DNA from: Flagellimonas oceani
GTDB taxonomy: Bacteria; Bacteroidota; Bacteroidia; Flavobacteriales; Flavobacteriaceae
DNA: 64,000 nucleotides
Direction: 5' to 3'
NCBI RefSeq assembly: GCF_011068285.1
Contig: NZ_CP049616.1
Location: 3,051,001 to 3,115,000, forward strand
The notes under the pieces are model-generated. The model searched no databases and was not told the origin of the DNA. It was given only the letters and a program-made list of their open reading frames with translations. A program made the position numbers and the translations under genes. Below, one piece after another: positions 1 to 64,000 of this stretch (the stretch's first letter is position 1; every line of letters starts with the position of its first letter).

Positions 1-1786
1 CAGGCGCCAATCTTGATGATCCATCCGCCCTTATGGTGGCGGTGATTAGGTAACGGCTATCATATTGGTACATGGCCCTACCCATGTAGGACAACAGACT
101 GTTTTCTTGATACTGGCCTCCATAGCCTGTAAGATCTTCGACAAGAGCAGGTCCCAAATCATAAAATAAGAATTGCTCGTTTGGAAGGTTCTGCGCACTT
201 AAATTGGTGTCATCATATTTTGTGTTTTGGGAAGAGAACAACCCAACCACATTAACTTGATGCTTATTGGCAAACGTTCTATCATATGTCAATAAATTCT
301 CAATAACATAATCGGTGGTAAGACTACTACTTACACCTGCACCGTTTGGTGCCAATGGATTTACGTTGGCAACACCCTCACCGGTAAAATTACCGTCCCG
401 GCTCATTCTTAGGTTAAGACCTACGTTCAAACGGTATTTTAAACCTTCCACTCCTGGAATTGCAACTTCTCCGTAAATATTGTTATAGGTACCAAAATCT
501 TTTTGAAGGTTTACACGTCCTTTACCGATATCGCCAAGCGTACTCCTTGTGGTCACCCAAAAGTCATCCAAAGGCATGCTTGCTACTCTTTTTAAACTAC
601 CATCTTCATTATATGGATCTAAAATAGGCGTAGCACTGAGGCTTCCGTAAAGACCTTGGCCCGCTGCATTGGTCAAGCTATAGTTCATTACAGAATTTAA
701 TCCAAACCTAAAAGCCCCTATTTGCTGGTCAACCTGTGCACGCAATGAATATCTTTGGAAGGATTCCACCGGCAACACAGATGTTTCTTTAAAGTATCCG
801 ATACCAATACTGTAGCTTCCCGTCTCACTTCCACCGGTCACCCCAATGTCATGAGAAGTTTGAAGTCCTGAACCATATATCAAATCTTGCCAATCCGTGT
901 TTACCGAAGGGTCTTCGTCAACTCCGGTAGCGTAAAGAGGGTCTCCATTGTTGAATAGTCCCGTGGCTTCTCTCAAAGCATTGAACTGCTGCGAATTCAT
1001 CATCGGGAATTTGGCAAAGACCTCTTTGGTAGCGTAATATGTATTATACGTGAATTGTGCTTTTTGCCCCTTTTTACCAGTTTTGGTGGTAATCAAAATA
1101 ACACCGTTCGCACCTCTCGAACCATAAATTGCGGTAGCAGAGGCATCCTTCAATATTTCCAAGCTTTCTATATCATTTAAATTGATGTCGTTAAGGCCTC
1201 CCGAGAAAGGTATACCGTTCAAAACTATCAACGGACTATTGCTACCTGTAAGTGAGCGCACGCCACGAATTCTAATTTCGGTATTGTTGGCTCCAGGCCT
1301 TGTACTGGTGGTTGATATGTTTACACCTGGGGCGCGTCCCTGCAAAGCTTCTTGAAAGTTTGCTGCCTGAACTTCGGCAAGCTCATCCCCTTTAATGGAA
1401 ACTACGGAACCTGTTACCGATTCTTTGTTCTGAGTACCATAGCCAATAATTACAACTTCGCTCAAAGACTGCAAATCTTCCTCCATTGTAACATTGATTT
1501 GTGATCTTCCATTTACGGGCACTTCCTGAGCTTTAAAACCCACATAGCTAAATAACAAAACCCCATTGGATGGAACATTGATCGTATAATTTCCATCGAA
1601 ATCGGTTGCAGTACCATTGGTAGTTCCTTTAAGGATAACATTTACCCCTGGAATCGGACCACCTTCATCAGACACCGTACCCGAAACAGTAGTCTGGGCG
1701 TTCATCCCAGAGCAGAACAGCACTGTAAGAAGAATGAATCCAAGCCACTTTAAGTTTCTTCCTTGAGTTAATAAAAAGTTTGTCAT
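1..1786 (-). CDS. SusC/RagA-family TonB-dependent outer-membrane receptor (partial, 3' end off the left edge)
   Basis: This is an outer-membrane beta-barrel importer for oligosaccharides, working with a SusD lipoprotein and TonB. The 595 visible residues begin with a signal peptide (about 1-30, ending in MNAQ). A carboxypeptidase-D-like regulatory domain follows (about 31-105), then the plug domain with the SusC-family signature LKDASATAIYGSRGANG and the start of the barrel. The start codon is the ATG complementing 1784-1786. The gene runs off the window before its end, and no SusD is visible; by family convention susD would lie just beyond the left edge. It has its own promoter with an overlapping LacI-type operator (2000-2038). 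From the enzymes to its right I infer that the substrate is a (glucurono)xylan oligosaccharide, but the sequence alone does not prove that. Confidence 0.95.
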   Translation of the reverse strand, partial: MTNFLLTQGRNLKWLGFILLTVLFCSGMNAQTTVSGTVSDEGGPIPGVNVILKGTTNGTATDFDGNYTINVPSNGVLLFSYVGFKAQEVPVNGRSQINVTMEEDLQSLSEVVIIGYGTQNKESVTGSVVSIKGDELAEVQAANFQEALQGRAPGVNISTTSTRPGANNTEIRIRGVRSLTGSNSPLIVLNGIPFSGGLNDINLNDIESLEILKDASATAIYGSRGANGVILITTKTGKKGQKAQFTYNTYYATKEVFAKFPMMNSQQFNALREATGLFNNGDPLYATGVDEDPSVNTDWQDLIYGSGLQTSHDIGVTGGSETGSYSIGIGYFKETSVLPVESFQRYSLRAQVDQQIGAFRFGLNSVMNYSLTNAAGQGLYGSLSATPILDPYNEDGSLKRVASMPLDDFWVTTRSTLGDIGKGRVNLQKDFGTYNNIYGEVAIPGVEGLKYRLNVGLNLRMSRDGNFTGEGVANVNPLAPNGAGVSSSLTTDYVIENLLTYDRTFANKHQVNVVGLFSSQNTKYDDTNLSAQNLPNEQFLFYDLGPALVEDLTGYGGQYQENSLLSYMGRAMYQYDSRYLITATIRADGSSRLAP

Positions 1787-1999
1787 AAAATTTAGTTTAA
1801 GATTGAATTATCATATCAGATGTTTATTAAAGTTCTTGGAACATCCCAAGCTTGAAAAAAATATCTCTAATCTCCTGTTGAACAAACCTTTTTAAAATCA
1901 TAATGGTAGCTTAATAGTGACTATTAATACTGGTCTCAAAAGGTCAACTAAATATGGTATCGACATATGCTATATTACCATAATTATGTTCTATATTAA

Positions 2000-2038
2000 C
2001 AAATGTAAAAAATACATTTATATTAAACAACCGATTGT
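2000..2038 (-). promoter_or_regulatory. susC promoter with overlapping LacI-type operator
   Basis: On the minus strand a TACATTTG box (2000-2007) matches the Bacteroidota -7 consensus TAnnTTTG. A TTG (2028-2030) sits 20 bases upstream as a -33 element. The 12-mer ACAACCGATTGT (2027-2038), a near-palindrome, covers the -33 element, so a bound LacI-type repressor would block the promoter. The identical 12-mer occurs at 9082-9093. The rest of the 1787-2149 gap is AT-rich and shows no gene. Confidence 0.6.
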
Positions 2039-2149
2039 GCATTTTTTTAAAAAAAACTTAATAATACTTAAAAAGCGTTAAAGCCAAGAGGTTAGTCCCA
2101 GATTTTCAATAGTATAGGATACCATCACAAAACAAAAGAATCTGAACGT

Positions 2150-3187
2150 TTAGAGCTTATAGGGCTCTATTGCATTTATGAGTCCGTTTTGATCATGAAC
2201 CAGTTCAATTACCTTAATGGATCTAAGATGGGTAACACCCTTGGATAAACTGGAATCATGGTAAAACAAATACCATTTATCTTCCACCTTGCAAATGGAA
2301 TGGTGCGATGTCCACCCTATCACAGGTTCCAAAATTTTTCCCTTGTACGTAAATGGCCCATAAGGGCTATCTCCTATCCCATAACATATAAAGTGTGTAT
2401 CACCAGTGGAATATGAAAAATAATATTTGCCATTATGTTTGTGCAGCCAAGCAGCTTCAAAAAACCTCCTCTTATTATCCCCAGCCAATAATGGATTGCC
2501 TTTTTCATCAATGAGCAGGACGTCTTTGGGCTCTTCGGCGAACTCCAACAGGTCATCCGTCATTTTTGCGATTTTGGGCATTAGTGCCGTTTCATCGTCT
2601 TTTGGTAAGTGGGCGGTTGGACTTTTGGGTTGTGACGAGTCATAGGTCCCAGTTCGCCAGCGCTGTAATTGACCGCCCCATAAGCCTCCAAAATACATGT
2701 AATAGCTTCCATCCTCGTCTTCAAAAACGGCTGGGTCTATGGAAAAACTCCCCTTTATGGCTTTTGGTCGAGGCGTAAAGGGTCCCACTGGAGAATCGCT
2801 AACTGCCACCCCAATCCTAAAAATATCATCATGGCCCTTTGCCGGAAAGAACAAATAATACTTTCCGTTCTTGTGTGCGGCGTCCGGTGCCCACATTTGT
2901 TTTGCTGCCCAAGGCACATCGTCCACATGCAAAGCCACACCATGGTCCACACCTTCGCTTTCAATATTTTCCATGGATATTACATGATAATCTTCCATGG
3001 CAAAATGGCTTCCTAAATCATCGAAAGCTTCGCCTCCATCGATATCGTGGGAGGGATAGATATAAATTTTACCGTTAAAATAATGGGCAGACGGGTCTGC
3101 CGTGTAAATGTGCGATACAATCGGTTTGGAAATAGCTTTCTCGTTTAAAAGGTCAAAATCAATATGGTCTATTTTTTCTTCTGGCAT
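2150..3187 (-). CDS. GH43-family beta-xylosidase/arabinofuranosidase
   Basis: This is a five-bladed beta-propeller glycoside hydrolase that would trim xylosyl or arabinosyl residues from xylo-oligosaccharides. The three GH43 catalytic carboxylates are visible: the base Asp31 (TADPSAHYF), the pKa modulator Asp151 (SIDPAVFEDEDG) and the acid Glu244 (FFEAAWLHK). At 345 residues it is a single catalytic domain with no appended carbohydrate-binding module. There is no signal peptide, so it should act in the cytoplasm on oligosaccharides brought in by the adjacent GPH symporter, whose stop codon is 14 bases upstream. It is the last gene of a GH115-GH10-symporter-GH43 run. The choice between xylosidase and arabinofuranosidase is inferred from context only. 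Confidence 0.88.
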   Translation of the reverse strand: MPEEKIDHIDFDLLNEKAISKPIVSHIYTADPSAHYFNGKIYIYPSHDIDGGEAFDDLGSHFAMEDYHVISMENIESEGVDHGVALHVDDVPWAAKQMWAPDAAHKNGKYYLFFPAKGHDDIFRIGVAVSDSPVGPFTPRPKAIKGSFSIDPAVFEDEDGSYYMYFGGLWGGQLQRWRTGTYDSSQPKSPTAHLPKDDETALMPKIAKMTDDLLEFAEEPKDVLLIDEKGNPLLAGDNKRRFFEAAWLHKHNGKYYFSYSTGDTHFICYGIGDSPYGPFTYKGKILEPVIGWTSHHSICKVEDKWYLFYHDSSLSKGVTHLRSIKVIELVHDQNGLINAIEPYKL

Positions 3188-3201
3188 TTTTTGTACTTTA
3201 A

Positions 3202-4635
3202 TTATCTTCTTTCTTTTAAATCGTTTTCAATTTGCAACTCCATCTTTTTATTGATTTCATAGAAAAACAATAGACCTACACCAATTAAAAATGGTATTGC
3301 TGGATAAATACTTACCAATAATCTGGTCCCTTCTATGGCACTCTGGGGCTGTACCGTTTCCACACCGGCAACGGCAGCTTCTTTGGTAATGTAGTCATAT
3401 AGCCCCAATATCCAGGCTACCAATGCACTACCTATGCTTAGGCCTCCTTTTAGGCCCACCATCATGGCAGAAAAAATAATAGCGGTGGCGCGCCGATTAG
3501 TTTTCCACTCTGAATAATCGGCAACATCGGCGATCATCGTCCACAAAATGGGCGTACTGATGCCATAGAAAAACATATGGAGAATCTGCGCCCCGTAAAT
3601 AACTCCTACCGCTTTTGGCGGGAAAAAGTAAAATGAGATGATGAAAAGGGTGGAAATAAACAGTGATCCACCAAAAACATTCCGCTTACCGTATTTATCC
3701 GCAAGGGTCTTGGATAGACCTATCCCTATGAGGCCTATTAGAATACCCCCTCCATTAAAAACCCCCAAGCCTAAGGAAGTATCGTTCTCAAAGTTTGGCA
3801 AATAGGGTTTCAATGGATTTAAAAATGTATTTAAGCTGCTTTGGTCCACGTAATTTTCAAAATAATACACATAAGACCCACCCTTCATGGCCAAAGTAAT
3901 AAACACCAAAGTGGTTAGCGACAACATGATTATCCAAGGCTTGTTCTGAAACAAATCGCCCAAATCTTCTTTAATGCTTGACTTCTGTTCCGGTTTTGGG
4001 ACCACGCGCTCTTTTGTGGTGAAAAATGTAATGAGCAGCATTACAGTTCCTATAACGGCAAGCCAAGTCATCACCGTTTCCATCCCGGCCGCTTTGTTTC
4101 CATCACCGGCCTTTAAGATCAAATCGTACATAAAGACCTGCACAAAAAACTGGGCTCCCATCACAGCGATAAAACGATAGGCGGAAAGGCTATTGCGCTC
4201 CTTCATGTTACCTGTGATCACACCACTTAGTGCAGAATACGGTAAATTGTTCGCGGCATACAATAAAAGAAGTAGCGTATAGGTGACCGCCGCATAAACT
4301 ACTTTTCCCTTATACGAAAAGTCCGGTGTACTAAACGCCAACATGGCCGCAACACCGAGAGGAATCGCAGTCCACAAAATCCACGGCCTGAACTTTCCCC
4401 AACGGCTTACCGTCCTATCGGCGATGACCCCCATCAAAGGATTGAATGCAAATGCAGCAATCAGCCCTACCACCAGGGTCACTGCAGATGCATCATTGGC
4501 TTTGAGCCCATAAATATCTGTGTAGAAATATGCTAAATAGGTAACCAGTGTTTGAAATACCAAATTGGCAGCCAGGTCCCCTAGACTGTATCCAATTTTT
4601 TCCTTTACGGATAATTTTTGCGAATCCAGATTCAT
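3202..4635 (-). CDS. GPH-family (glycoside-pentoside-hexuronide) cation symporter
   Basis: A 477-residue inner-membrane transporter of the MFS/GPH group, related to XynP, XynT and YicJ, which import xylosides with a cation. The N-terminal sequence KEKIGYSLGDLAANL is the typical GPH start. About twelve hydrophobic segments follow, with the loop NPLMGVIADRTVSRWGKFRP between the second and third. It lies between the GH10 xylanase (6 bases upstream) and the intracellular GH43 (14 bases downstream). It probably carries short xylo-oligosaccharides or xylobiose across the inner membrane to that enzyme. The substrate is inferred from the neighbours. Confidence 0.9.
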   Translation of the reverse strand: MNLDSQKLSVKEKIGYSLGDLAANLVFQTLVTYLAYFYTDIYGLKANDASAVTLVVGLIAAFAFNPLMGVIADRTVSRWGKFRPWILWTAIPLGVAAMLAFSTPDFSYKGKVVYAAVTYTLLLLLYAANNLPYSALSGVITGNMKERNSLSAYRFIAVMGAQFFVQVFMYDLILKAGDGNKAAGMETVMTWLAVIGTVMLLITFFTTKERVVPKPEQKSSIKEDLGDLFQNKPWIIMLSLTTLVFITLAMKGGSYVYYFENYVDQSSLNTFLNPLKPYLPNFENDTSLGLGVFNGGGILIGLIGIGLSKTLADKYGKRNVFGGSLFISTLFIISFYFFPPKAVGVIYGAQILHMFFYGISTPILWTMIADVADYSEWKTNRRATAIIFSAMMVGLKGGLSIGSALVAWILGLYDYITKEAAVAGVETVQPQSAIEGTRLLVSIYPAIPFLIGVGLLFFYEINKKMELQIENDLKERR

Positions 4636-4641
4636 CTATGA

Positions 4642-5784
4642 TCAATTAGCAAGTTGCTGTTCATCAAAACGCTCTTTAAGGGCCATAATGCTATCGTAAG
4701 CAGCTTTTGGCTTTAAATCCCGGTCAAACAATAATGGGTAGTTGGTCCTGCCTCGAATAGGAAAACCGTTCAACCAAGATTGTCCATCGCTGACCCCCCA
4801 AAATGTAACCCTGCTTATCTTATCCTTGTGTTTTAAAAAGAGGCTGAAAATATCCTTGTACCTGTTTGCCAGTTTCACCTGAATGGAATCGGGCAGACCA
4901 TCCTTATAAGGATTCATGCCCTCACTGTTTTCAAAGTTTTGACTGATTTCGGCTCCTTCGAGATCCCATGGATTTGGCAGCACACTGACATCCAATTCGG
5001 TAATCGCAACCTTTACCCCAAGTGCGGAATAATCGAGTATGCTTTGCTCAATTTCCTCCAAAGATGGTGAATTCAAGTGCCAATGTCCCTGCATGCCTAT
5101 TCCATCCACTTTAACACCCTGATCCAATATATTCTTTACCATGGCAATGGCTCCTTGGCGTTTTTCAGGATTCGTCATGTTGTAGTCATTGTAATAGAGA
5201 TCGGCTCCATTGTCTGCTTCGGCAGCCCATTTAAATGCAGAGGCTAAATAATCCTCGCCCATTTTTTGAAGAAAAATGGAATTTCTCAAAGAACCGTCCT
5301 CATTGAGTGCCTCGTTGACCACATCCCAAGAGTCAATTTTGCCCTTATACTTGGAGGCAATATCCTTTATGTGCTTTTCGGTGGCGTCCGCAAACTCCAG
5401 GCTGTCTTCGATAGTGCCAAACCATGGCGACAATTGGCTGTGCCAAACCAATGTGTGCCCGTGTACGAACATATCATATTTTTCGCCCAAGGCCACGAAT
5501 TTGTCGGCCATTTCAAAATTAAAAGTGTCACGCTTCGGGTGAATGTGCATGGACTTCATCATATTTTCAGCAGTGATGCTACTGAACTCCTTGCCCACAA
5601 TCTCCGCCATTACAGAATCCGACTCCTCAATTTGAAATCTGTTCAGAGCTGTTCCAATGTAAAAAGCATCTTGATATGCCTGCCTAAGCGTTTTAGGTTC
5701 CGAAGGCTTCTCGGCCTCCTGTGTACAGCCCATGGCCAAAGTTCCAAGAACGGCGGTGGATAGAAATAGTTTTAGTGTTTTCAT
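4642..5784 (-). CDS. Endo-1,4-beta-xylanase, GH10, lipoprotein
   Basis: This enzyme cuts the xylan backbone with retention of configuration. The GH10 acid/base Glu158 (DSWDVVNEAL) and nucleophile Glu263 (VAITELDVS) are both present, as are the substrate-binding motifs HGHTLVWHSQ and KSMHIHP. Residues 1-20 form a lipoprotein signal (lipobox LAMGC, Cys20), so the protein is probably anchored in the outer or inner membrane. The length of 380 residues equals one GH10 domain with no binding modules. It is co-directional with the GH115 gene (97 bases upstream) and the GPH symporter (6 bases downstream), which indicates shared transcription. Confidence 0.97.
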   Translation of the reverse strand: MKTLKLFLSTAVLGTLAMGCTQEAEKPSEPKTLRQAYQDAFYIGTALNRFQIEESDSVMAEIVGKEFSSITAENMMKSMHIHPKRDTFNFEMADKFVALGEKYDMFVHGHTLVWHSQLSPWFGTIEDSLEFADATEKHIKDIASKYKGKIDSWDVVNEALNEDGSLRNSIFLQKMGEDYLASAFKWAAEADNGADLYYNDYNMTNPEKRQGAIAMVKNILDQGVKVDGIGMQGHWHLNSPSLEEIEQSILDYSALGVKVAITELDVSVLPNPWDLEGAEISQNFENSEGMNPYKDGLPDSIQVKLANRYKDIFSLFLKHKDKISRVTFWGVSDGQSWLNGFPIRGRTNYPLLFDRDLKPKAAYDSIMALKERFDEQQLAN

Positions 5785-5881
5785 GTGTCTTATTATTGGG
5801 TTATTCGTCTAGTTCGTTCAAAATATAGGTTCTTGTTTGCTACTCTATGTTGAAATAATTTCTTTTAAGGTTTTCCTTTTA

Positions 5882-8785
5882 TTACTGGCTCACTTTTGGA
5901 CTTTCCGGTGGCCCTAAATAGGTATCCTTCAACTGACTGTTTGCTGTTTCGATAACAATTCTTTGCAGCACAAGACCTTCATCCACACGATAGTAATTTA
6001 AGGTGTGGTTTCCGGGCCGGTCAATTTCAAATGTAGTTGTGATTATTTTTATATTGTCACCCACGTTGTTGTGCCAGTTACTCGGCACTTTGCCATTGTA
6101 ATTAAAAATATTGGGGTCTGCATCATAATTTACCTTGGTCGGCAATTGGTCGTCAAATGATAATCCATAGTACATCCCTTCTCGAGTCGCATAATTAATA
6201 GTAGGGGAAAAATACATGTGTACCTTAACCTCTCCCGCATTTTGAAAATTCACATTATAGGAGAGCTTTGGGGATTTTTTCGATAGTTCAACACGACCTT
6301 GCTTTATTGGCAACGAAATTACAGCGGAGCCTGTTTTTCCAAGATTATCCACCACTTTCCACTCAAAAGGTTTTGGTGCCTTTGCCTCGGAGAAATGCGA
6401 GGCATCCATGGCAATAAAGCCATTGTTTTCGACAAAACCTTCCACCTTGCGGGTATTGTAATTGTTTATTTTGATTTGAACAGGAATACTTTTTCCTGCT
6501 CCAGAGATTGTGATGACGGATTCATTTTGACCTGAAGGCGCTTTGGACCAGTCAATGGAAATAGATATGGTTTTTTCTTCCTCGACCGTACCTGTTGCTT
6601 CTGTAAGTTGAATCCAATCCGCTTTGCTCTGGATGGAATAATCAAAACTTTGCTTGCCCCGATTAAAAATTTCAACACTATATTTTTGATCATTTACTGG
6701 GTCAAACATAGGAAGCAAGGCATCATTGTTATCGCCGGACCACCATTCCTCCGAATTTTGAATTGCAACCCCGATTTCGGCATCGTCGGCGATATCAATT
6801 TTAAAAGTTTCCGGAATTCTATTGAATCGAGGTTCCTGCCAACTCATATACCCGATATGGTTCTGTGACATCATATGGTTCCATTTGCCATCGGCCATTT
6901 TATTATGGTAATAATCGGTAAGCTCCCTGTCTTTCATAAAGAGCTCCCTTACCTTATCCGCATATGCATTTGCTGAGGCCCTACCCTGTTTTGCATAAAA
7001 ATTATTTTTTGCAGCACTTACATAGAGCTCATTTAAATTGGCACTGGCCAATACCGGAAACAATACTAGCTGATAATAGGCATCTTTGTACTGTTCAGGG
7101 AGATTATCATAAATACCTTGAGCTTTTTCGGATAGTTCATTATAGGTGTTTACGACCTTATCAGCTTCGTTATAATTGGTAAGGCTAAAGGTGGAAGGGT
7201 CTATAAGTTCATGCTTTCTTCGTGCATTGTATTTGGTGTATTTTTTCATGATATCGGCAATAGCTTCGGTCTCGATACCATCAAATACTTCGTTTGTCCA
7301 GTGCGAATAATAGTTGTCCAAATTATCGGCGTTCCAGGCATCTGGATTCCATGCATAGTCCATAAAAAATTGCAAGGGGAACTCCATCGGCTTAATGTCC
7401 CCGACATTTACTATCCAAACCTTGTTTACTCCATGTTCATAGGCCAGGTGCATTTGTTCCCAAGTACGTTCAATTTGATTGGTATTCAACCATTTATAGT
7501 TTCTAGGACCTCCCACATAATCAAAATGGTAGTAAATGCCATACCCTCCTTTACGTGGTTTGGCCTCCAAACTTGGAAGCTTTCTAATATTTCCCCAGTT
7601 GTCGTCACACAGCAAAAGGGTCACATCCTCGGGAACTTCCATGCCCTGATCATAATAATCCTGCACTTCCTTATAAAGCGCCCATATTTGAGGTGTTTCT
7701 GCTGCAGGTTTACCCGTAACATCTTCAATAATTTCCCTTTGGGCCTCCACAACGCCCTCCAAGAGATCAATAGCGGTCCCTTCGCTCATGGATTCATCCC
7801 CATCTCCCCGCATTCCTATCGTAACAAGGGTTTCTTTGTCACCCATGCGTTCAATGCCTCCCTTCCAGAATTCTTTTAATTGAGCTGCATTGGTTTCAAA
7901 ATTCCACTCATTGCCCCCGAAATGGGACCATTCTTCGTGGGCACGTGTCAAAGGCTCATGGTGCGATGTACCCATCACAATCCCGTATTCATCCGCAAGT
8001 TCCCCGTTCTTGGGGTCGTCCTCATAAAACATACGTGGCTGCCACATGGAGGGCCAAATGTAATTGCCCTTCATCCTTAAGATAAGTTCAAAGACCTTAT
8101 CATAAAATTCGGAATTGAATTTTCCATAGTTTTCGCCTACCCACCCTGTTAGTGCCGGGGCTTCGTCATTAATAAAAAACCCTCGGTATTTAACCTTCGG
8201 CTCGCCTTTGGTATGAACCCCGGGCAAAACATGTAATTCGGTTTGCTTCTCGGCAGGGACATCGGCCCAAAAATGCCATGGATGCACTCCAATTTCATTG
8301 GAAAGATCATAAGTGCCATAAATGGTACCCCTTTTGTCCGAACCTGCAATTACCAATCCCTGTTTGACCCCTGGCATCGGGTTTTGCACAATTTGGGTAG
8401 TGAATTTTTCCCATCTGCCCTCAAGCTGTTTAGCGTTTATTTTGCCTTTTTTTGCCAATTCATCCACAATTGGGCTTTTACCTAAAGTACCAATAATAAT
8501 CACATTGCCCTCCAAAGAAGCCGACTCCATGAAAACTTCTGGGCTGATATCGGTAACATTGAGAATATCCTTTTGAAGGTGCCGCACCACACGCTTCACA
8601 CCCTCAAAATCGTTGTCACTTACTAAAACAGCGGCGACTTTACCCTGGGAGGCCAACGGAAAAGTTTTTTTTGTGGCCGTAGGGACAACATACCCATCAT
8701 TAGTTTGGGCATACAGGCCATGGGCCGCACAGAATAATAATACAATTTTTAAGGTCGTGTTTGTAATTTTCTTTAAAAAGGTCAT
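5882..8785 (-). CDS. GH115 xylan alpha-1,2-glucuronidase
   Basis: GH115 enzymes remove (4-O-methyl)glucuronic acid from internal xylose units of glucuronoxylan. At 967 residues this matches the family in full. An N-terminal signal peptide (about 1-26, ending in GLYA) is followed by a GH115 N-terminal domain, then the catalytic barrel with motifs such as WPSMWQPRMFYEDDPKNG and IVMGTSHHEPL. The C-terminal beta-sandwich domain starts at about residue 780. The signal peptide places it in the periplasm or outside. It heads the run GH115-GH10-GPH-GH43 and is divergent from the acetylesterase at 9143. It complements the GH67 enzyme at 24436, which in known families acts only on terminal uronosyl residues of oligosaccharides. 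Confidence 0.95.
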   Translation of the reverse strand: MTFLKKITNTTLKIVLLFCAAHGLYAQTNDGYVVPTATKKTFPLASQGKVAAVLVSDNDFEGVKRVVRHLQKDILNVTDISPEVFMESASLEGNVIIIGTLGKSPIVDELAKKGKINAKQLEGRWEKFTTQIVQNPMPGVKQGLVIAGSDKRGTIYGTYDLSNEIGVHPWHFWADVPAEKQTELHVLPGVHTKGEPKVKYRGFFINDEAPALTGWVGENYGKFNSEFYDKVFELILRMKGNYIWPSMWQPRMFYEDDPKNGELADEYGIVMGTSHHEPLTRAHEEWSHFGGNEWNFETNAAQLKEFWKGGIERMGDKETLVTIGMRGDGDESMSEGTAIDLLEGVVEAQREIIEDVTGKPAAETPQIWALYKEVQDYYDQGMEVPEDVTLLLCDDNWGNIRKLPSLEAKPRKGGYGIYYHFDYVGGPRNYKWLNTNQIERTWEQMHLAYEHGVNKVWIVNVGDIKPMEFPLQFFMDYAWNPDAWNADNLDNYYSHWTNEVFDGIETEAIADIMKKYTKYNARRKHELIDPSTFSLTNYNEADKVVNTYNELSEKAQGIYDNLPEQYKDAYYQLVLFPVLASANLNELYVSAAKNNFYAKQGRASANAYADKVRELFMKDRELTDYYHNKMADGKWNHMMSQNHIGYMSWQEPRFNRIPETFKIDIADDAEIGVAIQNSEEWWSGDNNDALLPMFDPVNDQKYSVEIFNRGKQSFDYSIQSKADWIQLTEATGTVEEEKTISISIDWSKAPSGQNESVITISGAGKSIPVQIKINNYNTRKVEGFVENNGFIAMDASHFSEAKAPKPFEWKVVDNLGKTGSAVISLPIKQGRVELSKKSPKLSYNVNFQNAGEVKVHMYFSPTINYATREGMYYGLSFDDQLPTKVNYDADPNIFNYNGKVPSNWHNNVGDNIKIITTTFEIDRPGNHTLNYYRVDEGLVLQRIVIETANSQLKDTYLGPPESPKVSQ

Positions 8786-9081
8786 AGGTAATGTAACTGT
8801 GATAAGCTTTATAGTTGATTTGTTTTTTTGGACTGATTCGTTTGTTATAATCTACGGTTCCCGCATATATGTTTTGTTTGAAGAAATTGTAGTAGCATAC
8901 TTTATTTTGTATCCATGAGCATTTCGTTAACAGATAATCACCAAGTTCAGAAGGCGCGTTTCCATGATGTGTTCCAAGCACTCCCAGTACCAGTCCGAAA
9001 TACGCATGCTTTAACTCTTTAAATGAAAATCTATGAATTTATACCTCTAAAAATTGTGAAGATAATAAAAAACCATTAATT

Positions 9082-9118
9082 ACAACCGATTGTGTAAAAA
9101 TGATAATGCTTAACTTTA
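9082..9118 (+). promoter_or_regulatory. LacI-type operator and candidate promoter in the GH115/esterase divergent region
   Basis: The 12-mer ACAACCGATTGT (9082-9093) is identical to the operator in front of susC. Its TTG (9090-9092) is followed after 18 bases by TAACTTTA (9111-9118), a one-mismatch -7 element for the esterase on the plus strand. The operator could also control the divergent GH115 operon. The remaining part of the 8786-9142 gap contains no gene that I can see. Confidence 0.5.
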
Positions 9119-9142
9119 TGCCATAAAAATGTATCAATAAAG

Positions 9143-11113
9143 ATGAACCAACTTCAAGTCCTTATTATTTCCGTGTGCCTTTTTTTCTCTAGCGTAGCGA
9201 TAAAAGCGGAAATCAAACTACCTCAATTGATCAGTGATGGTCTGGTAATGCAACGGAATGCGGAAATACCCATTTGGGGATGGGCGGATGCCAACGAAAA
9301 AGTTACAGTTTCCTTTAAAGGTAAAGTTTATAAGACCATTACCTCATCTTCAGGTGAATGGAGAATTACCCTGCCAAAAATGAAAGCCGGCGGACCATTT
9401 ACCATGAAGGTTTCTGGAAAAAATACGGTTACGGTCAACGATATATTGATCGGGGACGTATGGTTGTGCAGCGGACAATCCAATATGGTGCACCAGTTGG
9501 ACATCCATGATGTGCTTTATGCCGATGAAATTGCCACGGCCAACAATCCTAAAATCCGACATTTTAAAATTCCGACAACAACGAGCATCTCAGGCCCCAA
9601 AGAGGATTTGGAAGGCGGTAGTTGGCAAAAAGCCGTGGGGGAAGAAGTGCGCCCTTTCTCGGCGGTAGCCTACTTTTTTGCCAAAAAAATCCATGCCAAA
9701 TATGGTATTCCCATTGGTTTGATCAATGCCAGTGTTGGCGGAACCCCAATCGAAGCATGGATTCCGGAAGAAGGGTATTCGGATTTTCCAGAGGTTCTAA
9801 AAATTATCGAACAGAACAAGGATACCGCATATGTGAACAGCCTCATGGGAAACCAGCCCAATTTTAACCCAGAACCAAAAAAAATTACGGACAAAGGGCT
9901 CATCGGAGACATCAAATGGTACGACGTGGATTTTGAACCAAAAAACTGGCGAAGAATAAACATTCCAGGATACTGGGAAGACCAAGGAGCAAGAGATCTG
10001 AACGGTGTTGTGTGGTATCGCAGGGAAATTGACATCCCAAAATCCATGGTGGGCAAAAAGGCACGGGTATTTTTAGGCAGAATCGTGGATGCGGACGAAC
10101 TCTACATTAATGGGGTTTTGGTCGGAAATAAGACCTACCAATACCCACAACGAAGGTACAGCGTACCGGACACACTTTTAAAAGCTGGTAAAAACACCTT
10201 TGTGGTCCGAGTTAAAAACACCCGCGGCAAAGGCGGTTTTGTACCCGACAAGCCTTATTACATTTTTACCGAAAACGATACGGTCGACCTAAAAGGTTAT
10301 TGGAACTATAAAGTTGGGGAGGTGTACAAGCCTTTTGATTTTTCGGCCTTTGCAAACAATGATTCAAACGCTCCAAGACCTCGGAGAATAAATCCACAAA
10401 ACGAGCCCACATCCCTGTATAATGCCATGGTTGCCCCATATAAAGATTATCCGATAAAGGGGGTGTTATGGTACCAAGGAGAAAGTAATGCCGGGGAACC
10501 TCAAAAATACGAAGGCTATATGCATGCCCTTGTAGCTGGCCTAAGAACTGTTTTTAATGAACCGGAACTTCCGTTCATATATGCTCAGCTACCCAATTTC
10601 ATGGACGTAACCTACTTGCCTACAGAAAGCAACTGGGCCGAACTAAGGGAGGCTCAATTAAAATCGTTGTCGATTCCCAACTCTGCCATGACGGTTAATA
10701 TAGACTTGGGGGAATGGAACGATATTCATCCTGACAATAAAAAAGATGTCGGCGAACGCATGGCCTTGGCAGGCTTAAAATTGGCATACGGTCAAGATAT
10801 TGTGTATTCCGGCCCCATATATAGCGATCACAGCATCGACGATAATAAGATTATCCTTTCTTTTGACCATATAGGCAGTGGCCTTACCAGTAATGACGGG
10901 GAGCCGTTAAGTGAATTTGCCATTGCTGGTGAAGATAAAAAGTTTGTTTGGGCAAAAGCCAAAATTAAAGATGACCGAATTATGGTTTGGAGCGATGAAA
11001 TATCCGACCCCAAATATTTGCGCTATGCATGGGCCGACAATCCTGAAAATCCTAATTTGTACAACAAGGAAGGGTTACCCGCATCACCTTTCAGGATAAT
11101 CTTTGAAGATTAA
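9143..11113 (+). CDS. SGNH-type carbohydrate acetylesterase (sialate O-acetylesterase family)
   Basis: A 656-residue secreted esterase that would remove O-acetyl groups from acetylated glucuronoxylan. Residues 1-22 form a signal peptide. The N-terminal sandwich contains LPQLISDGLVMQRN, typical of the sialate O-acetylesterase/DUF303 family. The catalytic Ser113 lies in GQSNM, the oxyanion block in WYQGESN (about 443-449) and the Asp-His pair in NDIHPD (Asp527, His529). Residues about 260-385 interrupt the hydrolase fold with a jelly-roll like the sugar-binding domain of GH2 enzymes (FLGRIVDADELYINGVLVG). The gene is divergent from GH115 across a shared operator. The preference for acetyl-xylan is inferred from context. 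Confidence 0.88.
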   Translation: MNQLQVLIISVCLFFSSVAIKAEIKLPQLISDGLVMQRNAEIPIWGWADANEKVTVSFKGKVYKTITSSSGEWRITLPKMKAGGPFTMKVSGKNTVTVNDILIGDVWLCSGQSNMVHQLDIHDVLYADEIATANNPKIRHFKIPTTTSISGPKEDLEGGSWQKAVGEEVRPFSAVAYFFAKKIHAKYGIPIGLINASVGGTPIEAWIPEEGYSDFPEVLKIIEQNKDTAYVNSLMGNQPNFNPEPKKITDKGLIGDIKWYDVDFEPKNWRRINIPGYWEDQGARDLNGVVWYRREIDIPKSMVGKKARVFLGRIVDADELYINGVLVGNKTYQYPQRRYSVPDTLLKAGKNTFVVRVKNTRGKGGFVPDKPYYIFTENDTVDLKGYWNYKVGEVYKPFDFSAFANNDSNAPRPRRINPQNEPTSLYNAMVAPYKDYPIKGVLWYQGESNAGEPQKYEGYMHALVAGLRTVFNEPELPFIYAQLPNFMDVTYLPTESNWAELREAQLKSLSIPNSAMTVNIDLGEWNDIHPDNKKDVGERMALAGLKLAYGQDIVYSGPIYSDHSIDDNKIILSFDHIGSGLTSNDGEPLSEFAIAGEDKKFVWAKAKIKDDRIMVWSDEISDPKYLRYAWADNPENPNLYNKEGLPASPFRIIFED

Positions 11114-11130
11114 TTAAATACGAAGAAAAA

Positions 11131-12165
11131 TTATGATTTTTTAGAGGATTCCCGAACCAAGATCTCTGTGTTCAAAAACGCTATTTGTTTTACGATATCA
11201 CTCTTATTCTTAGTGTTCCTTAACCGATTGAAAATAATTTCTGCCGAGGTTTGCCCCATTTTAAAGGCTGGATGCGATACAGTGGATAGATTGGGGTCTA
11301 TAATACTGGAAATGGGGTCGTTGTTAAATCCTATAATTGCCAATTTTTCAGGCACCTTAACCCCTTGTTGTTCTGCGACCTGTATTGCACTGACACCTAA
11401 AATGTCGCCGGGCGCAAAAATACCATCGGGCGGTTTTTGCAACTCAAGCAATTTTAAGGTTGCCTTTCTTGCTTCCTTATAGGTGATTCTGTCCACCCGT
11501 ACAATAAGTTCATCATCGATGGTCAGGTTATGTTCTTCCAAGGCTGCCAAGTACCCTTGTTTTCTTTCATAATAAATACTGAATTCATTCCCTGCAGTTA
11601 TATGAGCGATACGTTTGCACCCCTGTGAAATCAGATGTTTGGTAGCCTTGTACCCTGCAGCGAAATTATCTATCACCACATGATAAGTGTCAAAACTCTT
11701 GGGAACCCTGTCCACAAAAACCAAAGCCGTATCATTTTCAATAAATCTTTTAAAGTGGTCGGTATTTTTCGTTTCCATGGCCAAAGAACAGATAACCCCG
11801 CTAACCCTGTTATCGTATAGGGACTGTGTCAGTTCAACCTCTTCCTTGTAGGAATCATGCGACTGCATGATCAATACCGTATAGCCGGCCTTTTGGGCAA
11901 CTTCCTCTATACCGCTGATCAATGAAGAAAGGAAAGGCTGCGTTATTGTGGGTAGCAGCACTCCAATGGTCTTCATCTTATTGCCCCGGAGACTGGCAGC
12001 TAAATTATTGGGTCGGTAACCCATTTCGGCAGCAGTTTTCTTTATTTTTTCAACCGTTTTTTTACTTATGGTTGGATGTTCCTTGAGGCCTCTTGAAATG
12101 GTCGATGTTGCTAGACTGAGCTTTTTCGCAATATCGTATATGGTAACTTCCTTTTTGCCCTTCAT
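11131..12165 (-). CDS. LacI-family transcriptional regulator (copy 1)
   Basis: A 344-residue repressor with an N-terminal helix-turn-helix (TIYDIAKKLSLATSTISRGL), a hinge helix (PNNLAASLRG) and a periplasmic-binding-protein-like sensor domain that would bind a sugar or sugar acid. It is a close paralogue of the regulator at 33933; both share the order VTIYD, GYRPNNLAA and IGFNxDPISSI. It is divergent from the FG-GAP lipoprotein at 12368, and the site at 12319-12330 in the shared intergenic region could mediate autoregulation. It ends 17 bases from the convergent esterase. Which of the two LacI proteins senses xylose-type and which uronate-type ligands cannot be read from the sequence. Confidence 0.95.
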   Translation of the reverse strand: MKGKKEVTIYDIAKKLSLATSTISRGLKEHPTISKKTVEKIKKTAAEMGYRPNNLAASLRGNKMKTIGVLLPTITQPFLSSLISGIEEVAQKAGYTVLIMQSHDSYKEEVELTQSLYDNRVSGVICSLAMETKNTDHFKRFIENDTALVFVDRVPKSFDTYHVVIDNFAAGYKATKHLISQGCKRIAHITAGNEFSIYYERKQGYLAALEEHNLTIDDELIVRVDRITYKEARKATLKLLELQKPPDGIFAPGDILGVSAIQVAEQQGVKVPEKLAIIGFNNDPISSIIDPNLSTVSHPAFKMGQTSAEIIFNRLRNTKNKSDIVKQIAFLNTEILVRESSKKS

Positions 12166-12318
12166 TATAGCTTCTTTGGGAAATCAAAGATAAGTTTTTT
12201 GCCGTTCAGACCACTAGACTTTGTTTTAGCAATTGAAATATAATCTACTGGAAAGCACAGATTTATTTTAATAATTCAGTTTTTTGCAATAAACACTTTA
12301 TCTTTTTATAAATTTGAA

Positions 12319-12330
12319 GCAAACGGTTGC
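12319..12330. promoter_or_regulatory. LacI-type operator upstream of FG-GAP lipoprotein 1
   Basis: GCAAACGGTTGC is a 12-base near-palindrome with one mismatched pair, related to the other sites of this locus. Its TTG (12327-12329) precedes an imperfect -7 box ATATTTTG (12348-12355) by 18 bases. It lies between the divergent lacI and FG-GAP genes. Confidence 0.45.
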
Positions 12331-12367
12331 GTTAATTATAGAATTCCATATTTTGAAACATATAACT

Positions 12368-15300
12368 ATGCATTTATCAAAATTAACCAGTATTACTTTG
12401 CTTTTGATGCTGGCAATATCTTGTGGGCCCAAAAAAGTTGAAAAAAAGGAGACTACCGCTGATACACTCTTCACCTTGGTTCCCAACGAAAAGACCAATA
12501 TCCACTTTAAAAACTCGGTCAAGGAAACGGCGGAATTCAATATTCTCAACTACTACGATATGTACAATGGTGGGGGGGTCGCACTCGCTGATATCAACAA
12601 TGACGGTCTGGATGATATCTATTTTACCTCCAACCAGGAATCCAACAAACTTTACCTGAACAAAGGCAATCTTACCTTCGAAGATATTACGGACAAAGCC
12701 AAAGTGAACGATTCCCAAGGTTGGACCACGGGAGCAACCATGATAGACATCAACAACGACGGATGGATGGATATTTACGTTTGTAAATCAGCCTCCCTGA
12801 AAAATAATGCCCAGAGAAGGAACAAACTGTTTGTAAACCAGAAAGATGGCACTTTTAAGGAGGAGGCACGTAAATGGGGAATCGATGATGATGGCTTTTC
12901 CATACAAGCTTACTTTTTCGACTACGACAAAGACGGAGATCTGGATATGTATTTGATCAACCACCGGGACGATTTCTTAAATTCAGTGAACCTCAAGGCT
13001 ATTGTCGAGGACAAAATGTTCTACCCGCAAACCTCCGACCATCTCTATCGAAATGATGGGGCAAAATTTACCGATGTTACCCGTGAAAGTGGTTTGGTGA
13101 ACAAAGAATTCAGTTTGAGTGCATCCATTGGTGATTATAACAATGATGGATGGCTCGATGTCTTTGTGGCCAACGACTTTATAACTCCTGACAAATTATA
13201 CATCAACAATAAAAATGGAACGTTTACCAATCAGGTTAACACTCAAATGAAACACATATCCTACAGCAGCATGGGTTCTGATTTTGCGGATATCAATAAC
13301 GATTTTTTGCCCGACCTCTTGGTACTGGACATGTCCGCAGAAGATCACAGCCGGGGCAAGCAAAACATGGCCAGCATGAACACAGAAGGGTTTTGGTGGA
13401 TCGTAGAGGCAGGATTCCACTACCCCTATATGTCCAACGTTTTGAATCTGAACAACGGCAATGGATATTTTACCGACATTGCCCAAGTTTCGGGCGTTTC
13501 CAAGACCGATTGGAGCTGGGCGCCTCTCATCGCAGATTTTGACGGGGATGGCTTCAAGGATATTTTTATTACGAATGGCATTAAACGCGAAATAGCCAAT
13601 CAGGATTTCGGCAATTATCTGGATGCCCATGAAGATTCACTGCAAGCCATGCCCATTGAGGACATATTGAGCCAAATGCCCTCGGATAAACTTCAGAATT
13701 ACGCCTTCAAGAACAAAAAAGATTTATCCTTTCAAAAAGTTATTGAAGATTGGGGACTTGAAAAAGCTGTCAATTCCAACGGCGCTGCATATGGCGATCT
13801 GGACAATGATGGCGATTTGGACCTGGTCGTGAACAACCTTGATGATGAAGCCTTTGTTTATGAAAATAACTCCACAGCGAATTTTTTGAACATAAGACTT
13901 GTGGGCGACAGCAAAAATAAAAATGCAATCGGTTCCAAGGTCAAGGTGTACACTGATAGTATCCAACAGTTTCAGGAGCTCTTTTTGTCAAGGGGGTATC
14001 AATCTTCCGTTTCTCCTTTATTGAATTTTGGCGTAGGCGACGAAGCAACCATAAAAAAGGTCGAAGTAGTCTGGGCAGATGGTAATATTTCTATAAAGGA
14101 AAACATCCAAGCAAACCAGACCTTGACCTTTGACAAGAGCGAAGCAGGCCCAGGTTCGGAAACCCGGTACAAAAGGCCCCAGAATTTTGTGCCTATGAAT
14201 CCAGAGGCACTGGGCATTACCTATGCGCATGACGAAAATTCTTTTAATGATTTCTCTAAACAAGTATTGCTGCCTCAGAAACAATCACAGCAAGGCCCCG
14301 CTTTTGCTGTTGCTGATGTCAATAATGATGGTCTTACCGATATGTTCCTCGGAGGCGGACCGGGTCAATCAGCGCACATCTACCTTCAGACCAAAGATGG
14401 AAAATATACGGAAGCAGTACAAGAAATATTCAATAGGGATAAGGGTTTTGAGGATAATGGAGCGCATTTCTTTGATGCCGATAAAGATGGGGATATGGAT
14501 CTCTACGTGGCAAGTGGCGGTTACGAACTGGATGAGGACAGCCCGCTGTTGCAAGATAGATTGTATATAAATGATGGAAAGGCAAATTTTACCCGATCCA
14601 AGAATTTACCAAAAATGCTGACCAGCACCAAAGCCATCGCCTCGCACGACTATGATAATGATGGTGATTTGGATTTGATCGTTGGAGGGCGTGTCATACC
14701 CGGTAAATATCCCTTATCGCCAAGATCTTATGTTTTAAGAAACACCAACGGAAGCTTTGTTGATGTCACGCAAAATGTAGCCCCTGATTTTCAGGAAATA
14801 GGCCTCGTGAACGATATTTTATTGTCGGATTATGATGGTGACAACCAAAAAGACCTGATTGTCGTGGGCGAATGGATGCCCATTACCATTTTTGATATTC
14901 AGGAAGGAATTTTCCAGAAGCATGACATAGATGTATTGAGCGAAACTGAAGGTTGGTGGAACACCGTTTCCGAAATAGACTTTGACAATGATGGCGATAT
15001 GGATTATTTTGTTGGTAATCTGGGCGCCAACAACAAATTTCATCCTTCCAAAGAAAAACCCTTGCACGTATATGGGAACAATTTTGATAGTGATGGCCAC
15101 TATGATATGATATTGAGCAAAATCTACAAGGGAAAGCTGGTTCCCGTTCGCGGAAAAGAATGCTCAACAAGCCAAAACGCTTTTGTAAGCCAAAAAATAA
15201 AGAGCTACGAGGAATTCGCCAACTCCAGTCTTATCGATATCTATGGCGAAGAAGAAATTGAAAACTCATTTCACAAAAAAGCTACCGAGTTTGAATCCGT

Positions 15301-15649
15301 CTATTTGGAAAACATGGGCAACGGATCGTTTACCGTAAAGCATTTGCCCACCAGTGCACAACTGGGGCCCACCATGTCCTTTGTCTTTGCTGATGTAAAC
15401 AAAGATGGACATATGGACGTCATCGGTTCCGGCGCCATCCACGAATCCGAAGTGGAAACGGTAAAATATGATTCCAACATAGGTTACATTCTATTGGGTG
15501 ATTCGGAAGGAAATATGAAAACTTACAAAGACGTTAGCTTTTACAACGGGTTGAATGCAAAACAAATGAAAATGGTGACCTTGAACCAAAAGCCTTACCT
15601 CTTTATTGCGAACAACAATAGACCTTTGACCATTTTTAAAATGGAATAA
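12368..15649 (+). CDS. FG-GAP/VCBS-repeat lipoprotein with ASPIC/UnbV domain
   Basis: A large surface or periplasmic lipoprotein of 1093 residues. I chose the ATG at 12368 because it gives a clean lipoprotein signal (MHLSKLTSITLLLMLAISC); an in-frame ATG at 12314 would add 18 uncharacteristic residues. Many FG-GAP/VCBS repeats are visible with calcium-binding loops of the DxNxDGxxD type (DINNDGLDD, DYDKDGDLD, DFDGDGFKD), implying an integrin-like beta-propeller. An ASPIC/UnbV segment (AIGSKVKVYTD to VVWADG) sits near the middle, followed by a second set of repeats. Its function is unknown; in this locus carbohydrate binding or surface assembly is an inference. It converges with a related gene whose end is 4 bases away. 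Confidence 0.85.
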   Translation: MHLSKLTSITLLLMLAISCGPKKVEKKETTADTLFTLVPNEKTNIHFKNSVKETAEFNILNYYDMYNGGGVALADINNDGLDDIYFTSNQESNKLYLNKGNLTFEDITDKAKVNDSQGWTTGATMIDINNDGWMDIYVCKSASLKNNAQRRNKLFVNQKDGTFKEEARKWGIDDDGFSIQAYFFDYDKDGDLDMYLINHRDDFLNSVNLKAIVEDKMFYPQTSDHLYRNDGAKFTDVTRESGLVNKEFSLSASIGDYNNDGWLDVFVANDFITPDKLYINNKNGTFTNQVNTQMKHISYSSMGSDFADINNDFLPDLLVLDMSAEDHSRGKQNMASMNTEGFWWIVEAGFHYPYMSNVLNLNNGNGYFTDIAQVSGVSKTDWSWAPLIADFDGDGFKDIFITNGIKREIANQDFGNYLDAHEDSLQAMPIEDILSQMPSDKLQNYAFKNKKDLSFQKVIEDWGLEKAVNSNGAAYGDLDNDGDLDLVVNNLDDEAFVYENNSTANFLNIRLVGDSKNKNAIGSKVKVYTDSIQQFQELFLSRGYQSSVSPLLNFGVGDEATIKKVEVVWADGNISIKENIQANQTLTFDKSEAGPGSETRYKRPQNFVPMNPEALGITYAHDENSFNDFSKQVLLPQKQSQQGPAFAVADVNNDGLTDMFLGGGPGQSAHIYLQTKDGKYTEAVQEIFNRDKGFEDNGAHFFDADKDGDMDLYVASGGYELDEDSPLLQDRLYINDGKANFTRSKNLPKMLTSTKAIASHDYDNDGDLDLIVGGRVIPGKYPLSPRSYVLRNTNGSFVDVTQNVAPDFQEIGLVNDILLSDYDGDNQKDLIVVGEWMPITIFDIQEGIFQKHDIDVLSETEGWWNTVSEIDFDNDGDMDYFVGNLGANNKFHPSKEKPLHVYGNNFDSDGHYDMILSKIYKGKLVPVRGKECSTSQNAFVSQKIKSYEEFANSSLIDIYGEEEIENSFHKKATEFESVYLENMGNGSFTVKHLPTSAQLGPTMSFVFADVNKDGHMDVIGSGAIHESEVETVKYDSNIGYILLGDSEGNMKTYKDVSFYNGLNAKQMKMVTLNQKPYLFIANNNRPLTIFKME

Positions 15650-15653
15650 CGGA

Positions 15654-17951
15654 CTATTCCATATCATGATGGTGCATTGCCTCCTTTTTATTGAAAGTGA
15701 TCTTCGGTAGTCGCAGTTGTTGAACGCTTCCGTCTTCCTTGATCTTTATGACCTGATTTACTTGAACATCGGTAAAAACGGAAGTATTTTGGGAACGATA
15801 AGGCCATTTGATCTCAAGTTTCTTGATCTTCTTGGCATTGCCCAGCCCTATCTCTTCCATTAAACTGTTGCCCCCAAAACTGGAGTCAGTTCCTACCGAA
15901 TGATAGATTTTTCGCTCTTTCCCATTTTCCACAATGGTAACGACGATTTTGGCCCCAATCGCGGAGCGATTACTTTGGATGCCTTCCAGTACAATATTGA
16001 TCCAATTGTTTTTGTTGCCCATAGGATTTTCAAACAACAGGTTTCCAAAAGTATCCCCTTCCAATGCACCGCCCATTACTGCATAAATATCTTGGTCACC
16101 ATCCATATCCAAATCACCAAATCCAATGGCATGTCCTTTTTGAATATGGCCAAACCCCGCACTGTAGGTCACGTCCTCAAATTTTTCCCCTCGCACATTG
16201 TGGAACATTCTGTTGGGAACAATGGAAAAGTAACTCGGGTCTCCCGTTGCCAGATAAAAATCAAGGAAGCCATCGTTGTCCAGGTCACCAAAATTACATC
16301 CCATGGTTGCAATAGGCTCACTTAAATTTACATCCAAGGACACTTCGGTAAAAGTATCATCACCATTGTTTTTATACAGCAAAGGTCTGTAATCTGTGGC
16401 ATTGCTTCTTAAGTTGCGAAGCATCATTTCCGTAGGAAGAATGTCCGCGGACGAATATCCAGAGACAAAAATATCCTCAAATCCGTCGTTGTCATAATCA
16501 AAAATCCATGTAGGAAAACTCGCTACCGGATTGGAAACTCCAGCAGATTCCTCTGTTTTTTCAAAAGAGGGGACTCCTTTTTCCTTGGTCGTGTTCATAT
16601 ACAAAGTGTTCAATCCCATGTAATTGGAAAGGTAAAGATCTGGATATAAATCATTGTTCAAATCGCCAGTTGCCACACCTTTAAAAAATCCTTTCACGGT
16701 AATGCCTGCATCCTTGGCGACATTTTTAAAAGTCCCATCCTGCTGGTTCAAGTATAGCTCACAGTAGCTCTTGTTCCTATCATTCCACTCGTTGGCAATG
16801 AACAAATCCAACCATCCATCAAGGTCAACGTCCATCCAAACCGCTGTTTGTGTAGGATTCAAAGAATACACCCCAGCTTCCAAAGTGACATCGGTAAAAG
16901 TGCCGTCGCCATTATTTCGCATTAGGGAATTGGGGATTCCACCGTTAATGGACAACCAAGCACCTCTCAAAATCACAAAATCCAAATGCCCGTCATTATT
17001 ATAATCGGCGTGTCTGAGGTTAAGACCTCCCGTAACACCTTTTAATCCAGCTTCCAAGGTTTTATCCACAAATCCACCAACCCTATCATTTTCGAAATAT
17101 TTGATTTGGTCTTCAAACCCCCATGAAGATGCTAAAATATCAAGATACCCATCCCCGTTGAAATCGTCGATACAGGTACCGCCCGCCATTTCCTTTTCAT
17201 CTACCCCTAAATTCATAGCGATATCGGTAAAATGCGGAAACGCTGAAGAATTGGCGAAGTGTGATTCGGGCAACTTGAACCGATCAGGAACATCTTGAGG
17301 ATAGCTACCCAAGGTCATATGCGCGATATTGAGCAAATATTGACATTCCAGATCATTAGGGTTCATTTCAAGTAGCTCGTTGAGGAGGGCAATGGCTTTC
17401 TCGGAACCTTCGGTCAAAATGTGTTGTGCCCTTGGGCTCAACGGAATAATACACGATTCTGCATTATGGTTTATGATGCAGTTATCCTGCTCCGCTTTTC
17501 GCATGTAAGCAATGGCCAATTGCTTTTTAATGGCAAAGATGATTTCGGGCCGAACATTGGCCGTACTGGCGGTTGCAGCTGTGAGGACTTCTTGAATCGC
17601 ATCAATCGACTCATTGGTTCTGCCTGTGTTGAGTAATTCCAAAGCATATTTGAATAGCACATTGATCCGGCTCTTACCCGTTAGACGCTTTAATTGATCC
17701 TCATAAAAAGCTGCTTTTTTACTGTTGAGCATGTACGGTACATTGGTAATATCGATCTTGCCCACGGCATTCCGAACCCTACCGATCATCTCAACTGTTT
17801 GGGCATCTGCTTCACCATCGGCCCTGGTGGGAATATTAAAGTCAACAGTTGGTTTTGGCGCACTCTTCTTTGCATCTTTACAGGCAAAAAATTGTAACAC
17901 ACAAATGGCTCCTATAACAACATGAAAGGATTTTCTGAAAGAGTGGAACAT
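15654..17951 (-). CDS. FG-GAP/VCBS-repeat lipoprotein with C-terminal ASPIC/UnbV domain
   Basis: A 765-residue lipoprotein (signal 1-24, lipobox FFAC). The first 200 or so residues after the signal are helical and TPR-like (SKKAAFYEDQLKRLTG, ELLNTGRTNESIDAIQEVL). A set of FG-GAP/VCBS repeats with loops such as DFNGDGYLD and DVDLDGWLD comes next. The C-terminal ASPIC/UnbV domain (SAIGAKIVVT to LEIKWPYRSQ) resembles animal CRTAC1. The gene is convergent with the other FG-GAP protein, which has no helical domain. The pair probably works together, but no biochemical role is established and I do not assign one. Confidence 0.85.
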   Translation of the reverse strand: MFHSFRKSFHVVIGAICVLQFFACKDAKKSAPKPTVDFNIPTRADGEADAQTVEMIGRVRNAVGKIDITNVPYMLNSKKAAFYEDQLKRLTGKSRINVLFKYALELLNTGRTNESIDAIQEVLTAATASTANVRPEIIFAIKKQLAIAYMRKAEQDNCIINHNAESCIIPLSPRAQHILTEGSEKAIALLNELLEMNPNDLECQYLLNIAHMTLGSYPQDVPDRFKLPESHFANSSAFPHFTDIAMNLGVDEKEMAGGTCIDDFNGDGYLDILASSWGFEDQIKYFENDRVGGFVDKTLEAGLKGVTGGLNLRHADYNNDGHLDFVILRGAWLSINGGIPNSLMRNNGDGTFTDVTLEAGVYSLNPTQTAVWMDVDLDGWLDLFIANEWNDRNKSYCELYLNQQDGTFKNVAKDAGITVKGFFKGVATGDLNNDLYPDLYLSNYMGLNTLYMNTTKEKGVPSFEKTEESAGVSNPVASFPTWIFDYDNDGFEDIFVSGYSSADILPTEMMLRNLRSNATDYRPLLYKNNGDDTFTEVSLDVNLSEPIATMGCNFGDLDNDGFLDFYLATGDPSYFSIVPNRMFHNVRGEKFEDVTYSAGFGHIQKGHAIGFGDLDMDGDQDIYAVMGGALEGDTFGNLLFENPMGNKNNWINIVLEGIQSNRSAIGAKIVVTIVENGKERKIYHSVGTDSSFGGNSLMEEIGLGNAKKIKKLEIKWPYRSQNTSVFTDVQVNQVIKIKEDGSVQQLRLPKITFNKKEAMHHHDME

Positions 17952-18108
17952 TTTAAAGATTTAAAGATGTTTTGGTTTGATTCCGTACGTGTTGGCAAAG
18001 ATTGTACAATGGTTTTAAGGACTTGTAATTAGACCATATCCTCATCGAAAATCAGATCCTTTTCCCCCAACTGCATATTTAAAATTCGAATTTATTAATT
18101 TTAAATGC

Positions 18109-18120
18109 TAAATCGGTTGC
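18109..18120. promoter_or_regulatory. LacI-type operator between divergent FG-GAP and SGNH genes
   Basis: On the minus strand this reads GCAACCGATTTA: one good half (GCAACCGATT) of the locus operator and one degenerate half. It lies in the 263-base region between the starts of the FG-GAP lipoprotein (17951) and the SGNH/TPR protein (18215), so it could serve either gene. No other gene is visible in that region. Confidence 0.4.
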
Positions 18121-18214
18121 GTAAACTGTTTTCTGTGCAATCAAAATACCGTTTTAACACTTAAACGCTACAAAATTGATGCAATCAAGGTGGCTATAAA
18201 CTTATTTTCACAGT

Positions 18215-20026
18215 ATGAAAAAAATTATATTCAAGATAGTTGCTGTTTGTCTTCCATTAATATTGTTATTGCTGTTGGAGGTTATTCTTCGGGTTTCTGG
18301 ATATGGTGAAGACTACCAACTTTTTCATAAAGTGCCTATTGAGAACAAGCCAGATTATCTTGTCATGAACAAACGAATCGCAGGCAAGTATTTTAAGGAT
18401 AATGGCCTGCGATCCGATAATCAAGCCGATTTATTTTTAGAAACCAAGACGGATAGCACTTTTCGTGTTGTTGTACAGGGTGCATCTACCGTTGTCGGCT
18501 TTCCGTTTTACAGGGGAGGGTCATTCCCCAGAATGTTGAAGCACAGACTTTCACTAACGTTCCCCGACAAAAACATTGAAGTGATAAATACAGGGATTAC
18601 CGCTGTGAATTCCTATACCCTCTGGGACTTAACGGATGATATTATTGTGGAAAAACCTGATTTGGTAATCATTTATGCGGGTCATAATGAATACTATGGG
18701 GCACTCGGGACGGGCTCCTCCATTTCTTACGGTTCCCACCCTTTTTTGATCAGAACCTATCTAACCCTAAAAAAACTGCGGTCGTTCCAACTTTTTGAAA
18801 ACAGCTATTACACGCTTTTGGGGTCAAACACAGCAGAAGCATACTCGCAAAAGCCTTCGGAGAGAAGCACCACCTTAATGGAAGTAATGGTAAAAGAACA
18901 ACGGATACCCTATAATTCAGATGTCTACAATGACGGCTTGAAGCAATTTGAGGGCAATCTGGACAAAATTTTGTCTAGCTACAAAAAAAACGATATTCCA
19001 GTAATATTGTCGACCGTTGTCAGCAATGAAAAGGATATTGAACCTTTTATCAGCGATACCATCGAAAATAGGGAGGGTTTTGAATCGGCAATGGAAAAAA
19101 ACAGCCCGGAAGCCCACACCATGGCAAGTAAAAATGCCATGGCCGCATTTATGTTGGGGCGCCATTATCTCGAAAAAAACCAAGATTCGGCCCAAAAATA
19201 TCTCAAATTGGCAAAGGAACTGGACTTGCTAAGGTTTCGGGCACCAGAGAAAATTAACGATATCGTTGTGAACCTATCCAAAAAGTACAATACGGCACTG
19301 GTAGATATGAGACAGGTGTTCAACTCCCACTCGCCCCACAACATAGTTGGGAATGAATTGATGACAGAACATGTACACCCGAACATCAAAGGACAGTTTT
19401 TAATGGCGGATGCCTTTTACAACAAAATGAGAGCGTTGAATGTTTTGGACAATTGGGAAAATTACATCGGTTACGCTGAAGCTTTCGTTGACATACCTAC
19501 AACCCAAATTGACTCCATTCAAGGAAAATTGGTTGTAGACGAACTCAAGAAATCATGGCCATACGATATGGATATGTCCGGCAAGCGACCGGCTACAAGT
19601 TATAGCGAAGGAGGATCTTTTGAAGAGCTTTTGGCCCAAGACCTTCATAAAAAGAAGGCAAAATGGGACAATGCCATGGCTTTGGCTTTTAATTCATATA
19701 AAACGGACAAAAAATATAAAAAAGCACTGACCGTTGCCGAAACGCTGATTTTTGAATATCCCGAACAAGGCAGGGTCTACCAAATGGCCGGAAACATGTG
19801 CCTGCAACTGGAAGATTTTGAGAAGGCGGAATACTACTTTTCAAAATCCAATTATTTGGATAAAAATAGGGCTTCCATTGAAGGACTCGCCAAAGCTTAT
19901 ATGATGCTCGGCAAAACTAAGCTCGCCAAGGATTTACTCTCCAGTGCTCAAGAAGGCGGGCTTAAGGTTAGCAGGTTTGAAGAAATCCATCAAGAGCTCC
20001 TAAAGGTAAGGGATTCAATATCGTAA
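18215..20026 (+). CDS. Membrane-anchored SGNH/GDSL hydrolase-like protein with C-terminal TPR region
   Basis: A 603-residue protein with one N-terminal membrane segment (about 4-25, LPLILLLLLEVILRVSG), so the rest is probably periplasmic. The SGNH blocks are visible: block I as VVQGASTVVG, block III as YAGHNEYYG and a block V-like EHVHPN near residue 390. The last 150 or so residues form TPR-like helices (ALTVAETLIFEYPEQGRVYQ). It ends 3 bases from the convergent SxtJ-like gene of the carbamoyltransferase group. SGNH proteins of this type often act on acylated or modified glycans; whether this one is an esterase or an acyltransferase cannot be decided from the sequence. Confidence 0.75.
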   Translation: MKKIIFKIVAVCLPLILLLLLEVILRVSGYGEDYQLFHKVPIENKPDYLVMNKRIAGKYFKDNGLRSDNQADLFLETKTDSTFRVVVQGASTVVGFPFYRGGSFPRMLKHRLSLTFPDKNIEVINTGITAVNSYTLWDLTDDIIVEKPDLVIIYAGHNEYYGALGTGSSISYGSHPFLIRTYLTLKKLRSFQLFENSYYTLLGSNTAEAYSQKPSERSTTLMEVMVKEQRIPYNSDVYNDGLKQFEGNLDKILSSYKKNDIPVILSTVVSNEKDIEPFISDTIENREGFESAMEKNSPEAHTMASKNAMAAFMLGRHYLEKNQDSAQKYLKLAKELDLLRFRAPEKINDIVVNLSKKYNTALVDMRQVFNSHSPHNIVGNELMTEHVHPNIKGQFLMADAFYNKMRALNVLDNWENYIGYAEAFVDIPTTQIDSIQGKLVVDELKKSWPYDMDMSGKRPATSYSEGGSFEELLAQDLHKKKAKWDNAMALAFNSYKTDKKYKKALTVAETLIFEYPEQGRVYQMAGNMCLQLEDFEKAEYYFSKSNYLDKNRASIEGLAKAYMMLGKTKLAKDLLSSAQEGGLKVSRFEEIHQELLKVRDSIS

Positions 20027-20029
20027 TAT

Positions 20030-20389
20030 TTACCAAGGTTTTTCGACGTCCCTTACAGTATAAATATGATTACGCTGGTGGAAATACGTTTCTCCATTCG
20101 GCTTTTGAAGTATTTTATTCTTTTTAGCCAATTTCTGTAAAAAGGATAATGGGGTCAGGATGATATAAAAAATCAGAAACATGATCAGCACATTCATCAC
20201 CATTCCAAAATAATGGGAAAACGTGAACCATATTTTACCGATGATAATCGTTAACTTTGCAGAAATCACTGATACCACCAAAAAAAACAAGCTCAAATAC
20301 AATAGCCATTTAGTATCAAACTTTAAATACAAAATCAATGATGCCAACACCAATACCAGAATAGTTTCCAGTCCTTTTTCCCTTGTCAT
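20030..20389 (-). CDS. SxtJ-family membrane protein
   Basis: A 119-residue inner-membrane protein with hydrophobic segments at about 8-24, 27-44 and 62-82, ending in a polar tail (RNHIYTVRDVEKPW). The arrangement carbamoyltransferase, DUF5989 peptide, SxtJ-like protein is a recurring conserved group, and the start here lies 2 bases after the stop of the 49-aa DUF5989 gene. SxtJ is named from the saxitoxin cluster, where it also accompanies a carbamoyltransferase. Its biochemical role is unknown. Confidence 0.8.
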   Translation of the reverse strand: MTREKGLETILVLVLASLILYLKFDTKWLLYLSLFFLVVSVISAKLTIIIGKIWFTFSHYFGMVMNVLIMFLIFYIILTPLSFLQKLAKKNKILQKPNGETYFHQRNHIYTVRDVEKPW

Positions 20390-20391
20390 CC

Positions 20392-20541
20392 TTAAAATAT
20401 TGTGTAAATAAAAGGGGCAAGAGCCGAACTACTGGTCAAAAATATCAGCACACCGAAAATTATGAATATGATGATCAGGGGTATCAACCACCATTTTTTT
20501 CGTTCTTTTAAAAACAGGAAGAATTCACTGATAAATTCCAT
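20392..20541 (-). CDS. DUF5989-like small membrane protein (49 aa)
   Basis: A short gene between the carbamoyltransferase and the SxtJ gene. It reads MEFISEFFLFLKERKKWW, then a single transmembrane helix, then a short tail ending FIYTIF. The ATG directly follows the carbamoyltransferase stop (TAA at 20542-20544) and the stop (20392-20394) is 2 bases before the SxtJ start, so the three genes are tightly coupled. The sequence start and topology are those of DUF5989 proteins found beside NodU-type carbamoyltransferases. The function is unknown. Confidence 0.8.
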   Translation of the reverse strand: MEFISEFFLFLKERKKWWLIPLIIIFIIFGVLIFLTSSSALAPFIYTIF

Positions 20542-22341
20542 TTACTTTACGATTAAATAATTTTCAAGGGCCAATATGTCCATTTCGGATTTCATAAAAC
20601 AAATATAGGCATCCTCCGGGCTATTGACGATTGGCTCATCCTTAAGGTTAAAACTCGTATTGATAATCACGCCTACGTCCGATATCTTTTTATATTCCTG
20701 AATCAAATTCCAAAAAAGCGGATTCATTTGTTTGTCGACCACCTGAACCCTTGCCGAATGGTCAATATGGGTAATGGCCGGTAAATCCGACTTTGGAACC
20801 TTGCGCTTTTCATCCAGATTCATATTTTCAAAGTCAAAAGGAAGCTCCTTTCTAAGTTTTTTCTTCACCTTGCTTGTAAACAACATGTACGGAGATTGCT
20901 TTCCTTCCTCAAAATAGTCGTTATAATCTTCTTTGCAGACAGCTGGTGCAAAAGGTCTAAAACCTTCCCTAAACTTTATTTTCATGTTCAGGGTATGCTG
21001 CATTTCCGGGTCCGAAGCGTTGGCCAATATACTGCGGTTACCCAGAGCCCTTGGACCAAACTCAGTTCTGCCCTGAAACCAGCCCACCACTTTTTTCTCT
21101 GCCAAATATCCGGCGATGGCTCTTATCAGCTCATCCTTATTTTCAAAATACCGATAACTGGACTTGTGCTTGCGCAACACCCGTTCAACATCCAGATTTG
21201 AAAATCTGGGTCCCATATACACATTAAAGGGATTTTGGGCACCTTCAAAATTGTGTTTTTCCTGAATATGGGCCACGGCCAGAGCAGCTCCCAAACTGCC
21301 ACCCGCATCTCCAGCTGCGGGCTGCACATAAATATCCTCAAAAATCTTTTGGTTGAAGAGTACCGAATTTGCCACACAGTTCAAGGCCACCCCACCTGCA
21401 AAGCACAAGAATTTTTCTCCTGTTTCCTTTTTTATGAATCTTATTAAACTCAACAAAACTTCCTCTAGAACTTTTTGAGCTGCAAAGGCCAAATTGGCAT
21501 GTTTTTGTTCCAACTTTTCTCCAGGCTGACGTTTTTTGATTCCGAACAGCTGCTCCCACCGCTTTGGATTGACCATTTGTAACCCATATGGATATTCAAA
21601 AAAATCCATATCGAGTTTTATCGAGCCATCGGGCTTGATATCCACAAGATGCCTTTTGATGATCTCCTTGAAATTTGCCACCTGCTCGGATGCTTCATTG
21701 CCATACGAAGCCAACCCCATCATTTTATATTCTCCCGAGTTCACCTCAAACCCCAAAAAATAAGTGAATGACGAGTAAAAGAGACCCAATGAATCCGGAA
21801 AATAGAGTTCCCCCAATACTTGAATTCCATTTTCCCCGCTGGCAACCCCATACGAAGTGGTCGTCCATTCCCCTACCCCGTCCACCGTTAAAAATGCACA
21901 TTGGGCGTATGGGGAGGTATAAAATGCACTGGCAATATGTGACAAGTGATGTTCTGGAAAATTGATAGCGATCTTTCCCGAATTTTTAGCCCCCAATTTT
22001 TTGAGCTTTTTTCTAATAAACTGTTTGATGAAGAGCTTTTCCTTTAACCACAATGGCATTGCCTTGGCGAAGGATTTAAAACCTTTGGGCGCAAAAGCGT
22101 AATAGGTTTCCAGCAACCGTTCAAATTTCAGGAACGGTTTATCATAAAAAGCAATTACATCAATATCTTCATAGGCCAATCCTGATTCGGAAAGGCAAAA
22201 TTGTATGGCATTTTCAGGAAAGGATGCATCGTTCTTTATCCTCGTAAATCTTTCTTCTTGGGCGGCGAACAGCACTTTACCGTCAACAATAATAGCCGCT
22301 GCGGAATCGTGATAGTAAGCCGAAATACCAAGAATTTTCAT
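20542..22341 (-). CDS. NodU/CmcH-family O-carbamoyltransferase
   Basis: A 599-residue enzyme that transfers a carbamoyl group from carbamoyl phosphate, through carbamoyl-AMP, to a hydroxyl of an acceptor. The N-terminal Kae1-like domain starts MKILGISAYYHDSAAAI and carries the metal-binding stretch EHHLSHIASAFYTSP. The C-terminal part has the family signature GWFQGRTEFGPRALGNRSI. It is followed without a gap by the DUF5989 and SxtJ-like genes. The acceptor is unknown; a polysaccharide, lipid or secondary metabolite are all possible. Nothing in this group is obviously part of xylan use, so it may be an independent insertion in the locus. Confidence 0.93.
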   Translation of the reverse strand: MKILGISAYYHDSAAAIIVDGKVLFAAQEERFTRIKNDASFPENAIQFCLSESGLAYEDIDVIAFYDKPFLKFERLLETYYAFAPKGFKSFAKAMPLWLKEKLFIKQFIRKKLKKLGAKNSGKIAINFPEHHLSHIASAFYTSPYAQCAFLTVDGVGEWTTTSYGVASGENGIQVLGELYFPDSLGLFYSSFTYFLGFEVNSGEYKMMGLASYGNEASEQVANFKEIIKRHLVDIKPDGSIKLDMDFFEYPYGLQMVNPKRWEQLFGIKKRQPGEKLEQKHANLAFAAQKVLEEVLLSLIRFIKKETGEKFLCFAGGVALNCVANSVLFNQKIFEDIYVQPAAGDAGGSLGAALAVAHIQEKHNFEGAQNPFNVYMGPRFSNLDVERVLRKHKSSYRYFENKDELIRAIAGYLAEKKVVGWFQGRTEFGPRALGNRSILANASDPEMQHTLNMKIKFREGFRPFAPAVCKEDYNDYFEEGKQSPYMLFTSKVKKKLRKELPFDFENMNLDEKRKVPKSDLPAITHIDHSARVQVVDKQMNPLFWNLIQEYKKISDVGVIINTSFNLKDEPIVNSPEDAYICFMKSEMDILALENYLIVK

Positions 22342-22492
22342 ACCCTTTGCTTCTATTTTTGGGCAATATGAACTTTAAAATAACAAGAAATAGTTGTAAA
22401 TGCTTTATTATTGGGAACACAATATTGTTAAGTGTCCCATGAAGACTTCGCTGGCAACCATCATTACCTAGATATGCACCATGAAACCTGTG

Positions 22493-23677
22493 TTATGTTT
22501 TTAGTTTATGGGCCAAGCCCAGCTCCACTCCCCTTATTTCCGCCAATCCTTTAAGCCTTCCAATTAAAGAATATCCAGGGTACTTTTCCTTACCCTCCAT
22601 TGAATGCAGGAACCCATGATCGGGCCTCATGGGAAGTGCTGCTCCGTTCTTGTTCATCAACAACAGTAGCTTCTCAATAATTTCTTCCATGGGATTGTCA
22701 CCATAAAGGTGTTCGGACTCCCTAAAGCGTTTTCCATCTTCTCTTTTGACGTTCCTTAAATGCAAAAAATAAATGCGGTCACCATGTGTATCTATAATTC
22801 TTGAAAGATTGTTTTTGGGATGTGCACCCAAAGAACCTGTGCAGTAACACAGTCCATTGGCATTTACAGGAACTCCCGACAAAATTTGCGCCAAATCCTC
22901 TTCTGTGGATACCACCCTTGGCAAGCCCAAAACCGAAAAAGGAGGGTCGTCCGGGTGTATCGCCAACTTTATGCCCACTTTTTCAGCGACGGGAGCAACT
23001 TCGGAAAGAAAGTGAACCAAATTGCTCCGCAGTGTTCGGTCATCAATCCCTTTGTAGGCATCCAGTAGGGTCAAAATCTTCTCTGGTGTAAAACTTTCAT
23101 CGCTTCCGGGCAATCCCAATAAAACATTGTTAAACAGTTGGTGCTTTTGATCCTGACTCAAAGTTTTTCCATATTCCGAAGCCTCTTCCACCTTATCTGT
23201 GGAATAATCGCTTTCCGCTCCGGGTCTTTTCAACAAAAAGACATCAAAAAATATAAAGGCTATCTCATCAAAAAGGAGGGCTTTGGTTCCGTCGGGGTTA
23301 ACAAATGCGTGATCGGTGCGAACCCAATCCAAAATGGGCATAAAATTATATGCCACCACTTTTAGGCCACATTCGGCCAAATGCTCAAGGCTTTTTTTGT
23401 AATTGGAAATATATTGCTGGAAATCACCTCCCTTTCTTTTGATATCCTCATGGACCGGTAGACTTTCCACTACGGTCCACTCCATGCCCTCCTCAGCAAT
23501 CATGCGTTGTCTTTCCTGAATATCGTGCACACTCCAAACTTCACCTACGGGAATTTGGTGCAATGCGGTAACTATTCCCGTCACCCCACATTGTCTGATA
23601 TCACGAAGATGTATACCATCATTGGGGCCATACCAACGCATATTTTGCTGCATGGTGATCATCTGTCTCTCTCCCAT
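22493..23677 (-). CDS. uxuA: Mannonate dehydratase
   Basis: Converts D-mannonate to 2-keto-3-deoxy-D-gluconate in the glucuronate branch of uronate catabolism. The 394-residue length matches UxuA, as do the motifs MRWYGPNDGIHLRDIRQ, GVTGIVTALHQIP, LAIHPDDPPF and MRPDHGFL, the last two contributing metal ligands. It is the third gene of the GH67-SDR-uxuA run, starting 3 bases after the SDR stop. ATGs at residues 6 and 9 are possible alternative starts, but the first one fits translational coupling. Cytoplasmic. Confidence 0.96.
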   Translation of the reverse strand: MGERQMITMQQNMRWYGPNDGIHLRDIRQCGVTGIVTALHQIPVGEVWSVHDIQERQRMIAEEGMEWTVVESLPVHEDIKRKGGDFQQYISNYKKSLEHLAECGLKVVAYNFMPILDWVRTDHAFVNPDGTKALLFDEIAFIFFDVFLLKRPGAESDYSTDKVEEASEYGKTLSQDQKHQLFNNVLLGLPGSDESFTPEKILTLLDAYKGIDDRTLRSNLVHFLSEVAPVAEKVGIKLAIHPDDPPFSVLGLPRVVSTEEDLAQILSGVPVNANGLCYCTGSLGAHPKNNLSRIIDTHGDRIYFLHLRNVKREDGKRFRESEHLYGDNPMEEIIEKLLLLMNKNGAALPMRPDHGFLHSMEGKEKYPGYSLIGRLKGLAEIRGVELGLAHKLKT

Positions 23678-23680
23678 ATT

Positions 23681-24421
23681 TTAAAAACCAATACTGTTCC
23701 CACCATCTATGGGCAAAACGGTCCCTGTCACGAACTTGGATTCCTCTGAACACATAAAGTAAACGGCATCCGCAATATCTTCCGGCAGCCCCATTTTACC
23801 CATTGGTGTCCTTGAAAACACTTTATTTTTACGATCTGTATCGGAGTCCAATGCCTTCGCGGTCATTTTTGTTTTGATGAAACCTGGGGCTATACAATTA
23901 ACCCTTATGCCAAACTGGGCAAGTTCCACTGCCATGGCACGCGTCATACCCTCAATGGCCGTTTTACTGGACGAGTACGCGATTACTTGAGGTAGACCGT
24001 ATTGTGCGGCCATAGAGCTGATATTGACTATGCTTCCGCCACCGGTTTCTTTCATTTTTTTGACCACTTCCCTACTGATGGCAAAAACGCTGAAGAGATT
24101 GGTATGCACTATTTGTTCGAATTCTTCATCGGTTACCTCTGTGAATGGTTTTTTCATATTGATTCCCGCATTGTTTACGAGTATATCAATATGTCCCTCA
24201 TCATCGTATATTTTTTGAATAATTTGCGGAATCTCATCCAATTTTGTCAAATCAAAGATCAATGCGACTGCATTTGGTCCCATTTCTGCGCAAGCCTCTT
24301 CGGTACGTTCCTTGGTGCGCCCTATCACATAGGTTTTGATGCCTAGGTCACAAAATTTTTTGGCAGTTGCATATCCAAGTCCAGAGTTGCCTCCGGTTAC
24401 TATGGCTGTTTTTTTATCCAT
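23681..24421 (-). CDS. SDR oxidoreductase, probable D-fructuronate reductase (mannonate-forming)
   Basis: A 246-residue classical short-chain dehydrogenase: cofactor motif TGGNSGLG, NNAG, the catalytic Ser in NISSMAAQYG and Tyr-x-x-x-Lys in YSSSK, and the C-terminal PIDGG. No long-chain UxuB-type mannonate dehydrogenase is present in the window, yet UxaC, UxuA, KdgK and the aldolase are. Its place directly before uxuA therefore suggests that it interconverts fructuronate and mannonate. The family assignment is certain; the substrate is inferred from pathway completion. A gluconate 5-dehydrogenase-like activity is the alternative. Confidence 0.85.
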   Translation of the reverse strand: MDKKTAIVTGGNSGLGYATAKKFCDLGIKTYVIGRTKERTEEACAEMGPNAVALIFDLTKLDEIPQIIQKIYDDEGHIDILVNNAGINMKKPFTEVTDEEFEQIVHTNLFSVFAISREVVKKMKETGGGSIVNISSMAAQYGLPQVIAYSSSKTAIEGMTRAMAVELAQFGIRVNCIAPGFIKTKMTAKALDSDTDRKNKVFSRTPMGKMGLPEDIADAVYFMCSEESKFVTGTVLPIDGGNSIGF

Positions 24422-24435
24422 TATGTATTGTTAAT

Positions 24436-26616
24436 TTAATCCCAGCGCGGACGTATACCTGGCGCATAGGGGAATTTCAAAGATTTATAATATTCCAAGT
24501 TGTTTTCCGGGGTTTCCATTTCCTTCGGAAAATCCATTTTTGAAAATGTCTGAAAATATAGCATGCAAGCATCTCGCCACCATTTGGCTTCCTTGAGCTG
24601 TATATCCAACAACATGCTTACCTGGTGGTGGGTGTCATTATCAACATAAGGCTTCATATTGTCCCAAGTTGTGATCATCTCGCGTACTTGGTCCACTCCC
24701 TCTTGATATTTTATTCCAAGACCATCCCATAAAGTTCTTCCACTTTTGAGCTTATAATCCCAAGGCAAATGGTGGAACCACAACAGGTATTCTTCTGGGC
24801 AGGTATCCAGGTCGGAGTACATTTTTTCCAACTCTGGAGCGTATTGCGACAATGCATCGCTACCTGTTTTTGTTCTATCAAAACCAATACCTTCCTCATC
24901 TGCTTTGTGGTAATATACCGGATTCCATTCCGGACGTGATAGATTGCCCACCCAAGGACCCGGTCCATAATGGTGGCCGGTATCAAAAATATGGTGCAGG
25001 CCAAGCGGATTCATATAATTGACTACCGCTTCCCTAGATTCCATCATCATTTTTTTGATGGGTTCCAAAAATTCTTCTTCATTGCCAAAAGTACAGCGCA
25101 GCCATTCATCGGCTATCTCTTTGGAGTCCATGTAAGGGTCCCATGCCAACCTTCCGAATCCGTACCAATCTGCCTGTCCGAACGGATGGCCTGTCCAATT
25201 GAAATCGGTTCCAATATTGGCTACACCAGCCATTCCTGTTAGTTTTTTATTGTTCAGGGAACCGTCCACCACCTTGGCGACAAGGGATCCTTTCCCTTTT
25301 TGATAGGTGTCGCTCTGCAGCACTTCCTCAAATAGTTTGGGGAGATACACCAAATGTGTGGCAAAACCCAAGTACTCCTTTGTTATCTGAAACTCCATCA
25401 TCAGTGGGGTATTGGGCATAGCCCCGAATAATGGATGAAACGGTTCTCTTGGCTGAAAATCTATGGGCCCATTTTTTACCTGGATCAATACATTTTCCTT
25501 ATATTTTCCATCGTCCGGAACAAATTCAGTGTAAGCTTGTTTGGCCCTATCTTCGGCATCGTGCTCTGAATAAACAAAAGCCCGCCACATGACCACTCCA
25601 TCATAAGGTGCCACGGCATCAGCCAACAAGTTGGCTCCATCCAAATGTGTTCGCCCATAATTTTGAGGACCTGGCTGGCCTTCAGAGTTGGCCTTCACCA
25701 AAAATCCTCCAAAATCCGGTATACTTTTATAGATTTCCTTTGCCTTATCCTTCCACCATTGAATCACTTTGGGATCCAGGGGGTCCGCAGTACTCAATCC
25801 ACCTATTTCCATGGGAGCGGAAAATCTGGCCGTGAGGTATACCTTAATACCATAAGGCCTGAAAACATCGGCCAAAGCTTTAACCTTTTCTAGGTATTGC
25901 GGGGTTAAGATAAGCGCATTGGCATTGACATTGGTCAAGGCCGTACCATTGATTCCGATAGATGCATTTGCACGGGCGTAATCAATATATCGTTGATCGA
26001 TATAATCGGGTAAAGTTTGCCAATTCCATATGGAAAATCCAGCATAACCCCTTTCGATAGTCCTATCCAAATTGTCCCAATGGTTCAACATCCGTACATC
26101 GACCTTTGGAGACTCTTTTATATCAATCCCATCCAAAGATTCATGCATTTGCAGGGCACGAAGTAAATGAAAGGTGCCATAAAGAAGCCCTATATCGCTA
26201 TTTGCGGTAACCAAAACATAAGATTGACCTCCCTGTTTTATCGATTTGATGATGTATCCTTCCTTTTTTAAAGCATCCATTTTGACCGTACTCTTAAAAA
26301 CTTCCGGGAGGCTTCCAAACTTGGAAACAATCAGTTGGTTTTCAGCCGTATCAAAAGCTTTGAAACCAACCGTTTCATCCAATAGACCTCCAAGTCCCAT
26401 GGACAGTTCTTTTCGAATAATGTCCAAGGTCTCCCCTCCATCTTCCAAATAAACACTTTCAAGGTTTTTTCGGTAGTTTTCAAGTAGTTCAACATCAGAA
26501 ATTTTATCGTATTTGAGCCATAGATCGTATCCACTGGAAAAGGAAAACACGCTGGTGCTCAATAGAATGGTAGCACAAAAAAGGAAAAGCTTTATTTCTT
26601 TAAGAATATGTCTCAT
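24436..26616 (-). CDS. GH67 alpha-glucuronidase
   Basis: Releases (4-O-methyl)glucuronate from the non-reducing-end xylose of xylo-oligosaccharides by inversion. From the ATG at 26616 the protein has 726 residues, the usual GH67 size. An upstream in-frame TTG at 26634 is less likely. The predicted general acid is Glu312 (VKANSEGQPGP) and the base pair is Asp386 (KNGPIDFQPREP) with Glu414 (QITKEYLG); the last is chosen by spacing to known enzymes and Glu408 is the alternative. A signal peptide (about 1-26) indicates export, whereas well-studied Gram-positive GH67 enzymes are intracellular. Free glucuronate would then form in the periplasm, matching the TRAP importer on the opposite strand. Confidence 0.95.
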   Translation of the reverse strand: MRHILKEIKLFLFCATILLSTSVFSFSSGYDLWLKYDKISDVELLENYRKNLESVYLEDGGETLDIIRKELSMGLGGLLDETVGFKAFDTAENQLIVSKFGSLPEVFKSTVKMDALKKEGYIIKSIKQGGQSYVLVTANSDIGLLYGTFHLLRALQMHESLDGIDIKESPKVDVRMLNHWDNLDRTIERGYAGFSIWNWQTLPDYIDQRYIDYARANASIGINGTALTNVNANALILTPQYLEKVKALADVFRPYGIKVYLTARFSAPMEIGGLSTADPLDPKVIQWWKDKAKEIYKSIPDFGGFLVKANSEGQPGPQNYGRTHLDGANLLADAVAPYDGVVMWRAFVYSEHDAEDRAKQAYTEFVPDDGKYKENVLIQVKNGPIDFQPREPFHPLFGAMPNTPLMMEFQITKEYLGFATHLVYLPKLFEEVLQSDTYQKGKGSLVAKVVDGSLNNKKLTGMAGVANIGTDFNWTGHPFGQADWYGFGRLAWDPYMDSKEIADEWLRCTFGNEEEFLEPIKKMMMESREAVVNYMNPLGLHHIFDTGHHYGPGPWVGNLSRPEWNPVYYHKADEEGIGFDRTKTGSDALSQYAPELEKMYSDLDTCPEEYLLWFHHLPWDYKLKSGRTLWDGLGIKYQEGVDQVREMITTWDNMKPYVDNDTHHQVSMLLDIQLKEAKWWRDACMLYFQTFSKMDFPKEMETPENNLEYYKSLKFPYAPGIRPRWD

Positions 26617-26715
26617 GATTTTGGAAATGCACAAAAAAAAATTGATTTATTATTAAATCAATCAATTGCGTTGAGTAAAATAACTAAAAAATTCATAGAT
26701 TAACAAAATGTACAG

Positions 26716-26729
26716 TGCAATCGATTGCA
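26716..26729. promoter_or_regulatory. LacI-type operator between GH67 and GH3 operons
   Basis: TGCAATCGATTGCA is a perfect 14-base palindrome in the divergent region between the GH67-uxuA and GH3-TRAP operons. Its TTG (26725-26727) is followed after 19 bases by GAAATTTG (26747-26754), a one-mismatch -7 element for the GH3 gene. A weaker related sequence with a CAATTG core lies at 26663-26668, closer to the GH67 start. This is the best-conserved site in the window. Confidence 0.65.
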
Positions 26730-26792
26730 AAAATCGATATTTTTACGAAATTTGAAATTTATTTGAAGAAAAAGATTTAAAAATGCCAACCA

Positions 26793-29051
26793 ATGAAACA
26801 TTTTAAGATACTCTTCTTGTGTGCTGCGGTTCCCCTATTATTTCCATCCTGCAACCAAAAAGCGGATAATTCAACCAACAACAATATAGAAACCGGCGAG
26901 GGGAATACACAGTATGAATTCCCCTTTTACGACACCTCATTATCCATAGATGATCGTGTAGCGGACTTGATTTCGAGATTATCATTGGAAGAAAAAGCGG
27001 ATCAGATGATGCACAACACCTCTGCAATAGAACGTTTGGGAATACCTCCATATGGCTGGTGGAACGAAGCATTGCACGGAGTAGGACGGTCTGGTACCGC
27101 CACTGTTTTTCCACAGGCCATTGGACTTGGTGCCACTTTTGACAGCGACCTTGCATTCAGGGTGAGTTCTGCCATTTCCGATGAGGCACGGGCGATGCAC
27201 AATGCAGCAAAGGACAAAGGCTACCATCTTAGGTATAGCGGACTTACATTTTGGACACCGAACATTAATATTTTTAGGGATCCACGTTGGGGCCGCGGCC
27301 AGGAAACCTATGGCGAGGATCCTTTTCTTACTTCTATTTTGGGTACATCGTTCGTTAAAGGGCTCCAAGGGGACAATCCAAAATATTTAAAGACCGCCGC
27401 ATGTGCCAAACATTATGCCGTACATAGTGGACCTGAGAAACTGCGCCACGAGTTCAATGCCACAGCTAGCCCAAAAGATCTTTGGGAAACCTATTTGCCA
27501 GCTTTCAAATCTTTAGTGGACGCCGATGTCGAAGCAGTAATGTGTGCCTATAACAGCACCAACGGAGAGCCTTGCTGTTCCAACAATTATTTGATCACGG
27601 ACGTACTCCGGGATACTTGGAACTTTGAAGGCCATGTGCTAAGCGATTGCTGGGCACTGGAAGACTTCTATAATTCTCCGGAAAATGGCGGACATGGGGT
27701 CGTGGATACTCCGGCCGAAGCAGCAGCCCTTGCGGTTAAAAGCGGTGTGAGCCTTAATTGTGGCAGTACCTATTTAAAAGGATTACCGGAAGCCGTAAAA
27801 CAAGGACTCATTACCGAGGATGAGATTGATGAGCAACTCGCAATTTTGCTTCGCACCCGTTTTAAATTGGGACTTTTTGACCCAAAAGGAAGCAATCCCT
27901 ATGACGATATTCCGACCGATGTGATTGACAGCGACGAGCATCGAAACCTAGCACGGGAAGTAGCGCAGAAAAGTATCGTTATGCTAAAGAACAATGGTGT
28001 ACTTCCCTTAAAGAACGACCTTTCAAGATATTTTGTGACAGGTCCCAACGCTTCCAATACCGAAGTTCTTTTAGGCAACTACTATGGTGTAAACCCAAAA
28101 ATGGTGACCGTTTTGGAAGGAGTGGCCGGTGCCATTCATCCAGGAAGCCAACTACAGTATAGAAAGGGAGCCTTATTGGACAGGGAATCCCTTAATCCAC
28201 AGGATTGGGCTTCTCCGAATGCGGGCACAAGCGATGCCACCATTGCCGTATTGGGCATTTCCAATCTTTTGGAAGGTGAAGAAGGAGCCGCTCTGGCATC
28301 TGCCACTGCAGGTGATCGACTCGACTATAACCTTCCACAAAATCAAATTGCCTATTTAAGAAAGTTGCGCGAGGCCGCGGGAGAGCGTCCTATTATTGCT
28401 GTTGTTACAGGTGGTAGTCCTATGAACTTGGCAGAGGTACACGAACTGGTCGATGCCGTACTTTTGGTTTGGTATCCCGGGGAAGAAGGTGGTAATGCCA
28501 TAGCCGATATTATTTTTGGCAATGTTTCCCCTTCCGGAAGATTGCCCATTACCTTTCCAAAATCCTTGGATCAACTCCCCGATTATGAAGATTATACCAT
28601 GCAAGGAAGAACCTATAAATATATGGACCAAGAGCCACTTTACCCTTTCGGTTATGGCCTTAGCTATGGGGAATTCTCGTATGGCGACCTCAGTATTTCA
28701 AAAACATCCATAACCAAGAATGACCAAGTATCTGTATCCCTTGATGTTTCGAATGAAAGCGAGGTTATGGCTGATGACGTAGTACAACTCTATATATCGG
28801 ATACCGAGGCTTCTGTGGCGGTTCCAAATTTTCAATTGTTCGGGGTACAAAGGGTAAGGCTGGAGCCTAAAAGCTCTAAAGCTATTACTTTCACTTTAGA
28901 CCCTTCAGCTTTCCAAATGGTCAACAACGAGGGTGAAAGAGTTTTTGAGCCGGGAAATTTTAAGGTGTATGTAGGTGGTAGCAGTCCCATGCAACGGAGC
29001 TTTGAACTGGGAGCTCCACAAATGAGCACTGGAACCATCACCCTTAATTAA
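26793..29051 (+). CDS. GH3-family beta-xylosidase/beta-glucosidase, lipoprotein
   Basis: A retaining exo-glycosidase that would release xylose from xylo-oligosaccharides. Residues 1-20 form a lipoprotein signal (LLFPSC). The GH3 barrel contains GWWNEALHGVGRSG and the nucleophile Asp285 (HVLSDCWALEDF). The second alpha/beta domain runs from about 400 to 600 and a C-terminal fibronectin-III-like domain ends the 752 residues. The motif GWWNEALHGV is common in bacterial xylan 1,4-beta-xylosidases. It heads the operon GH3-uxaC-aldolase-TRAP. Xylosidase is preferred over glucosidase because of context. Confidence 0.92.
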   Translation: MKHFKILFLCAAVPLLFPSCNQKADNSTNNNIETGEGNTQYEFPFYDTSLSIDDRVADLISRLSLEEKADQMMHNTSAIERLGIPPYGWWNEALHGVGRSGTATVFPQAIGLGATFDSDLAFRVSSAISDEARAMHNAAKDKGYHLRYSGLTFWTPNINIFRDPRWGRGQETYGEDPFLTSILGTSFVKGLQGDNPKYLKTAACAKHYAVHSGPEKLRHEFNATASPKDLWETYLPAFKSLVDADVEAVMCAYNSTNGEPCCSNNYLITDVLRDTWNFEGHVLSDCWALEDFYNSPENGGHGVVDTPAEAAALAVKSGVSLNCGSTYLKGLPEAVKQGLITEDEIDEQLAILLRTRFKLGLFDPKGSNPYDDIPTDVIDSDEHRNLAREVAQKSIVMLKNNGVLPLKNDLSRYFVTGPNASNTEVLLGNYYGVNPKMVTVLEGVAGAIHPGSQLQYRKGALLDRESLNPQDWASPNAGTSDATIAVLGISNLLEGEEGAALASATAGDRLDYNLPQNQIAYLRKLREAAGERPIIAVVTGGSPMNLAEVHELVDAVLLVWYPGEEGGNAIADIIFGNVSPSGRLPITFPKSLDQLPDYEDYTMQGRTYKYMDQEPLYPFGYGLSYGEFSYGDLSISKTSITKNDQVSVSLDVSNESEVMADDVVQLYISDTEASVAVPNFQLFGVQRVRLEPKSSKAITFTLDPSAFQMVNNEGERVFEPGNFKVYVGGSSPMQRSFELGAPQMSTGTITLN

Positions 29052-29070
29052 ATCTATTTTAAATCAAAGC

Positions 29071-30489
29071 ATGAAAAAATTTATACAGGAAGATTTTTTG
29101 CTCCAAACAGATTACGCAAAGGAGTTATATCACAACTTCGCAAAAAATCAACCCATCATAGATTTCCACAGTCATCTTCCCGTCAATGAAATTGCGGAGA
29201 ACAGAAATTTTGCCAACCTGACCAAAATTTGGATCCAGGGGGATCACTATAAATGGAGGGCCATGCGGGCCTTGGGTATCGAAGAAAAATATATTACGGG
29301 CAATGCCTCCGACGCAGAAAAATTCCAAAAGTGGGCCGAGACGGTACCCTATTCACTTAGAAACCCATTGTACCACTGGACACACTTGGAATTGAGCAGG
29401 TATTTCGGCATTGATGAGCTATTGGATGCCAAAAGCGCCTCCGATATTTATCGTGACTGCAACAAACAACTTGAAAATCCGGATTTTTCACCACAAAATC
29501 TAATTCAGCGTATGAATGTCGAGGTGGTCTGCACAACGGACGACCCATTGGACGATTTACGTTATCATTCCCAACTAGCTGAATCTGACTATCCCGTTAA
29601 CGTACTGCCCACGTTTAGACCCGATGGATTGATCGATATTGACAATGTTGGTTTTATTGACTACCTAAATGCCCTGTCCAGAATCACAAGTATCAAGATC
29701 ACCGATTTTGATTCCTTGAAAGAAGCGATTCGAAAAAGAGTCGATTACTTTCATAAAAATGGATGTAGACTCTCCGATCATGGTTTATCCCATGCGTATG
29801 GATTTGAATATACCGAAGATCAAGTGAATACCATTTTATCCCTTCGCTTTGAGGAAAAATCAATTTCCAAGAAGGAAGTTGCCATTTACAAAACGGCAAT
29901 ACTGAATACCCTTGGGCAATTATACCATGAGAAAAATTGGGTTATGCAATTGCATTTGGGCCCAATAAGGAATACCAACGAAGCAATCCTGAACAAAGTC
30001 GGTATCGATGCCGGAGTAGACAGCATCGGGGACTATCAACATGCCGAACAACTGGCCAGTTTTCTGAACCAATTGAACATGAAAGATAGTCTACCCAAGA
30101 CCATTCTATACAATTCCAACCCATCGGACAATGAAGTTTTTGCGACTATGGCAGGGAATTTTACGAGAGAGGGAATCAAATCGAAGGTTCAATTTGGTGC
30201 CGCTTGGTGGTTTTTGGACCAAAAGCAAGGTATTGAAAACCAGTTGAACACATTGTCCAATATAGGATTGCTAAGCTGCTCGGTAGGTATGCTCACCGAT
30301 AGCCGAAGCTTACTGTCCTTTCCTAGGCACGAATATTTTAGAAGGGTGCTCTGCAACATGCTGGGCAATGATCTTAAGGAGGGTCTTCTACCCAATGACA
30401 TTGAATGGATCGGAAAAATCGTGGAGGACATAACCTACAACAATGCCAAAACATTTTTTCAATTTCCCAGCACGATAAAAAATAGCTAA
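29071..30489 (+). CDS. uxaC: Glucuronate (uronate) isomerase
   Basis: Isomerises D-glucuronate to D-fructuronate, the first cytoplasmic step of uronate use. The 472-residue protein has the UxaC hallmarks: metal-binding FHSHLP near the N-terminus, WIQGDHYKWRAMRALGI, VVCTTDDPLDDL, MQLHLGPIRN and the C-terminal SVGMLTDSRSLLSFPRHEYF. It starts 19 bases after the GH3 stop, so it is co-transcribed with the GH3 and aldolase genes. Confidence 0.97.
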   Translation: MKKFIQEDFLLQTDYAKELYHNFAKNQPIIDFHSHLPVNEIAENRNFANLTKIWIQGDHYKWRAMRALGIEEKYITGNASDAEKFQKWAETVPYSLRNPLYHWTHLELSRYFGIDELLDAKSASDIYRDCNKQLENPDFSPQNLIQRMNVEVVCTTDDPLDDLRYHSQLAESDYPVNVLPTFRPDGLIDIDNVGFIDYLNALSRITSIKITDFDSLKEAIRKRVDYFHKNGCRLSDHGLSHAYGFEYTEDQVNTILSLRFEEKSISKKEVAIYKTAILNTLGQLYHEKNWVMQLHLGPIRNTNEAILNKVGIDAGVDSIGDYQHAEQLASFLNQLNMKDSLPKTILYNSNPSDNEVFATMAGNFTREGIKSKVQFGAAWWFLDQKQGIENQLNTLSNIGLLSCSVGMLTDSRSLLSFPRHEYFRRVLCNMLGNDLKEGLLPNDIEWIGKIVEDITYNNAKTFFQFPSTIKNS

Positions 30490-30541
30490 AAATCATAGTG
30501 TTACATAAAAAAATTTTGACTTAACAAACATTAGTAGATAC

Positions 30542-31213
30542 ATGAAAAAATATACCCGAAACGAGGTTTTTAAAACTATGGGCGATACCGGATTCGTCCC
30601 ACTATACTATAATTCCGACTCCAAAATGGTGCAACAGGTGGTAAAAGCTTGTTATGATGGCGGTGCAAGATTATTTGAATTCACCCATCGTGGTGAGAAT
30701 GCAGAGCGGGTATTTTCCCAATTGGTGGACTTCTGTAATAAGGAATGCCCGGACATGATCTTGGGAGTAGGTTCCGTTACCGATGCCGCTACGGCGTCCA
30801 ATTTCATCAATATGGGAGCTTCATTTGTGGTTACCCCTGTATTGCGCGAGGACATTGCCATTATCTGTAATCGAAAAAAGATTTTCTGGTCTCCCGGGTG
30901 CGGTACCCTTACCGAAATTACAAGAGCGGAGGAACTGGGATGCGAAGTGGTAAAGCTATTCCCTGCGGAAGTCTATGGCCCACAGTTCATCAAAGCGGTT
31001 AAAGGGCCACAACCTTGGACCAATATTATGCCCACGGGTGGGGTGGACACCACCAAAGAAAATTTGACCGGTTGGTTCGATGCGGGTGCTACCTGTGTGG
31101 GTATGGGCTCCAAGCTCATAGACAAGCAAGCATTGATAACAGGGAATTTCAGCCTCATCACCCAAAAGGTGAAAGAAGTACTTGCCATCATACAAGAAAT
31201 TAAAAAAGTATGA
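30542..31213 (+). CDS. eda: 2-keto-3-deoxy-6-phosphogluconate (KDPG) aldolase
   Basis: Class I aldolase that cleaves KDPG to pyruvate and glyceraldehyde-3-phosphate. It is a 223-residue (beta/alpha)8 protein with catalytic Glu46 (FEFTHRG) and the Schiff-base Lys138 (EVVKLFPAE), plus GVGSVT and MPTGGVD phosphate-binding motifs. With UxaC, the SDR, UxuA and KdgK it completes glucuronate breakdown. Its last codons overlap the start of the TRAP binding-protein gene by 4 bases, which shows tight coupling. Confidence 0.95.
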   Translation: MKKYTRNEVFKTMGDTGFVPLYYNSDSKMVQQVVKACYDGGARLFEFTHRGENAERVFSQLVDFCNKECPDMILGVGSVTDAATASNFINMGASFVVTPVLREDIAIICNRKKIFWSPGCGTLTEITRAEELGCEVVKLFPAEVYGPQFIKAVKGPQPWTNIMPTGGVDTTKENLTGWFDAGATCVGMGSKLIDKQALITGNFSLITQKVKEVLAIIQEIKKV

Positions 31214-32184
31214 AATCGTGGTGGTTGCCCATAATTTTTGTCTTTTTTCTTTCGTGCCGATCGGAGAACAAGGATGTCAATTCCATTAAACTGGCGCACA
31301 GTCTAAGTGTAAACCATCCTGTACACGAGGCAATGGTGCATATGGCCGATTTGGTAGAAAAAAAATCAGAAGGCAAACTTAAAGTTGAAATTTACCCCAG
31401 TAGTCAGTTGGGTTCGGAAAAGCAATGCTTGGAATTGTTACAAATCGGAAGTTTGGGCATGACCAAAGTATCTGCTGCTGTAATGGAGAACTTTTCACCA
31501 GACCTAAAAGTTCTGGGTTACCCCTATATATTTCGCGATAATGCACATCGATTTAAAATATACGACAGCAGTATCGGTAAAAAACTGCTTTCGGGGTCAG
31601 AACAATTTTGGTTGAAAGGATTGACTTATTTTGATGCCGGAAACCGATCTTTTTATACCAAGGACACCCCCATCAATAAACCGGAAGATCTTCAGGGATT
31701 GAAAATCCGGGTGATGCAAAGCCCCACCGCCATTGAAATGGTCAAACAATTCGGTGGGTCCCCTACCCCAATTTCTTGGGCAGAGCTTTATACCTCGCTC
31801 CAACAAGGTGTTGTGGATGGTGCCGAGAACAATCTCCCCAGTTTTTACACATCCAAACATTATGAAGTCTGTAAATATTTTTCCTTGAACGAACACAGCT
31901 CCATACCGGATATTTTGGTCATCGGAACAATAACTTGGAACAAATTAAACCCACAAGAGAAAGAATGGTTGATGGAAGCAGTTCAGGAAGCTACGGTTTT
32001 ACAAAGGAAACTTTGGAAAAAAGCCGAACGCGAAGCCTTGAGCGAAATAAAAAAAGCTGGGGTTCATGTATCATATCCGGACAAATCGCTTTTTGAAAAA
32101 AAAACGGAACCAATGCTGCAATCCTTAAAAGAAAAAGACGGCCATTTATATGAAATGGTGGAAGAAATTAAAAAAGTACAATAA
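31210..32184 (+). CDS. TRAP transporter substrate-binding protein (DctP family), probably lipid-anchored
   Basis: The 324-residue extracytoplasmic solute receptor of a TRAP system. It has the DctP-fold features: SLSVNHPVHEAM after the signal, YPSSQLG, the Arg-containing LQGLKIRVMQSPTA and the late GVVDGAENNLPSF. The N-terminus (about 1-16, ending FFLSC) looks like a lipoprotein signal with Cys16, whereas most TRAP receptors are soluble in the periplasm. Overlap with the aldolase (4 bases) and with dctQ (1 base) shows an operon. The likely ligand is glucuronate, inferred from the pathway around it. Confidence 0.92.
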   Translation: MKSWWLPIIFVFFLSCRSENKDVNSIKLAHSLSVNHPVHEAMVHMADLVEKKSEGKLKVEIYPSSQLGSEKQCLELLQIGSLGMTKVSAAVMENFSPDLKVLGYPYIFRDNAHRFKIYDSSIGKKLLSGSEQFWLKGLTYFDAGNRSFYTKDTPINKPEDLQGLKIRVMQSPTAIEMVKQFGGSPTPISWAELYTSLQQGVVDGAENNLPSFYTSKHYEVCKYFSLNEHSSIPDILVIGTITWNKLNPQEKEWLMEAVQEATVLQRKLWKKAEREALSEIKKAGVHVSYPDKSLFEKKTEPMLQSLKEKDGHLYEMVEEIKKVQ

Positions 32185-32660
32185 TGAAAAGACACATTGA
32201 TACTTTTCTGGAATGGGTGCTTGCCATACTACTGGGGGCTATGGTCCTTGATGTTGTTTGGGGTGTGTTCACCAGATATTTATTGGAAAGCCAAAGCTCA
32301 TGGACCGATGAACTTGCTCGATTTTTATTGGTTTGGCTCAGTATTTTGGGAGCCGCTTATGCTTCGGGGAAAAAGCTACATATTGCAATTGATCTATGGC
32401 CCCAAAACCTTGACCCTAAGAAAGAAAAGTACCTTAACCTCATTGTTATTAGTGTGGTATTGCTCTTTGCTGTGTCTATTTTTTTGATAGGAGGTCTGCG
32501 ATACGTTTATATTTCCTTTGCGTTGGGCCAAACCTCACCGGCGCTGCAACTACCTATCGGCTTTGTAAACATGGTGTTGCCCATATCAGGTTTTTTCATC
32601 CTCTACTACAAACTCTCAGAACTCTTTGATCTACTAAAAAACATGAAGAATGGAAATTAG
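32184..32660 (+). CDS. TRAP transporter small permease (DctQ family)
   Basis: A 158-residue inner-membrane subunit with four hydrophobic segments and the DctQ motifs VVWGVFTRYLLESQSSWTDE and ARFLLVWLSILGAAYA. It links the receptor to the large permease, with which its reading frame overlaps by 11 bases. It starts on the last base of the receptor stop codon. Confidence 0.93.
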   Translation: MKRHIDTFLEWVLAILLGAMVLDVVWGVFTRYLLESQSSWTDELARFLLVWLSILGAAYASGKKLHIAIDLWPQNLDPKKEKYLNLIVISVVLLFAVSIFLIGGLRYVYISFALGQTSPALQLPIGFVNMVLPISGFFILYYKLSELFDLLKNMKNGN

Positions 32661-33936
32661 TATTCTTATCTTAAGTTTTCTCATATTGATTTCCCTTCGC
32701 GTGCCAGTTGCTTGGAGCCTAGGGGTTTCATCCATGCTGACCTTATTGGTCAGTGTTGACACATTTCCTGCGCTAACCACCATTGCACAACGATTGGTGA
32801 CTGGGTTGGACAGTTTTTCCATCTTGGCAATTCCTTTTTTTATTTTGGCAGGCCACATTATGAACAAGGGGGGCATTGCAGAGCGTTTGATTGCCTTTGC
32901 AAAAAGTTTGGTAGGCGCCCTACCTGGAGGATTGGCCCATGTTAACATCGTGGCCGCCATGTTGTTCGGGGCTATTGCAGGATCGGCCGGTGCAGCTGCC
33001 GCCGCCATCGGAGGGTTCATGTCCGACAAAATGGAGGAGTCAGGTTACGATAAGGGATTTGGTGTTGCGGTAAATGTTACATCGGCCACTACAGGACTTA
33101 TAATCCCTCCCAGTAATATATTTATTATTTATTCGGTGGCGAGTGGGGGCGTAAGTATCGGAGCACTGTTTTTGGCAGGGTATCTCCCGGGAATCATCAC
33201 TGGACTTCTTTTAATGATCGTGGCATACATCTGGGCCAAACGAAAAGGATATCCGACAGCGGACCGTAGTTCTTTCAAGAACATATTGACCACTTTTTTA
33301 AATGCACTTCCCAGTTTGTTCCTTTTGATTGTTGTAATAGGAGGCATCGTGGCGGGAATATTCACAGCAACGGAAGCATCATCGGTTGCGGTTATTTATT
33401 GCCTTGTTTTGGCAATGGCCTATAAGGAAATATCCCTCAAGGATATTGGTCCTATTTTGGTGGAATCCGCATCCACCATTGCCATTGTAATGCTACTTAT
33501 AGCAGTGTCCATTTCCATGTCCTGGGTGCTTTCTTACGAGAACATTCCCCAAACGGTGACCCAGTTATTGTTGGGATTGAGCGATAATAAGATAATGGTC
33601 ATCATCCTGATCAACATTATCCTACTCGTTGTTGGTATTTTTATGGACATGACACCTGCGGTATTGATTTTCACTCCTATATTTTTGCCGGTGGTGACTG
33701 CCATAGGAATAGACCCGGTACATTTTGGAATCATAATGGTATTGAATCTGTGCATAGGTCTATGCACGCCCCCTGTAGGTTCTGTGCTCTTTATAGGGGT
33801 AGGGGTTGGCAAAACCACCATCCAAAAAGTGATTCGGCCATTGCTCCCTTTATTTTTGGCCATGATTCTGGCTCTTATATTGGTGAGTGTTTTTCCTGAA
33901 TTGAGTCTGTGGCTTCCAAGTATCTTCGGATTTTAA
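32650..33936 (+). CDS. TRAP transporter large permease (DctM family)
   Basis: The 428-residue, roughly twelve-helix channel subunit of the Na+-driven TRAP importer. Typical stretches are RVPVAWSLGVSS, FFILAGHIMNKGGIAERLI, GALPGGLAHVNIVAAMLFGAIAGSAGAAAAAIG and IPPSNIFIIYSVASGG. It is the last gene of the GH3-uxaC-eda-TRAP operon and overlaps the end of the convergent LacI gene by 4 bases. The expected substrate is a hexuronate released outside the inner membrane. Confidence 0.95.
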   Translation: MEISILILSFLILISLRVPVAWSLGVSSMLTLLVSVDTFPALTTIAQRLVTGLDSFSILAIPFFILAGHIMNKGGIAERLIAFAKSLVGALPGGLAHVNIVAAMLFGAIAGSAGAAAAAIGGFMSDKMEESGYDKGFGVAVNVTSATTGLIIPPSNIFIIYSVASGGVSIGALFLAGYLPGIITGLLLMIVAYIWAKRKGYPTADRSSFKNILTTFLNALPSLFLLIVVIGGIVAGIFTATEASSVAVIYCLVLAMAYKEISLKDIGPILVESASTIAIVMLLIAVSISMSWVLSYENIPQTVTQLLLGLSDNKIMVIILINIILLVVGIFMDMTPAVLIFTPIFLPVVTAIGIDPVHFGIIMVLNLCIGLCTPPVGSVLFIGVGVGKTTIQKVIRPLLPLFLAMILALILVSVFPELSLWLPSIFGF

Positions 33937-34970
33937 GATTTTACCGTTCTCAATGAGGAACCGCGTGCAATAATTTCGGTTCCCAATACTGTAATTTCAG
34001 AAAGGTCGGCATCGTAACTCTGTGCCGAATGCTCAAGGATTCTTTTGGCAGAAATTGCCCCCATTTTACTTGCAGGATGTGATACCGTAGATAATGGTGG
34101 TTGCACGATTGATGAAATGGGGTCATCGTTAAAACCGATAACTGCCAATTGGTCGGGAACCTTTACCCCTAATTTTTTAGCGCACATTATGGCACTCACA
34201 CCCGTAGTATCGTTGGCAGCGAAGATACCATCCGGTGGGTTGGCCATTTTCAACAATTTTTCGGTGGCTTTGGTACCTTCATCAAAACTTAAGGTCTTAA
34301 AATTAACTACCAGTTTATCCTCAATGGGAAGTCCATGTTCCCGAAGTGCATCCAAATACCCCTTTTTTCGTTCCAAGTATACATTACGGTGCTTGGCACC
34401 CGCAAAATGGGCAATTCTTTTACAGCCCTGCTCTATCAAATGCTTTGTGGCCGAATATCCTGCAGTATAGTTATCGATGACCACTTTGTAGGAATTGAAA
34501 TTGCTGGGAACCCTATCCACAAAAACGATTGGAATACCATTTTCCATAAATTTTTCGAAATGCTCCATATCGATGGTCTCCATGGATAGTGAGACAATTA
34601 AACCGCTGATTCTACTATCATAAAGGGCATTGCTATTGTTGATTTCACTTTGGTATTTATCGTTCGACTGGCTTATCAACACATTGTAACCTGCCTTTCG
34701 GGCCGTTTTTTCAATTCCGCTGATGAGTGAAGAGACAAATGGCCTGTTTATCCTGGAAATCAGCACTCCTATGGTATTGCTCTTGTTATTCCTTAATCCG
34801 GCAGCCAAGTTATTCGGTCGATACCCCATTTCTTCGGCGGCTTCTTTAATCCGCTTTACTGTTTTTTTGCTGATACTCTTATGATTGTTCAGCGCTCTCG
34901 AAATGGTAGAGGGAGAATAGTTCAACTCTTTAGCAAGATCATATATGGTAACCTCTTTTTTAATCTTCAT
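33933..34970 (-). CDS. LacI-family transcriptional regulator (copy 2)
   Basis: A 345-residue paralogue of the regulator at 11131, with the helix-turn-helix TIYDLAKELNYSPSTISRAL, the hinge segment PNNLAAGLRN and a sugar-binding domain. It is divergent from xylB across a region with a LacI-type operator (35181-35192) and converges with dctM. The recognition helices of both paralogues are similar, so both may read the same CAAyCGrTTG site family. The effector is unknown; a xylose- or uronate-derived molecule is expected. Confidence 0.95.
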   Translation of the reverse strand: MKIKKEVTIYDLAKELNYSPSTISRALNNHKSISKKTVKRIKEAAEEMGYRPNNLAAGLRNNKSNTIGVLISRINRPFVSSLISGIEKTARKAGYNVLISQSNDKYQSEINNSNALYDSRISGLIVSLSMETIDMEHFEKFMENGIPIVFVDRVPSNFNSYKVVIDNYTAGYSATKHLIEQGCKRIAHFAGAKHRNVYLERKKGYLDALREHGLPIEDKLVVNFKTLSFDEGTKATEKLLKMANPPDGIFAANDTTGVSAIMCAKKLGVKVPDQLAVIGFNDDPISSIVQPPLSTVSHPASKMGAISAKRILEHSAQSYDADLSEITVLGTEIIARGSSLRTVKS

Positions 34971-35180
34971 CGTTCAAATTGCAATTAGAGTATTCAAGTC
35001 GAGGAATGCCAATGGACTCGAACTATTGGCGACTAATTTAACTTTTAGTTTTCTTATACAATAATTTTTTAAAATCGATTTTTTTTAATCCCAGCTTTCA
35101 GGCACATTTATAGTAAGGTTAAGTACTCTACCCCCTTTATACAGGCTACTTCACAAAAAGAAAATCGAAATTTAATTTAC

Positions 35181-35206
35181 GCAATCGATTCCGTTAACTA
35201 TATTTG
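35181..35206 (+). promoter_or_regulatory. xylB promoter with LacI-type operator
   Basis: GCAATCGATTCC (35181-35192), inside the larger near-palindrome ACGCAATCGATTCCGT, is followed by TATATTTG (35199-35206), an exact TAnnTTTG -7 box. The operator sits between the expected -33 and -7 positions, a classic place for repression. The start codon of xylB is 36 bases further on. The rest of the 34971-35241 gap shows no gene. Confidence 0.6.
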
Positions 35207-35241
35207 AAAAATATATATAAAAAATACGTAATTTTTGATCA

Positions 35242-36726
35242 ATGTATTGGATAGGCTATGATATTGGTAGTTCTTCGATAAAAGTTGCCTTGGTGGAAGC
35301 CGGTTCTGGCAAAGTAAAGGACGTTGTGCAGGAACCTAAAAAAGAAATGCCAATCGATTCGATAAATATAGGCTGGGGCGAACAAAACCCCGATCTGTGG
35401 TGGAAATATGCCTGCTTGGCGACAAAGCAAATCATCGCAAAGAACTCCATTGATAAAAATACGATTAAAGGCATCGGTATATCTTACCAAATGCACGGAT
35501 TGGTGGTGGTGGACAAGTCTCAAAATGTACTGAGGCCTTCCATTATTTGGTGTGATAGCAGGGCCGTGGACATTGGTGAAAATTTGTTCCAAAACTCAGG
35601 AAAATCCAAATGCGTAGACCACTTATTGAACTCTCCTGGCAATTTTACACTTTCCAAGCTAAAGTGGGTAAAGGATAATGAACCCGACACCTTTGCCAAA
35701 ATAGATAAGTTTATGCTGCCCGGCGATTTCTTGGCCATGAAACTTACCGGTTCCAGTGTCACTACCCCATCGGGACTTTCAGAAGGAATCATGTGGGATT
35801 TCAAAGAAAACAAAGCGGCCTCATGGTTGCTGGAAGATGCCGGTATAGATCCAGCTTCAGTCCCCGAAATTTGCCCGTCCTTTTCAGAACAGGGAATTGT
35901 GAACAAACAAGGCGCTGCCGAATCGGGGCTGCCCGAGGGGATACCAGTAATGTACCGGGCAGGAGACCAGCCGAACAACGCATTGGCACTAAATGTCATG
36001 GAACCAGGCGAAATTGCCGCCACCGGGGGAACATCGGGTGTAGTGTATGCCATATCGGGACAGAAAAAAACGCAAGAACATACACGAATCAACAGTTTTG
36101 CCCACGTTAACCACTCAAAAGAAGACACAAGAATCGGCAAACTATTGTGCATCAACGGCACGGGAATCCAATACAGTTGGGTACGTTCCGAACTGAGCAA
36201 AGGCATCGGATATGATGTCATGAACCAACAAGCCGAGTCGGTTCCGATAGGGTCGGACGGGCTTCATATATTGCCTTTTGGAAACGGGTCGGAACGCATG
36301 TTGAACAACATCAACAAAGGATCTCGCATGTTGAACATCAATTTCAACGTTCACAAAGCATCCCACATATACAGGGCTGCATTGGAAGGAATTGCTTTTT
36401 CGTTTGTATATGGGATGGAAATTTTAAAAAATGATGGTGTCGACATCACATCCATAAAAGCAGGGAACGACAATCTTTTTAGGGCCGGTGTTTTCTCAAA
36501 AACAATAGCCACACTTTCCAATAGTAAAATTGATATTGTTGAAACCACAGGTGCTGTTGGAGCCGCGAGGGCCGCTGCCTATGCTTCCGGTGACTTCAAT
36601 AATATTGGAGAAGCAACCGCCACCGATAAAGTTCAGCAGACATACGAACCAGATGCTTCTGCAGAAAAATACCAAGAAGCTTATCAAGCATGGAAAAAGA
36701 ATCTAAACGAATACATACACAATTGA
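35242..36726 (+). CDS. xylB: Xylulokinase
   Basis: Phosphorylates D-xylulose to xylulose-5-phosphate for entry into the pentose-phosphate pathway. It is a 494-residue FGGY-family kinase: the N-terminal nucleotide loop GYDIGSSSIKVALV, the substrate segment GISYQMHGLVVVD with WCDSRA, the catalytic region GDQPNNALALN and the ATP-binding ATGGTSGVVYA. It is followed after 12 bases by xylA and then the sodium symporter. FGGY kinases can prefer other sugars, but the adjacent xylose isomerase settles the assignment. Confidence 0.95.
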   Translation: MYWIGYDIGSSSIKVALVEAGSGKVKDVVQEPKKEMPIDSINIGWGEQNPDLWWKYACLATKQIIAKNSIDKNTIKGIGISYQMHGLVVVDKSQNVLRPSIIWCDSRAVDIGENLFQNSGKSKCVDHLLNSPGNFTLSKLKWVKDNEPDTFAKIDKFMLPGDFLAMKLTGSSVTTPSGLSEGIMWDFKENKAASWLLEDAGIDPASVPEICPSFSEQGIVNKQGAAESGLPEGIPVMYRAGDQPNNALALNVMEPGEIAATGGTSGVVYAISGQKKTQEHTRINSFAHVNHSKEDTRIGKLLCINGTGIQYSWVRSELSKGIGYDVMNQQAESVPIGSDGLHILPFGNGSERMLNNINKGSRMLNINFNVHKASHIYRAALEGIAFSFVYGMEILKNDGVDITSIKAGNDNLFRAGVFSKTIATLSNSKIDIVETTGAVGAARAAAYASGDFNNIGEATATDKVQQTYEPDASAEKYQEAYQAWKKNLNEYIHN

Positions 36727-36738
36727 ACTTTAAATATT

Positions 36739-38064
36739 ATGATTACAACAGGAGATAAGGAATTTTTCAAGGGAATAGGTAAAATTTCATTTGAAGGGAA
36801 AAAATCGGACAATCCGTTGTCCTTCAAATATTACGACGAGAATAAAGTAGTTGCCGGTAAGACAATGAAAGAGCATTTTAAATTTGCAATTGCCTACTGG
36901 CATACCTTTACCGGAACTGGTGGCGATCCCTTCGGAGCACCTACTCAAGATTTTCCTTGGTTGACCAACACGGACCCTATACAACAGGCCAAGGACAAAA
37001 TGGATGCGGCCTTTGAGTTCATCACAAAAATAGGAGCTCCCTACTTCTGCTTCCATGATTTTGATTTGATCGATGAAGGAAAAACATTGGCCGAATCCGA
37101 AAAAAGATTGGAAATCATTACGGACTATGCCAAGCAGAAAATGTCAGATTCCGGCGTAAAACTGCTATGGGGAACGGCAAACTGTTTCAGTAACCCAAGA
37201 TACATGAACGGTGCTGCGACAAATCCAGATTTTGATGTGGTGGCCTACGCCGGTGCCCAAGTGAAAAATGCATTGGACGCCACTATAAAACTAGGTGGTG
37301 AAAACTATGTTTTCTGGGGAGGACGAGAAGGATATATGTCGCTGCTCAACACCGATATGGGCCGTGAACAGGACCATATGGCAAGATTCCTTCACATGGC
37401 CAAGGACTACGCCCGTGCACAAGGTTTCAAGGGAACCTTCTTTATTGAGCCAAAGCCCATGGAGCCCACTAAACATCAGTATGACTTTGATTCGGCTACT
37501 GTACTGGGCTTTTTGAACAAATATGGCCTCCAAGACGATTTCAAACTGAACATAGAGGTAAACCATGCAACATTGGCCCAACATACCTTTGAGCACGAAC
37601 TTCAAATTGCAGCGGATAACAACATGCTGGGCAGTATCGATGCCAACAGGGGCGATTACCAAAATGGATGGGATACCGATCAGTTCCCTGTGGATGTTTA
37701 TGAACTTACCCAAGCCATGTTGATTATTTTGGAAGCAAACGGTTTCCAAGGAGGTGGTGTAAATTTTGATGCCAAAATCAGAAGGAATTCGACCGATTTG
37801 GAAGATATCTTCCACGCTCACATCGGTGGTATGGATGCTTTTGCCAGAGCTTTGATGGCTGCAAGCGATATTCTCGAAAATTCAAAATACAGCCAAATGC
37901 GCAAAGAGCGCTATGCTTCCTTCGACTCCGGTTCCGGAAAGTCCTTTGAAGACGGCAAGCTCCGTTTGGAAGATCTTCACAAACATGCATCTGCAAACCA
38001 AGACATTAAAAAGCGTAGTGGTAAGCAGGAATTGTTTGAGAACATCATCAACCAATATATTTAA
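36739..38064 (+). CDS. xylA: Xylose isomerase
   Basis: Converts D-xylose to D-xylulose. The 441-residue class II-type enzyme has the catalytic His106 and Asp109 ([13 protein letters not shown]), the metal-binding region [31 protein letters not shown] and the C-terminal [15 protein letters not shown]. It lies between xylB and the SSS transporter on the same strand and is cytoplasmic. Confidence 0.98.
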
Positions 38065-38098
38065 TTACCGATTTTGATCAGGTAAACCACTAGTTATA

Positions 38099-39751
38099 AT
38101 GGAATCAGTATTAGAAAAGCCGGATTGGATTGTACTTGGTATCTATTTTTTGGCCTTGATAGGTGTTGCCGTGTGGGTGGTATCCCAAAAAAATAAGAAC
38201 ACGGAAGACTATTTTTTGGCGGGTAGAAACGTGGGGTGGTTCGTCATAGGCGCCTCCATATTTGCATCTAATATTGGTTCTGAACATGTTGTGGGGCTTG
38301 CGGGTACCGGGTTTGAATCGGGCACCCCTATGGCTCATTATGAGCTGCACGCCTGGATTGTATTGCTCCTGGGCTGGTTGTTCCTTCCCTTCTATATTCG
38401 AAGCGGGGCATTTACAATGCCCGAATTTTTGGAAAAACGTTTCGATGGCAGATCTCGCTGGTTTTTGTCCATTTTTTCTTTGGTCGCCTATGTATTGACC
38501 AAGGTTTCGGTGACCATTTATGCCGGTGGAATCGTAGTTTCCGAACTGTTGGGGATTCCCTTTTGGTATGGAGCCATCGGAGTAGTGATATTTACAGGAA
38601 TATATACAGTTATAGGTGGAATGAAGGCCGTAATCTATACCGAAACATTGCAAACGGTGATCCTGATACTGGGATCCTTGATCATTACGTATTTAGGATT
38701 GCAAGAAGTAGGTGGTTGGAACCAACTGCATGAAACGGTAACATCGGTAAGCCCTGACCACTTTAATATGTGGAGACCTATGAGCGACCCTGACTTTCCA
38801 TGGACAGGTTTGCTGTTCGGTGGAACCATTGTGGGCATCTGGTACTGGTGTACGGACCAATATATTGTGCAACGAACCCTAGCAGCAAATAATATTAAAA
38901 TTGGTAGAAGAGGCGCCATTTTTGGAGCCTATCTTAAATTGATGCCCATTTTGATTTTCTTGATTCCCGGTATCATAGCATTTGCGTTGACCATCCAAAA
39001 TCCTGAAGTCTTTAGTGTGGACAGAGCCGATAGGGCTTTCCCTATGTTGGTGAAAACACTTCTTCCTGTAGGATTGAAAGGTTTGGTAGCAGGTGGTCTT
39101 ATGGCAGCTTTGATGAGTTCATTGGCATCGGTATTTAACTCTTGTTCTACCATTTTCACCATTGATATCTACAAAAAGTTACGTCCAGACAAATCTGAAC
39201 GAGAACTATTGACCATAGGGAAGATTGCCACCGGAATAATTGTAGTACTTGGCATTATTTGGATTCCTATTATGGACAAAATTGGCGGTGGGGTCATGTA
39301 CCAGTATTTGCAAAATGTACAATCTTACATTGCACCACCCGTGACCACGGTATTCCTATTGGGGATCATATGGAAAAGAGTAAACTCCAAAGCGGCCATC
39401 ACCACGTTATTTGCTGGACTAATACTATTGATTTTACGATTGGGGGCCGAGATTTATTATCAACCGCAGATTACAACCGGAACAGAGGTTTCTGGATTTA
39501 TGTTCCAATTTGCAACGGTCAATTTTGCTCATATGGCCATTTTTATGTTCTTGTTTTCAGTGGCACTATGTATTGCGGTCACATTAGCAACCGCTCCACC
39601 GAACTATGCTACCATTAAAGGCTTGTCTTTTGGCACACTTTCTCCAGAAGACCGTGTAAATTCCAAGGACAGTTATAGCACCATCGATATAATACTTTCA
39701 GTTTTATTGGTAGTTATAGTGATTGCCATCCTATCCTACTTTACGGGGTAA
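38099..39751 (+). CDS. Sodium/solute symporter (SSS family), probable Na+/xylose transporter
   Basis: A 550-residue inner-membrane protein with about 13-14 hydrophobic segments, of the SGLT branch of the SSS family. Typical stretches are EDYFLAGRNVGWFVIGAS, ASNIGSEHVVGLAGTG and MAALMSSLASVFNSCSTIFT. It follows xylA by 34 bases and ends in a strong terminator. Import of free xylose is the natural inference; the SGLT branch also carries glucose and galactose. It is the third distinct inner-membrane carbohydrate importer of the locus, after the GPH and TRAP systems. Confidence 0.93.
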   Translation: MESVLEKPDWIVLGIYFLALIGVAVWVVSQKNKNTEDYFLAGRNVGWFVIGASIFASNIGSEHVVGLAGTGFESGTPMAHYELHAWIVLLLGWLFLPFYIRSGAFTMPEFLEKRFDGRSRWFLSIFSLVAYVLTKVSVTIYAGGIVVSELLGIPFWYGAIGVVIFTGIYTVIGGMKAVIYTETLQTVILILGSLIITYLGLQEVGGWNQLHETVTSVSPDHFNMWRPMSDPDFPWTGLLFGGTIVGIWYWCTDQYIVQRTLAANNIKIGRRGAIFGAYLKLMPILIFLIPGIIAFALTIQNPEVFSVDRADRAFPMLVKTLLPVGLKGLVAGGLMAALMSSLASVFNSCSTIFTIDIYKKLRPDKSERELLTIGKIATGIIVVLGIIWIPIMDKIGGGVMYQYLQNVQSYIAPPVTTVFLLGIIWKRVNSKAAITTLFAGLILLILRLGAEIYYQPQITTGTEVSGFMFQFATVNFAHMAIFMFLFSVALCIAVTLATAPPNYATIKGLSFGTLSPEDRVNSKDSYSTIDIILSVLLVVIVIAILSYFTG

Positions 39752-39780
39752 TTACATCATGGAAAGATTACATAAAAAAA

Positions 39781-39801
39781 GCCCCGAAGTTCGGGGCTTT
39801 T
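39781..39801. terminator. Rho-independent terminator of the xylB-xylA-SSS operon (bidirectional form)
   Basis: GCCCCGA-AGT-TCGGGGC (39781-39797) forms a 7-bp GC-rich stem with a 3-base loop. It is followed by a T run and preceded by seven A residues. It can therefore terminate both the symporter operon and the convergent kdgK transcript. Confidence 0.88.
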
Positions 39802-39842
39802 ATTTGATGACATCCAACTTTTATTCATTCCCGTTTGCGAAC

Positions 39843-39854
39843 ACAATCGATTGT
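39843..39854. promoter_or_regulatory. Orphan LacI-type operator in a convergent intergenic region
   Basis: ACAATCGATTGT is a perfect 12-base palindrome of the same type as the operators at 2027, 9082 and 26716. It lies 20 bases past the kdgK stop codon and after the xylose-operon terminator, where neither neighbouring gene starts. Confidence 0.5.
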
Positions 39855-39873
39855 ATCTCTGTAAAATAAAAAA

Positions 39874-40911
39874 TTATCGGGCCACTCGTCCCGAAGCATC
39901 GCCTTCCATTAACTTTTCAACCTCCGCAATGGTCGCCAAATTCGCATCGCCATAAATGGTATGCTTCAAGCAGGAAGCTGCCACGGCAAAGTTCAATGCT
40001 CTTTGGTCATCCTCGTAAGTATTTAAACCATAAATGAGACCTCCCATAAAGCTATCTCCTCCCCCTACTCTATCCACAATATGTGTGATTTGATATGTTG
40101 GGGATTTGTACATTTTTTCTCCATCGTACATTACACCTGCCCATGTATTGTGCGAGGCGCTGATGGAACCTCGTAGGGTGGTGATTACTTTTTTTGCTCT
40201 TGGAAACTTTTCCATCATTTGTTCGCAAACGGATAGAAACGCTTCCGCAGTAACATCTTTTCCATCTTTATGCACATCCAAACCTTTTGGATGAATTCCA
40301 AAGTGTTTGTGGGCATCTTCCTCATTCCCTAAAATCACATCACAATAGGAAACCAAGGGGGTCATAATTGTCTCGGGTTCCACTCCGTAATTCCACAATT
40401 TTGCCCTGTAATTTAAATCGGTGGAAATGGTAAGTCCCATTTCACTTGCCACCTTTACAGCTTCCAAACATGTATCTGCCGCTCCTTGTGAAATGGCAGG
40501 TGTTATTCCCGTCCAATGAAACCAATGGGCATCCTTAAACACAGATTTCCAATCAATGCTACCTGGTTCAATCTCTGCCATTGCGGAATGTGCCCTATCA
40601 TAGACCACCTTACTTCCACGACTTACCGCACCGGTTTCCAAAAAATAAATGCCCAATCTGTCGCCACCAAAAACAACGTGATTGGTTCCGACATTGCGTT
40701 TTCTCATTTCCAAGAGTGCACACTCCCCAATGTCGTTTTTGGGCAAACGGGTCACGAACTCCACCGGCAGGCCATAATTGGCCAAGGATACTGCAACGTT
40801 GGACTCACCTCCCCCATAGATTACATTAAACTCCGATGCCTGTGAAAACCGGAGGTTATCTTTGGGCGCCAATCGCAGCATAATCTCTCCAAATGTTACT
40901 ACTTTCTTCAT
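39874..40911 (-). CDS. kdgK: 2-keto-3-deoxygluconate kinase
   Basis: PfkB-family kinase that phosphorylates KDG to KDPG, linking UxuA to the aldolase. I chose the ATG at 40911 (MKKVVTFGEIMLRLAP), which matches the family start; an ATG at 40932 would add seven residues. Of its 345 residues the conserved ones include GGGESNVAVSLANYGL at the N-terminus and the C-terminal PfkB signature DRVGGGDSFMGGLIYG with the catalytic Asp. It is monocistronic and convergent with the xylose operon. Confidence 0.92.
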   Translation of the reverse strand: MKKVVTFGEIMLRLAPKDNLRFSQASEFNVIYGGGESNVAVSLANYGLPVEFVTRLPKNDIGECALLEMRKRNVGTNHVVFGGDRLGIYFLETGAVSRGSKVVYDRAHSAMAEIEPGSIDWKSVFKDAHWFHWTGITPAISQGAADTCLEAVKVASEMGLTISTDLNYRAKLWNYGVEPETIMTPLVSYCDVILGNEEDAHKHFGIHPKGLDVHKDGKDVTAEAFLSVCEQMMEKFPRAKKVITTLRGSISASHNTWAGVMYDGEKMYKSPTYQITHIVDRVGGGDSFMGGLIYGLNTYEDDQRALNFAVAASCLKHTIYGDANLATIAEVEKLMEGDASGRVAR

Positions 40912-41512
40912 TTTAGCTGATTTGTTAAACATAGATTACAAGTCCAAGCAAACTACTATATTCTTGAGAAATATGATTGGATTTCCCGAAGATTTTTGGA
41001 ACAATTTGAATACATTTTGAAATTTCAAAATAGTGTTCCTTTCCGTATAAATTTGAATTGAAAACTTTAAAATATGTGGACGTTCAAAAATTAGGTTTAA
41101 ACAGGCTATTTACCCAGGAATTCTTTCTCTGCGGATTATCAGCTGTAGTACAGAGAAATACCATAATATCCATATTTCCTCACTCCAATACAGTCACGCT
41201 TTTGCTAAACAGACAATAACCCTATACCAAGACCATTCTGTGATTCTCTTCAAATATGGAAACATTGGACATCGTATACCGCCCCTCACTGGATAAAATT
41301 CGGCCCCCTCAAACTCAGCAAAAAAGATTGAATTTCAAATCACCACAAAAAAATATCAGATAGCTCAAATTTTTCGTTTTAGAGATTATTTGCATCTGGT
41401 CTTTCCTCTTGATATTATTTAGAAGAATTTCATTAACCGAATTTCAAACCAAACTAATTCAAACAAGGGCTAAAAACAAAAAAACCTTCGAAAAATCAAA
41501 GGTTTTTACTTG
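40912..41512. other. Gene-free AT-rich flank left of the island, with island-end-like sequence
   Basis: No convincing gene is seen. Near its right end are TAACCGAAT (41434-41442), a CAAAC-rich stretch and a hairpin before the tRNA fragment. This order copies that of the island's other end (53486-53603), which suggests a remnant of an earlier insertion at the same tRNA gene. Confidence 0.5.
41480..41507 (-). terminator. Terminator-like hairpin beside the displaced tRNA-Val 3' fragment
   Basis: AAAAACCTT (41480-41488) pairs with AAGGTTTTT (41499-41507) around a 10-base loop. Its position relative to the tRNA fragment equals that of the hairpin downstream of the intact tRNA (53548-53582). It is probably the older tRNA-Val terminator separated by the insertion. 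Confidence 0.5.
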
Positions 41513-41535
41513 GTGGGCGCTGAGGGATTCGAACC
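41513..41535 (-). repeat. attachment-site repeat, displaced 3' fragment of tRNA-Val
   Basis: These 23 bases are identical to 53604-53626, the 3' end of the intact tRNA-Val (T-arm and acceptor 3' strand), in the same orientation. Identity stops at both sides (41512 G versus 53603 A; 41536 T versus 53627 C). The rest of the tRNA is absent here. Confidence 0.9.
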
Positions 41536-41835
41536 TCTTTTGCCAACCCTTATGTTTATTGGGTTTTTCCTTGCTGATACTTTTTTTACTAACCGAATTA
41601 CAGACCGTTTTTAGAAATTCGCCTTCGTATCTAACAAAATTAACCATAAAATATTAAACAAACATATCTGCCAAACCAAACACTAAAATGCGTCGGGCTG
41701 ACTGAATCATCGACGAAATCTTATATCACATTGATAAATCATTGTTTTATCACTAGACTCTTGAGAAAATTCAGCCCCTAAAAAACATTGTATTCAATAC
41801 CTAATCACTAAATTGTTTTAGACTCATTCAAGCTT
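41536..41835. other. Gene-free left end of the island with an arm-like site
   Basis: No gene is visible between the attachment repeat and the HlyD-like gene. TAACCGAAT at 41590-41598, inside the longer TTTACTAACCGAATT, is shared with the right end (53486-53494) and is a candidate integrase arm-binding site. Confidence 0.5.
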
Positions 41836-42579
41836 TTACAAATCTTTCTTAAAAAGCTCTAAATCATCTAGACTGGATGAAAAAAAGTATTTTATAAGCT
41901 TGGGATTATCTATTTCAATTTCGGCTTTATATTTTTTTCCTAAAAATTTTGAGATACTATTTGAAGAGAGATTATTAGCTAGAATTTTAAATTCATAAGC
42001 CCCTGTTTTTGACGAAGAAATATTACCAATGTTTCCAAGAAATACTACATGTTTTAGGTCACTAACATAAATTTTCAACTGAACATGTTGCCCTTCTTTA
42101 ATCGCATCAAATGGTGGTTCCGTATTTACTGTGAAATACAAATTGTAATCAGTAGGTTTTGTTAGTAGTATTTTAAAAAGTAGATCACCCTTATTGACAT
42201 AATTTCCTTCTTTAAGATATGGATCTACAAGAAGACTACCCGATTGTGGTGAATTTAATTCAAACACCGTATTTTGTGAACCACTAATAAACCCTAATCG
42301 CTCTCCATCTTCAACTAATAAACCATTTTTGCCAGTCCATTTTATAAATGTGCCCGAAATCGGAGCATGAACCTCCTTTGCCACTGCATTTGGCACCAAT
42401 TCAAAATTTCCTTCCAAAACTATAGGATAATGTATTACTGAAGATAATATCAATATTCCCAGTATTAAAAAAAGAATAATTGTATTACCCCAACGTATAA
42501 AAGCATTTGGAACCCTTCCCAAAATTTCTTGGACACTTTCGCTTCTTATATTAAACTTAGTTTCATGTACTTTTTCCAT
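41836..42579 (-). CDS. Short HlyD-like periplasmic adaptor (membrane fusion protein)
   Basis: A 247-residue inner-membrane-anchored adaptor expected to pair with the exporter encoded 10 bases upstream. It has one N-terminal membrane helix (about 31-50), a split biotinyl/lipoyl-like domain (APISGTFIKWTGKNGLLVEDGERLG and SPQSGSLLVD to VNKGDLLFKI) and a beta-barrel region (IKEGQHVQLKI). The usual coiled-coil hairpin of HlyD proteins, which makes them about 400 residues long, is missing. It could be a trimmed adaptor working without a TolC partner or with a different outer-membrane channel. The family call rests on domain pattern and neighbourhood. Confidence 0.78.
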   Translation of the reverse strand: MEKVHETKFNIRSESVQEILGRVPNAFIRWGNTIILFLILGILILSSVIHYPIVLEGNFELVPNAVAKEVHAPISGTFIKWTGKNGLLVEDGERLGFISGSQNTVFELNSPQSGSLLVDPYLKEGNYVNKGDLLFKILLTKPTDYNLYFTVNTEPPFDAIKEGQHVQLKIYVSDLKHVVFLGNIGNISSSKTGAYEFKILANNLSSNSISKFLGKKYKAEIEIDNPKLIKYFFSSSLDDLELFKKDL

Positions 42580-42589
42580 AGCCCATAAT

Positions 42590-44788
42590 TCAGTTTCCCA
42601 ATTCCAATTGATTTTTTACCAAGTGATAATAATCCCCCTTTAATTGAGTAAGAGAAGTATGATTTCCATATTCAGCTATTCTTCCTGAATCCAGCACTAC
42701 AATATTATCCGCTTTCTTCACAGTACTCAACCTATGCGCGATAATAATACACGTCTTGCCTTTAAAGAAGGTTTGTAGATTATCCATTATTACACGTTCA
42801 TTGTTGGCATCCAAAGCCGAAGTGGCTTCATCTAAAAATAGAAAATGTGGGTCCTTATAAACCGCTCTGGCAATTAACAAACGTTGTTTCTGACCTGTAC
42901 TCAGCCCCTTGCCTTCTGGCCCTATCCTTGTATTTACACCCAATGGCAATTCATCTAGAAAAGATTGGATATTGGCAATTTTTATAGCTTTAGCTAATGA
43001 CCTTTCATCAATCACATCTGAACCTACTGCAATATTTCTGGCAATAGTATCATTAAAGATATATCCTTCCTGCATAACTACACCACAACTGGATCTCCAT
43101 GAACTTTGGGCGAAATCCGAGAGTTTATTTTTACCGATATAAATGCTGCCCTCATTAGGCTCATAGAACCTTAAAAGCATTTTCATCAAAGTTGTTTTTC
43201 CACTTCCGCTTATCCCCACAATTGCAGTTACTTGATTGGCCGGAATCATCAAATCAAGGTTCTTTATCACATTGGATAATCCGCCAGGATATTTGAATGT
43301 TACATTGCTTAAATTAAAACCTTGGTCAACTGGAACATTCACCAAGGTATTGGCATCTATGGTTTCCTCGTTATCCATATTATGGATTTCCGCAAGCCTT
43401 TCCAATGAAATTTTAGCATCTTGGATCTCCCTCAAAAAAGTAATCAGTTGCATTACGGGGGCATTCAATTGTCCCACAATGAAAGAAATCGCAACCATCA
43501 TCCCTAGGGTAATATCATTTTGGATGACCAGTTTTGCAGACAATACCGTGATAAGAATATTCTTTAATTCATTAATGAAAGATGAACCTACACTTTGGGT
43601 CTGTTCTAATGTCAAGCTCTTCATCTCAACTTTGAACAATCGGGCTTGAACAAATTCCCAATTCCACCGCATCCTTCTTTCTGCATTGTGAAGCTTGATT
43701 TCTTGCATTCCGTTTATGAGCTCGATCACTTTGCTTTGTTCCTGGCTTATTTCAGAAAACCTTTTGTAGTCCAGCTCCCGTCTCTTTTTTAAAAAGAAAA
43801 GAACCCAAATAAAATAGAGTACACTCCCGATAAAGAAAATCGTAAATATCTGAATACTATAATAGGCTAAAATGATACCAAAAATCAAAAAATTTACCAT
43901 TGAAAAGAGAACACTTAAAGAAGATACCGTAAGTATTTTTTCAACTCGCTGGTGGTCATTGATGCGTTGCAACAGGTCACCGGTCATTTTCGCATCAAAA
44001 AAAGAAATGGGGAGGTTCATCAATTTGACAAAAAAATCCGAGATCAACGATATGTTGATCCGGGTACTCAAATGAAGCATTATAAAACTTCGAATTACCT
44101 CTAAAGCTGTACGACCAAAAAACAGGAAAAGTTGGGCAATAAGGATTAGATAAATAAAGTTCAAATCTTCATTTTTAATCCCGACATCCACAATACTTTG
44201 AGTTAAAAAAGGAACGAACAATTGCAGTAGACTACTGGCTAAAAGCCCAATCGCCAATTGAACAACAAAGCGTTTATATTTAAAAAGGTATTTGAAAATG
44301 AAGTTAAAATCATAAGCATTCTTTTTTGGCTTCCCATCATCCCTGGAGTAAAACTTGGGTGTTGGTTCCAATAGTAGGGCAATCCCTTCTTCGGTAGTTA
44401 CATCAGCATTGTTACCAATCCAAAATTTGATGAAATCTTTGGTGTTATACCTAAGTAATCCATGCCCGGGATCCGCCACATAAATCTTTTCTTTTTTGAT
44501 TTTATAGAGTACTACATAATGCTCCTTGTTCCAGTGCAGAATACAAGGCAATGGAACCTCCAATAATTTATTAAAACTTAGTTGTACCCCTATACTGTGA
44601 AATCCCAACAATTCGGATGCCTTAGAAAGATTCAAAAGATCACTGCCTTCCCTATTGGTCTCCGAATAAGATCTTAAATCTTGAATATCGAAGGTTTTAC
44701 CGTAGTATTTGCCTATCATTTTAAGACATGTGGGACCGCAATCTTTTAGGTCTACTTGCTTGTAAAAAGGAAAATTTGAGGTGAACAT
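42590..44788 (-). CDS. Peptidase-containing ABC exporter (C39 bacteriocin-type)
   Basis: A 732-residue exporter that cleaves a double-glycine leader and pumps the mature peptide out. The N-terminal C39 peptidase (1-140) is intact: Cys17 (LKDCGPTCL), His90 (NKEHYVVL) and Asp106 (VADPGHG). A six-helix ABC membrane domain follows (about 170-450), then the ATPase with Walker A GISGSGKTT, signature LSTGQKQRL and Walker B FLFLDEATSALD. The clear substrate candidate is the 61-aa precursor encoded just upstream. The two genes are separated by a perfect hairpin (44807-44834). Confidence 0.95.
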   Translation of the reverse strand: MFTSNFPFYKQVDLKDCGPTCLKMIGKYYGKTFDIQDLRSYSETNREGSDLLNLSKASELLGFHSIGVQLSFNKLLEVPLPCILHWNKEHYVVLYKIKKEKIYVADPGHGLLRYNTKDFIKFWIGNNADVTTEEGIALLLEPTPKFYSRDDGKPKKNAYDFNFIFKYLFKYKRFVVQLAIGLLASSLLQLFVPFLTQSIVDVGIKNEDLNFIYLILIAQLFLFFGRTALEVIRSFIMLHLSTRINISLISDFFVKLMNLPISFFDAKMTGDLLQRINDHQRVEKILTVSSLSVLFSMVNFLIFGIILAYYSIQIFTIFFIGSVLYFIWVLFFLKKRRELDYKRFSEISQEQSKVIELINGMQEIKLHNAERRMRWNWEFVQARLFKVEMKSLTLEQTQSVGSSFINELKNILITVLSAKLVIQNDITLGMMVAISFIVGQLNAPVMQLITFLREIQDAKISLERLAEIHNMDNEETIDANTLVNVPVDQGFNLSNVTFKYPGGLSNVIKNLDLMIPANQVTAIVGISGSGKTTLMKMLLRFYEPNEGSIYIGKNKLSDFAQSSWRSSCGVVMQEGYIFNDTIARNIAVGSDVIDERSLAKAIKIANIQSFLDELPLGVNTRIGPEGKGLSTGQKQRLLIARAVYKDPHFLFLDEATSALDANNERVIMDNLQTFFKGKTCIIIAHRLSTVKKADNIVVLDSGRIAEYGNHTSLTQLKGDYYHLVKNQLELGN

Positions 44789-44806
44789 TAACTGTTTAAT
44801 AATTAG

Positions 44807-44834
44807 TTAGCCAAAGGAAAATTCCTTTGGCTAA
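44807..44834 (-). promoter_or_regulatory. Perfect hairpin between precursor and exporter genes
   Basis: TTAGCCAAAGGAA (44807-44819) and TTCCTTTGGCTAA (44822-44834) form a 13-bp perfect stem with a 2-base spacer (a 4-base loop or larger in practice). It follows the precursor stop by 25 bases. On the minus strand no long T run follows, so it is more likely an mRNA-stabilising or partial-termination element than a full terminator. Confidence 0.6.
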
Positions 44835-44859
44835 TTGAATTCTAAGTTTGGTGAATTGA

Positions 44860-45045
44860 TTAGACAACTATACATCCTTGTGCTGTACAAATACCTTTGT
44901 AGGTGAATCCATTACAATAGTAAAGACATTTTGATCCAATACCACTACATGAGCCATCACAAGCTGACGATGCTCCGCCTTGTACTCCTTTTTGCTGAGC
45001 TTTACCTAAAATCCTTACTCCTTTTAAATTTGCTAAATTTTTCAT
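44860..45045 (-). CDS. Double-glycine-leader precursor peptide with six-cysteine core
   Basis: A 61-residue peptide precursor. I start it at the ATG complementing 45043-45045, because MKNLANLKGVRILGKAQQ is a typical Bacteroidota GG-type leader; an ATG 12 bases upstream would add MIFK. The leader ends VQGG, giving a predicted 37-residue product that begins ASSACDG and ends CIVV. The product has six cysteines at positions 5, 9, 16, 20, 29 and 34 (spacing C-x3-C-x6-C-x3-C-x8-C-x4-C), enough for three disulfides. It is glycine- and serine-rich with a hydrophobic tail. It lies between the VKOR-thioredoxin and exporter genes. I do not recognise the core; a bacteriocin or a signalling peptide are both possible. 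Confidence 0.82.
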   Translation of the reverse strand: MKNLANLKGVRILGKAQQKGVQGGASSACDGSCSGIGSKCLYYCNGFTYKGICTAQGCIVV

Positions 45046-45160
45046 TTTAAAAATCATTTAGAATTAATAACACCCTGGACATTTAAGGACATCCAAGATT
45101 TATGTCCATCCTTCGCGAAAAGATATTTTGTTGGGCTTCTAATGCAATGCCCAAATAAAT

Positions 45161-46768
45161 TCAGTGGAACGAAACATAATTGCCTTCAGTTGGCAATAAG
45201 GCATGTTCTACCAGATCGTCAATAAAAAACAAGAGATCTTGCCGTTGATATTCTTTAGGAAATTCCTTTCCATTAATAAGCAGAACTGGGGTGAAATGCA
45301 ATTTGTTTTTATGGTTCCATTTTTGTTGCTCCTTTAACACCTGACCAAAAGTTTCCAATTGGACAGGGTGCCCCCATTTTGCCAACCATTTCTCCATATT
45401 GGTATTTTCGGCATAGGCCTCAGCCAAGGCATGCTTCAGAACATTTCCGTCATTTTCATGGTACAGTTCCAACAATCTGGCACATACCTTGGTGCCTGAA
45501 TGTTCAAGATTTTCCGCATTGACATTAAATCGGATAGTTAGTTGAAAGCTATTCGGATATTGGTTAAGGAGATTTTCCATATCCGCATGGGTAGATTTAC
45601 AATAAAAACATAACGGGCTTGTCAACAATAACAATTCAAGTGGAGCATTTTGGTCACCTAAAACAATTTCTTTGTCCCCATAATTTTTGATGGATGTCTC
45701 AATTGTTTTTGAAGCTAGCAACAAGGAATGGAACAGTTTAAAGTTGCGTTTGAACTTGAAATGGTCAATTTTTACTTTTTTCAACGATTCATTTTCAATT
45801 AACAACGATTGAAGTGGAATCAAAATCGATGTTGCCATGAGTAACCCCAAAACCAAGGTTGCCATTTCCCCCATTGAAAAACCATAAATCCCATTAATGA
45901 CAATAGCTAAGTTTTGAGCCCACAAAACAGCGATAATACCCAAACAAAGGGGACACCATTGCTTTACAATTTTATATTGATAAAAAATCGAAAATAAGGT
46001 GATTGGCAATGAAAGTATGGTGACAAAAATCAATGCTCCACTTTCAAGTCCCAATAAGGAATTTAAAAACCACGTAATCGTGATTCCCGAAAAATAGATC
46101 AAGCTGATAACACTCAATTTGATGTTACCGAATAACTTTGCCCCTTTAGATTGCAAAACGGCGTCACAATTGGTAGCCTTGTTAACGGCGCAAATTCTAT
46201 CCAATGCCCTGGACTGGAATCCCAATTCATGATAGGAAATGAGAATACTAATAAATAAACCCGCAACCCCCAGCAAATAATGGACGATTTCAAAGGTTGA
46301 TTGATAAGAATACAAGAGGTAGACACTTAAAATTGATAGGACCAACAGCGACAATGTATAATTGGGCATCTTTCTTATAGATTGTTTTTTGGGTTCAATA
46401 TGGCCCTCAGTTTCAATACCCAGTACAATGCCGTTCCAATGATCCAAAAATTCTTCATTGGATAGCTGTTCCTTTTTTCCATCCTCAAATAGCAATTTGA
46501 ATCCCTCCCTATTTTTATCGACCAGCATGTATTGCCCATGTTTAGAGACCGCCATAAAACTTTTGGGTAGCTCGGGTAATATTCCGATTTCCAAGGGAAG
46601 CTCCAATGCTATGTTTTCCAACCCAAAATGATCAAGAACCCCGGTAATTGAATGCAGGCTTGGATAAGTGGGGTGGCTTAATAATTGAAATTCAAGTTCT
46701 TTCGGGTCAACTTTATAACCATTGTGCTTAATAAAGGTTAGAACCAGCACATAAACAGGGTTTTTCAT
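45161..46768 (-). CDS. VKOR-thioredoxin fusion with degenerate C39-like N-terminal domain
   Basis: A membrane oxidoreductase of 535 residues from the ATG at 46768 (MKNPVYVLVLTFIKHNG). Residues 1-130 resemble a C39 peptidase fold (SHPTYPSLHSITGVLDHFGLEN) but lack the catalytic Cys. Next is a vitamin-K-epoxide-reductase domain with a loop pair C-x7-C (CAVNKATNC) and the quinone-side WCPLC, in several membrane helices. A periplasmic thioredoxin/DsbA-like domain with CFYC and the cis-Pro stretch HFTPVLLING ends the protein. Such fusions make disulfides by passing electrons to quinone. The precursor gene 115 bases downstream encodes six cysteines, so oxidative folding of that peptide is the likely job. 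Confidence 0.88.
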   Translation of the reverse strand: MKNPVYVLVLTFIKHNGYKVDPKELEFQLLSHPTYPSLHSITGVLDHFGLENIALELPLEIGILPELPKSFMAVSKHGQYMLVDKNREGFKLLFEDGKKEQLSNEEFLDHWNGIVLGIETEGHIEPKKQSIRKMPNYTLSLLVLSILSVYLLYSYQSTFEIVHYLLGVAGLFISILISYHELGFQSRALDRICAVNKATNCDAVLQSKGAKLFGNIKLSVISLIYFSGITITWFLNSLLGLESGALIFVTILSLPITLFSIFYQYKIVKQWCPLCLGIIAVLWAQNLAIVINGIYGFSMGEMATLVLGLLMATSILIPLQSLLIENESLKKVKIDHFKFKRNFKLFHSLLLASKTIETSIKNYGDKEIVLGDQNAPLELLLLTSPLCFYCKSTHADMENLLNQYPNSFQLTIRFNVNAENLEHSGTKVCARLLELYHENDGNVLKHALAEAYAENTNMEKWLAKWGHPVQLETFGQVLKEQQKWNHKNKLHFTPVLLINGKEFPKEYQRQDLLFFIDDLVEHALLPTEGNYVSFH

Positions 46769-47097
46769 AAAAAATATTTGATTATTAATCAGGGGAACCA
46801 CATCAACCCTATCATCGGTTGATTGCCCTTTTAATTCTTTACACCTATTTAAATGACCACGTATAGAAGGTAAAGTCTATTAATAAAGATTTAAACCATT
46901 TAAAGACTAGTTTTTCTCAATCCACTTGCCTTCCTCAATTTGCCCCCATACAAAGAATCATTTATCACCCTTCCCAATAGAGTAGGATTTATACTATACC
47001 AATTAAAGAAGTATTTATTTTTTATGTAAGCTTTAATTGATGAACATGTGAATTCATCATCTAAAACAAGGAAATGGATGTACGAATTAATTTGAAA
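46769..47097. other. Gene-free region upstream of the peptide operon
   Basis: No small gene or exact TAnnTTTG box is seen on either strand. The operon promoter should be here, possibly activated by the LytTR-type regulator. A short inverted pair AGTCT/AGACT flanks 46876-46907, but its significance is uncertain. Confidence 0.35.
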
Positions 47098-48972
47098 TTA
47101 TAAATGTTTATAGGGTACTGCAAAAACAATTTCGGCTCCGCTTTGATTTTTTTGGTTATTAATCTCAAATAAAGCAGGTTTCCCATTCTTTTTATTGTAA
47201 ATCGCCAAACGCTCTTTTAATATGGAAAGAGACAAAGATGTATGCTCTCCAGGGATAGTTTGGGTGCCATCGAACCCTTGACCATTATCCTTTACTGTAC
47301 AAAGGAGTGATTTTGTATCAATTTTAACAATTTCCACTATAATACTTCCGCGTTCAAAAGCACCTGAAATACCATGAATTATAGCGTTTTCCACAAGAGG
47401 TTGAATCAACATAGGTGGAATTAGGATTTCTTCTTGATCCAGCTTGGGATCAATTTTAATTTTGAAATCAAAATTTTGGGAAAAATTGGATTGAAGTTCC
47501 AAAAAACTTTGAAGCGCTTGAATTTCATCACCCAAAGCTACTAAATCGGTTCTTGAGTTTTCTAAGGTCAACCTTAATAGTTTAGCGAGTCTAAGAATAT
47601 ACAACTTGGCTTTTTCTTTATCGGTATCCATCAAAAGAACACCAGAATTTAATGCATTGGACAAAAAATGAGGGTTCATTTGTGATCGCAACAACCTTTG
47701 CTCCAATGTTATTTCTTTCATTTTCTGGCCTGTTGTCCTTTGCCGCATTATTAATCCTCCCAGCCCCAAAAACAAACACCCTAATGCAATTGAGCTCCAT
47801 GTAATTGTACGCTGTTGTTCCAGTATTTTATTCGTTTGTTCTGATTCTTTTTTAAGTTGGTTAATTTCCTCCTCCCGTTTTTTGGTCTCAAAATCCAATT
47901 GTAATTTTTCCAACTCTTGCCGCATTTGTAATTTGTTAAAGTCAACTTCAAATTCAACTTGGTCCTTCAATGTTCTATTTGCATTATAAAGCCGACCCTC
48001 CTTTTCAAAGGCCATAATCAAGTTTTCATATGCCATCGATATCAAATCCCGCTCATTCCTATTCTTGACAGAATACTTCATTGTATCAATCATATTTTGC
48101 AAATGAACAATAGCAATCTCTGCTTTGTTTTCATGGATATCAATATAGCTTTGATATAAATTCTGATAGTTGTTCGTTTTATTATGGGACGAATTTTGGT
48201 CATAAACAAAATCCTTATATGCAGCGACCGACTTTCTGTAGTACCACAACGCCGAATCAATATTTGAAGCCCTAAACCATTCTGCCGCATTACCATAAAC
48301 GGCAGATAAGTTATTTTTATATTTTGACCCAAGGCTTCTTTTAATAGCTTTATGATAATAATAAAGTGATGAATCCCGATATTTCAAATAGTTCTTGGAG
48401 TACAAAAGGCCAAGACGATTAAATGCGGAAATAGCAGCTTGATCAGATATTAGATAATTGGAATCCTTAATACATCGTTGATAGTAGAAAAGAGACAGTT
48501 CATTATTACCAAGAGACAGGTGATTGGCAGCCAGAGAACTCAGTATATAAGGTTTAATTTCCAATTTGAATTTGTCAGCAAGGTCAAAGGCCCTTAGAAG
48601 ATAGGTTGTCGATTTTGAATATAGCTCTTCTAATCTTTCAATATAGCCCAATGAATAATAGGCATATGTCAAAGACATTTCCTCATTAGGGTGTTTGATT
48701 TTCATTTTATCAAAATATTCAATTGCTTTCTTAGAATAAAAAATAGCCGAATCGTGTTCTTTCGTTCTTAATTTATGATACCCTAAATAGGAATAATACT
48801 TTGTCCAACCTAAAAGATTATTGTTGGTTTCTAAGATATTTTTAAAGAGTTTGAGATTTTCATTATCTAAAGGTTGAAATTTAAAGGTGTCAATCTGAAT
48901 TTGATTGTATTGGTCAAGCTGGGCTTGAACCAATGTTGTCCACATAATCATGATAATTGCTATTCTTTTCAT
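47098..48972 (-). CDS. LytS/YehU-type sensor histidine kinase with periplasmic TPR sensor
   Basis: A 624-residue kinase from the ATG at 48972, which begins a signal peptide (MKRIAIIMIMWTTLVQAQ). An upstream start at 49113 would overlap the divergent regulator and is unlikely. Residues 20-370 are TPR-like repeats outside the membrane. A coiled coil (QELEKLQLDFETKKREEEIN), one membrane helix (ITWSSIALGCLFLGLGGLIM) and a His_kinase domain with His435 (QMNPHFLSNAL) follow. The ATPase has PPMLIQPLVENAIIHG and KDNGQGF. It is divergent from the LytTR regulator with 45 bases between them. TPR sensors can bind peptides, so sensing the island's own product is possible but unproven. Confidence 0.93.
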   Translation of the reverse strand: MKRIAIIMIMWTTLVQAQLDQYNQIQIDTFKFQPLDNENLKLFKNILETNNNLLGWTKYYSYLGYHKLRTKEHDSAIFYSKKAIEYFDKMKIKHPNEEMSLTYAYYSLGYIERLEELYSKSTTYLLRAFDLADKFKLEIKPYILSSLAANHLSLGNNELSLFYYQRCIKDSNYLISDQAAISAFNRLGLLYSKNYLKYRDSSLYYYHKAIKRSLGSKYKNNLSAVYGNAAEWFRASNIDSALWYYRKSVAAYKDFVYDQNSSHNKTNNYQNLYQSYIDIHENKAEIAIVHLQNMIDTMKYSVKNRNERDLISMAYENLIMAFEKEGRLYNANRTLKDQVEFEVDFNKLQMRQELEKLQLDFETKKREEEINQLKKESEQTNKILEQQRTITWSSIALGCLFLGLGGLIMRQRTTGQKMKEITLEQRLLRSQMNPHFLSNALNSGVLLMDTDKEKAKLYILRLAKLLRLTLENSRTDLVALGDEIQALQSFLELQSNFSQNFDFKIKIDPKLDQEEILIPPMLIQPLVENAIIHGISGAFERGSIIVEIVKIDTKSLLCTVKDNGQGFDGTQTIPGEHTSLSLSILKERLAIYNKKNGKPALFEINNQKNQSGAEIVFAVPYKHL

Positions 48973-49017
48973 CAGCAAATTATTAGGGCTTAAATTGTGT
49001 TCTGAAATAACCTTAGA

Positions 49018-49767
49018 ATGATAAACAAGATAACAACTTTTATAATTGAAGATGATGAGGAAACAAGAAAATACATTAAAAAAATTGTAAGTGATTACCT
49101 TCCTCAATTCCAAATCATTGGTGAAAGCAGTACCGTTAAAGAGTCTATTTTAAAATTAAGTAAGTCGAAAGCAGACTTATTGTTAATGGATATTATGCTG
49201 AGGGATGGGGAATCATTTGAGATATTACAACACTTCCCTGAAAATACATTCGATGTACTTTTTATTACAGGGCATAGTCAATTTATAACACGTGCTTTTG
49301 AATACTTTGCTTTTAACTATTTACTAAAACCATTCAAAGAATTGGAATTAGTCGACATTTTGGGCCATTTTTTAAACAAACGTCAAAAAATATGGAATAT
49401 GCAACGACTAACAATCATGAATGAGTTCTTGAATAAAAATGGCTCAAGATTCTTAATACACACTGGGAATGAGTATGTAGCAGTCGACCTAATAGATATC
49501 ACCCATTGTAAATCGGAAGGTAATTACACCAGGTTTAACCTGCAAAACGGTCAAAATATGTTGGCTTCCAACCCTTTAAAATATTATGAACAAGTCTTAA
49601 GTTATAAAGGCTTTTTTAGAATTACCCGTTTTGACCTTATCAATAGTGTTCATATAGCTTCTATTTATAAGAAAGAAGCCATTATTCTTAACAATGGTTT
49701 AAAAATTAGATTAAGTCAGAATAATAGAGAAATATTGGAAATATTGTTGAGAAGTTTAAATCAATGA
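49018..49767 (+). CDS. LytTR-family response regulator
   Basis: A 249-residue regulator with a receiver domain (acidic pocket Glu11-Asp12-Asp13, phospho-acceptor Asp58 in LLLMDIML, Thr84, Lys104 in LLKPF). The C-terminal LytTR DNA-binding domain (about 145-249) contains YVAVDLIDITHCKSEGNYTRF and FFRITRFDLINSVHI. LytTR regulators commonly control bacteriocin and competence genes. The divergent kinase at 48972 is its probable partner and the peptide operon its probable target. Confidence 0.95.
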   Translation: MINKITTFIIEDDEETRKYIKKIVSDYLPQFQIIGESSTVKESILKLSKSKADLLLMDIMLRDGESFEILQHFPENTFDVLFITGHSQFITRAFEYFAFNYLLKPFKELELVDILGHFLNKRQKIWNMQRLTIMNEFLNKNGSRFLIHTGNEYVAVDLIDITHCKSEGNYTRFNLQNGQNMLASNPLKYYEQVLSYKGFFRITRFDLINSVHIASIYKKEAIILNNGLKIRLSQNNREILEILLRSLNQ

Positions 49768-50043
49768 ATCAAACTCTCATGCACAAATCCTAATTATATA
49801 CCTAACTAAAAATTTATGAAATGCTTCTGCAGCCTGGCACTATTTCAATAAAGGAACAGGGTGGACAAATGACGTATGAAGTTTAAAAAGTTTAACCCAG
49901 TATAGATACTCTAATGTTTAGAATAGGTTTTTCACATAACTAAAATATTTATCAAGGTTTTAAGTGGTCTAGAAGTGGGTGTAAAATGTTATTGAACTGA
50001 AATCGTCCCAAATACTTACCCTAACTTTTGCGTATGGATCCTA

Positions 50044-50091
50044 TCGGGTTTTTGTAGTGTTCCGGTAGATAAGCGTGAAGCAAAAACCCGA
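50044..50091. repeat. 11-bp inverted repeat beside the mobilisation remnant
   Basis: TCGGGTTTTTG (50044-50054) and CAAAAACCCGA (50081-50091) are perfect inverted copies separated by 26 bases. They lie just downstream of the BfmA/BtgA-like remnant. They could be a relic of a transfer origin or an old recombination site. Confidence 0.5.
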
Positions 50092-50102
50092 AAGGGCGCA
50101 AC

Positions 50103-50213
50103 CTACTTTTTGGAATAGCTCCGAAAACGTATGGCCGCTTCTTTCTTTACAGTGATGTTGGAATAACCACCGGCTCCTTTCCTTGTTTTACCATTTGTAG
50201 ATTGCTTTTCCAT
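50103..50213 (-). pseudogene. Truncated BfmA/BtgA-type mobilisation protein
   Basis: A 36-residue reading frame starting MEKQSTNGKTRKGAGGYSNI and ending FRSYSKK. It resembles the N-terminus (ribbon-helix-helix-like start) of BfmA/BtgA mobilisation accessory proteins of Bacteroidota mobilisable elements, as I remember them. The rest of the protein is absent, and I find no continuation in other frames downstream. No relaxase gene is nearby. This suggests that the island was once mobilisable. The family call is from memory and needs a search. Confidence 0.55.
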
Positions 50214-50783
50214 AGGGCGATTTTATTTTTTAGTGAAATTGCGTCAACTTTTTCGTCAAAAATTTCCTGTGTTTACAGGGCTTCCCAAAGGGTTTACTGT
50301 AGATATCGGAAAAGTCTACTGTAGCCCAGGATTTTGAACAGTATTTCAAAATATTATCAATTCACTGGTTTTCAACTTGTTGAAGACCCGAAAACAACCG
50401 TGATGGCGCAAATTGCGCATCACCCTCTTGCTATTCCCTTCGTCCCGCAAGCGGGACCGAATAAATACAGCATGATTGAAAATCAGCTGCCCTATAAATG
50501 TTCTTTGGTTTGTACGGACTTTAGGAAAGTCAAATCAAATAATCAATGCCGTACTGAAGTGTTCAAAAACACTTTTTAAATACACCAATTTTATCCATTT
50601 CTTAATTATTCAATATCATGAGTAATTTTTCTAAAATGAGATTGGTTCGCTATGGCAAAAAGTCTTTACACATAAATTCAGGCTAATTATAAATCATGTT
50701 CATTAAGCCAAATCAATTTTATCAAACATTTTGATTTAATGTAACAAAAGCCTTTCCCTATACTCTTTATTCCTAAATGGCAT

Positions 50784-52112
50784 ATGCGTAAATATTGTTA
50801 CCTACTTGTCCTCTTCGTTGTTATTGGCTGTAAAAATGACAAACCTGAACTGAGCATTATCTCTTCAGATATAAATAACTTCTGGAATGCATATGATAAA
50901 ATAATGTCGACAGAAGATACCATACAACAGGGCACTTATTTACAAGAGCTGTTCATAAAAAAGAGTTCAATAGGACAAAAAGCAATGATTGATGCCCGAG
51001 GATATTCAAATGACGAATATTTGGATGCAATCAGAAACTACCCGGAGTTTTGGTCATCGATTAGGGAAAACACAAATAAAGTTAATAATTACAGTAAGGA
51101 ACTTGAAGAAGGGATTGAGGATTTAAGAGCTGTATACCCGGATCTAAAAGATTCCAAGATATACTTTACAATTGGTGCCCTGAGAAGTGGTGGCACAACC
51201 ATGGATAGCCTGGTCTTGATAGGTTCTGAAATTGCATTGGCCGATAAAACTACCCCAAGTTTTGAACTGCCTGAGCAGCTCTCCCATTTGGTCCCTTATT
51301 TTGAGAACAATCCCAAAGAGAATATTATTTTCTTGAACATACACGAATATGTCCATACCCAGCAAAAAACCACCATCGGAAAAACACTACTTGCCCAGAC
51401 ACTTATAGAAGGGGTTGCCGAATTCGCTGGCACAAGAGCATTGGAAACAGATTCCCCAAATCCTCAAATAAAATTTGGAAAAGAACACAACGAAAGAATC
51501 AAGACCGAATTCTCCAAAGAAATGTTTTCTCCTTATTTGCAGAATTGGATATGGAACAGTCCAAACAATAAGTTTGGCATGCGTGATCTCGCCTATTATG
51601 TTGGCTACGCCATATGTGAAAAATATTACCATCAGGAACCAAACAAAGAACTGGCCATAAAAAAAATGATGGAATTGGATTTTGATAATGAAATGGAGTT
51701 GATTGAATTTGTCAACTACTCAAAGTATTTTGGACAACCTTTAGAAAATTATAAGAAAAGATTCGAAGAAAGCCGCCCCAAAGTGACCAAAGTAGAACCT
51801 TTTAATGAAAGACAGGAAGATATAAATCCGGACGTTGAAAGCCTCACCATCCATTTTTCAGATGCTATGGATACAAGATTCCGCAATTTTGAAATTGGGC
51901 CACTAGGAAAAGAACACCTGATTAGGTTCAAAGAATTTCACGGATTTTCTGAGGACAAAACGGCACTTCATTTCAATATTGAACCTTTGGAGGCAGCTAA
52001 AACCTATCAGATCATTGTAGGCTCAGGGTTTAGGAATAGCCAAGGTATACCCCTCAAACCATATCTAATTGAGTTTACCACTATCAAACCATCTACATCT
52101 GATTCAAATTAA
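50784..52112 (+). CDS. Gluzincin-like zinc protease lipoprotein (DUF2268-like) with Ig-like C-terminal domain
   Basis: A 442-residue lipoprotein (signal 1-16, lipobox VIGC). The central domain carries HEYVH (187-191) and, after about 20 residues, EGVAEF (Glu213). This is the zinc-binding and catalytic pattern of gluzincins of the DUF2268 kind. The last 110 or so residues (VTKVEPFNERQEDINPDVESL onward) resemble a Big_5/SbsA-like Ig domain. It is the last gene of the island before the integrase, with which it converges (4-base overlap). The role is unknown: defence against external peptides, processing of the island's peptide or unrelated cargo are all possible. Confidence 0.7.
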   Translation: MRKYCYLLVLFVVIGCKNDKPELSIISSDINNFWNAYDKIMSTEDTIQQGTYLQELFIKKSSIGQKAMIDARGYSNDEYLDAIRNYPEFWSSIRENTNKVNNYSKELEEGIEDLRAVYPDLKDSKIYFTIGALRSGGTTMDSLVLIGSEIALADKTTPSFELPEQLSHLVPYFENNPKENIIFLNIHEYVHTQQKTTIGKTLLAQTLIEGVAEFAGTRALETDSPNPQIKFGKEHNERIKTEFSKEMFSPYLQNWIWNSPNNKFGMRDLAYYVGYAICEKYYHQEPNKELAIKKMMELDFDNEMELIEFVNYSKYFGQPLENYKKRFEESRPKVTKVEPFNERQEDINPDVESLTIHFSDAMDTRFRNFEIGPLGKEHLIRFKEFHGFSEDKTALHFNIEPLEAAKTYQIIVGSGFRNSQGIPLKPYLIEFTTIKPSTSDSN

Positions 52113-53374
52113 TTTTCAATTACCTTCTTATTATCATCAGTTGATTCCGATAACTTAGTATCCAGGATGGATTCCAATCCACTCATATCTTCACTGATTT
52201 TGTTATCCAATACTCTTGCATAAATTTGGGTCGTGGCCAACTCTGAATGTCCCAATATCTTAGAAACAGTCTCTATGGGAATCCCATTACTTAATGTAAT
52301 GGTTGTGGCGAACGTGTGTCTCGCCATATGAAAGGTTATATGTTTATTGATTTGGCATGAATCGGCGATCTCCTTCAGATAGCTATTTAATTTTTGATTG
52401 GAAATCTTAGGAAATAATTTATCTGTACGTCTTTTTGGATGATAGTGATATCTCTTGACAATCGACAATGCTGGTCCCATTAAAGGCAGCCTAAAACTGT
52501 TCTTGGTCTTTTGTCTTTTTGTACTTATCCAATGCTTTCCATCGATACCCAATACGAGATTGTCCTCATTTAAGTTCATTATATCACAATAGGCAATGCC
52601 CGTGTAGCAACTAAAAACAAATAAGTCTTTTACAATTCGTAACCGTTCAATCTTGGTTTGGAAATCCTGAATTTTTCGTAATTCTTCCAAGGTCAAAAAA
52701 TCCCTTTCCTTTCTTTCCATCCTAATCTTAAATTTTTGAAAGGGGTATTTTTCTATCCATTCATTGTTCACAGCCATTCTGACCATCTTTCTCAAACGCT
52801 GGATATGTTTCATCGCCCCGTTGTTAGAAAGTCTACCGTGATGGTGGATAGGGTGTAGTTTTCGCAAGTAGGTCTCGAAACCCACAACAAACTGATGGTT
52901 GAGCTGTGACAATCTGTAATCATCACATTTATAGTGCTTCTTTAGATAGCCCAATAAATACTTCTGGGTGGTTTTATAATGGCTCAGGGTCGCTTTACCC
53001 AGATTATGTGCGCCATGGAGGTTATGGTATTCAAATAGGGACGTTAATGTCATTTGGTTCTCATCCTCCCCGAAATACTTCGCCTTGACCATTTGAGGTG
53101 TAATGTAGGTCGTTTTGGATCGTAATTCACGATAACATTGGAAAAGCTCGGTTTCAACCTCCATTAAATAGGCGTTGATTTCCTGCACCTCCGTTGTGCG
53201 CCCCAGAACCCTCGATCCCTTTCGGTCCCAACTTTCTGCAGGAATGGTGTATTTGAGGCTCATGTTAACTCGTTGTGAATCAACGGTGATACGGGCATAA
53301 ATCTTAGCGGTTCCGTCATTCCGCCGGGCAGTGCTTATCCAAAAACTGATTGAAAATGTAGACCGAGTTCTCAT
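52109..53374 (-). CDS. Tyrosine recombinase/integrase of the island
   Basis: A 421-residue site-specific recombinase from the ATG at 53374 (MRTRSTFSISFWIST); a GTG at 53404 would add ten residues. It has an arm-binding N-terminal domain, a SAM-like core-binding domain (about 105-200) and a catalytic domain. The latter shows the Lys in KRQKTKNSFRLPL, HMARH, the His in LGHSELATTQ and the Tyr in IYARV. The position of the first catalytic Arg reads TGIAYCDI, with Ala instead of Arg, as in several Bacteroidota integrases such as IntDOT that lack this residue. It lies 230 bases from the tRNA-Val attachment site, as expected for an island integrase. Confidence 0.95.
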   Translation of the reverse strand: MRTRSTFSISFWISTARRNDGTAKIYARITVDSQRVNMSLKYTIPAESWDRKGSRVLGRTTEVQEINAYLMEVETELFQCYRELRSKTTYITPQMVKAKYFGEDENQMTLTSLFEYHNLHGAHNLGKATLSHYKTTQKYLLGYLKKHYKCDDYRLSQLNHQFVVGFETYLRKLHPIHHHGRLSNNGAMKHIQRLRKMVRMAVNNEWIEKYPFQKFKIRMERKERDFLTLEELRKIQDFQTKIERLRIVKDLFVFSCYTGIAYCDIMNLNEDNLVLGIDGKHWISTKRQKTKNSFRLPLMGPALSIVKRYHYHPKRRTDKLFPKISNQKLNSYLKEIADSCQINKHITFHMARHTFATTITLSNGIPIETVSKILGHSELATTQIYARVLDNKISEDMSGLESILDTKLSESTDDNKKVIEN

Positions 53375-53453
53375 AGGTTTTGTGTTAAATTGAACGAAAA
53401 TCACCTACGAAAGTCAAACACTAAGTTGCTGTAATATAGTAATTTACAGGCTT

Positions 53454-53494
53454 ATTCGGTTAACACTTTTCAGAAAAAATTTTACTAACCGAAT
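53454..53494. repeat. Inverted arm-like sites at the right end of the island
   Basis: ATTCGGTTA (53454-53462) and TAACCGAAT (53486-53494) are perfect 9-bp inverted copies with 23 bases between. The same 9-mer occurs at 41590-41598 inside the left end and at 41434-41442 just outside it. They are candidate integrase arm-binding sites. Confidence 0.55.
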
Positions 53495-53547
53495 TGCAAA
53501 CCAAAACATATCAAATCAAACCAATTTAAATAAAGGCCTAAAAAGTC

Positions 53548-53582
53548 AAAACCTTGCAAATCAATAAGATATGCAAGGTTTT
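53548..53582 (-). terminator. Terminator hairpin downstream of tRNA-Val
   Basis: AAAACCTTGCA (53548-53558) pairs with TGCAAGGTTTT (53572-53582). On the minus strand it follows the tRNA 3' end by about 22 bases and has flanking A/T runs. Since it lies inside the island, it is a terminator supplied by the island. Confidence 0.7.
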
Positions 53583-53603
53583 GTTTTTGTTTAAACTCTA
53601 AAA

Positions 53604-53626
53604 GTGGGCGCTGAGGGATTCGAACC
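53604..53626 (-). repeat. attachment-site repeat in the intact tRNA-Val
   Basis: 23-bp copy identical to 41513-41535. It includes one base past the tRNA discriminator and the T-arm/acceptor 3' portion of tRNA-Val, so the integration restored a functional tRNA. Confidence 0.9.
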
Positions 53627-53679
53627 CCCGACCCCCTCGGTGTAAACGAGGTGCTCTGAACCAACTGAGCTAAGCGCCC
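53605..53679 (-). tRNA. tRNA-Val (UAC)
   Basis: A 75-nt tRNA with a 7-bp acceptor stem (GGGCGCT with AGCGCCC), D-stem GCTC/GAGC, anticodon stem CCTCG/CGAGG and loop TTTACAC, giving anticodon UAC for valine. The T-loop is TTCGAAT and the discriminator base is A. CCA is not encoded. It is the integration target of the island. Confidence 0.97.
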
Positions 53680-53749
53680 ATTTAATTTGCTAAATGGGAG
53701 TGCAAATATAACACTGTTTTTGATTTAAAAAACAAAAAAGTGAAAAAAA

Positions 53750-54961
53750 TCACACAACTTCGGCAACAACAAAAGTGCTTCCTCCCACGTAGATCATATC
53801 CTTGTCATCGGCGTTACTCAAGGCTTTTTGAAAGCCCTGTTGTACCGAACCGTATTTTTCGCCCATAAGCCCCTGTTCCTTAGCCATTTCTTTAAGAGCA
53901 CTGGCATCCAATCCACGAGGAATACCAGGTCTTACAAAATAATAATGCGCCTCTTTCGGAAAAAGTTGGAGTACCGATCTAACATCTTTATCACTTACAA
54001 AACCAAGTACAATGTGGAGCTTTTTATAAGATTGTTTTTCGACTTGCTTCAAAACCAATTGAAGCCCTTCCTTATTGTGGGCCGTATCACAAACCACCAA
54101 TGGGTTTTGCTGCAATATCTGCCACCTGCCCATAAGTCCGGTATTGGCCACGACATTTTTCAATCCCGTAGAAACAGCCTCATCAGAAATATCAAAACCT
54201 TTTAATTGCGCAATGGTCGCCATTACCCCATTAATATTCTTATGTTGATATTCACCAAGCAAATCAGTTGCATATCCCGTTGCCGGTTCTCTATCCGCAA
54301 AAACTATGTTCGATTTTAACTGATGTGCAATCAGGTTGAAAATCATTTTCGTCTCTGGTTGGGTCTCACTAATGACCACAGGAACTCTTGGCTTAATGAT
54401 TCCAGCTTTTTCCAAAGCAATTTTCTCCAAGGTATCGCCCAAAAACTGGGTGTGGTCCATTCCTATATTCGTGATCAAGGAAACCTCAGGGGTTATAATA
54501 TTGGTGGAATCCAAACGTCCACCCAATCCAACTTCAACTACGGCAATGTCCACTTGCTCCTCTGCAAAATAACTAAAGGCCATGCCAACGGTCATTTCAA
54601 AAAAAGAAAGTTTGTTGTACTCAAAAAAAGGTTGATGCTTTGCTATAAAATCCATAACGAACCTTTCACCAACAACCTTTCCATTTATTTTGATCCGTTC
54701 CCTAAAATCCTTTAGATGGGGAGAAGTATATAGTCCTACCTTATAACCTGCTTCCTGAAGAATCGATGCCAACATGTGACTACTGGAACCTTTGCCATTG
54801 GTTCCCGCGACATGGATGCTCTTGAATTTTCTCTGAGGATTGTCCAACACTTCACAGAAGTGGATTATGTTATCCAGCTTCGCATTCAATGCAGCAGCAC
54901 CTTTTTGTTGGTACATCGGAAGCTGTCCGAACATCCAGTCCAACGTTTCTTGATAGGTCAC
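53750..54961 (-). CDS. folC: Bifunctional folylpolyglutamate synthase/dihydrofolate synthase
   Basis: Adds glutamate to dihydropteroate and to folates in the cytoplasm. The 403-residue Mur-ligase-type enzyme has the P-loop AGTNGKGSSSHML, the SPHLKDFRERI segment, VEVGLGGRLDSTN and NIGMDHTQFLG. The start codon is a GTG at 54959-54961 that overlaps the tonB-like stop (TAG) by one base, which indicates translational coupling. The start MTYQETLDWM is typical of Bacteroidota FolC. Confidence 0.95.
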   Translation of the reverse strand: MTYQETLDWMFGQLPMYQQKGAAALNAKLDNIIHFCEVLDNPQRKFKSIHVAGTNGKGSSSHMLASILQEAGYKVGLYTSPHLKDFRERIKINGKVVGERFVMDFIAKHQPFFEYNKLSFFEMTVGMAFSYFAEEQVDIAVVEVGLGGRLDSTNIITPEVSLITNIGMDHTQFLGDTLEKIALEKAGIIKPRVPVVISETQPETKMIFNLIAHQLKSNIVFADREPATGYATDLLGEYQHKNINGVMATIAQLKGFDISDEAVSTGLKNVVANTGLMGRWQILQQNPLVVCDTAHNKEGLQLVLKQVEKQSYKKLHIVLGFVSDKDVRSVLQLFPKEAHYYFVRPGIPRGLDASALKEMAKEQGLMGEKYGSVQQGFQKALSNADDKDMIYVGGSTFVVAEVV

Positions 54962-55839
54962 TACTGCCCCAATTTAAAGTTGACGACCACAAAACCGATT
55001 TGCTGAGAAGGTGCGTTGGAATCGGAATTCCATTTATGGAGCAATGCCGTTTTTCGCGCTGGCTCCAATAAGCATGGTGCATTGTTCGTGGTACCTTTTA
55101 CGCCGGGTTCCGCTTTAACAACTTTTCCGGACCTGTCAACGGTAATTCTTACAACCACCCTTCCTTCTTCGTTACAATCTTGCTGTACCTTGCCCTTGTT
55201 GGCCAAGGACCTTCCACTTAATCCATAGCCTCCAGTGCCACTGCCAGGGGAACCGTAGTAAGATGAGGCATAAGGATCACCATCGGGTTGTCCCTTGTCA
55301 CCTGCACGATCATCGTCGCCTTCGCTCCCTGTAGTGGTGCCGTCGGATTTTCCAATACCACCGATAAGGGCGTCCACACTTTTTTTCTTGGCTTCCTGCT
55401 CCTGACGTTTTCTTTCCTCAGCCTCCCGCTTTTCCTTGGCAATTCGTTCTGCTTCGGCTTTTGCCTTTTCTGCTTGTTCTTCCGCCTTACGTTTGGCCTC
55501 TTGTTGTTGTCTTAATTTGATGGTCTCCTCGTCATTGCTTGTCAAGACCTCTTCAACAGGAGCTTCTTCGACAACGGTCTCCTCTGGCTCGGCAGGTTCC
55601 GCAACTTCCTGTGGTTCGGGTTGACTCTCTACCTCCCTAGGTTCAGAGCGTACCGGTTCCGTAGGTTGTACTTCGCCACTACCAAATTCCATGGTTCCAA
55701 AATTGACGGCAATTCCTTTTTCTATAGGTGGATCCAGATAAGTCAATCCAATATAAAAAAGCAATAGAAGGAGTGCACTCAACAACAATGTTGTGAGCGT
55801 AAAGGATTTTTTCTTGTGTCTCGTATCTAAAAAGGACAT
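54961..55839 (-). CDS. TonB-family energy transducer
   Basis: A 292-residue periplasm-spanning protein with one membrane helix (about 15-33) and a Pro/Glu-rich stretch (about 45-100). A Lys/Glu/Ala-rich coiled coil (EEQAEKAKAEAERIAKEKRE) and a Gly-rich linker follow. The C-terminal TonB-like domain contains GRVVVRITVDRSGKVVKAEPG. It is coupled to exbD by a TAATG overlap at 55839 and to folC at 54961. With ExbB and ExbD it would energise outer-membrane receptors such as the SusC protein. A TolA-like role is the alternative. Confidence 0.88.
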   Translation of the reverse strand: MSFLDTRHKKKSFTLTTLLLSALLLLLFYIGLTYLDPPIEKGIAVNFGTMEFGSGEVQPTEPVRSEPREVESQPEPQEVAEPAEPEETVVEEAPVEEVLTSNDEETIKLRQQQEAKRKAEEQAEKAKAEAERIAKEKREAEERKRQEQEAKKKSVDALIGGIGKSDGTTTGSEGDDDRAGDKGQPDGDPYASSYYGSPGSGTGGYGLSGRSLANKGKVQQDCNEEGRVVVRITVDRSGKVVKAEPGVKGTTNNAPCLLEPARKTALLHKWNSDSNAPSQQIGFVVVNFKLGQ

Positions 55840-56231
55840 TATTTTGGCCGCACCGCCAAGATAACCTTGTAACTGTTCCTGTTTGCAATGTCCATTACGT
55901 TGACTGCCTCTTTAATGGCCACGTTTTCTTCTGCTCTGAGGATGATTGTCGGCTTCTCTTGACCTTCAAGTGCCTTTTTTAATTCAATTTCAATGTATTC
56001 TTTGTTGATCTGCTCGTTGTTCACAAAATATTTCAGGTTCTTATCTATGGTGACCGAAACATTTTGTGTATTGGTGGATTTACCCTTTGCCTTTGGCAAT
56101 AGCAAATCCAGTGCATTTGGCGCATTGGAGGTCAACATGAAAAAGACCAATAACAGAAATACGATATCCGTCATTGATGACATGCTGAACTCCGGGCTTA
56201 TTTTGTTTCTTCCCTTCAGTTTCATAGCCAA
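55839..56231 (-). CDS. ExbD/TolR-family proton channel subunit
   Basis: A 130-residue protein with a short cytoplasmic start (MKLKGRNKISPEFSMSSMTD), one membrane helix containing the conserved Asp (MTDIVFLLLVFFML) and a periplasmic domain. It lies 3 bases after exbB and overlaps the tonB-like gene by one base. It forms the ion-driven motor with ExbB. Confidence 0.93.
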   Translation of the reverse strand: MAMKLKGRNKISPEFSMSSMTDIVFLLLVFFMLTSNAPNALDLLLPKAKGKSTNTQNVSVTIDKNLKYFVNNEQINKEYIEIELKKALEGQEKPTIILRAEENVAIKEAVNVMDIANRNSYKVILAVRPK

Positions 56232-56234
56232 GGG

Positions 56235-56927
56235 TTATACTGGTTCGTTCAAAAGGTCCAAAAACTCTACGGCATTGGCCTCCATTTGATGCACCACTTT
56301 ATCAGTCCTGTTCACCAAGTGATTATAACCAATATAAGCGATAATACCTACCACCAGACCAGCAACCGTTGTGGTCATGGCCGTGTAAATACCTGATGCC
56401 AATGAGCCCATTTCTGCCTGTCCGCCACTACTTGCCATCTCATGGAATGCCAAGATCATACCAATTACGGTTCCCAAGAATCCGATCATAGGTGCGGCAC
56501 CGGCAACGGTAGCCAATACGCTAACGTTCTTTTCCAGTTTGTACACTTCGAGCGTACCTGCATTTTCAATCGCGGTGTTGATGTCATCCAAAGGTTTTCC
56601 GATACGGGCAACCCCTTTTTCGGTAAGTCGCGCTACGGGAGAATCCGTTTGTGCACACAACAATTTTGCAGCTTCCAGTTTACCATTGCTGATATGGTCC
56701 CGAATCTGGTTCATGAAGTTCTTATCTATCTTGGACGCTGCCTTAATGGCAAAAATGCGTTCAAAATAAATGTACATGGCTACAAAAAGAAGAACAAAAA
56801 GCACCATAATAATTATAACACTTCCTGTTCCTCCATTTACAATAAGATCGATTACGGACAAGGTCTTTTCCTCGGAAATTGAGGCAGTTGCCTCAGCGCC
56901 TTCCGTTACTTCTTGAAAAATATTCAT
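56235..56927 (-). CDS. ExbB/TolQ/MotA-family proton channel protein
   Basis: A 230-residue inner-membrane protein with three membrane segments (about 27-47, 132-155, 172-195). The family core is visible as LATVAGAAPMIGFLGTVIGMI and MTTTVAGLVVGIIAYIGYN. I use the ATG at 56927 (MNIFQEVTEG), because upstream codons show no family similarity and run into the nhaD intergenic space. It heads the exbB-exbD-tonB-folC operon. Confidence 0.93.
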   Translation of the reverse strand: MNIFQEVTEGAEATASISEEKTLSVIDLIVNGGTGSVIIIMVLFVLLFVAMYIYFERIFAIKAASKIDKNFMNQIRDHISNGKLEAAKLLCAQTDSPVARLTEKGVARIGKPLDDINTAIENAGTLEVYKLEKNVSVLATVAGAAPMIGFLGTVIGMILAFHEMASSGGQAEMGSLASGIYTAMTTTVAGLVVGIIAYIGYNHLVNRTDKVVHQMEANAVEFLDLLNEPV

Positions 56928-56983
56928 ATAAAATCCCCAATTTATTTGCAATAATAACGGAGATTTTTGAACTAAAGTATTTT

Positions 56984-58372
56984 TTAGAACAAATATCGCA
57001 TCACCATAAATACAATTGCCCCGGCAATGAAGCCCAAAAAGGCCAACCATGATATTTTTTTAAGGTACCAGAAGAAGTCAATCTTCTCCATTCCCATGGC
57101 AACAACACCTGCTGCGGAACCAATAATCAACATACTACCACCTGTTCCCGCGGAATAGGCGATAAAGTGCCACAATTGGTCATCCATTGGCTCGGAGAAC
57201 ATCCCTAAACTGGCCGCCACCAATGGAACGTTATCTATAATAGCCGAGCCTACACCCAGTAAGACCACAACCAAATCGGATACCCTTGTGCCGGCCATCT
57301 CTGTTCCGATCAATGGCATACCTTGTTTTAGTCCTTCGGCGAAGTTGAACAACAGCCCCAAAGATTCCAATGCGGCAACCGCCATCAAAATACCCAAGAA
57401 GAACAAAATACTTGGCAATTCAATTTTGGTCAAAGCGCTATGTACCGGGCTGTGGTGCGCATGCTCATCACTTTCTTGGTCCACAGAAGAAATGGCGATC
57501 TTTTTATTACTGTAGATTTCGGCAAAAGTTGCCACAACGGCCAAAGACAACATCATGCCCACATAGGGAGGCAAATGTGTCACCGTTTTAAAAATGGGAA
57601 CAAAAACAATGGCCCCAAGTCCCAAATAAAGCATTCTTGGCCCGTATTTGGATTTTGACCCTCCATCTTCTTCATCTACATCAATCTCTCCTTTGAAAGC
57701 AGGAAGAAAGGATGCGATAAAAGAAGGCAACAACATACAAACTAAAGAAGGTACCAAAAGGTGCTCAATCAGCATTGCCGTGGAAACCTTGTCCCCGATC
57801 CATAACATGGTAGTGGTAACGTCCCCGATCGGCGACCATGCACCCCCGGCATTTGCCGCGATAATGATCAAACCGGCGTACCAGAGCCTAACATCCCTGT
57901 CCTTAACAATTTTTTGAAGGATGGAAATAAGTACAATGGTCGCAGTCAAGTTATCTATGATAGCGGAAAGGATAAAGGCCAAGAAAGAGAATATCCAAAG
58001 GATCTTCTTTTTGCTCCTTGTTTTGACAAAGGATTTTATGGTGGCAAAACCATCAAAATAGTCAATGATCTCAACAATGGTCATTGCCCCAAGAAGGAAC
58101 ACCAAAATTTCGGCTGTTTTTCCCAAATGGTGCAGGAGTGTTTCCTCCATCAGTTCCATCTTCTCTTCGTGCCCAAAGGACCCGAAGTTCTCCAACAACG
58201 CATGGTTCCCGGAATCGAACCAAGTGGTAAAACCATCGATGCCAAAAGCCATCAAGGCCCACAAAATGGCCATCATGGCCAAAGCGGGGATAAGCTTATC
58301 TATTTTTAAATTATGTTCAAGGGTAATTGCCAAATATCCAATTACAAAAATGACAACTAAAAGGGTTTCCAT
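56984..58372 (-). CDS. nhaD: NhaD-type Na+/H+ antiporter
   Basis: A 462-residue antiporter of the ion-transporter superfamily with about 12-13 membrane segments. Recognisable NhaD stretches are SAIIDNLTATIVLISIL, GGAWSPIGDVTTTMLWIGDK, VSDLVVVLLGVGSAIIDNVPLVAAS and YSAGTGGSMLIIGSAAGVVAMG. It exports sodium in exchange for protons, consistent with a marine host that also uses Na+-linked TRAP and SSS importers. It ends 57 bases before exbB and may be transcribed with it. Confidence 0.92.
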   Translation of the reverse strand: METLLVVIFVIGYLAITLEHNLKIDKLIPALAMMAILWALMAFGIDGFTTWFDSGNHALLENFGSFGHEEKMELMEETLLHHLGKTAEILVFLLGAMTIVEIIDYFDGFATIKSFVKTRSKKKILWIFSFLAFILSAIIDNLTATIVLISILQKIVKDRDVRLWYAGLIIIAANAGGAWSPIGDVTTTMLWIGDKVSTAMLIEHLLVPSLVCMLLPSFIASFLPAFKGEIDVDEEDGGSKSKYGPRMLYLGLGAIVFVPIFKTVTHLPPYVGMMLSLAVVATFAEIYSNKKIAISSVDQESDEHAHHSPVHSALTKIELPSILFFLGILMAVAALESLGLLFNFAEGLKQGMPLIGTEMAGTRVSDLVVVLLGVGSAIIDNVPLVAASLGMFSEPMDDQLWHFIAYSAGTGGSMLIIGSAAGVVAMGMEKIDFFWYLKKISWLAFLGFIAGAIVFMVMRYLF

Positions 58373-58571
58373 GTTAAGTTTGGTTTAATTAAGGAATAAT
58401 ATTTTTGAGCAGTTATCTGTGTGGCTAAAGATATTCAAAATGAATATTTCCGCATAATCTAATTGGTATAAAAATAAGCAAAGGGGAAGGAACAAAGTAT
58501 TTTCATTCGAAGAAAAATTCAATCATTCTCATTTAACCATTATGTTTTATAAAATATTAATACTAGAAAGC

Positions 58572-58579
58572 TATATTTG
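58572..58579 (+). promoter_or_regulatory. -7 element of the acyl-CoA dehydrogenase promoter
   Basis: TATATTTG matches the Bacteroidota -7 consensus TAnnTTTG and lies 29 bases before the ATG at 58609. No clear TTG -33 element is seen at the right distance, so the assignment is tentative. Confidence 0.45.
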
Positions 58580-58608
58580 TAGGTAGTTTTTAAATATTAT
58601 TCAGTTTT

Positions 58609-59751
58609 ATGGATTTCACACTTTCCGAAGAACAGTTAATGATACAACAAGCGGCAAAGGATTTTGCCCAAAACGAGCTTTTGCCAGGGGTAATTGAGCG
58701 TGATGAAGCCCAAAAGTTCCCGAGTGAGCTCGTTAGAAAAATGGGAGAACTTGGATTTATGGGCATGATGGTCAACGAAAAATATGGAGGCAGCGGCCTT
58801 GGTACGCTATCCTACGTTCTGGCCATGGAAGAACTGTCCAAGATAGACGCATCTGCTTCGGTGATGGTATCCGTGAACAACTCATTGGTATGCTGGGGAC
58901 TGGAAACCTACGGAAGCGAAGAGCAAAAACAAAAATACCTGACCCGTTTGGCAACGGGAGAGATCATAGGCGCGTTCTGTCTTTCCGAGCCCGAGGCCGG
59001 GAGTGATGCAACTTCCCAGAAAACAACGGCCATAGACAACGGTGACCACTATATATTAAACGGTACAAAAAACTGGATTACCAACGGAAACCAAGCCGAA
59101 GTTTACCTGGTCATCGCCCAAACAGACCGGGACAAAGACCACCACGGCATCAATGCCCTGATTGTTGAAAAAAACATGGATGGTTTTGATATTGGCCCCA
59201 AAGAAAATAAACTGGGCATTCGGGGAAGCGATACCCACTCCTTAATGTTCAACGATGTAAAGGTGCCAAAAGAAAACCGCATTGGCGATGACGGTTTCGG
59301 TTTTAAATTTGCCATGAAAACCCTGGCCGGTGGTCGAATAGGAATCGCCGCACAGGCATTGGGCATTGCCGCAGGAGCTTACGAATTGGCACTTAAATAT
59401 TCAAAAGAACGCAAGGCCTTCGGCACAGAAATAGCAAACCACCAAGCAATTGCATTCAAACTGGCGGATATGCACACCAAAATACAGGCGGCCCGCCATT
59501 TGGTCTACCAAGCGGCCTGCGATAAGGATACTGGAAACGATTACACCCTCTCCGGAGCCATGGCAAAACTGTACGCTTCCGAAGTTGCCATGGAAACAGC
59601 GGTAGAAGCCGTCCAAATACATGGTGGAAACGGATACGTGAAAGACTACCATGTAGAACGGTTGATGAGGGACGCCAAAATCACACAGATTTATGAAGGT
59701 ACCTCCGAAATCCAGAAAATTGTCATCTCCAGAAGTATCTTAAAAGATTAA
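58609..59751 (+). CDS. Acyl-CoA dehydrogenase (short/medium-chain type)
   Basis: FAD-dependent enzyme that introduces the alpha-beta double bond in acyl-CoAs. At 380 residues it has the usual length. Signatures are GAFCLSEPEAGSDA (first ACAD motif), the substrate/FAD segment NGTKNWITNG and the C-terminal QIHGGNGYVKDYHVERLMRDAKITQIYEGTSEIQ, whose Glu in IYEGT is the catalytic base. It is monocistronic with a strong terminator after it. The chain-length preference is not readable from the sequence; butyryl-CoA-type enzymes are closest in pattern. Confidence 0.95.
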   Translation: MDFTLSEEQLMIQQAAKDFAQNELLPGVIERDEAQKFPSELVRKMGELGFMGMMVNEKYGGSGLGTLSYVLAMEELSKIDASASVMVSVNNSLVCWGLETYGSEEQKQKYLTRLATGEIIGAFCLSEPEAGSDATSQKTTAIDNGDHYILNGTKNWITNGNQAEVYLVIAQTDRDKDHHGINALIVEKNMDGFDIGPKENKLGIRGSDTHSLMFNDVKVPKENRIGDDGFGFKFAMKTLAGGRIGIAAQALGIAAGAYELALKYSKERKAFGTEIANHQAIAFKLADMHTKIQAARHLVYQAACDKDTGNDYTLSGAMAKLYASEVAMETAVEAVQIHGGNGYVKDYHVERLMRDAKITQIYEGTSEIQKIVISRSILKD

Positions 59752-59760
59752 AAAACATAC

Positions 59761-59788
59761 ACCCCCTCCCAAAAGAGGGGGTTCCTTT
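59761..59788 (+). terminator. Rho-independent terminator after the acyl-CoA dehydrogenase
   Basis: ACCCCCTC (59761-59768) pairs with GAGGGGGT (59775-59782) around a 6-base loop and is followed by a short T-rich stretch. The stop codon lies about 10 bases upstream. Confidence 0.85.
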
Positions 59789-60057
59789 ATCAAAAAGGAT
59801 AGACCAATCCACATCTCCCCTTATTTTAGCAAGCACCCATCTCAAAAATACCTCCCTAAAGAGCAAAACACTCTTATCGAAATAGGGAAGAAACTATTTT
59901 CAACACTCTATTTGAGATAATGATAATTTAACATTCCATTAATTCCTAAATTGAATTTTTTTTAACCCCACAAACAATACGTTGATTATTTATCTGATAA
60001 TCAGCGAAAACCTTATTATTTATACATCAATTTTGATATTTTTGAGGAAATACGTTA
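59789..60057. other. gltB upstream region with inverted repeat
   Basis: No gene is seen. TGATTAT (59983-59989) and ATAATCA (59997-60003) form a 7-bp inverted repeat with a 7-base spacer about 55 bases before gltB, a possible operator. TATTTTTG (60037-60044) matches the -7 consensus but would leave a leader of only a few bases. Confidence 0.35.
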
Positions 60058-60060
60058 ATG

Positions 60061-63000
60061 ATGGGATTGAAGAAACAAGGTTTATACCTACCGGAATTTG
60101 AGCACGACAACTGCGGTGCAGGATTTATCTGCAGCTTAAAAGGAATTAAGTCCAATGACATAATTCACAAAGCCCTAGAGATTCTTGATAAATTGGAACA
60201 CAGGGGAGCTGTGAGTTCAGATGGAAAAACAGGTGATGGCGCAGGTATCTTGATAGATATTCCGCATGCATTTTTTAAGGATACCTGCAAATTTGAATTG
60301 CCGGAGGCCGGTGAGTATGCCGTTGGCAACGTATTTCTACCACAAAAAGAAAACCAGCGCAACTTTTGCATACAGGTTTTTGAAGAAAACATAAAAAAGC
60401 AAGGACTCCAATTATTAGGATGGCGACACGTTCCCGTGAATCGTTCCGTGCCCGGAAGAATAGCGGCAGAGACCGAACCTTATGTAATGCAGGTGTTTGT
60501 TGGAAAAGGGGAGGATTTGGATGAGTTCCAGTTCAACCTTAAACTTTTTATAGCACGTAAAATCACGGAACATACGGTTATAGACAGCAAACTTTCAGAA
60601 AGTGAATTCTTCTATCTGCCCAGTCTATCCACAAAAATCATCATCTTTAAAGGGCTTTTGGTCCCTAAGGATATCAGCAGATACTACGAAGACCTTTTGG
60701 ACCCTCGCGTAGTTACACGCTTGGCACTGGTGCACCAAAGATTTTCCACCAACACTTTTCCCAATTGGGATTTGGCGCAACCTTTCAGGTATATGTGCCA
60801 TAACGGGGAAATAAATACTTTAAGAGGAAACGTTTCACGTATGCGCTCGCGCGAGGAATTGATGGAGAGCGACTGGTTTGGTGAGGACATCAAAGAAATA
60901 CTTCCCATTGTATTGCCGGCAAAATCCGATTCCGCCAGCATGGATATGGTTGTTGAGCTATTATTGATGACAGGACGGTCGCTACCAGAAGTAATGATGA
61001 TGTTGGTGCCGGAGGCATGGGAAAAAAATCCGGACATGTCCGAAGCCAAGAGAGCCTTCTACGAATACAACTCATGCCTTATGGAACCTTGGGACGGGCC
61101 CGCATCCATACCGTTCACGGATGGAAACTACATTGGTGCCGTATTGGACAGAAACGGACTCCGCCCATCCAGATACTCCGTAACCAAAAAAGGATATGTG
61201 ATCATGTCCTCCGAAACCGGGGTCGTTGAATTGGAACCGGAAGACATCGAATTCCACGGAAGATTGGAGCCCGGAAAAATGTTCTTGGTGAACATGGAAG
61301 AGGGACGGATCGTAAACGATGAAGAAATCAAGGAAGCCATAGCCAAAAAACATCCATATAAAGAATGGTTAAAGAACAATCTGGTCCACTTAAGGGACAT
61401 TCCGTACAACGATTGCCCAGTGTTCTTTGGGGAATTCCCGCTTCAGACCAGGAGAACCGCATTCGGCTATACCCAAGAAGATATCAACACCATCATAATG
61501 CCGATGGCACAAAATGGCAAGGAGCCGATTGGCTCTATGGGTTCCGATACACCGATCGCCGTATTGTCCGAACGCCCACAGTTGATATACAATTACTTTA
61601 AACAATTGTTTGCGCAGGTAACCAACCCTCCTTTGGACGGTATCCGCGAGGAATTGATCACGGACATTAGTTTGACCTTGGGCAGCGACCACAATATTTT
61701 TGATTTTTCCGAATTGCATTGCCGCAAACTGAAAATCCAAAACCCCGTTATTTCCAAGGAAGATTTGGACAAGATCAAAAATTACGATGCCAGTCCAGAC
61801 TATAAAGTTGTCTCCATTTCCATGCTCTACGAAATTAAAAAGGGGCACAATGGCCTGGAAGAGGCCTTGGACGGCATTTTGAAGCAAGCTTCAAATGCTA
61901 TTGATGAAGATGCCAACATCATCATCTTGTCGGATAGAATGGTGAGTGCCGAAATGGCACCCATCCCGGCACTTTTGGCCTGTTCTTACGTAAATAGTGG
62001 TCTTAGAAAGTTAGGCAAGCGTTCCAAGTTGAGCATCATTATAGAATCGGCCGAACCAAGGGAGGTTCATCATTTTGCACTCCTTTTCGGTTTTGGCGCA
62101 AGTGCCATCAACCCGTATTTGGTGAACGAGATCATCGGTGAACAAATCGAGGAAAACAACATTACCGATTATACTTTTGAGGAAGCCGTCAAAAATTACA
62201 ATAAAGCTATTGGAAAAGGCATCTTGAAGGTGATGAACAAAATTGGAATATCCACACTTAATTCCTATCGTGGTTCCCAATTGTTCGAGTGTATCGGTAT
62301 CAACACCACTGTGGTTGACAAATATTTCCCGAACACCCCGACCCGAATCCAAGGCATTGGGTTGTATGAGATTGAAAAAGAGGTGACCAAACGCCACAAA
62401 AAGGCATTTCTATCACAAAATATATCTGCAAATCTCGACATTGAGGTTGGTGGGGAGTACCGCTGGAGGAGAAATGGTGAAAAGCACATGTTCAATCCAT
62501 TAAGTGTCGCCATGCTCCAAAAATCGGTACGCAACAACGAGCCGGATACCTATAAAGAATATTCCAAACTCGTCAACGAGCAATCCAAACACCTGATGAC
62601 CATCCGTGGACTGTTCGAGTTTTCGAACTATGATCCTATTCCCATTGAAGAAGTGGAACCTTGGACCGAAATCGTAAAAAGGTTCAAGACCGGGGCCATG
62701 TCCTACGGAAGTATCAGTAAGGAGGCCCATGAAAATCTTGCTGTCGCCATGAACCGAATCGGAGGCAAGAGCAATTCCGGTGAAGGTGGCGAGGATATCG
62801 CTCGTTTCTACAAAAGTCAAACCGGTGACTGGAAGAACAGCGCCATAAAACAAGTGGCCTCGGGTAGATTTGGGGTAACCTCCAACTATTTGACCAGCGC
62901 ACAGGAAATACAGATTAAAATGGCCCAAGGGGCCAAACCGGGCGAAGGCGGACAATTGCCAGGCCCTAAAGTTAATCCGGCCATTGCCAAAACTAGGAAT

Positions 63001-64000
63001 TCCACTCCTTACGTAGGGTTGATTTCCCCTCCGCCGCACCACGACATTTATTCGATTGAAGATTTATCGCAATTGATCTATGATTTAAAATCCGCAAACA
63101 GGGAAGCCCGTGTCAACGTGAAGTTGGTATCAGAAGTTGGTGTTGGAACGGTCGCTGCCGGTGTGGCCAAAGCAAAGGCCGATGTCATATTGATTTCCGG
63201 ATTTGACGGAGGAACAGGAGCATCACCATTGACTTCTTTAAAACATGCCGGACTGCCTTGGGAACTGGGAATCGCAGAAGCCCAACAGACTTTGGTATTG
63301 AACGACTTAAGAAACAGGGTTGTTCTCGAGTGCGATGGACAGTTAAAGACCGGACGCGATGTCGCTATTGCTTGCTTGTTAGGAGCAGAGGAATTCGGTT
63401 TTGCAACGGCACCGTTGGTTGCATCGGGCTGTATCATGATGCGCGTTTGCCACCTGAACACTTGCCCGGTAGGTATTGCCACACAAAACCCCGAATTGCG
63501 CAAAAAGTTCCAAGGGAAACCGGAACACGTTGTCAACTATATGTACTTTGTGGCACAAGAACTACGCGAAATTATGGCCAAACTAGGTTTCAGGACCTTG
63601 AATGAAATGGTCGGACAAGTACAGAAACTGGATAGGAAAAAAGCCATTGAACATTACAAAGCGGCCGGAATTGACCTTACTCCCATTTTGTACCGAATCG
63701 ACGTTCCAGAGGGAACAAAACTGTACAATACAGAAAAGCAGGTTCACGACATCAGCAAATCCATAGAGTTTGAAATTATAGGAAAGGCACACCCTGCATT
63801 GTTCAGGAAAGAGAAGACCACACTGGATTTCCCTATCAAGAACACGGACAGAGCCGTTGGAGCCATCATGAGTAATGAAATTTCAAAAATTTATGGGGAA
63901 GAGGGGTTACCTGAAAACACGCTTAAGTTAAATTTTACAGGTTCTGCCGGACAAAGCTTTGGGGCTTTTGCCACAAAAGGGCTCACTATGATCGTAAACG
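60061..64000 (+). CDS. gltB: Glutamate synthase large subunit (partial, 3' end off the right edge)
   Basis: Transfers the amide nitrogen of glutamine to 2-oxoglutarate. The first 1313 codons are present from the ATG at 60061; a tandem ATG at 60058 is equally usable. The class II glutaminase domain begins after a short propeptide with the nucleophile Cys18 (HDNCGAGF). A central domain and the FMN-binding synthase barrel ([25 protein letters not shown] stretch, [12 protein letters not shown]) follow. The 3Fe-4S cysteines are in [15 protein letters not shown]. The window ends at the start of the GXGXG domain ([16 protein letters not shown]). gltD would be expected to the right. Confidence 0.97.

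Follow-up and report, generated by a model that had tools for sequence, protein, structure and literature searches.

How could a bacterium make and secrete a small peptide held together by several disulfides? This question is raised by a locus at positions 41836..49767 of the window, that is, the whole stretch of 64,000 nucleotides of Flagellimonas oceani DNA that was analysed, in which the original prediction saw a complete and self-contained set of genes for oxidising, cleaving, exporting and regulating a six-cysteine peptide. The genes and motifs on which that reading was built were confirmed, all the named genes being open over the predicted positions (Table 1). For the LytS-type kinase, the ATG at 48972 is more likely to be the start than the TTG at 49113.

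Table 1. Features of the locus and of the element that carries it (window positions)
Feature	Position	Strand	Remarks
Left att copy	41513..41535	+	Exact 23-bp repeat of tRNA-Val 3' end
HlyD-like adaptor, short	41836-42579	-	247 aa; PF13437 22.2 bits, exactly at cut-off
C39-ABC exporter, peptidase-containing	42590-44788	-	732 aa; PF03412, PF00664, PF00005
12-bp hairpin, terminator/attenuator-like, between precursor and exporter genes	44807..44834	-	Pattern match only
Precursor peptide	44860-45057	-	65 aa; 61 aa from second ATG (45045, likely start)
C39-like/VKOR/thioredoxin fusion	45161-46768	-	535 aa; PF07884 57 bits (cut-off 27.5); PF13462 27.5 bits
LytS-type histidine kinase, TPR-containing	47098..48972	-	Listed ORF 47098-49113, TTG start
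LytTR response regulator	49018-49767	+	Divergent from kinase
Two stretches 89-91% identical to ends of the mobilisation-type gene block of the G100 island	50007..50505		Genes themselves missing here
GldB-type lipoprotein gene	50784..52112	+	Island cargo; PF25594 34.4 bits (cut-off 27)
Tyrosine integrase	52109..53404	-	ATG at 53374; PF00589, PF13102, PF17293
tRNA-Val(tac)	53604..53679	-	Integration target; right att copy at 3' end (53604-53626)

Read from the ATG at 45045, the precursor consists of a 24-aa double-glycine leader (28 aa if translation starts at 45057) followed by a 37-aa core with six cysteines, of which both the predicted spacing, C-x3-C-x6-C-x3-C-x8-C-x4-C (3-6-3-8-4), and the leader end VQGG were verified. 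The leader residues L-12, Q-8, Q-7, V-4, G-2 and G-1 agree with the double-glycine type, defined as L(-12), E/Q(-8), hydrophobic or Q(-7), hydrophobic(-4) and GG. A suggested likeness to alpha-hairpinins, in which two helices are joined by C-x3-C pairs, appears doubtful, the predicted model of the core containing strands and no helix (pLDDT 80-85 over residues 31-60), though with a pTM of 0.40. Neither Pfam nor NCBIfam contains a match to the precursor at E <= 1, and the 37-aa core lacks the class IIa motif YGNGVxC (as named in PMC6671954). The computed monoisotopic mass of this core is 3728.61 Da in the reduced form and 3722.56 Da with three disulfides. The search for homologues proposed with the original prediction had a divided outcome: a word-based search of limited reach among about 5.8 billion proteins returned the peptide's own record alone, whereas Flagellimonas pelagia has, at a linked locus, a peptide of 56% identity whose cysteines are spaced 4-6-3-8-4. 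Therefore, the window precursor is not a chance ORF.

The pairing of such a precursor with this type of VKOR was followed across Bacteroidota in 125 fetched loci, of which 121 had a VKOR ORF and 117 remained after merging duplicates at 95% identity (the VKOR ORF being shorter than 450 aa, broken or cut, in 12 of the 117). In one scoring step no more than four candidates per genome were considered, so that the counts of that step are lower bounds, and another step kept 80 of 99 entries. In 87 of the 117 distinct loci, a double-glycine, cysteine-rich precursor is encoded no more than 1.5 kb away and in the same orientation, compared with none of 26 loci of ordinary VKORs; since 24 of these 26 comparators belong to other classes of the phylum, taxon may add to this contrast and to that in charge described below. 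About 10 of the 30 loci with no precursor by pattern show near-miss leaders, as judged by eye. A housekeeping VKOR standing by chance beside an unrelated small ORF, as the lack of precursor relatives in the protein database search could suggest, is extremely improbable in view of this linkage and of the related precursor at the linked locus of F. pelagia.

The neighbour clusters within 6 kb comprise C39-ABC exporters (71 of 117 loci), HlyD proteins (62), LytTR-type regulators (26) and LytS-type kinases (23), the names being based on Pfam matches of a few members per cluster. The order VKOR, precursor, C39 ABC exporter and HlyD recurs across loci, which supports the earlier view of a common kind of product for these genes. 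The accompanying expectation that precursors stay with exporter and VKOR genes holds in part: 29 of the 87 precursor-bearing loci, a few of which are truncated where the contig stops, have no exporter match in the stretch examined. Among these exporter-less loci, L018, L047, L056, L058, L059 and L061 have at least 8 kb on both sides. In one genome (G020) two precursors stand beside a 72-aa VKOR remnant with no exporter within about 10 kb, and the same genome also carries another full locus (L052).

Across the precursors, leaders are conserved and cores hypervariable. Position -7 is Q, L or M in 133 and position -8 is E or Q in 121 of 136 precursors; positions -12, -8 and -4 are partly fixed by the search pattern, while -7 is free. 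For comparison, the consensus for Gram-positive double-glycine substrates has L at -7, according to the accessible text of PMC6959990. The number of cysteines is even in 122 of the 136, which supports full pairing and agrees with the disulfides originally predicted for the core, and some Bacteroidota cores show a cystine-knot-like cysteine spacing. The window peptide belongs to this large group of putative Bacteroidota precursors with conserved leaders and variable cores.

The second partner is a protein of unusual composition. Residues 1-122 are predicted to adopt a C39 fold, homologous to the C39 domain of the exporter itself, and are followed in the predicted model by six transmembrane helices (136-154, 158-181, 218-239, 244-268, 273-292 and 299-~322), with VKOR cysteines at 193, 201, 272 and 275 and thioredoxin cysteines at 387 and 390. 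The PF07884 match, together with the four catalytic cysteines, which are invariant in 96 of 96 family proteins, places it in the VKOR family. Of 101 proteins of 500-560 aa, six (L057, L090, L098, L105, L149 and L168) were left out of the hand-made alignment list; a smaller set of 12 rows was also selected by hand. Among the open-access matches listed, no report of a C39-VKOR fusion was found on the basis of titles, the opening lines of abstracts and counts of terms, and no open-access paper was found that joins 'peptidase C39' and 'vitamin K epoxide reductase'; in the main text of PMC10352776 and PMC10734526, the terms 'vitamin K' and 'disulfide' are absent.

The two C39 domains differ in their catalytic residues. 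The exporter domain has Q11, C17, H90 and D106, kept in 68, 70, 73 and 70, respectively, of 73 exporters including that of the window. An intact Cys-His-Asp triad is found in none of the 96 C39-like domains of the VKOR family, where the cysteine position is extrapolated, the HHalign match starting at residue 11; an N-domain cysteine lies near residue 4 in 5 of 96 and within about the first 30 residues in 20 of 96. The conserved motif of the triad-less domain maps to the leader-contact helix, and the domain is probably a leader dock, although the residue aligned with PCAT1 I59, T42, is not hydrophobic, contrary to leader docking. Alternatively, the domain could tether the oxidoreductase to the exporter, as its homology to the exporter domain would allow and as the contact between C39 domain and transporter core in PCAT1 might suggest (accessible text of PMC6959990). 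We consider this quite unlikely, since 29 loci combine a precursor and this VKOR with no exporter match in the stretch examined and since the conserved motif falls on the helix that touches leaders.

Leader docking would require the domain to be cytoplasmic. An extra transmembrane helix is clearly hydrophobic in 91 of 96 family members, and the charge pattern is inverted in 96 of 96 compared with 2 of 25 ordinary VKORs (L211 and L224, which score like the family; a further ordinary locus, L220, is missing from this count), the remaining 23 showing the canonical pattern, in which the loops across from the catalytic loop carry the positive charges. These counts apply the positive-inside rule, which gives statistical guidance, and they use helix ends taken from a single predicted model and transferred to the other proteins by alignment. 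Because of the extra helix and the inverted pattern, we infer that both oxidising sites, VKOR and thioredoxin, face the cytoplasm, where the leaders are. Canonical bacterial VKOR-DsbA proteins work outside, as the charges of the 23 comparators reflect, and structural superposition matches the domains of the window protein to periplasmic ScsC and to Synechococcus VKOR; an ordinary orientation, with periplasmic oxidation after export and either a periplasmic C39-like domain or a tether short of a full transmembrane helix, is nonetheless unlikely, given the opposite charge bias throughout the family, the hydrophobicity of the extra helix and the little use that a leader-binding fold would have where no leaders are expected.

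With regard to the rest of the pathway, the claim that no lanthionine or radical-SAM enzyme is present was upheld, as no tailoring enzyme besides the oxidoreductase was found among the eight larger island proteins scanned. The description of the locus as complete and self-contained is too strong, because no recognised outer-membrane channel (the outer-membrane factor of tripartite type I secretion) or immunity protein occurs among these eight proteins, because the HlyD is short, missing the extended central section that the usual version of ~430 aa has, and because one third (29/87) of the precursor-bearing loci show no exporter nearby.

The LytS/LytTR pair raises the possibility that the peptide is sensed by this pair as a signal and is not an antimicrobial, since LytTR pairs often serve peptide signalling and members of both families occur near other loci in the numbers given above. 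Most loci, though, lack a pair of this kind over the 6 kb of examined sequence, and the kinase contains TPRs, a domain search finding no peptide-receptor domain in it. In addition, the almost wholly variable cores beside constant leaders, and the presence of more than one precursor in 29 of 88 loci, suit arms rather than one receptor. A signal therefore appears improbable, and an antimicrobial product is the reading that we retain.

The operon sits on a 12.1-kb island at tRNA-Val that carries an integrase and exact att repeats, a 21-mer of the repeat having just two occurrences in the 4.61-Mb genome. With an integrase and direct-repeat att sites at the tRNA 3' end, the island has the sequence features of a tRNA-targeted integrative element. 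Relaxase and mobilisation genes are absent from the window island, which does not qualify as mobilisable; a relaxase-like gene (DUF5712; PF03432 below cut-off) is present in the related island of G100. The att repeats, integrase and tRNA had been overlooked in the original prediction, as had the C39-like N-terminal domain and extra transmembrane helix of the VKOR protein.

The nearest known system is that of the bacteroidetocins (class IIf, Bacteroidetes), for which the accessible text of PMC6671954 reports attenuated activity upon deletion of the oxidoreductase gene, suggests disulfides and describes no obvious immunity gene. According to the same text, their leaders are 15-16 aa long and end in GG, and the mature peptides are 42-48 aa long with four similarly placed cysteines in A, B and nearest kin, distant members having at least two. 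Both systems encode together a small double-glycine cysteine peptide, a thiol oxidoreductase and a C39 ABC exporter, in Bacteroidota. On the published description, as far as accessible, they differ in leader (15-16 against 24 aa), core (42 against 37 aa) and cysteines (four, in A and B, against six), and in that bacteroidetocins have a separate 5-TM protein and a separate oxidoreductase, whereas the window has one C39-like/VKOR/thioredoxin fusion, HlyD and LytS/LytTR. No separate five-TM protein occurs among the eight larger island proteins, and its task may have been taken over by the fused transmembrane part of the VKOR protein.

The exporter is of the same kind as PCAT1, LahT and ComA; the fused copy of their C39 fold differs from theirs in having no Cys-His-Asp triad and in sitting on an oxidoreductase instead of a transporter. 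The C39-like domain (CLD) of HlyB belongs to an ABC protein and acts on substrate proteins that have no leader to be cleaved off, in contrast to the window domain, which is on a VKOR enzyme beside double-glycine precursors. Sublancin and glycocin clusters combine a bacteriocin with a dedicated thiol-disulfide oxidoreductase and a C39 exporter, but their peptides are glycosylated, while here the oxidoreductase is the sole tailoring enzyme found. Synechococcus VKOR, a bacterial VKOR-DsbA fusion, shares the four VKOR cysteines and the thioredoxin-like partner domain, to which the window protein adds the N-terminal C39-like domain, the extra helix and the reversed charge pattern. VKOR-type cytoplasmic oxidation was reportedly described for the Aeropyrum pernix VKOR by Hibender et al. 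in 2017; neither that enzyme nor CyDisCo is known to us to have a domain for leader docking or a peptide substrate of its own. In CyDisCo, cytoplasmic oxidation relies on an engineered inverted VKOR or DsbB (accessible text of PMC5471842). This mode of oxidation would be common to both and to the proposed window enzyme, the former being engineered or archaeal.

All together, these data make it reasonably likely that the locus encodes machinery dedicated to assembling a disulfide-rich, bacteriocin-like peptide, with leader-guided cytoplasmic oxidation preceding cleavage and export. The precursor would be synthesised with its double-glycine leader, which would dock in the cytoplasm on the triad-less C39-like domain; the cytoplasm-facing thioredoxin and VKOR domains, the latter in a bundle inverted by the extra helix, would then join the six cysteines of the core in three disulfides, with quinone accepting the electrons. 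The exporter, through its active C39 domain, would next take over the leader and cut it after VQGG, and the folded core would leave through the ABC exporter with its short HlyD, the LytS/LytTR pair presumably controlling expression of a unit carried on the tRNA-Val-integrated element. Disulfides made in the reducing cytoplasm must last until export. A wider reading, to which we give even weight for and against, is that of a Bacteroidota-wide peptide class in which disulfide formation is a leader-directed modification in the reducing cytoplasm: an inverted, quinone-linked membrane oxidoreductase would grip the double-glycine leader with a retired C39 domain and oxidise nearly any cysteine-rich core, and the active C39 domain of the exporter would read the same leader.

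The usual site of disulfide formation is outside the cytoplasm, and leader-guided disulfide formation before export, if true, would be a new way of making cysteine-rich peptides. If the enzyme works as its sequence suggests, it would be a natural machine, guided by its substrate, that builds multi-disulfide peptides within the cell by means of a tag tolerant of varied cores. The place and order of bacteriocin oxidation become directly testable, and the dead C39 domain fused to VKOR offers a search handle for a large unread stock of cysteine-rich peptides. Finally, such a machine would help explain how Bacteroidota make disulfide peptides despite the lack of general disulfide machinery reported, for Bacteroides, in the accessible text of PMC6671954.

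All the genes that the original prediction placed in the operon are open at the coordinates proposed for them, and the domains claimed were also found with Pfam and NCBIfam. The precursor can be read as a double-glycine leader of 24 residues and a core of 37 residues with six cysteines, for which the structural model shows short strands at moderate confidence. It matched no family in Pfam or NCBIfam and, in a search of about 5.8 billion proteins, its sole match was its own record. In Flagellimonas pelagia, a precursor 56% identical occupies the equivalent position in the same operon, and ten more precursors, selected by hand, could be aligned with that of the window, displaying a common leader and a core with a related cysteine layout (alignment A4). 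This counterpart and these alignable sequences show that the window precursor is a genuine gene. The description of the system as complete is not supported: among the eight larger proteins of the island, neither an outer-membrane channel nor an immunity protein was recognised. Bacteroidetocin regions are likewise reported to carry no obvious immunity gene (PMC6671954).

Relatives of the VKOR fusion occur in records whose titles name Flavobacteriaceae, Saprospiraceae, Chitinophagaceae, Cyclobacteriaceae, Sphingobacterium, Spirosoma, Bacteroides and others (80 named loci, retained from 99 confirmed ones), and class-wide in at least 18 of 295 genomes at E ≤ 1e-20. Once duplicates had been merged, and excluding the window, 117 loci were available. 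At 87 of them, a fixed leader pattern detected a GG/Cys-rich ORF no more than 1.5 kb from the VKOR gene and on its strand; the same holds for 80 of the 102 loci with enough flanking sequence on both sides. Within 1 kb of the VKOR gene, 122 such ORFs lie on the same strand versus 1 on the opposite one, and the same-strand ORFs thin out from 0.54 per kb to a level of 0.02-0.05 per kb at a distance of 3-9 kb. In the neighbourhood of 26 ordinary VKOR genes from the phylum, 88 kb altogether, the same pattern found no precursor ORF; 24 of these genes come from other classes, so that taxon is not fully controlled. About ten of the 30 pattern-negative loci have, by eye, a near-miss leader close to the VKOR gene.

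Clusters of neighbouring genes, named through Pfam on a few members each, comprise C39 exporters (71 of the 117 loci), HlyD (62), thioredoxin-type proteins (33), LytTR-type regulators (26) and LytS-type kinases (23); in 29 of the 87 precursor loci no exporter match was present in the stretch examined. At two fetched loci, the C39-like and VKOR parts read as two adjoining ORFs, with the break near the domain boundary (L103) or near TM1 (L106). At four others (L048, L049, L051, L055), the C39-like VKOR gene is divergent from that of a DUF6734-cluster protein of about 535 residues; exporter and HlyD are present, the pattern found no precursor, and the product may be a different one.

Among 136 distinct precursors, including that of the window, 74 have six cysteines and 122 an even number (binomial p about 1e-22), a parity not built into the search, which demanded at least two; taking one core per locus, the number is even in 78 of 88. 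Leaders of the same operon share 69.6% identity versus 23.4% for their cores (74 pairs), and random pairs 39.8% versus 19.6% (1500 pairs), the leader values being somewhat inflated because the pattern partly fixed positions -12, -8 and -4. At position -7, which was left free, 133 of the 136 have Q, L or M. A cystine-knot-like spacing appears in 12 cores from 10 loci (3.1 expected). A small group of cores carries a CCHPxW motif, and the spacing in four of them (see table) is faintly similar to that of alpha-conotoxins, probably by convergence. In the subgroup L056, L058, L059 and L061, a DUF6734-cluster gene lies close by, the precursors are small with a CxxVNPxAxCC ending, and the stretch examined shows no exporter match; L060 resembles it but has an exporter at the contig end.

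Coordinates of precursors with the CCHPxW motif, of island features and of neighbouring kinase genes
Feature	Sequence	Coordinates	Remark
CCHPxW...VC precursor	L015	10242-10424	
CCHPxW...VC precursor	L019	9950-10156	
CCHPxW...VC precursor	L050	10791-11036	
CCHPxW...IC precursor	L018	9855-10055	
att repeat, exact copy	window	41513-41535	repeats 23 bp of the tRNA-Val 3' end
tRNA-Val	window	53604-53679	
GldB-type lipoprotein gene (PF25594)	window	50784-52112	HEYVH motif; inside island
Kinase gene	window	39874-40932	left of island
Kinase gene counterpart	L013 (F. pelagia)	16713-17753	

As to the enzyme, six TM helices separate the C39-like domain from the thioredoxin, and therefore both domains and both VKOR sites share one side. 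VKOR-DsbA fusions differ, in that one helix fewer is expected and a charged N-terminal flank precedes the first helix instead. In the 96 aligned family members, mean K+R on this side amounts to 3.42 ahead of TM0, 4.38 for the TM1-2 loop, 2.14 for the TM3-4 loop and 6.34 beyond TM5, compared with 0.27 and 0.53 in the opposite-side loops. Ordinary VKORs average 1.6, 0.36 and 1.43 (the last from 14 proteins) for the catalytic side, compared with 3.2, 3.0 and 2.84 for the opposite side. The resulting side score is positive for every one of the 96 family members; for 23 of the 25 comparators it is negative. The two exceptions, of opposite sign, are short VKORs from elsewhere in the phylum (L211 and L224), whose loop charges suggest that they too may be inverted. 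Since positive charges mark the side with both domains and the VKOR sites, we infer from predicted helices and charges that C39-like domain, thioredoxin and VKOR sites face the cytoplasm. Two lines of evidence agree here: the cytoplasm is the only place where leaders are expected, and it is also the side to which this enzyme, with its leader-reading fold, directs its active sites. A second VKOR of the same genome (L208, G000:C1:4276238-4276612) lacks the catalytic-loop cysteines in the alignment and has an ordinary charge pattern.

The operon sits within a 12.1-kb element: 23 bp of the tRNA-Val 3' end recur as an exact copy at the element's left end (see table), the corresponding 21-mer has no further occurrence across the 4.61-Mb genome, and a tyrosine integrase adjoins tRNA-Val. 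The tRNA-Val side was compared in four related genomes. In G101 the tRNA region is present and the integrase unmatched; in G018 sulfatase-type genes come after the integrase, and the far end was not located; in G010 integrase-side DNA matched in part only. G100 has matches to both the left-end DNA and the integrase, and between them lie a gene for a trypsin-type protease and a relaxase-like one (DUF5712; PF03432 under cut-off); DNA from the two ends of G100's mobilisation-type genes is retained in the window, where the genes themselves are absent. In this genus, tRNA-Val thus looks like a hot spot for islands (window 41513-53626; loci L189, L190, L192), and VKOR relatives are patchily distributed there (19 of 71 genomes, E ≤ 1e-10). 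The GldB-type lipoprotein gene is possibly a cargo or protection gene. To the left of the island is a kinase gene with a close relative (84%) in F. pelagia, located there about 5 kb from that species' operon.

The best reading is that the precursor leader would dock, the core would be oxidised in the cytoplasm, and the precursor would then be transferred to the exporter, cut after VQGG and exported as peptide. According to PMC6959990, the membrane part of PCAT1 is a large conduit with no cargo-specific binding region, yet cargo inside the cavity is unstructured, so that export of a folded 37-mer would be plausible. Antimicrobial action would be the likeliest use of the peptide, considering the bacteroidetocin analogy, core hypervariability and island carriage; bacteroidetocins act on BamA, according to PMC6671954 and PMC8546649.

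Bacteroidota are already known to combine a Cys-rich GG-leader peptide with an oxidoreductase and a C39 exporter, and bacteroidetocins, as described in PMC6671954, follow the same logic as the system in the window. No fusion of a dead C39 domain with an inverted VKOR-thioredoxin turned up in the open-access literature searched. Hibender et al. are said to have described an inverted VKOR from an archaeon in 2017. In addition, inverted VKORs exist as engineered enzymes, according to PMC5471842. If topology and docking hold, the mechanism would be new.
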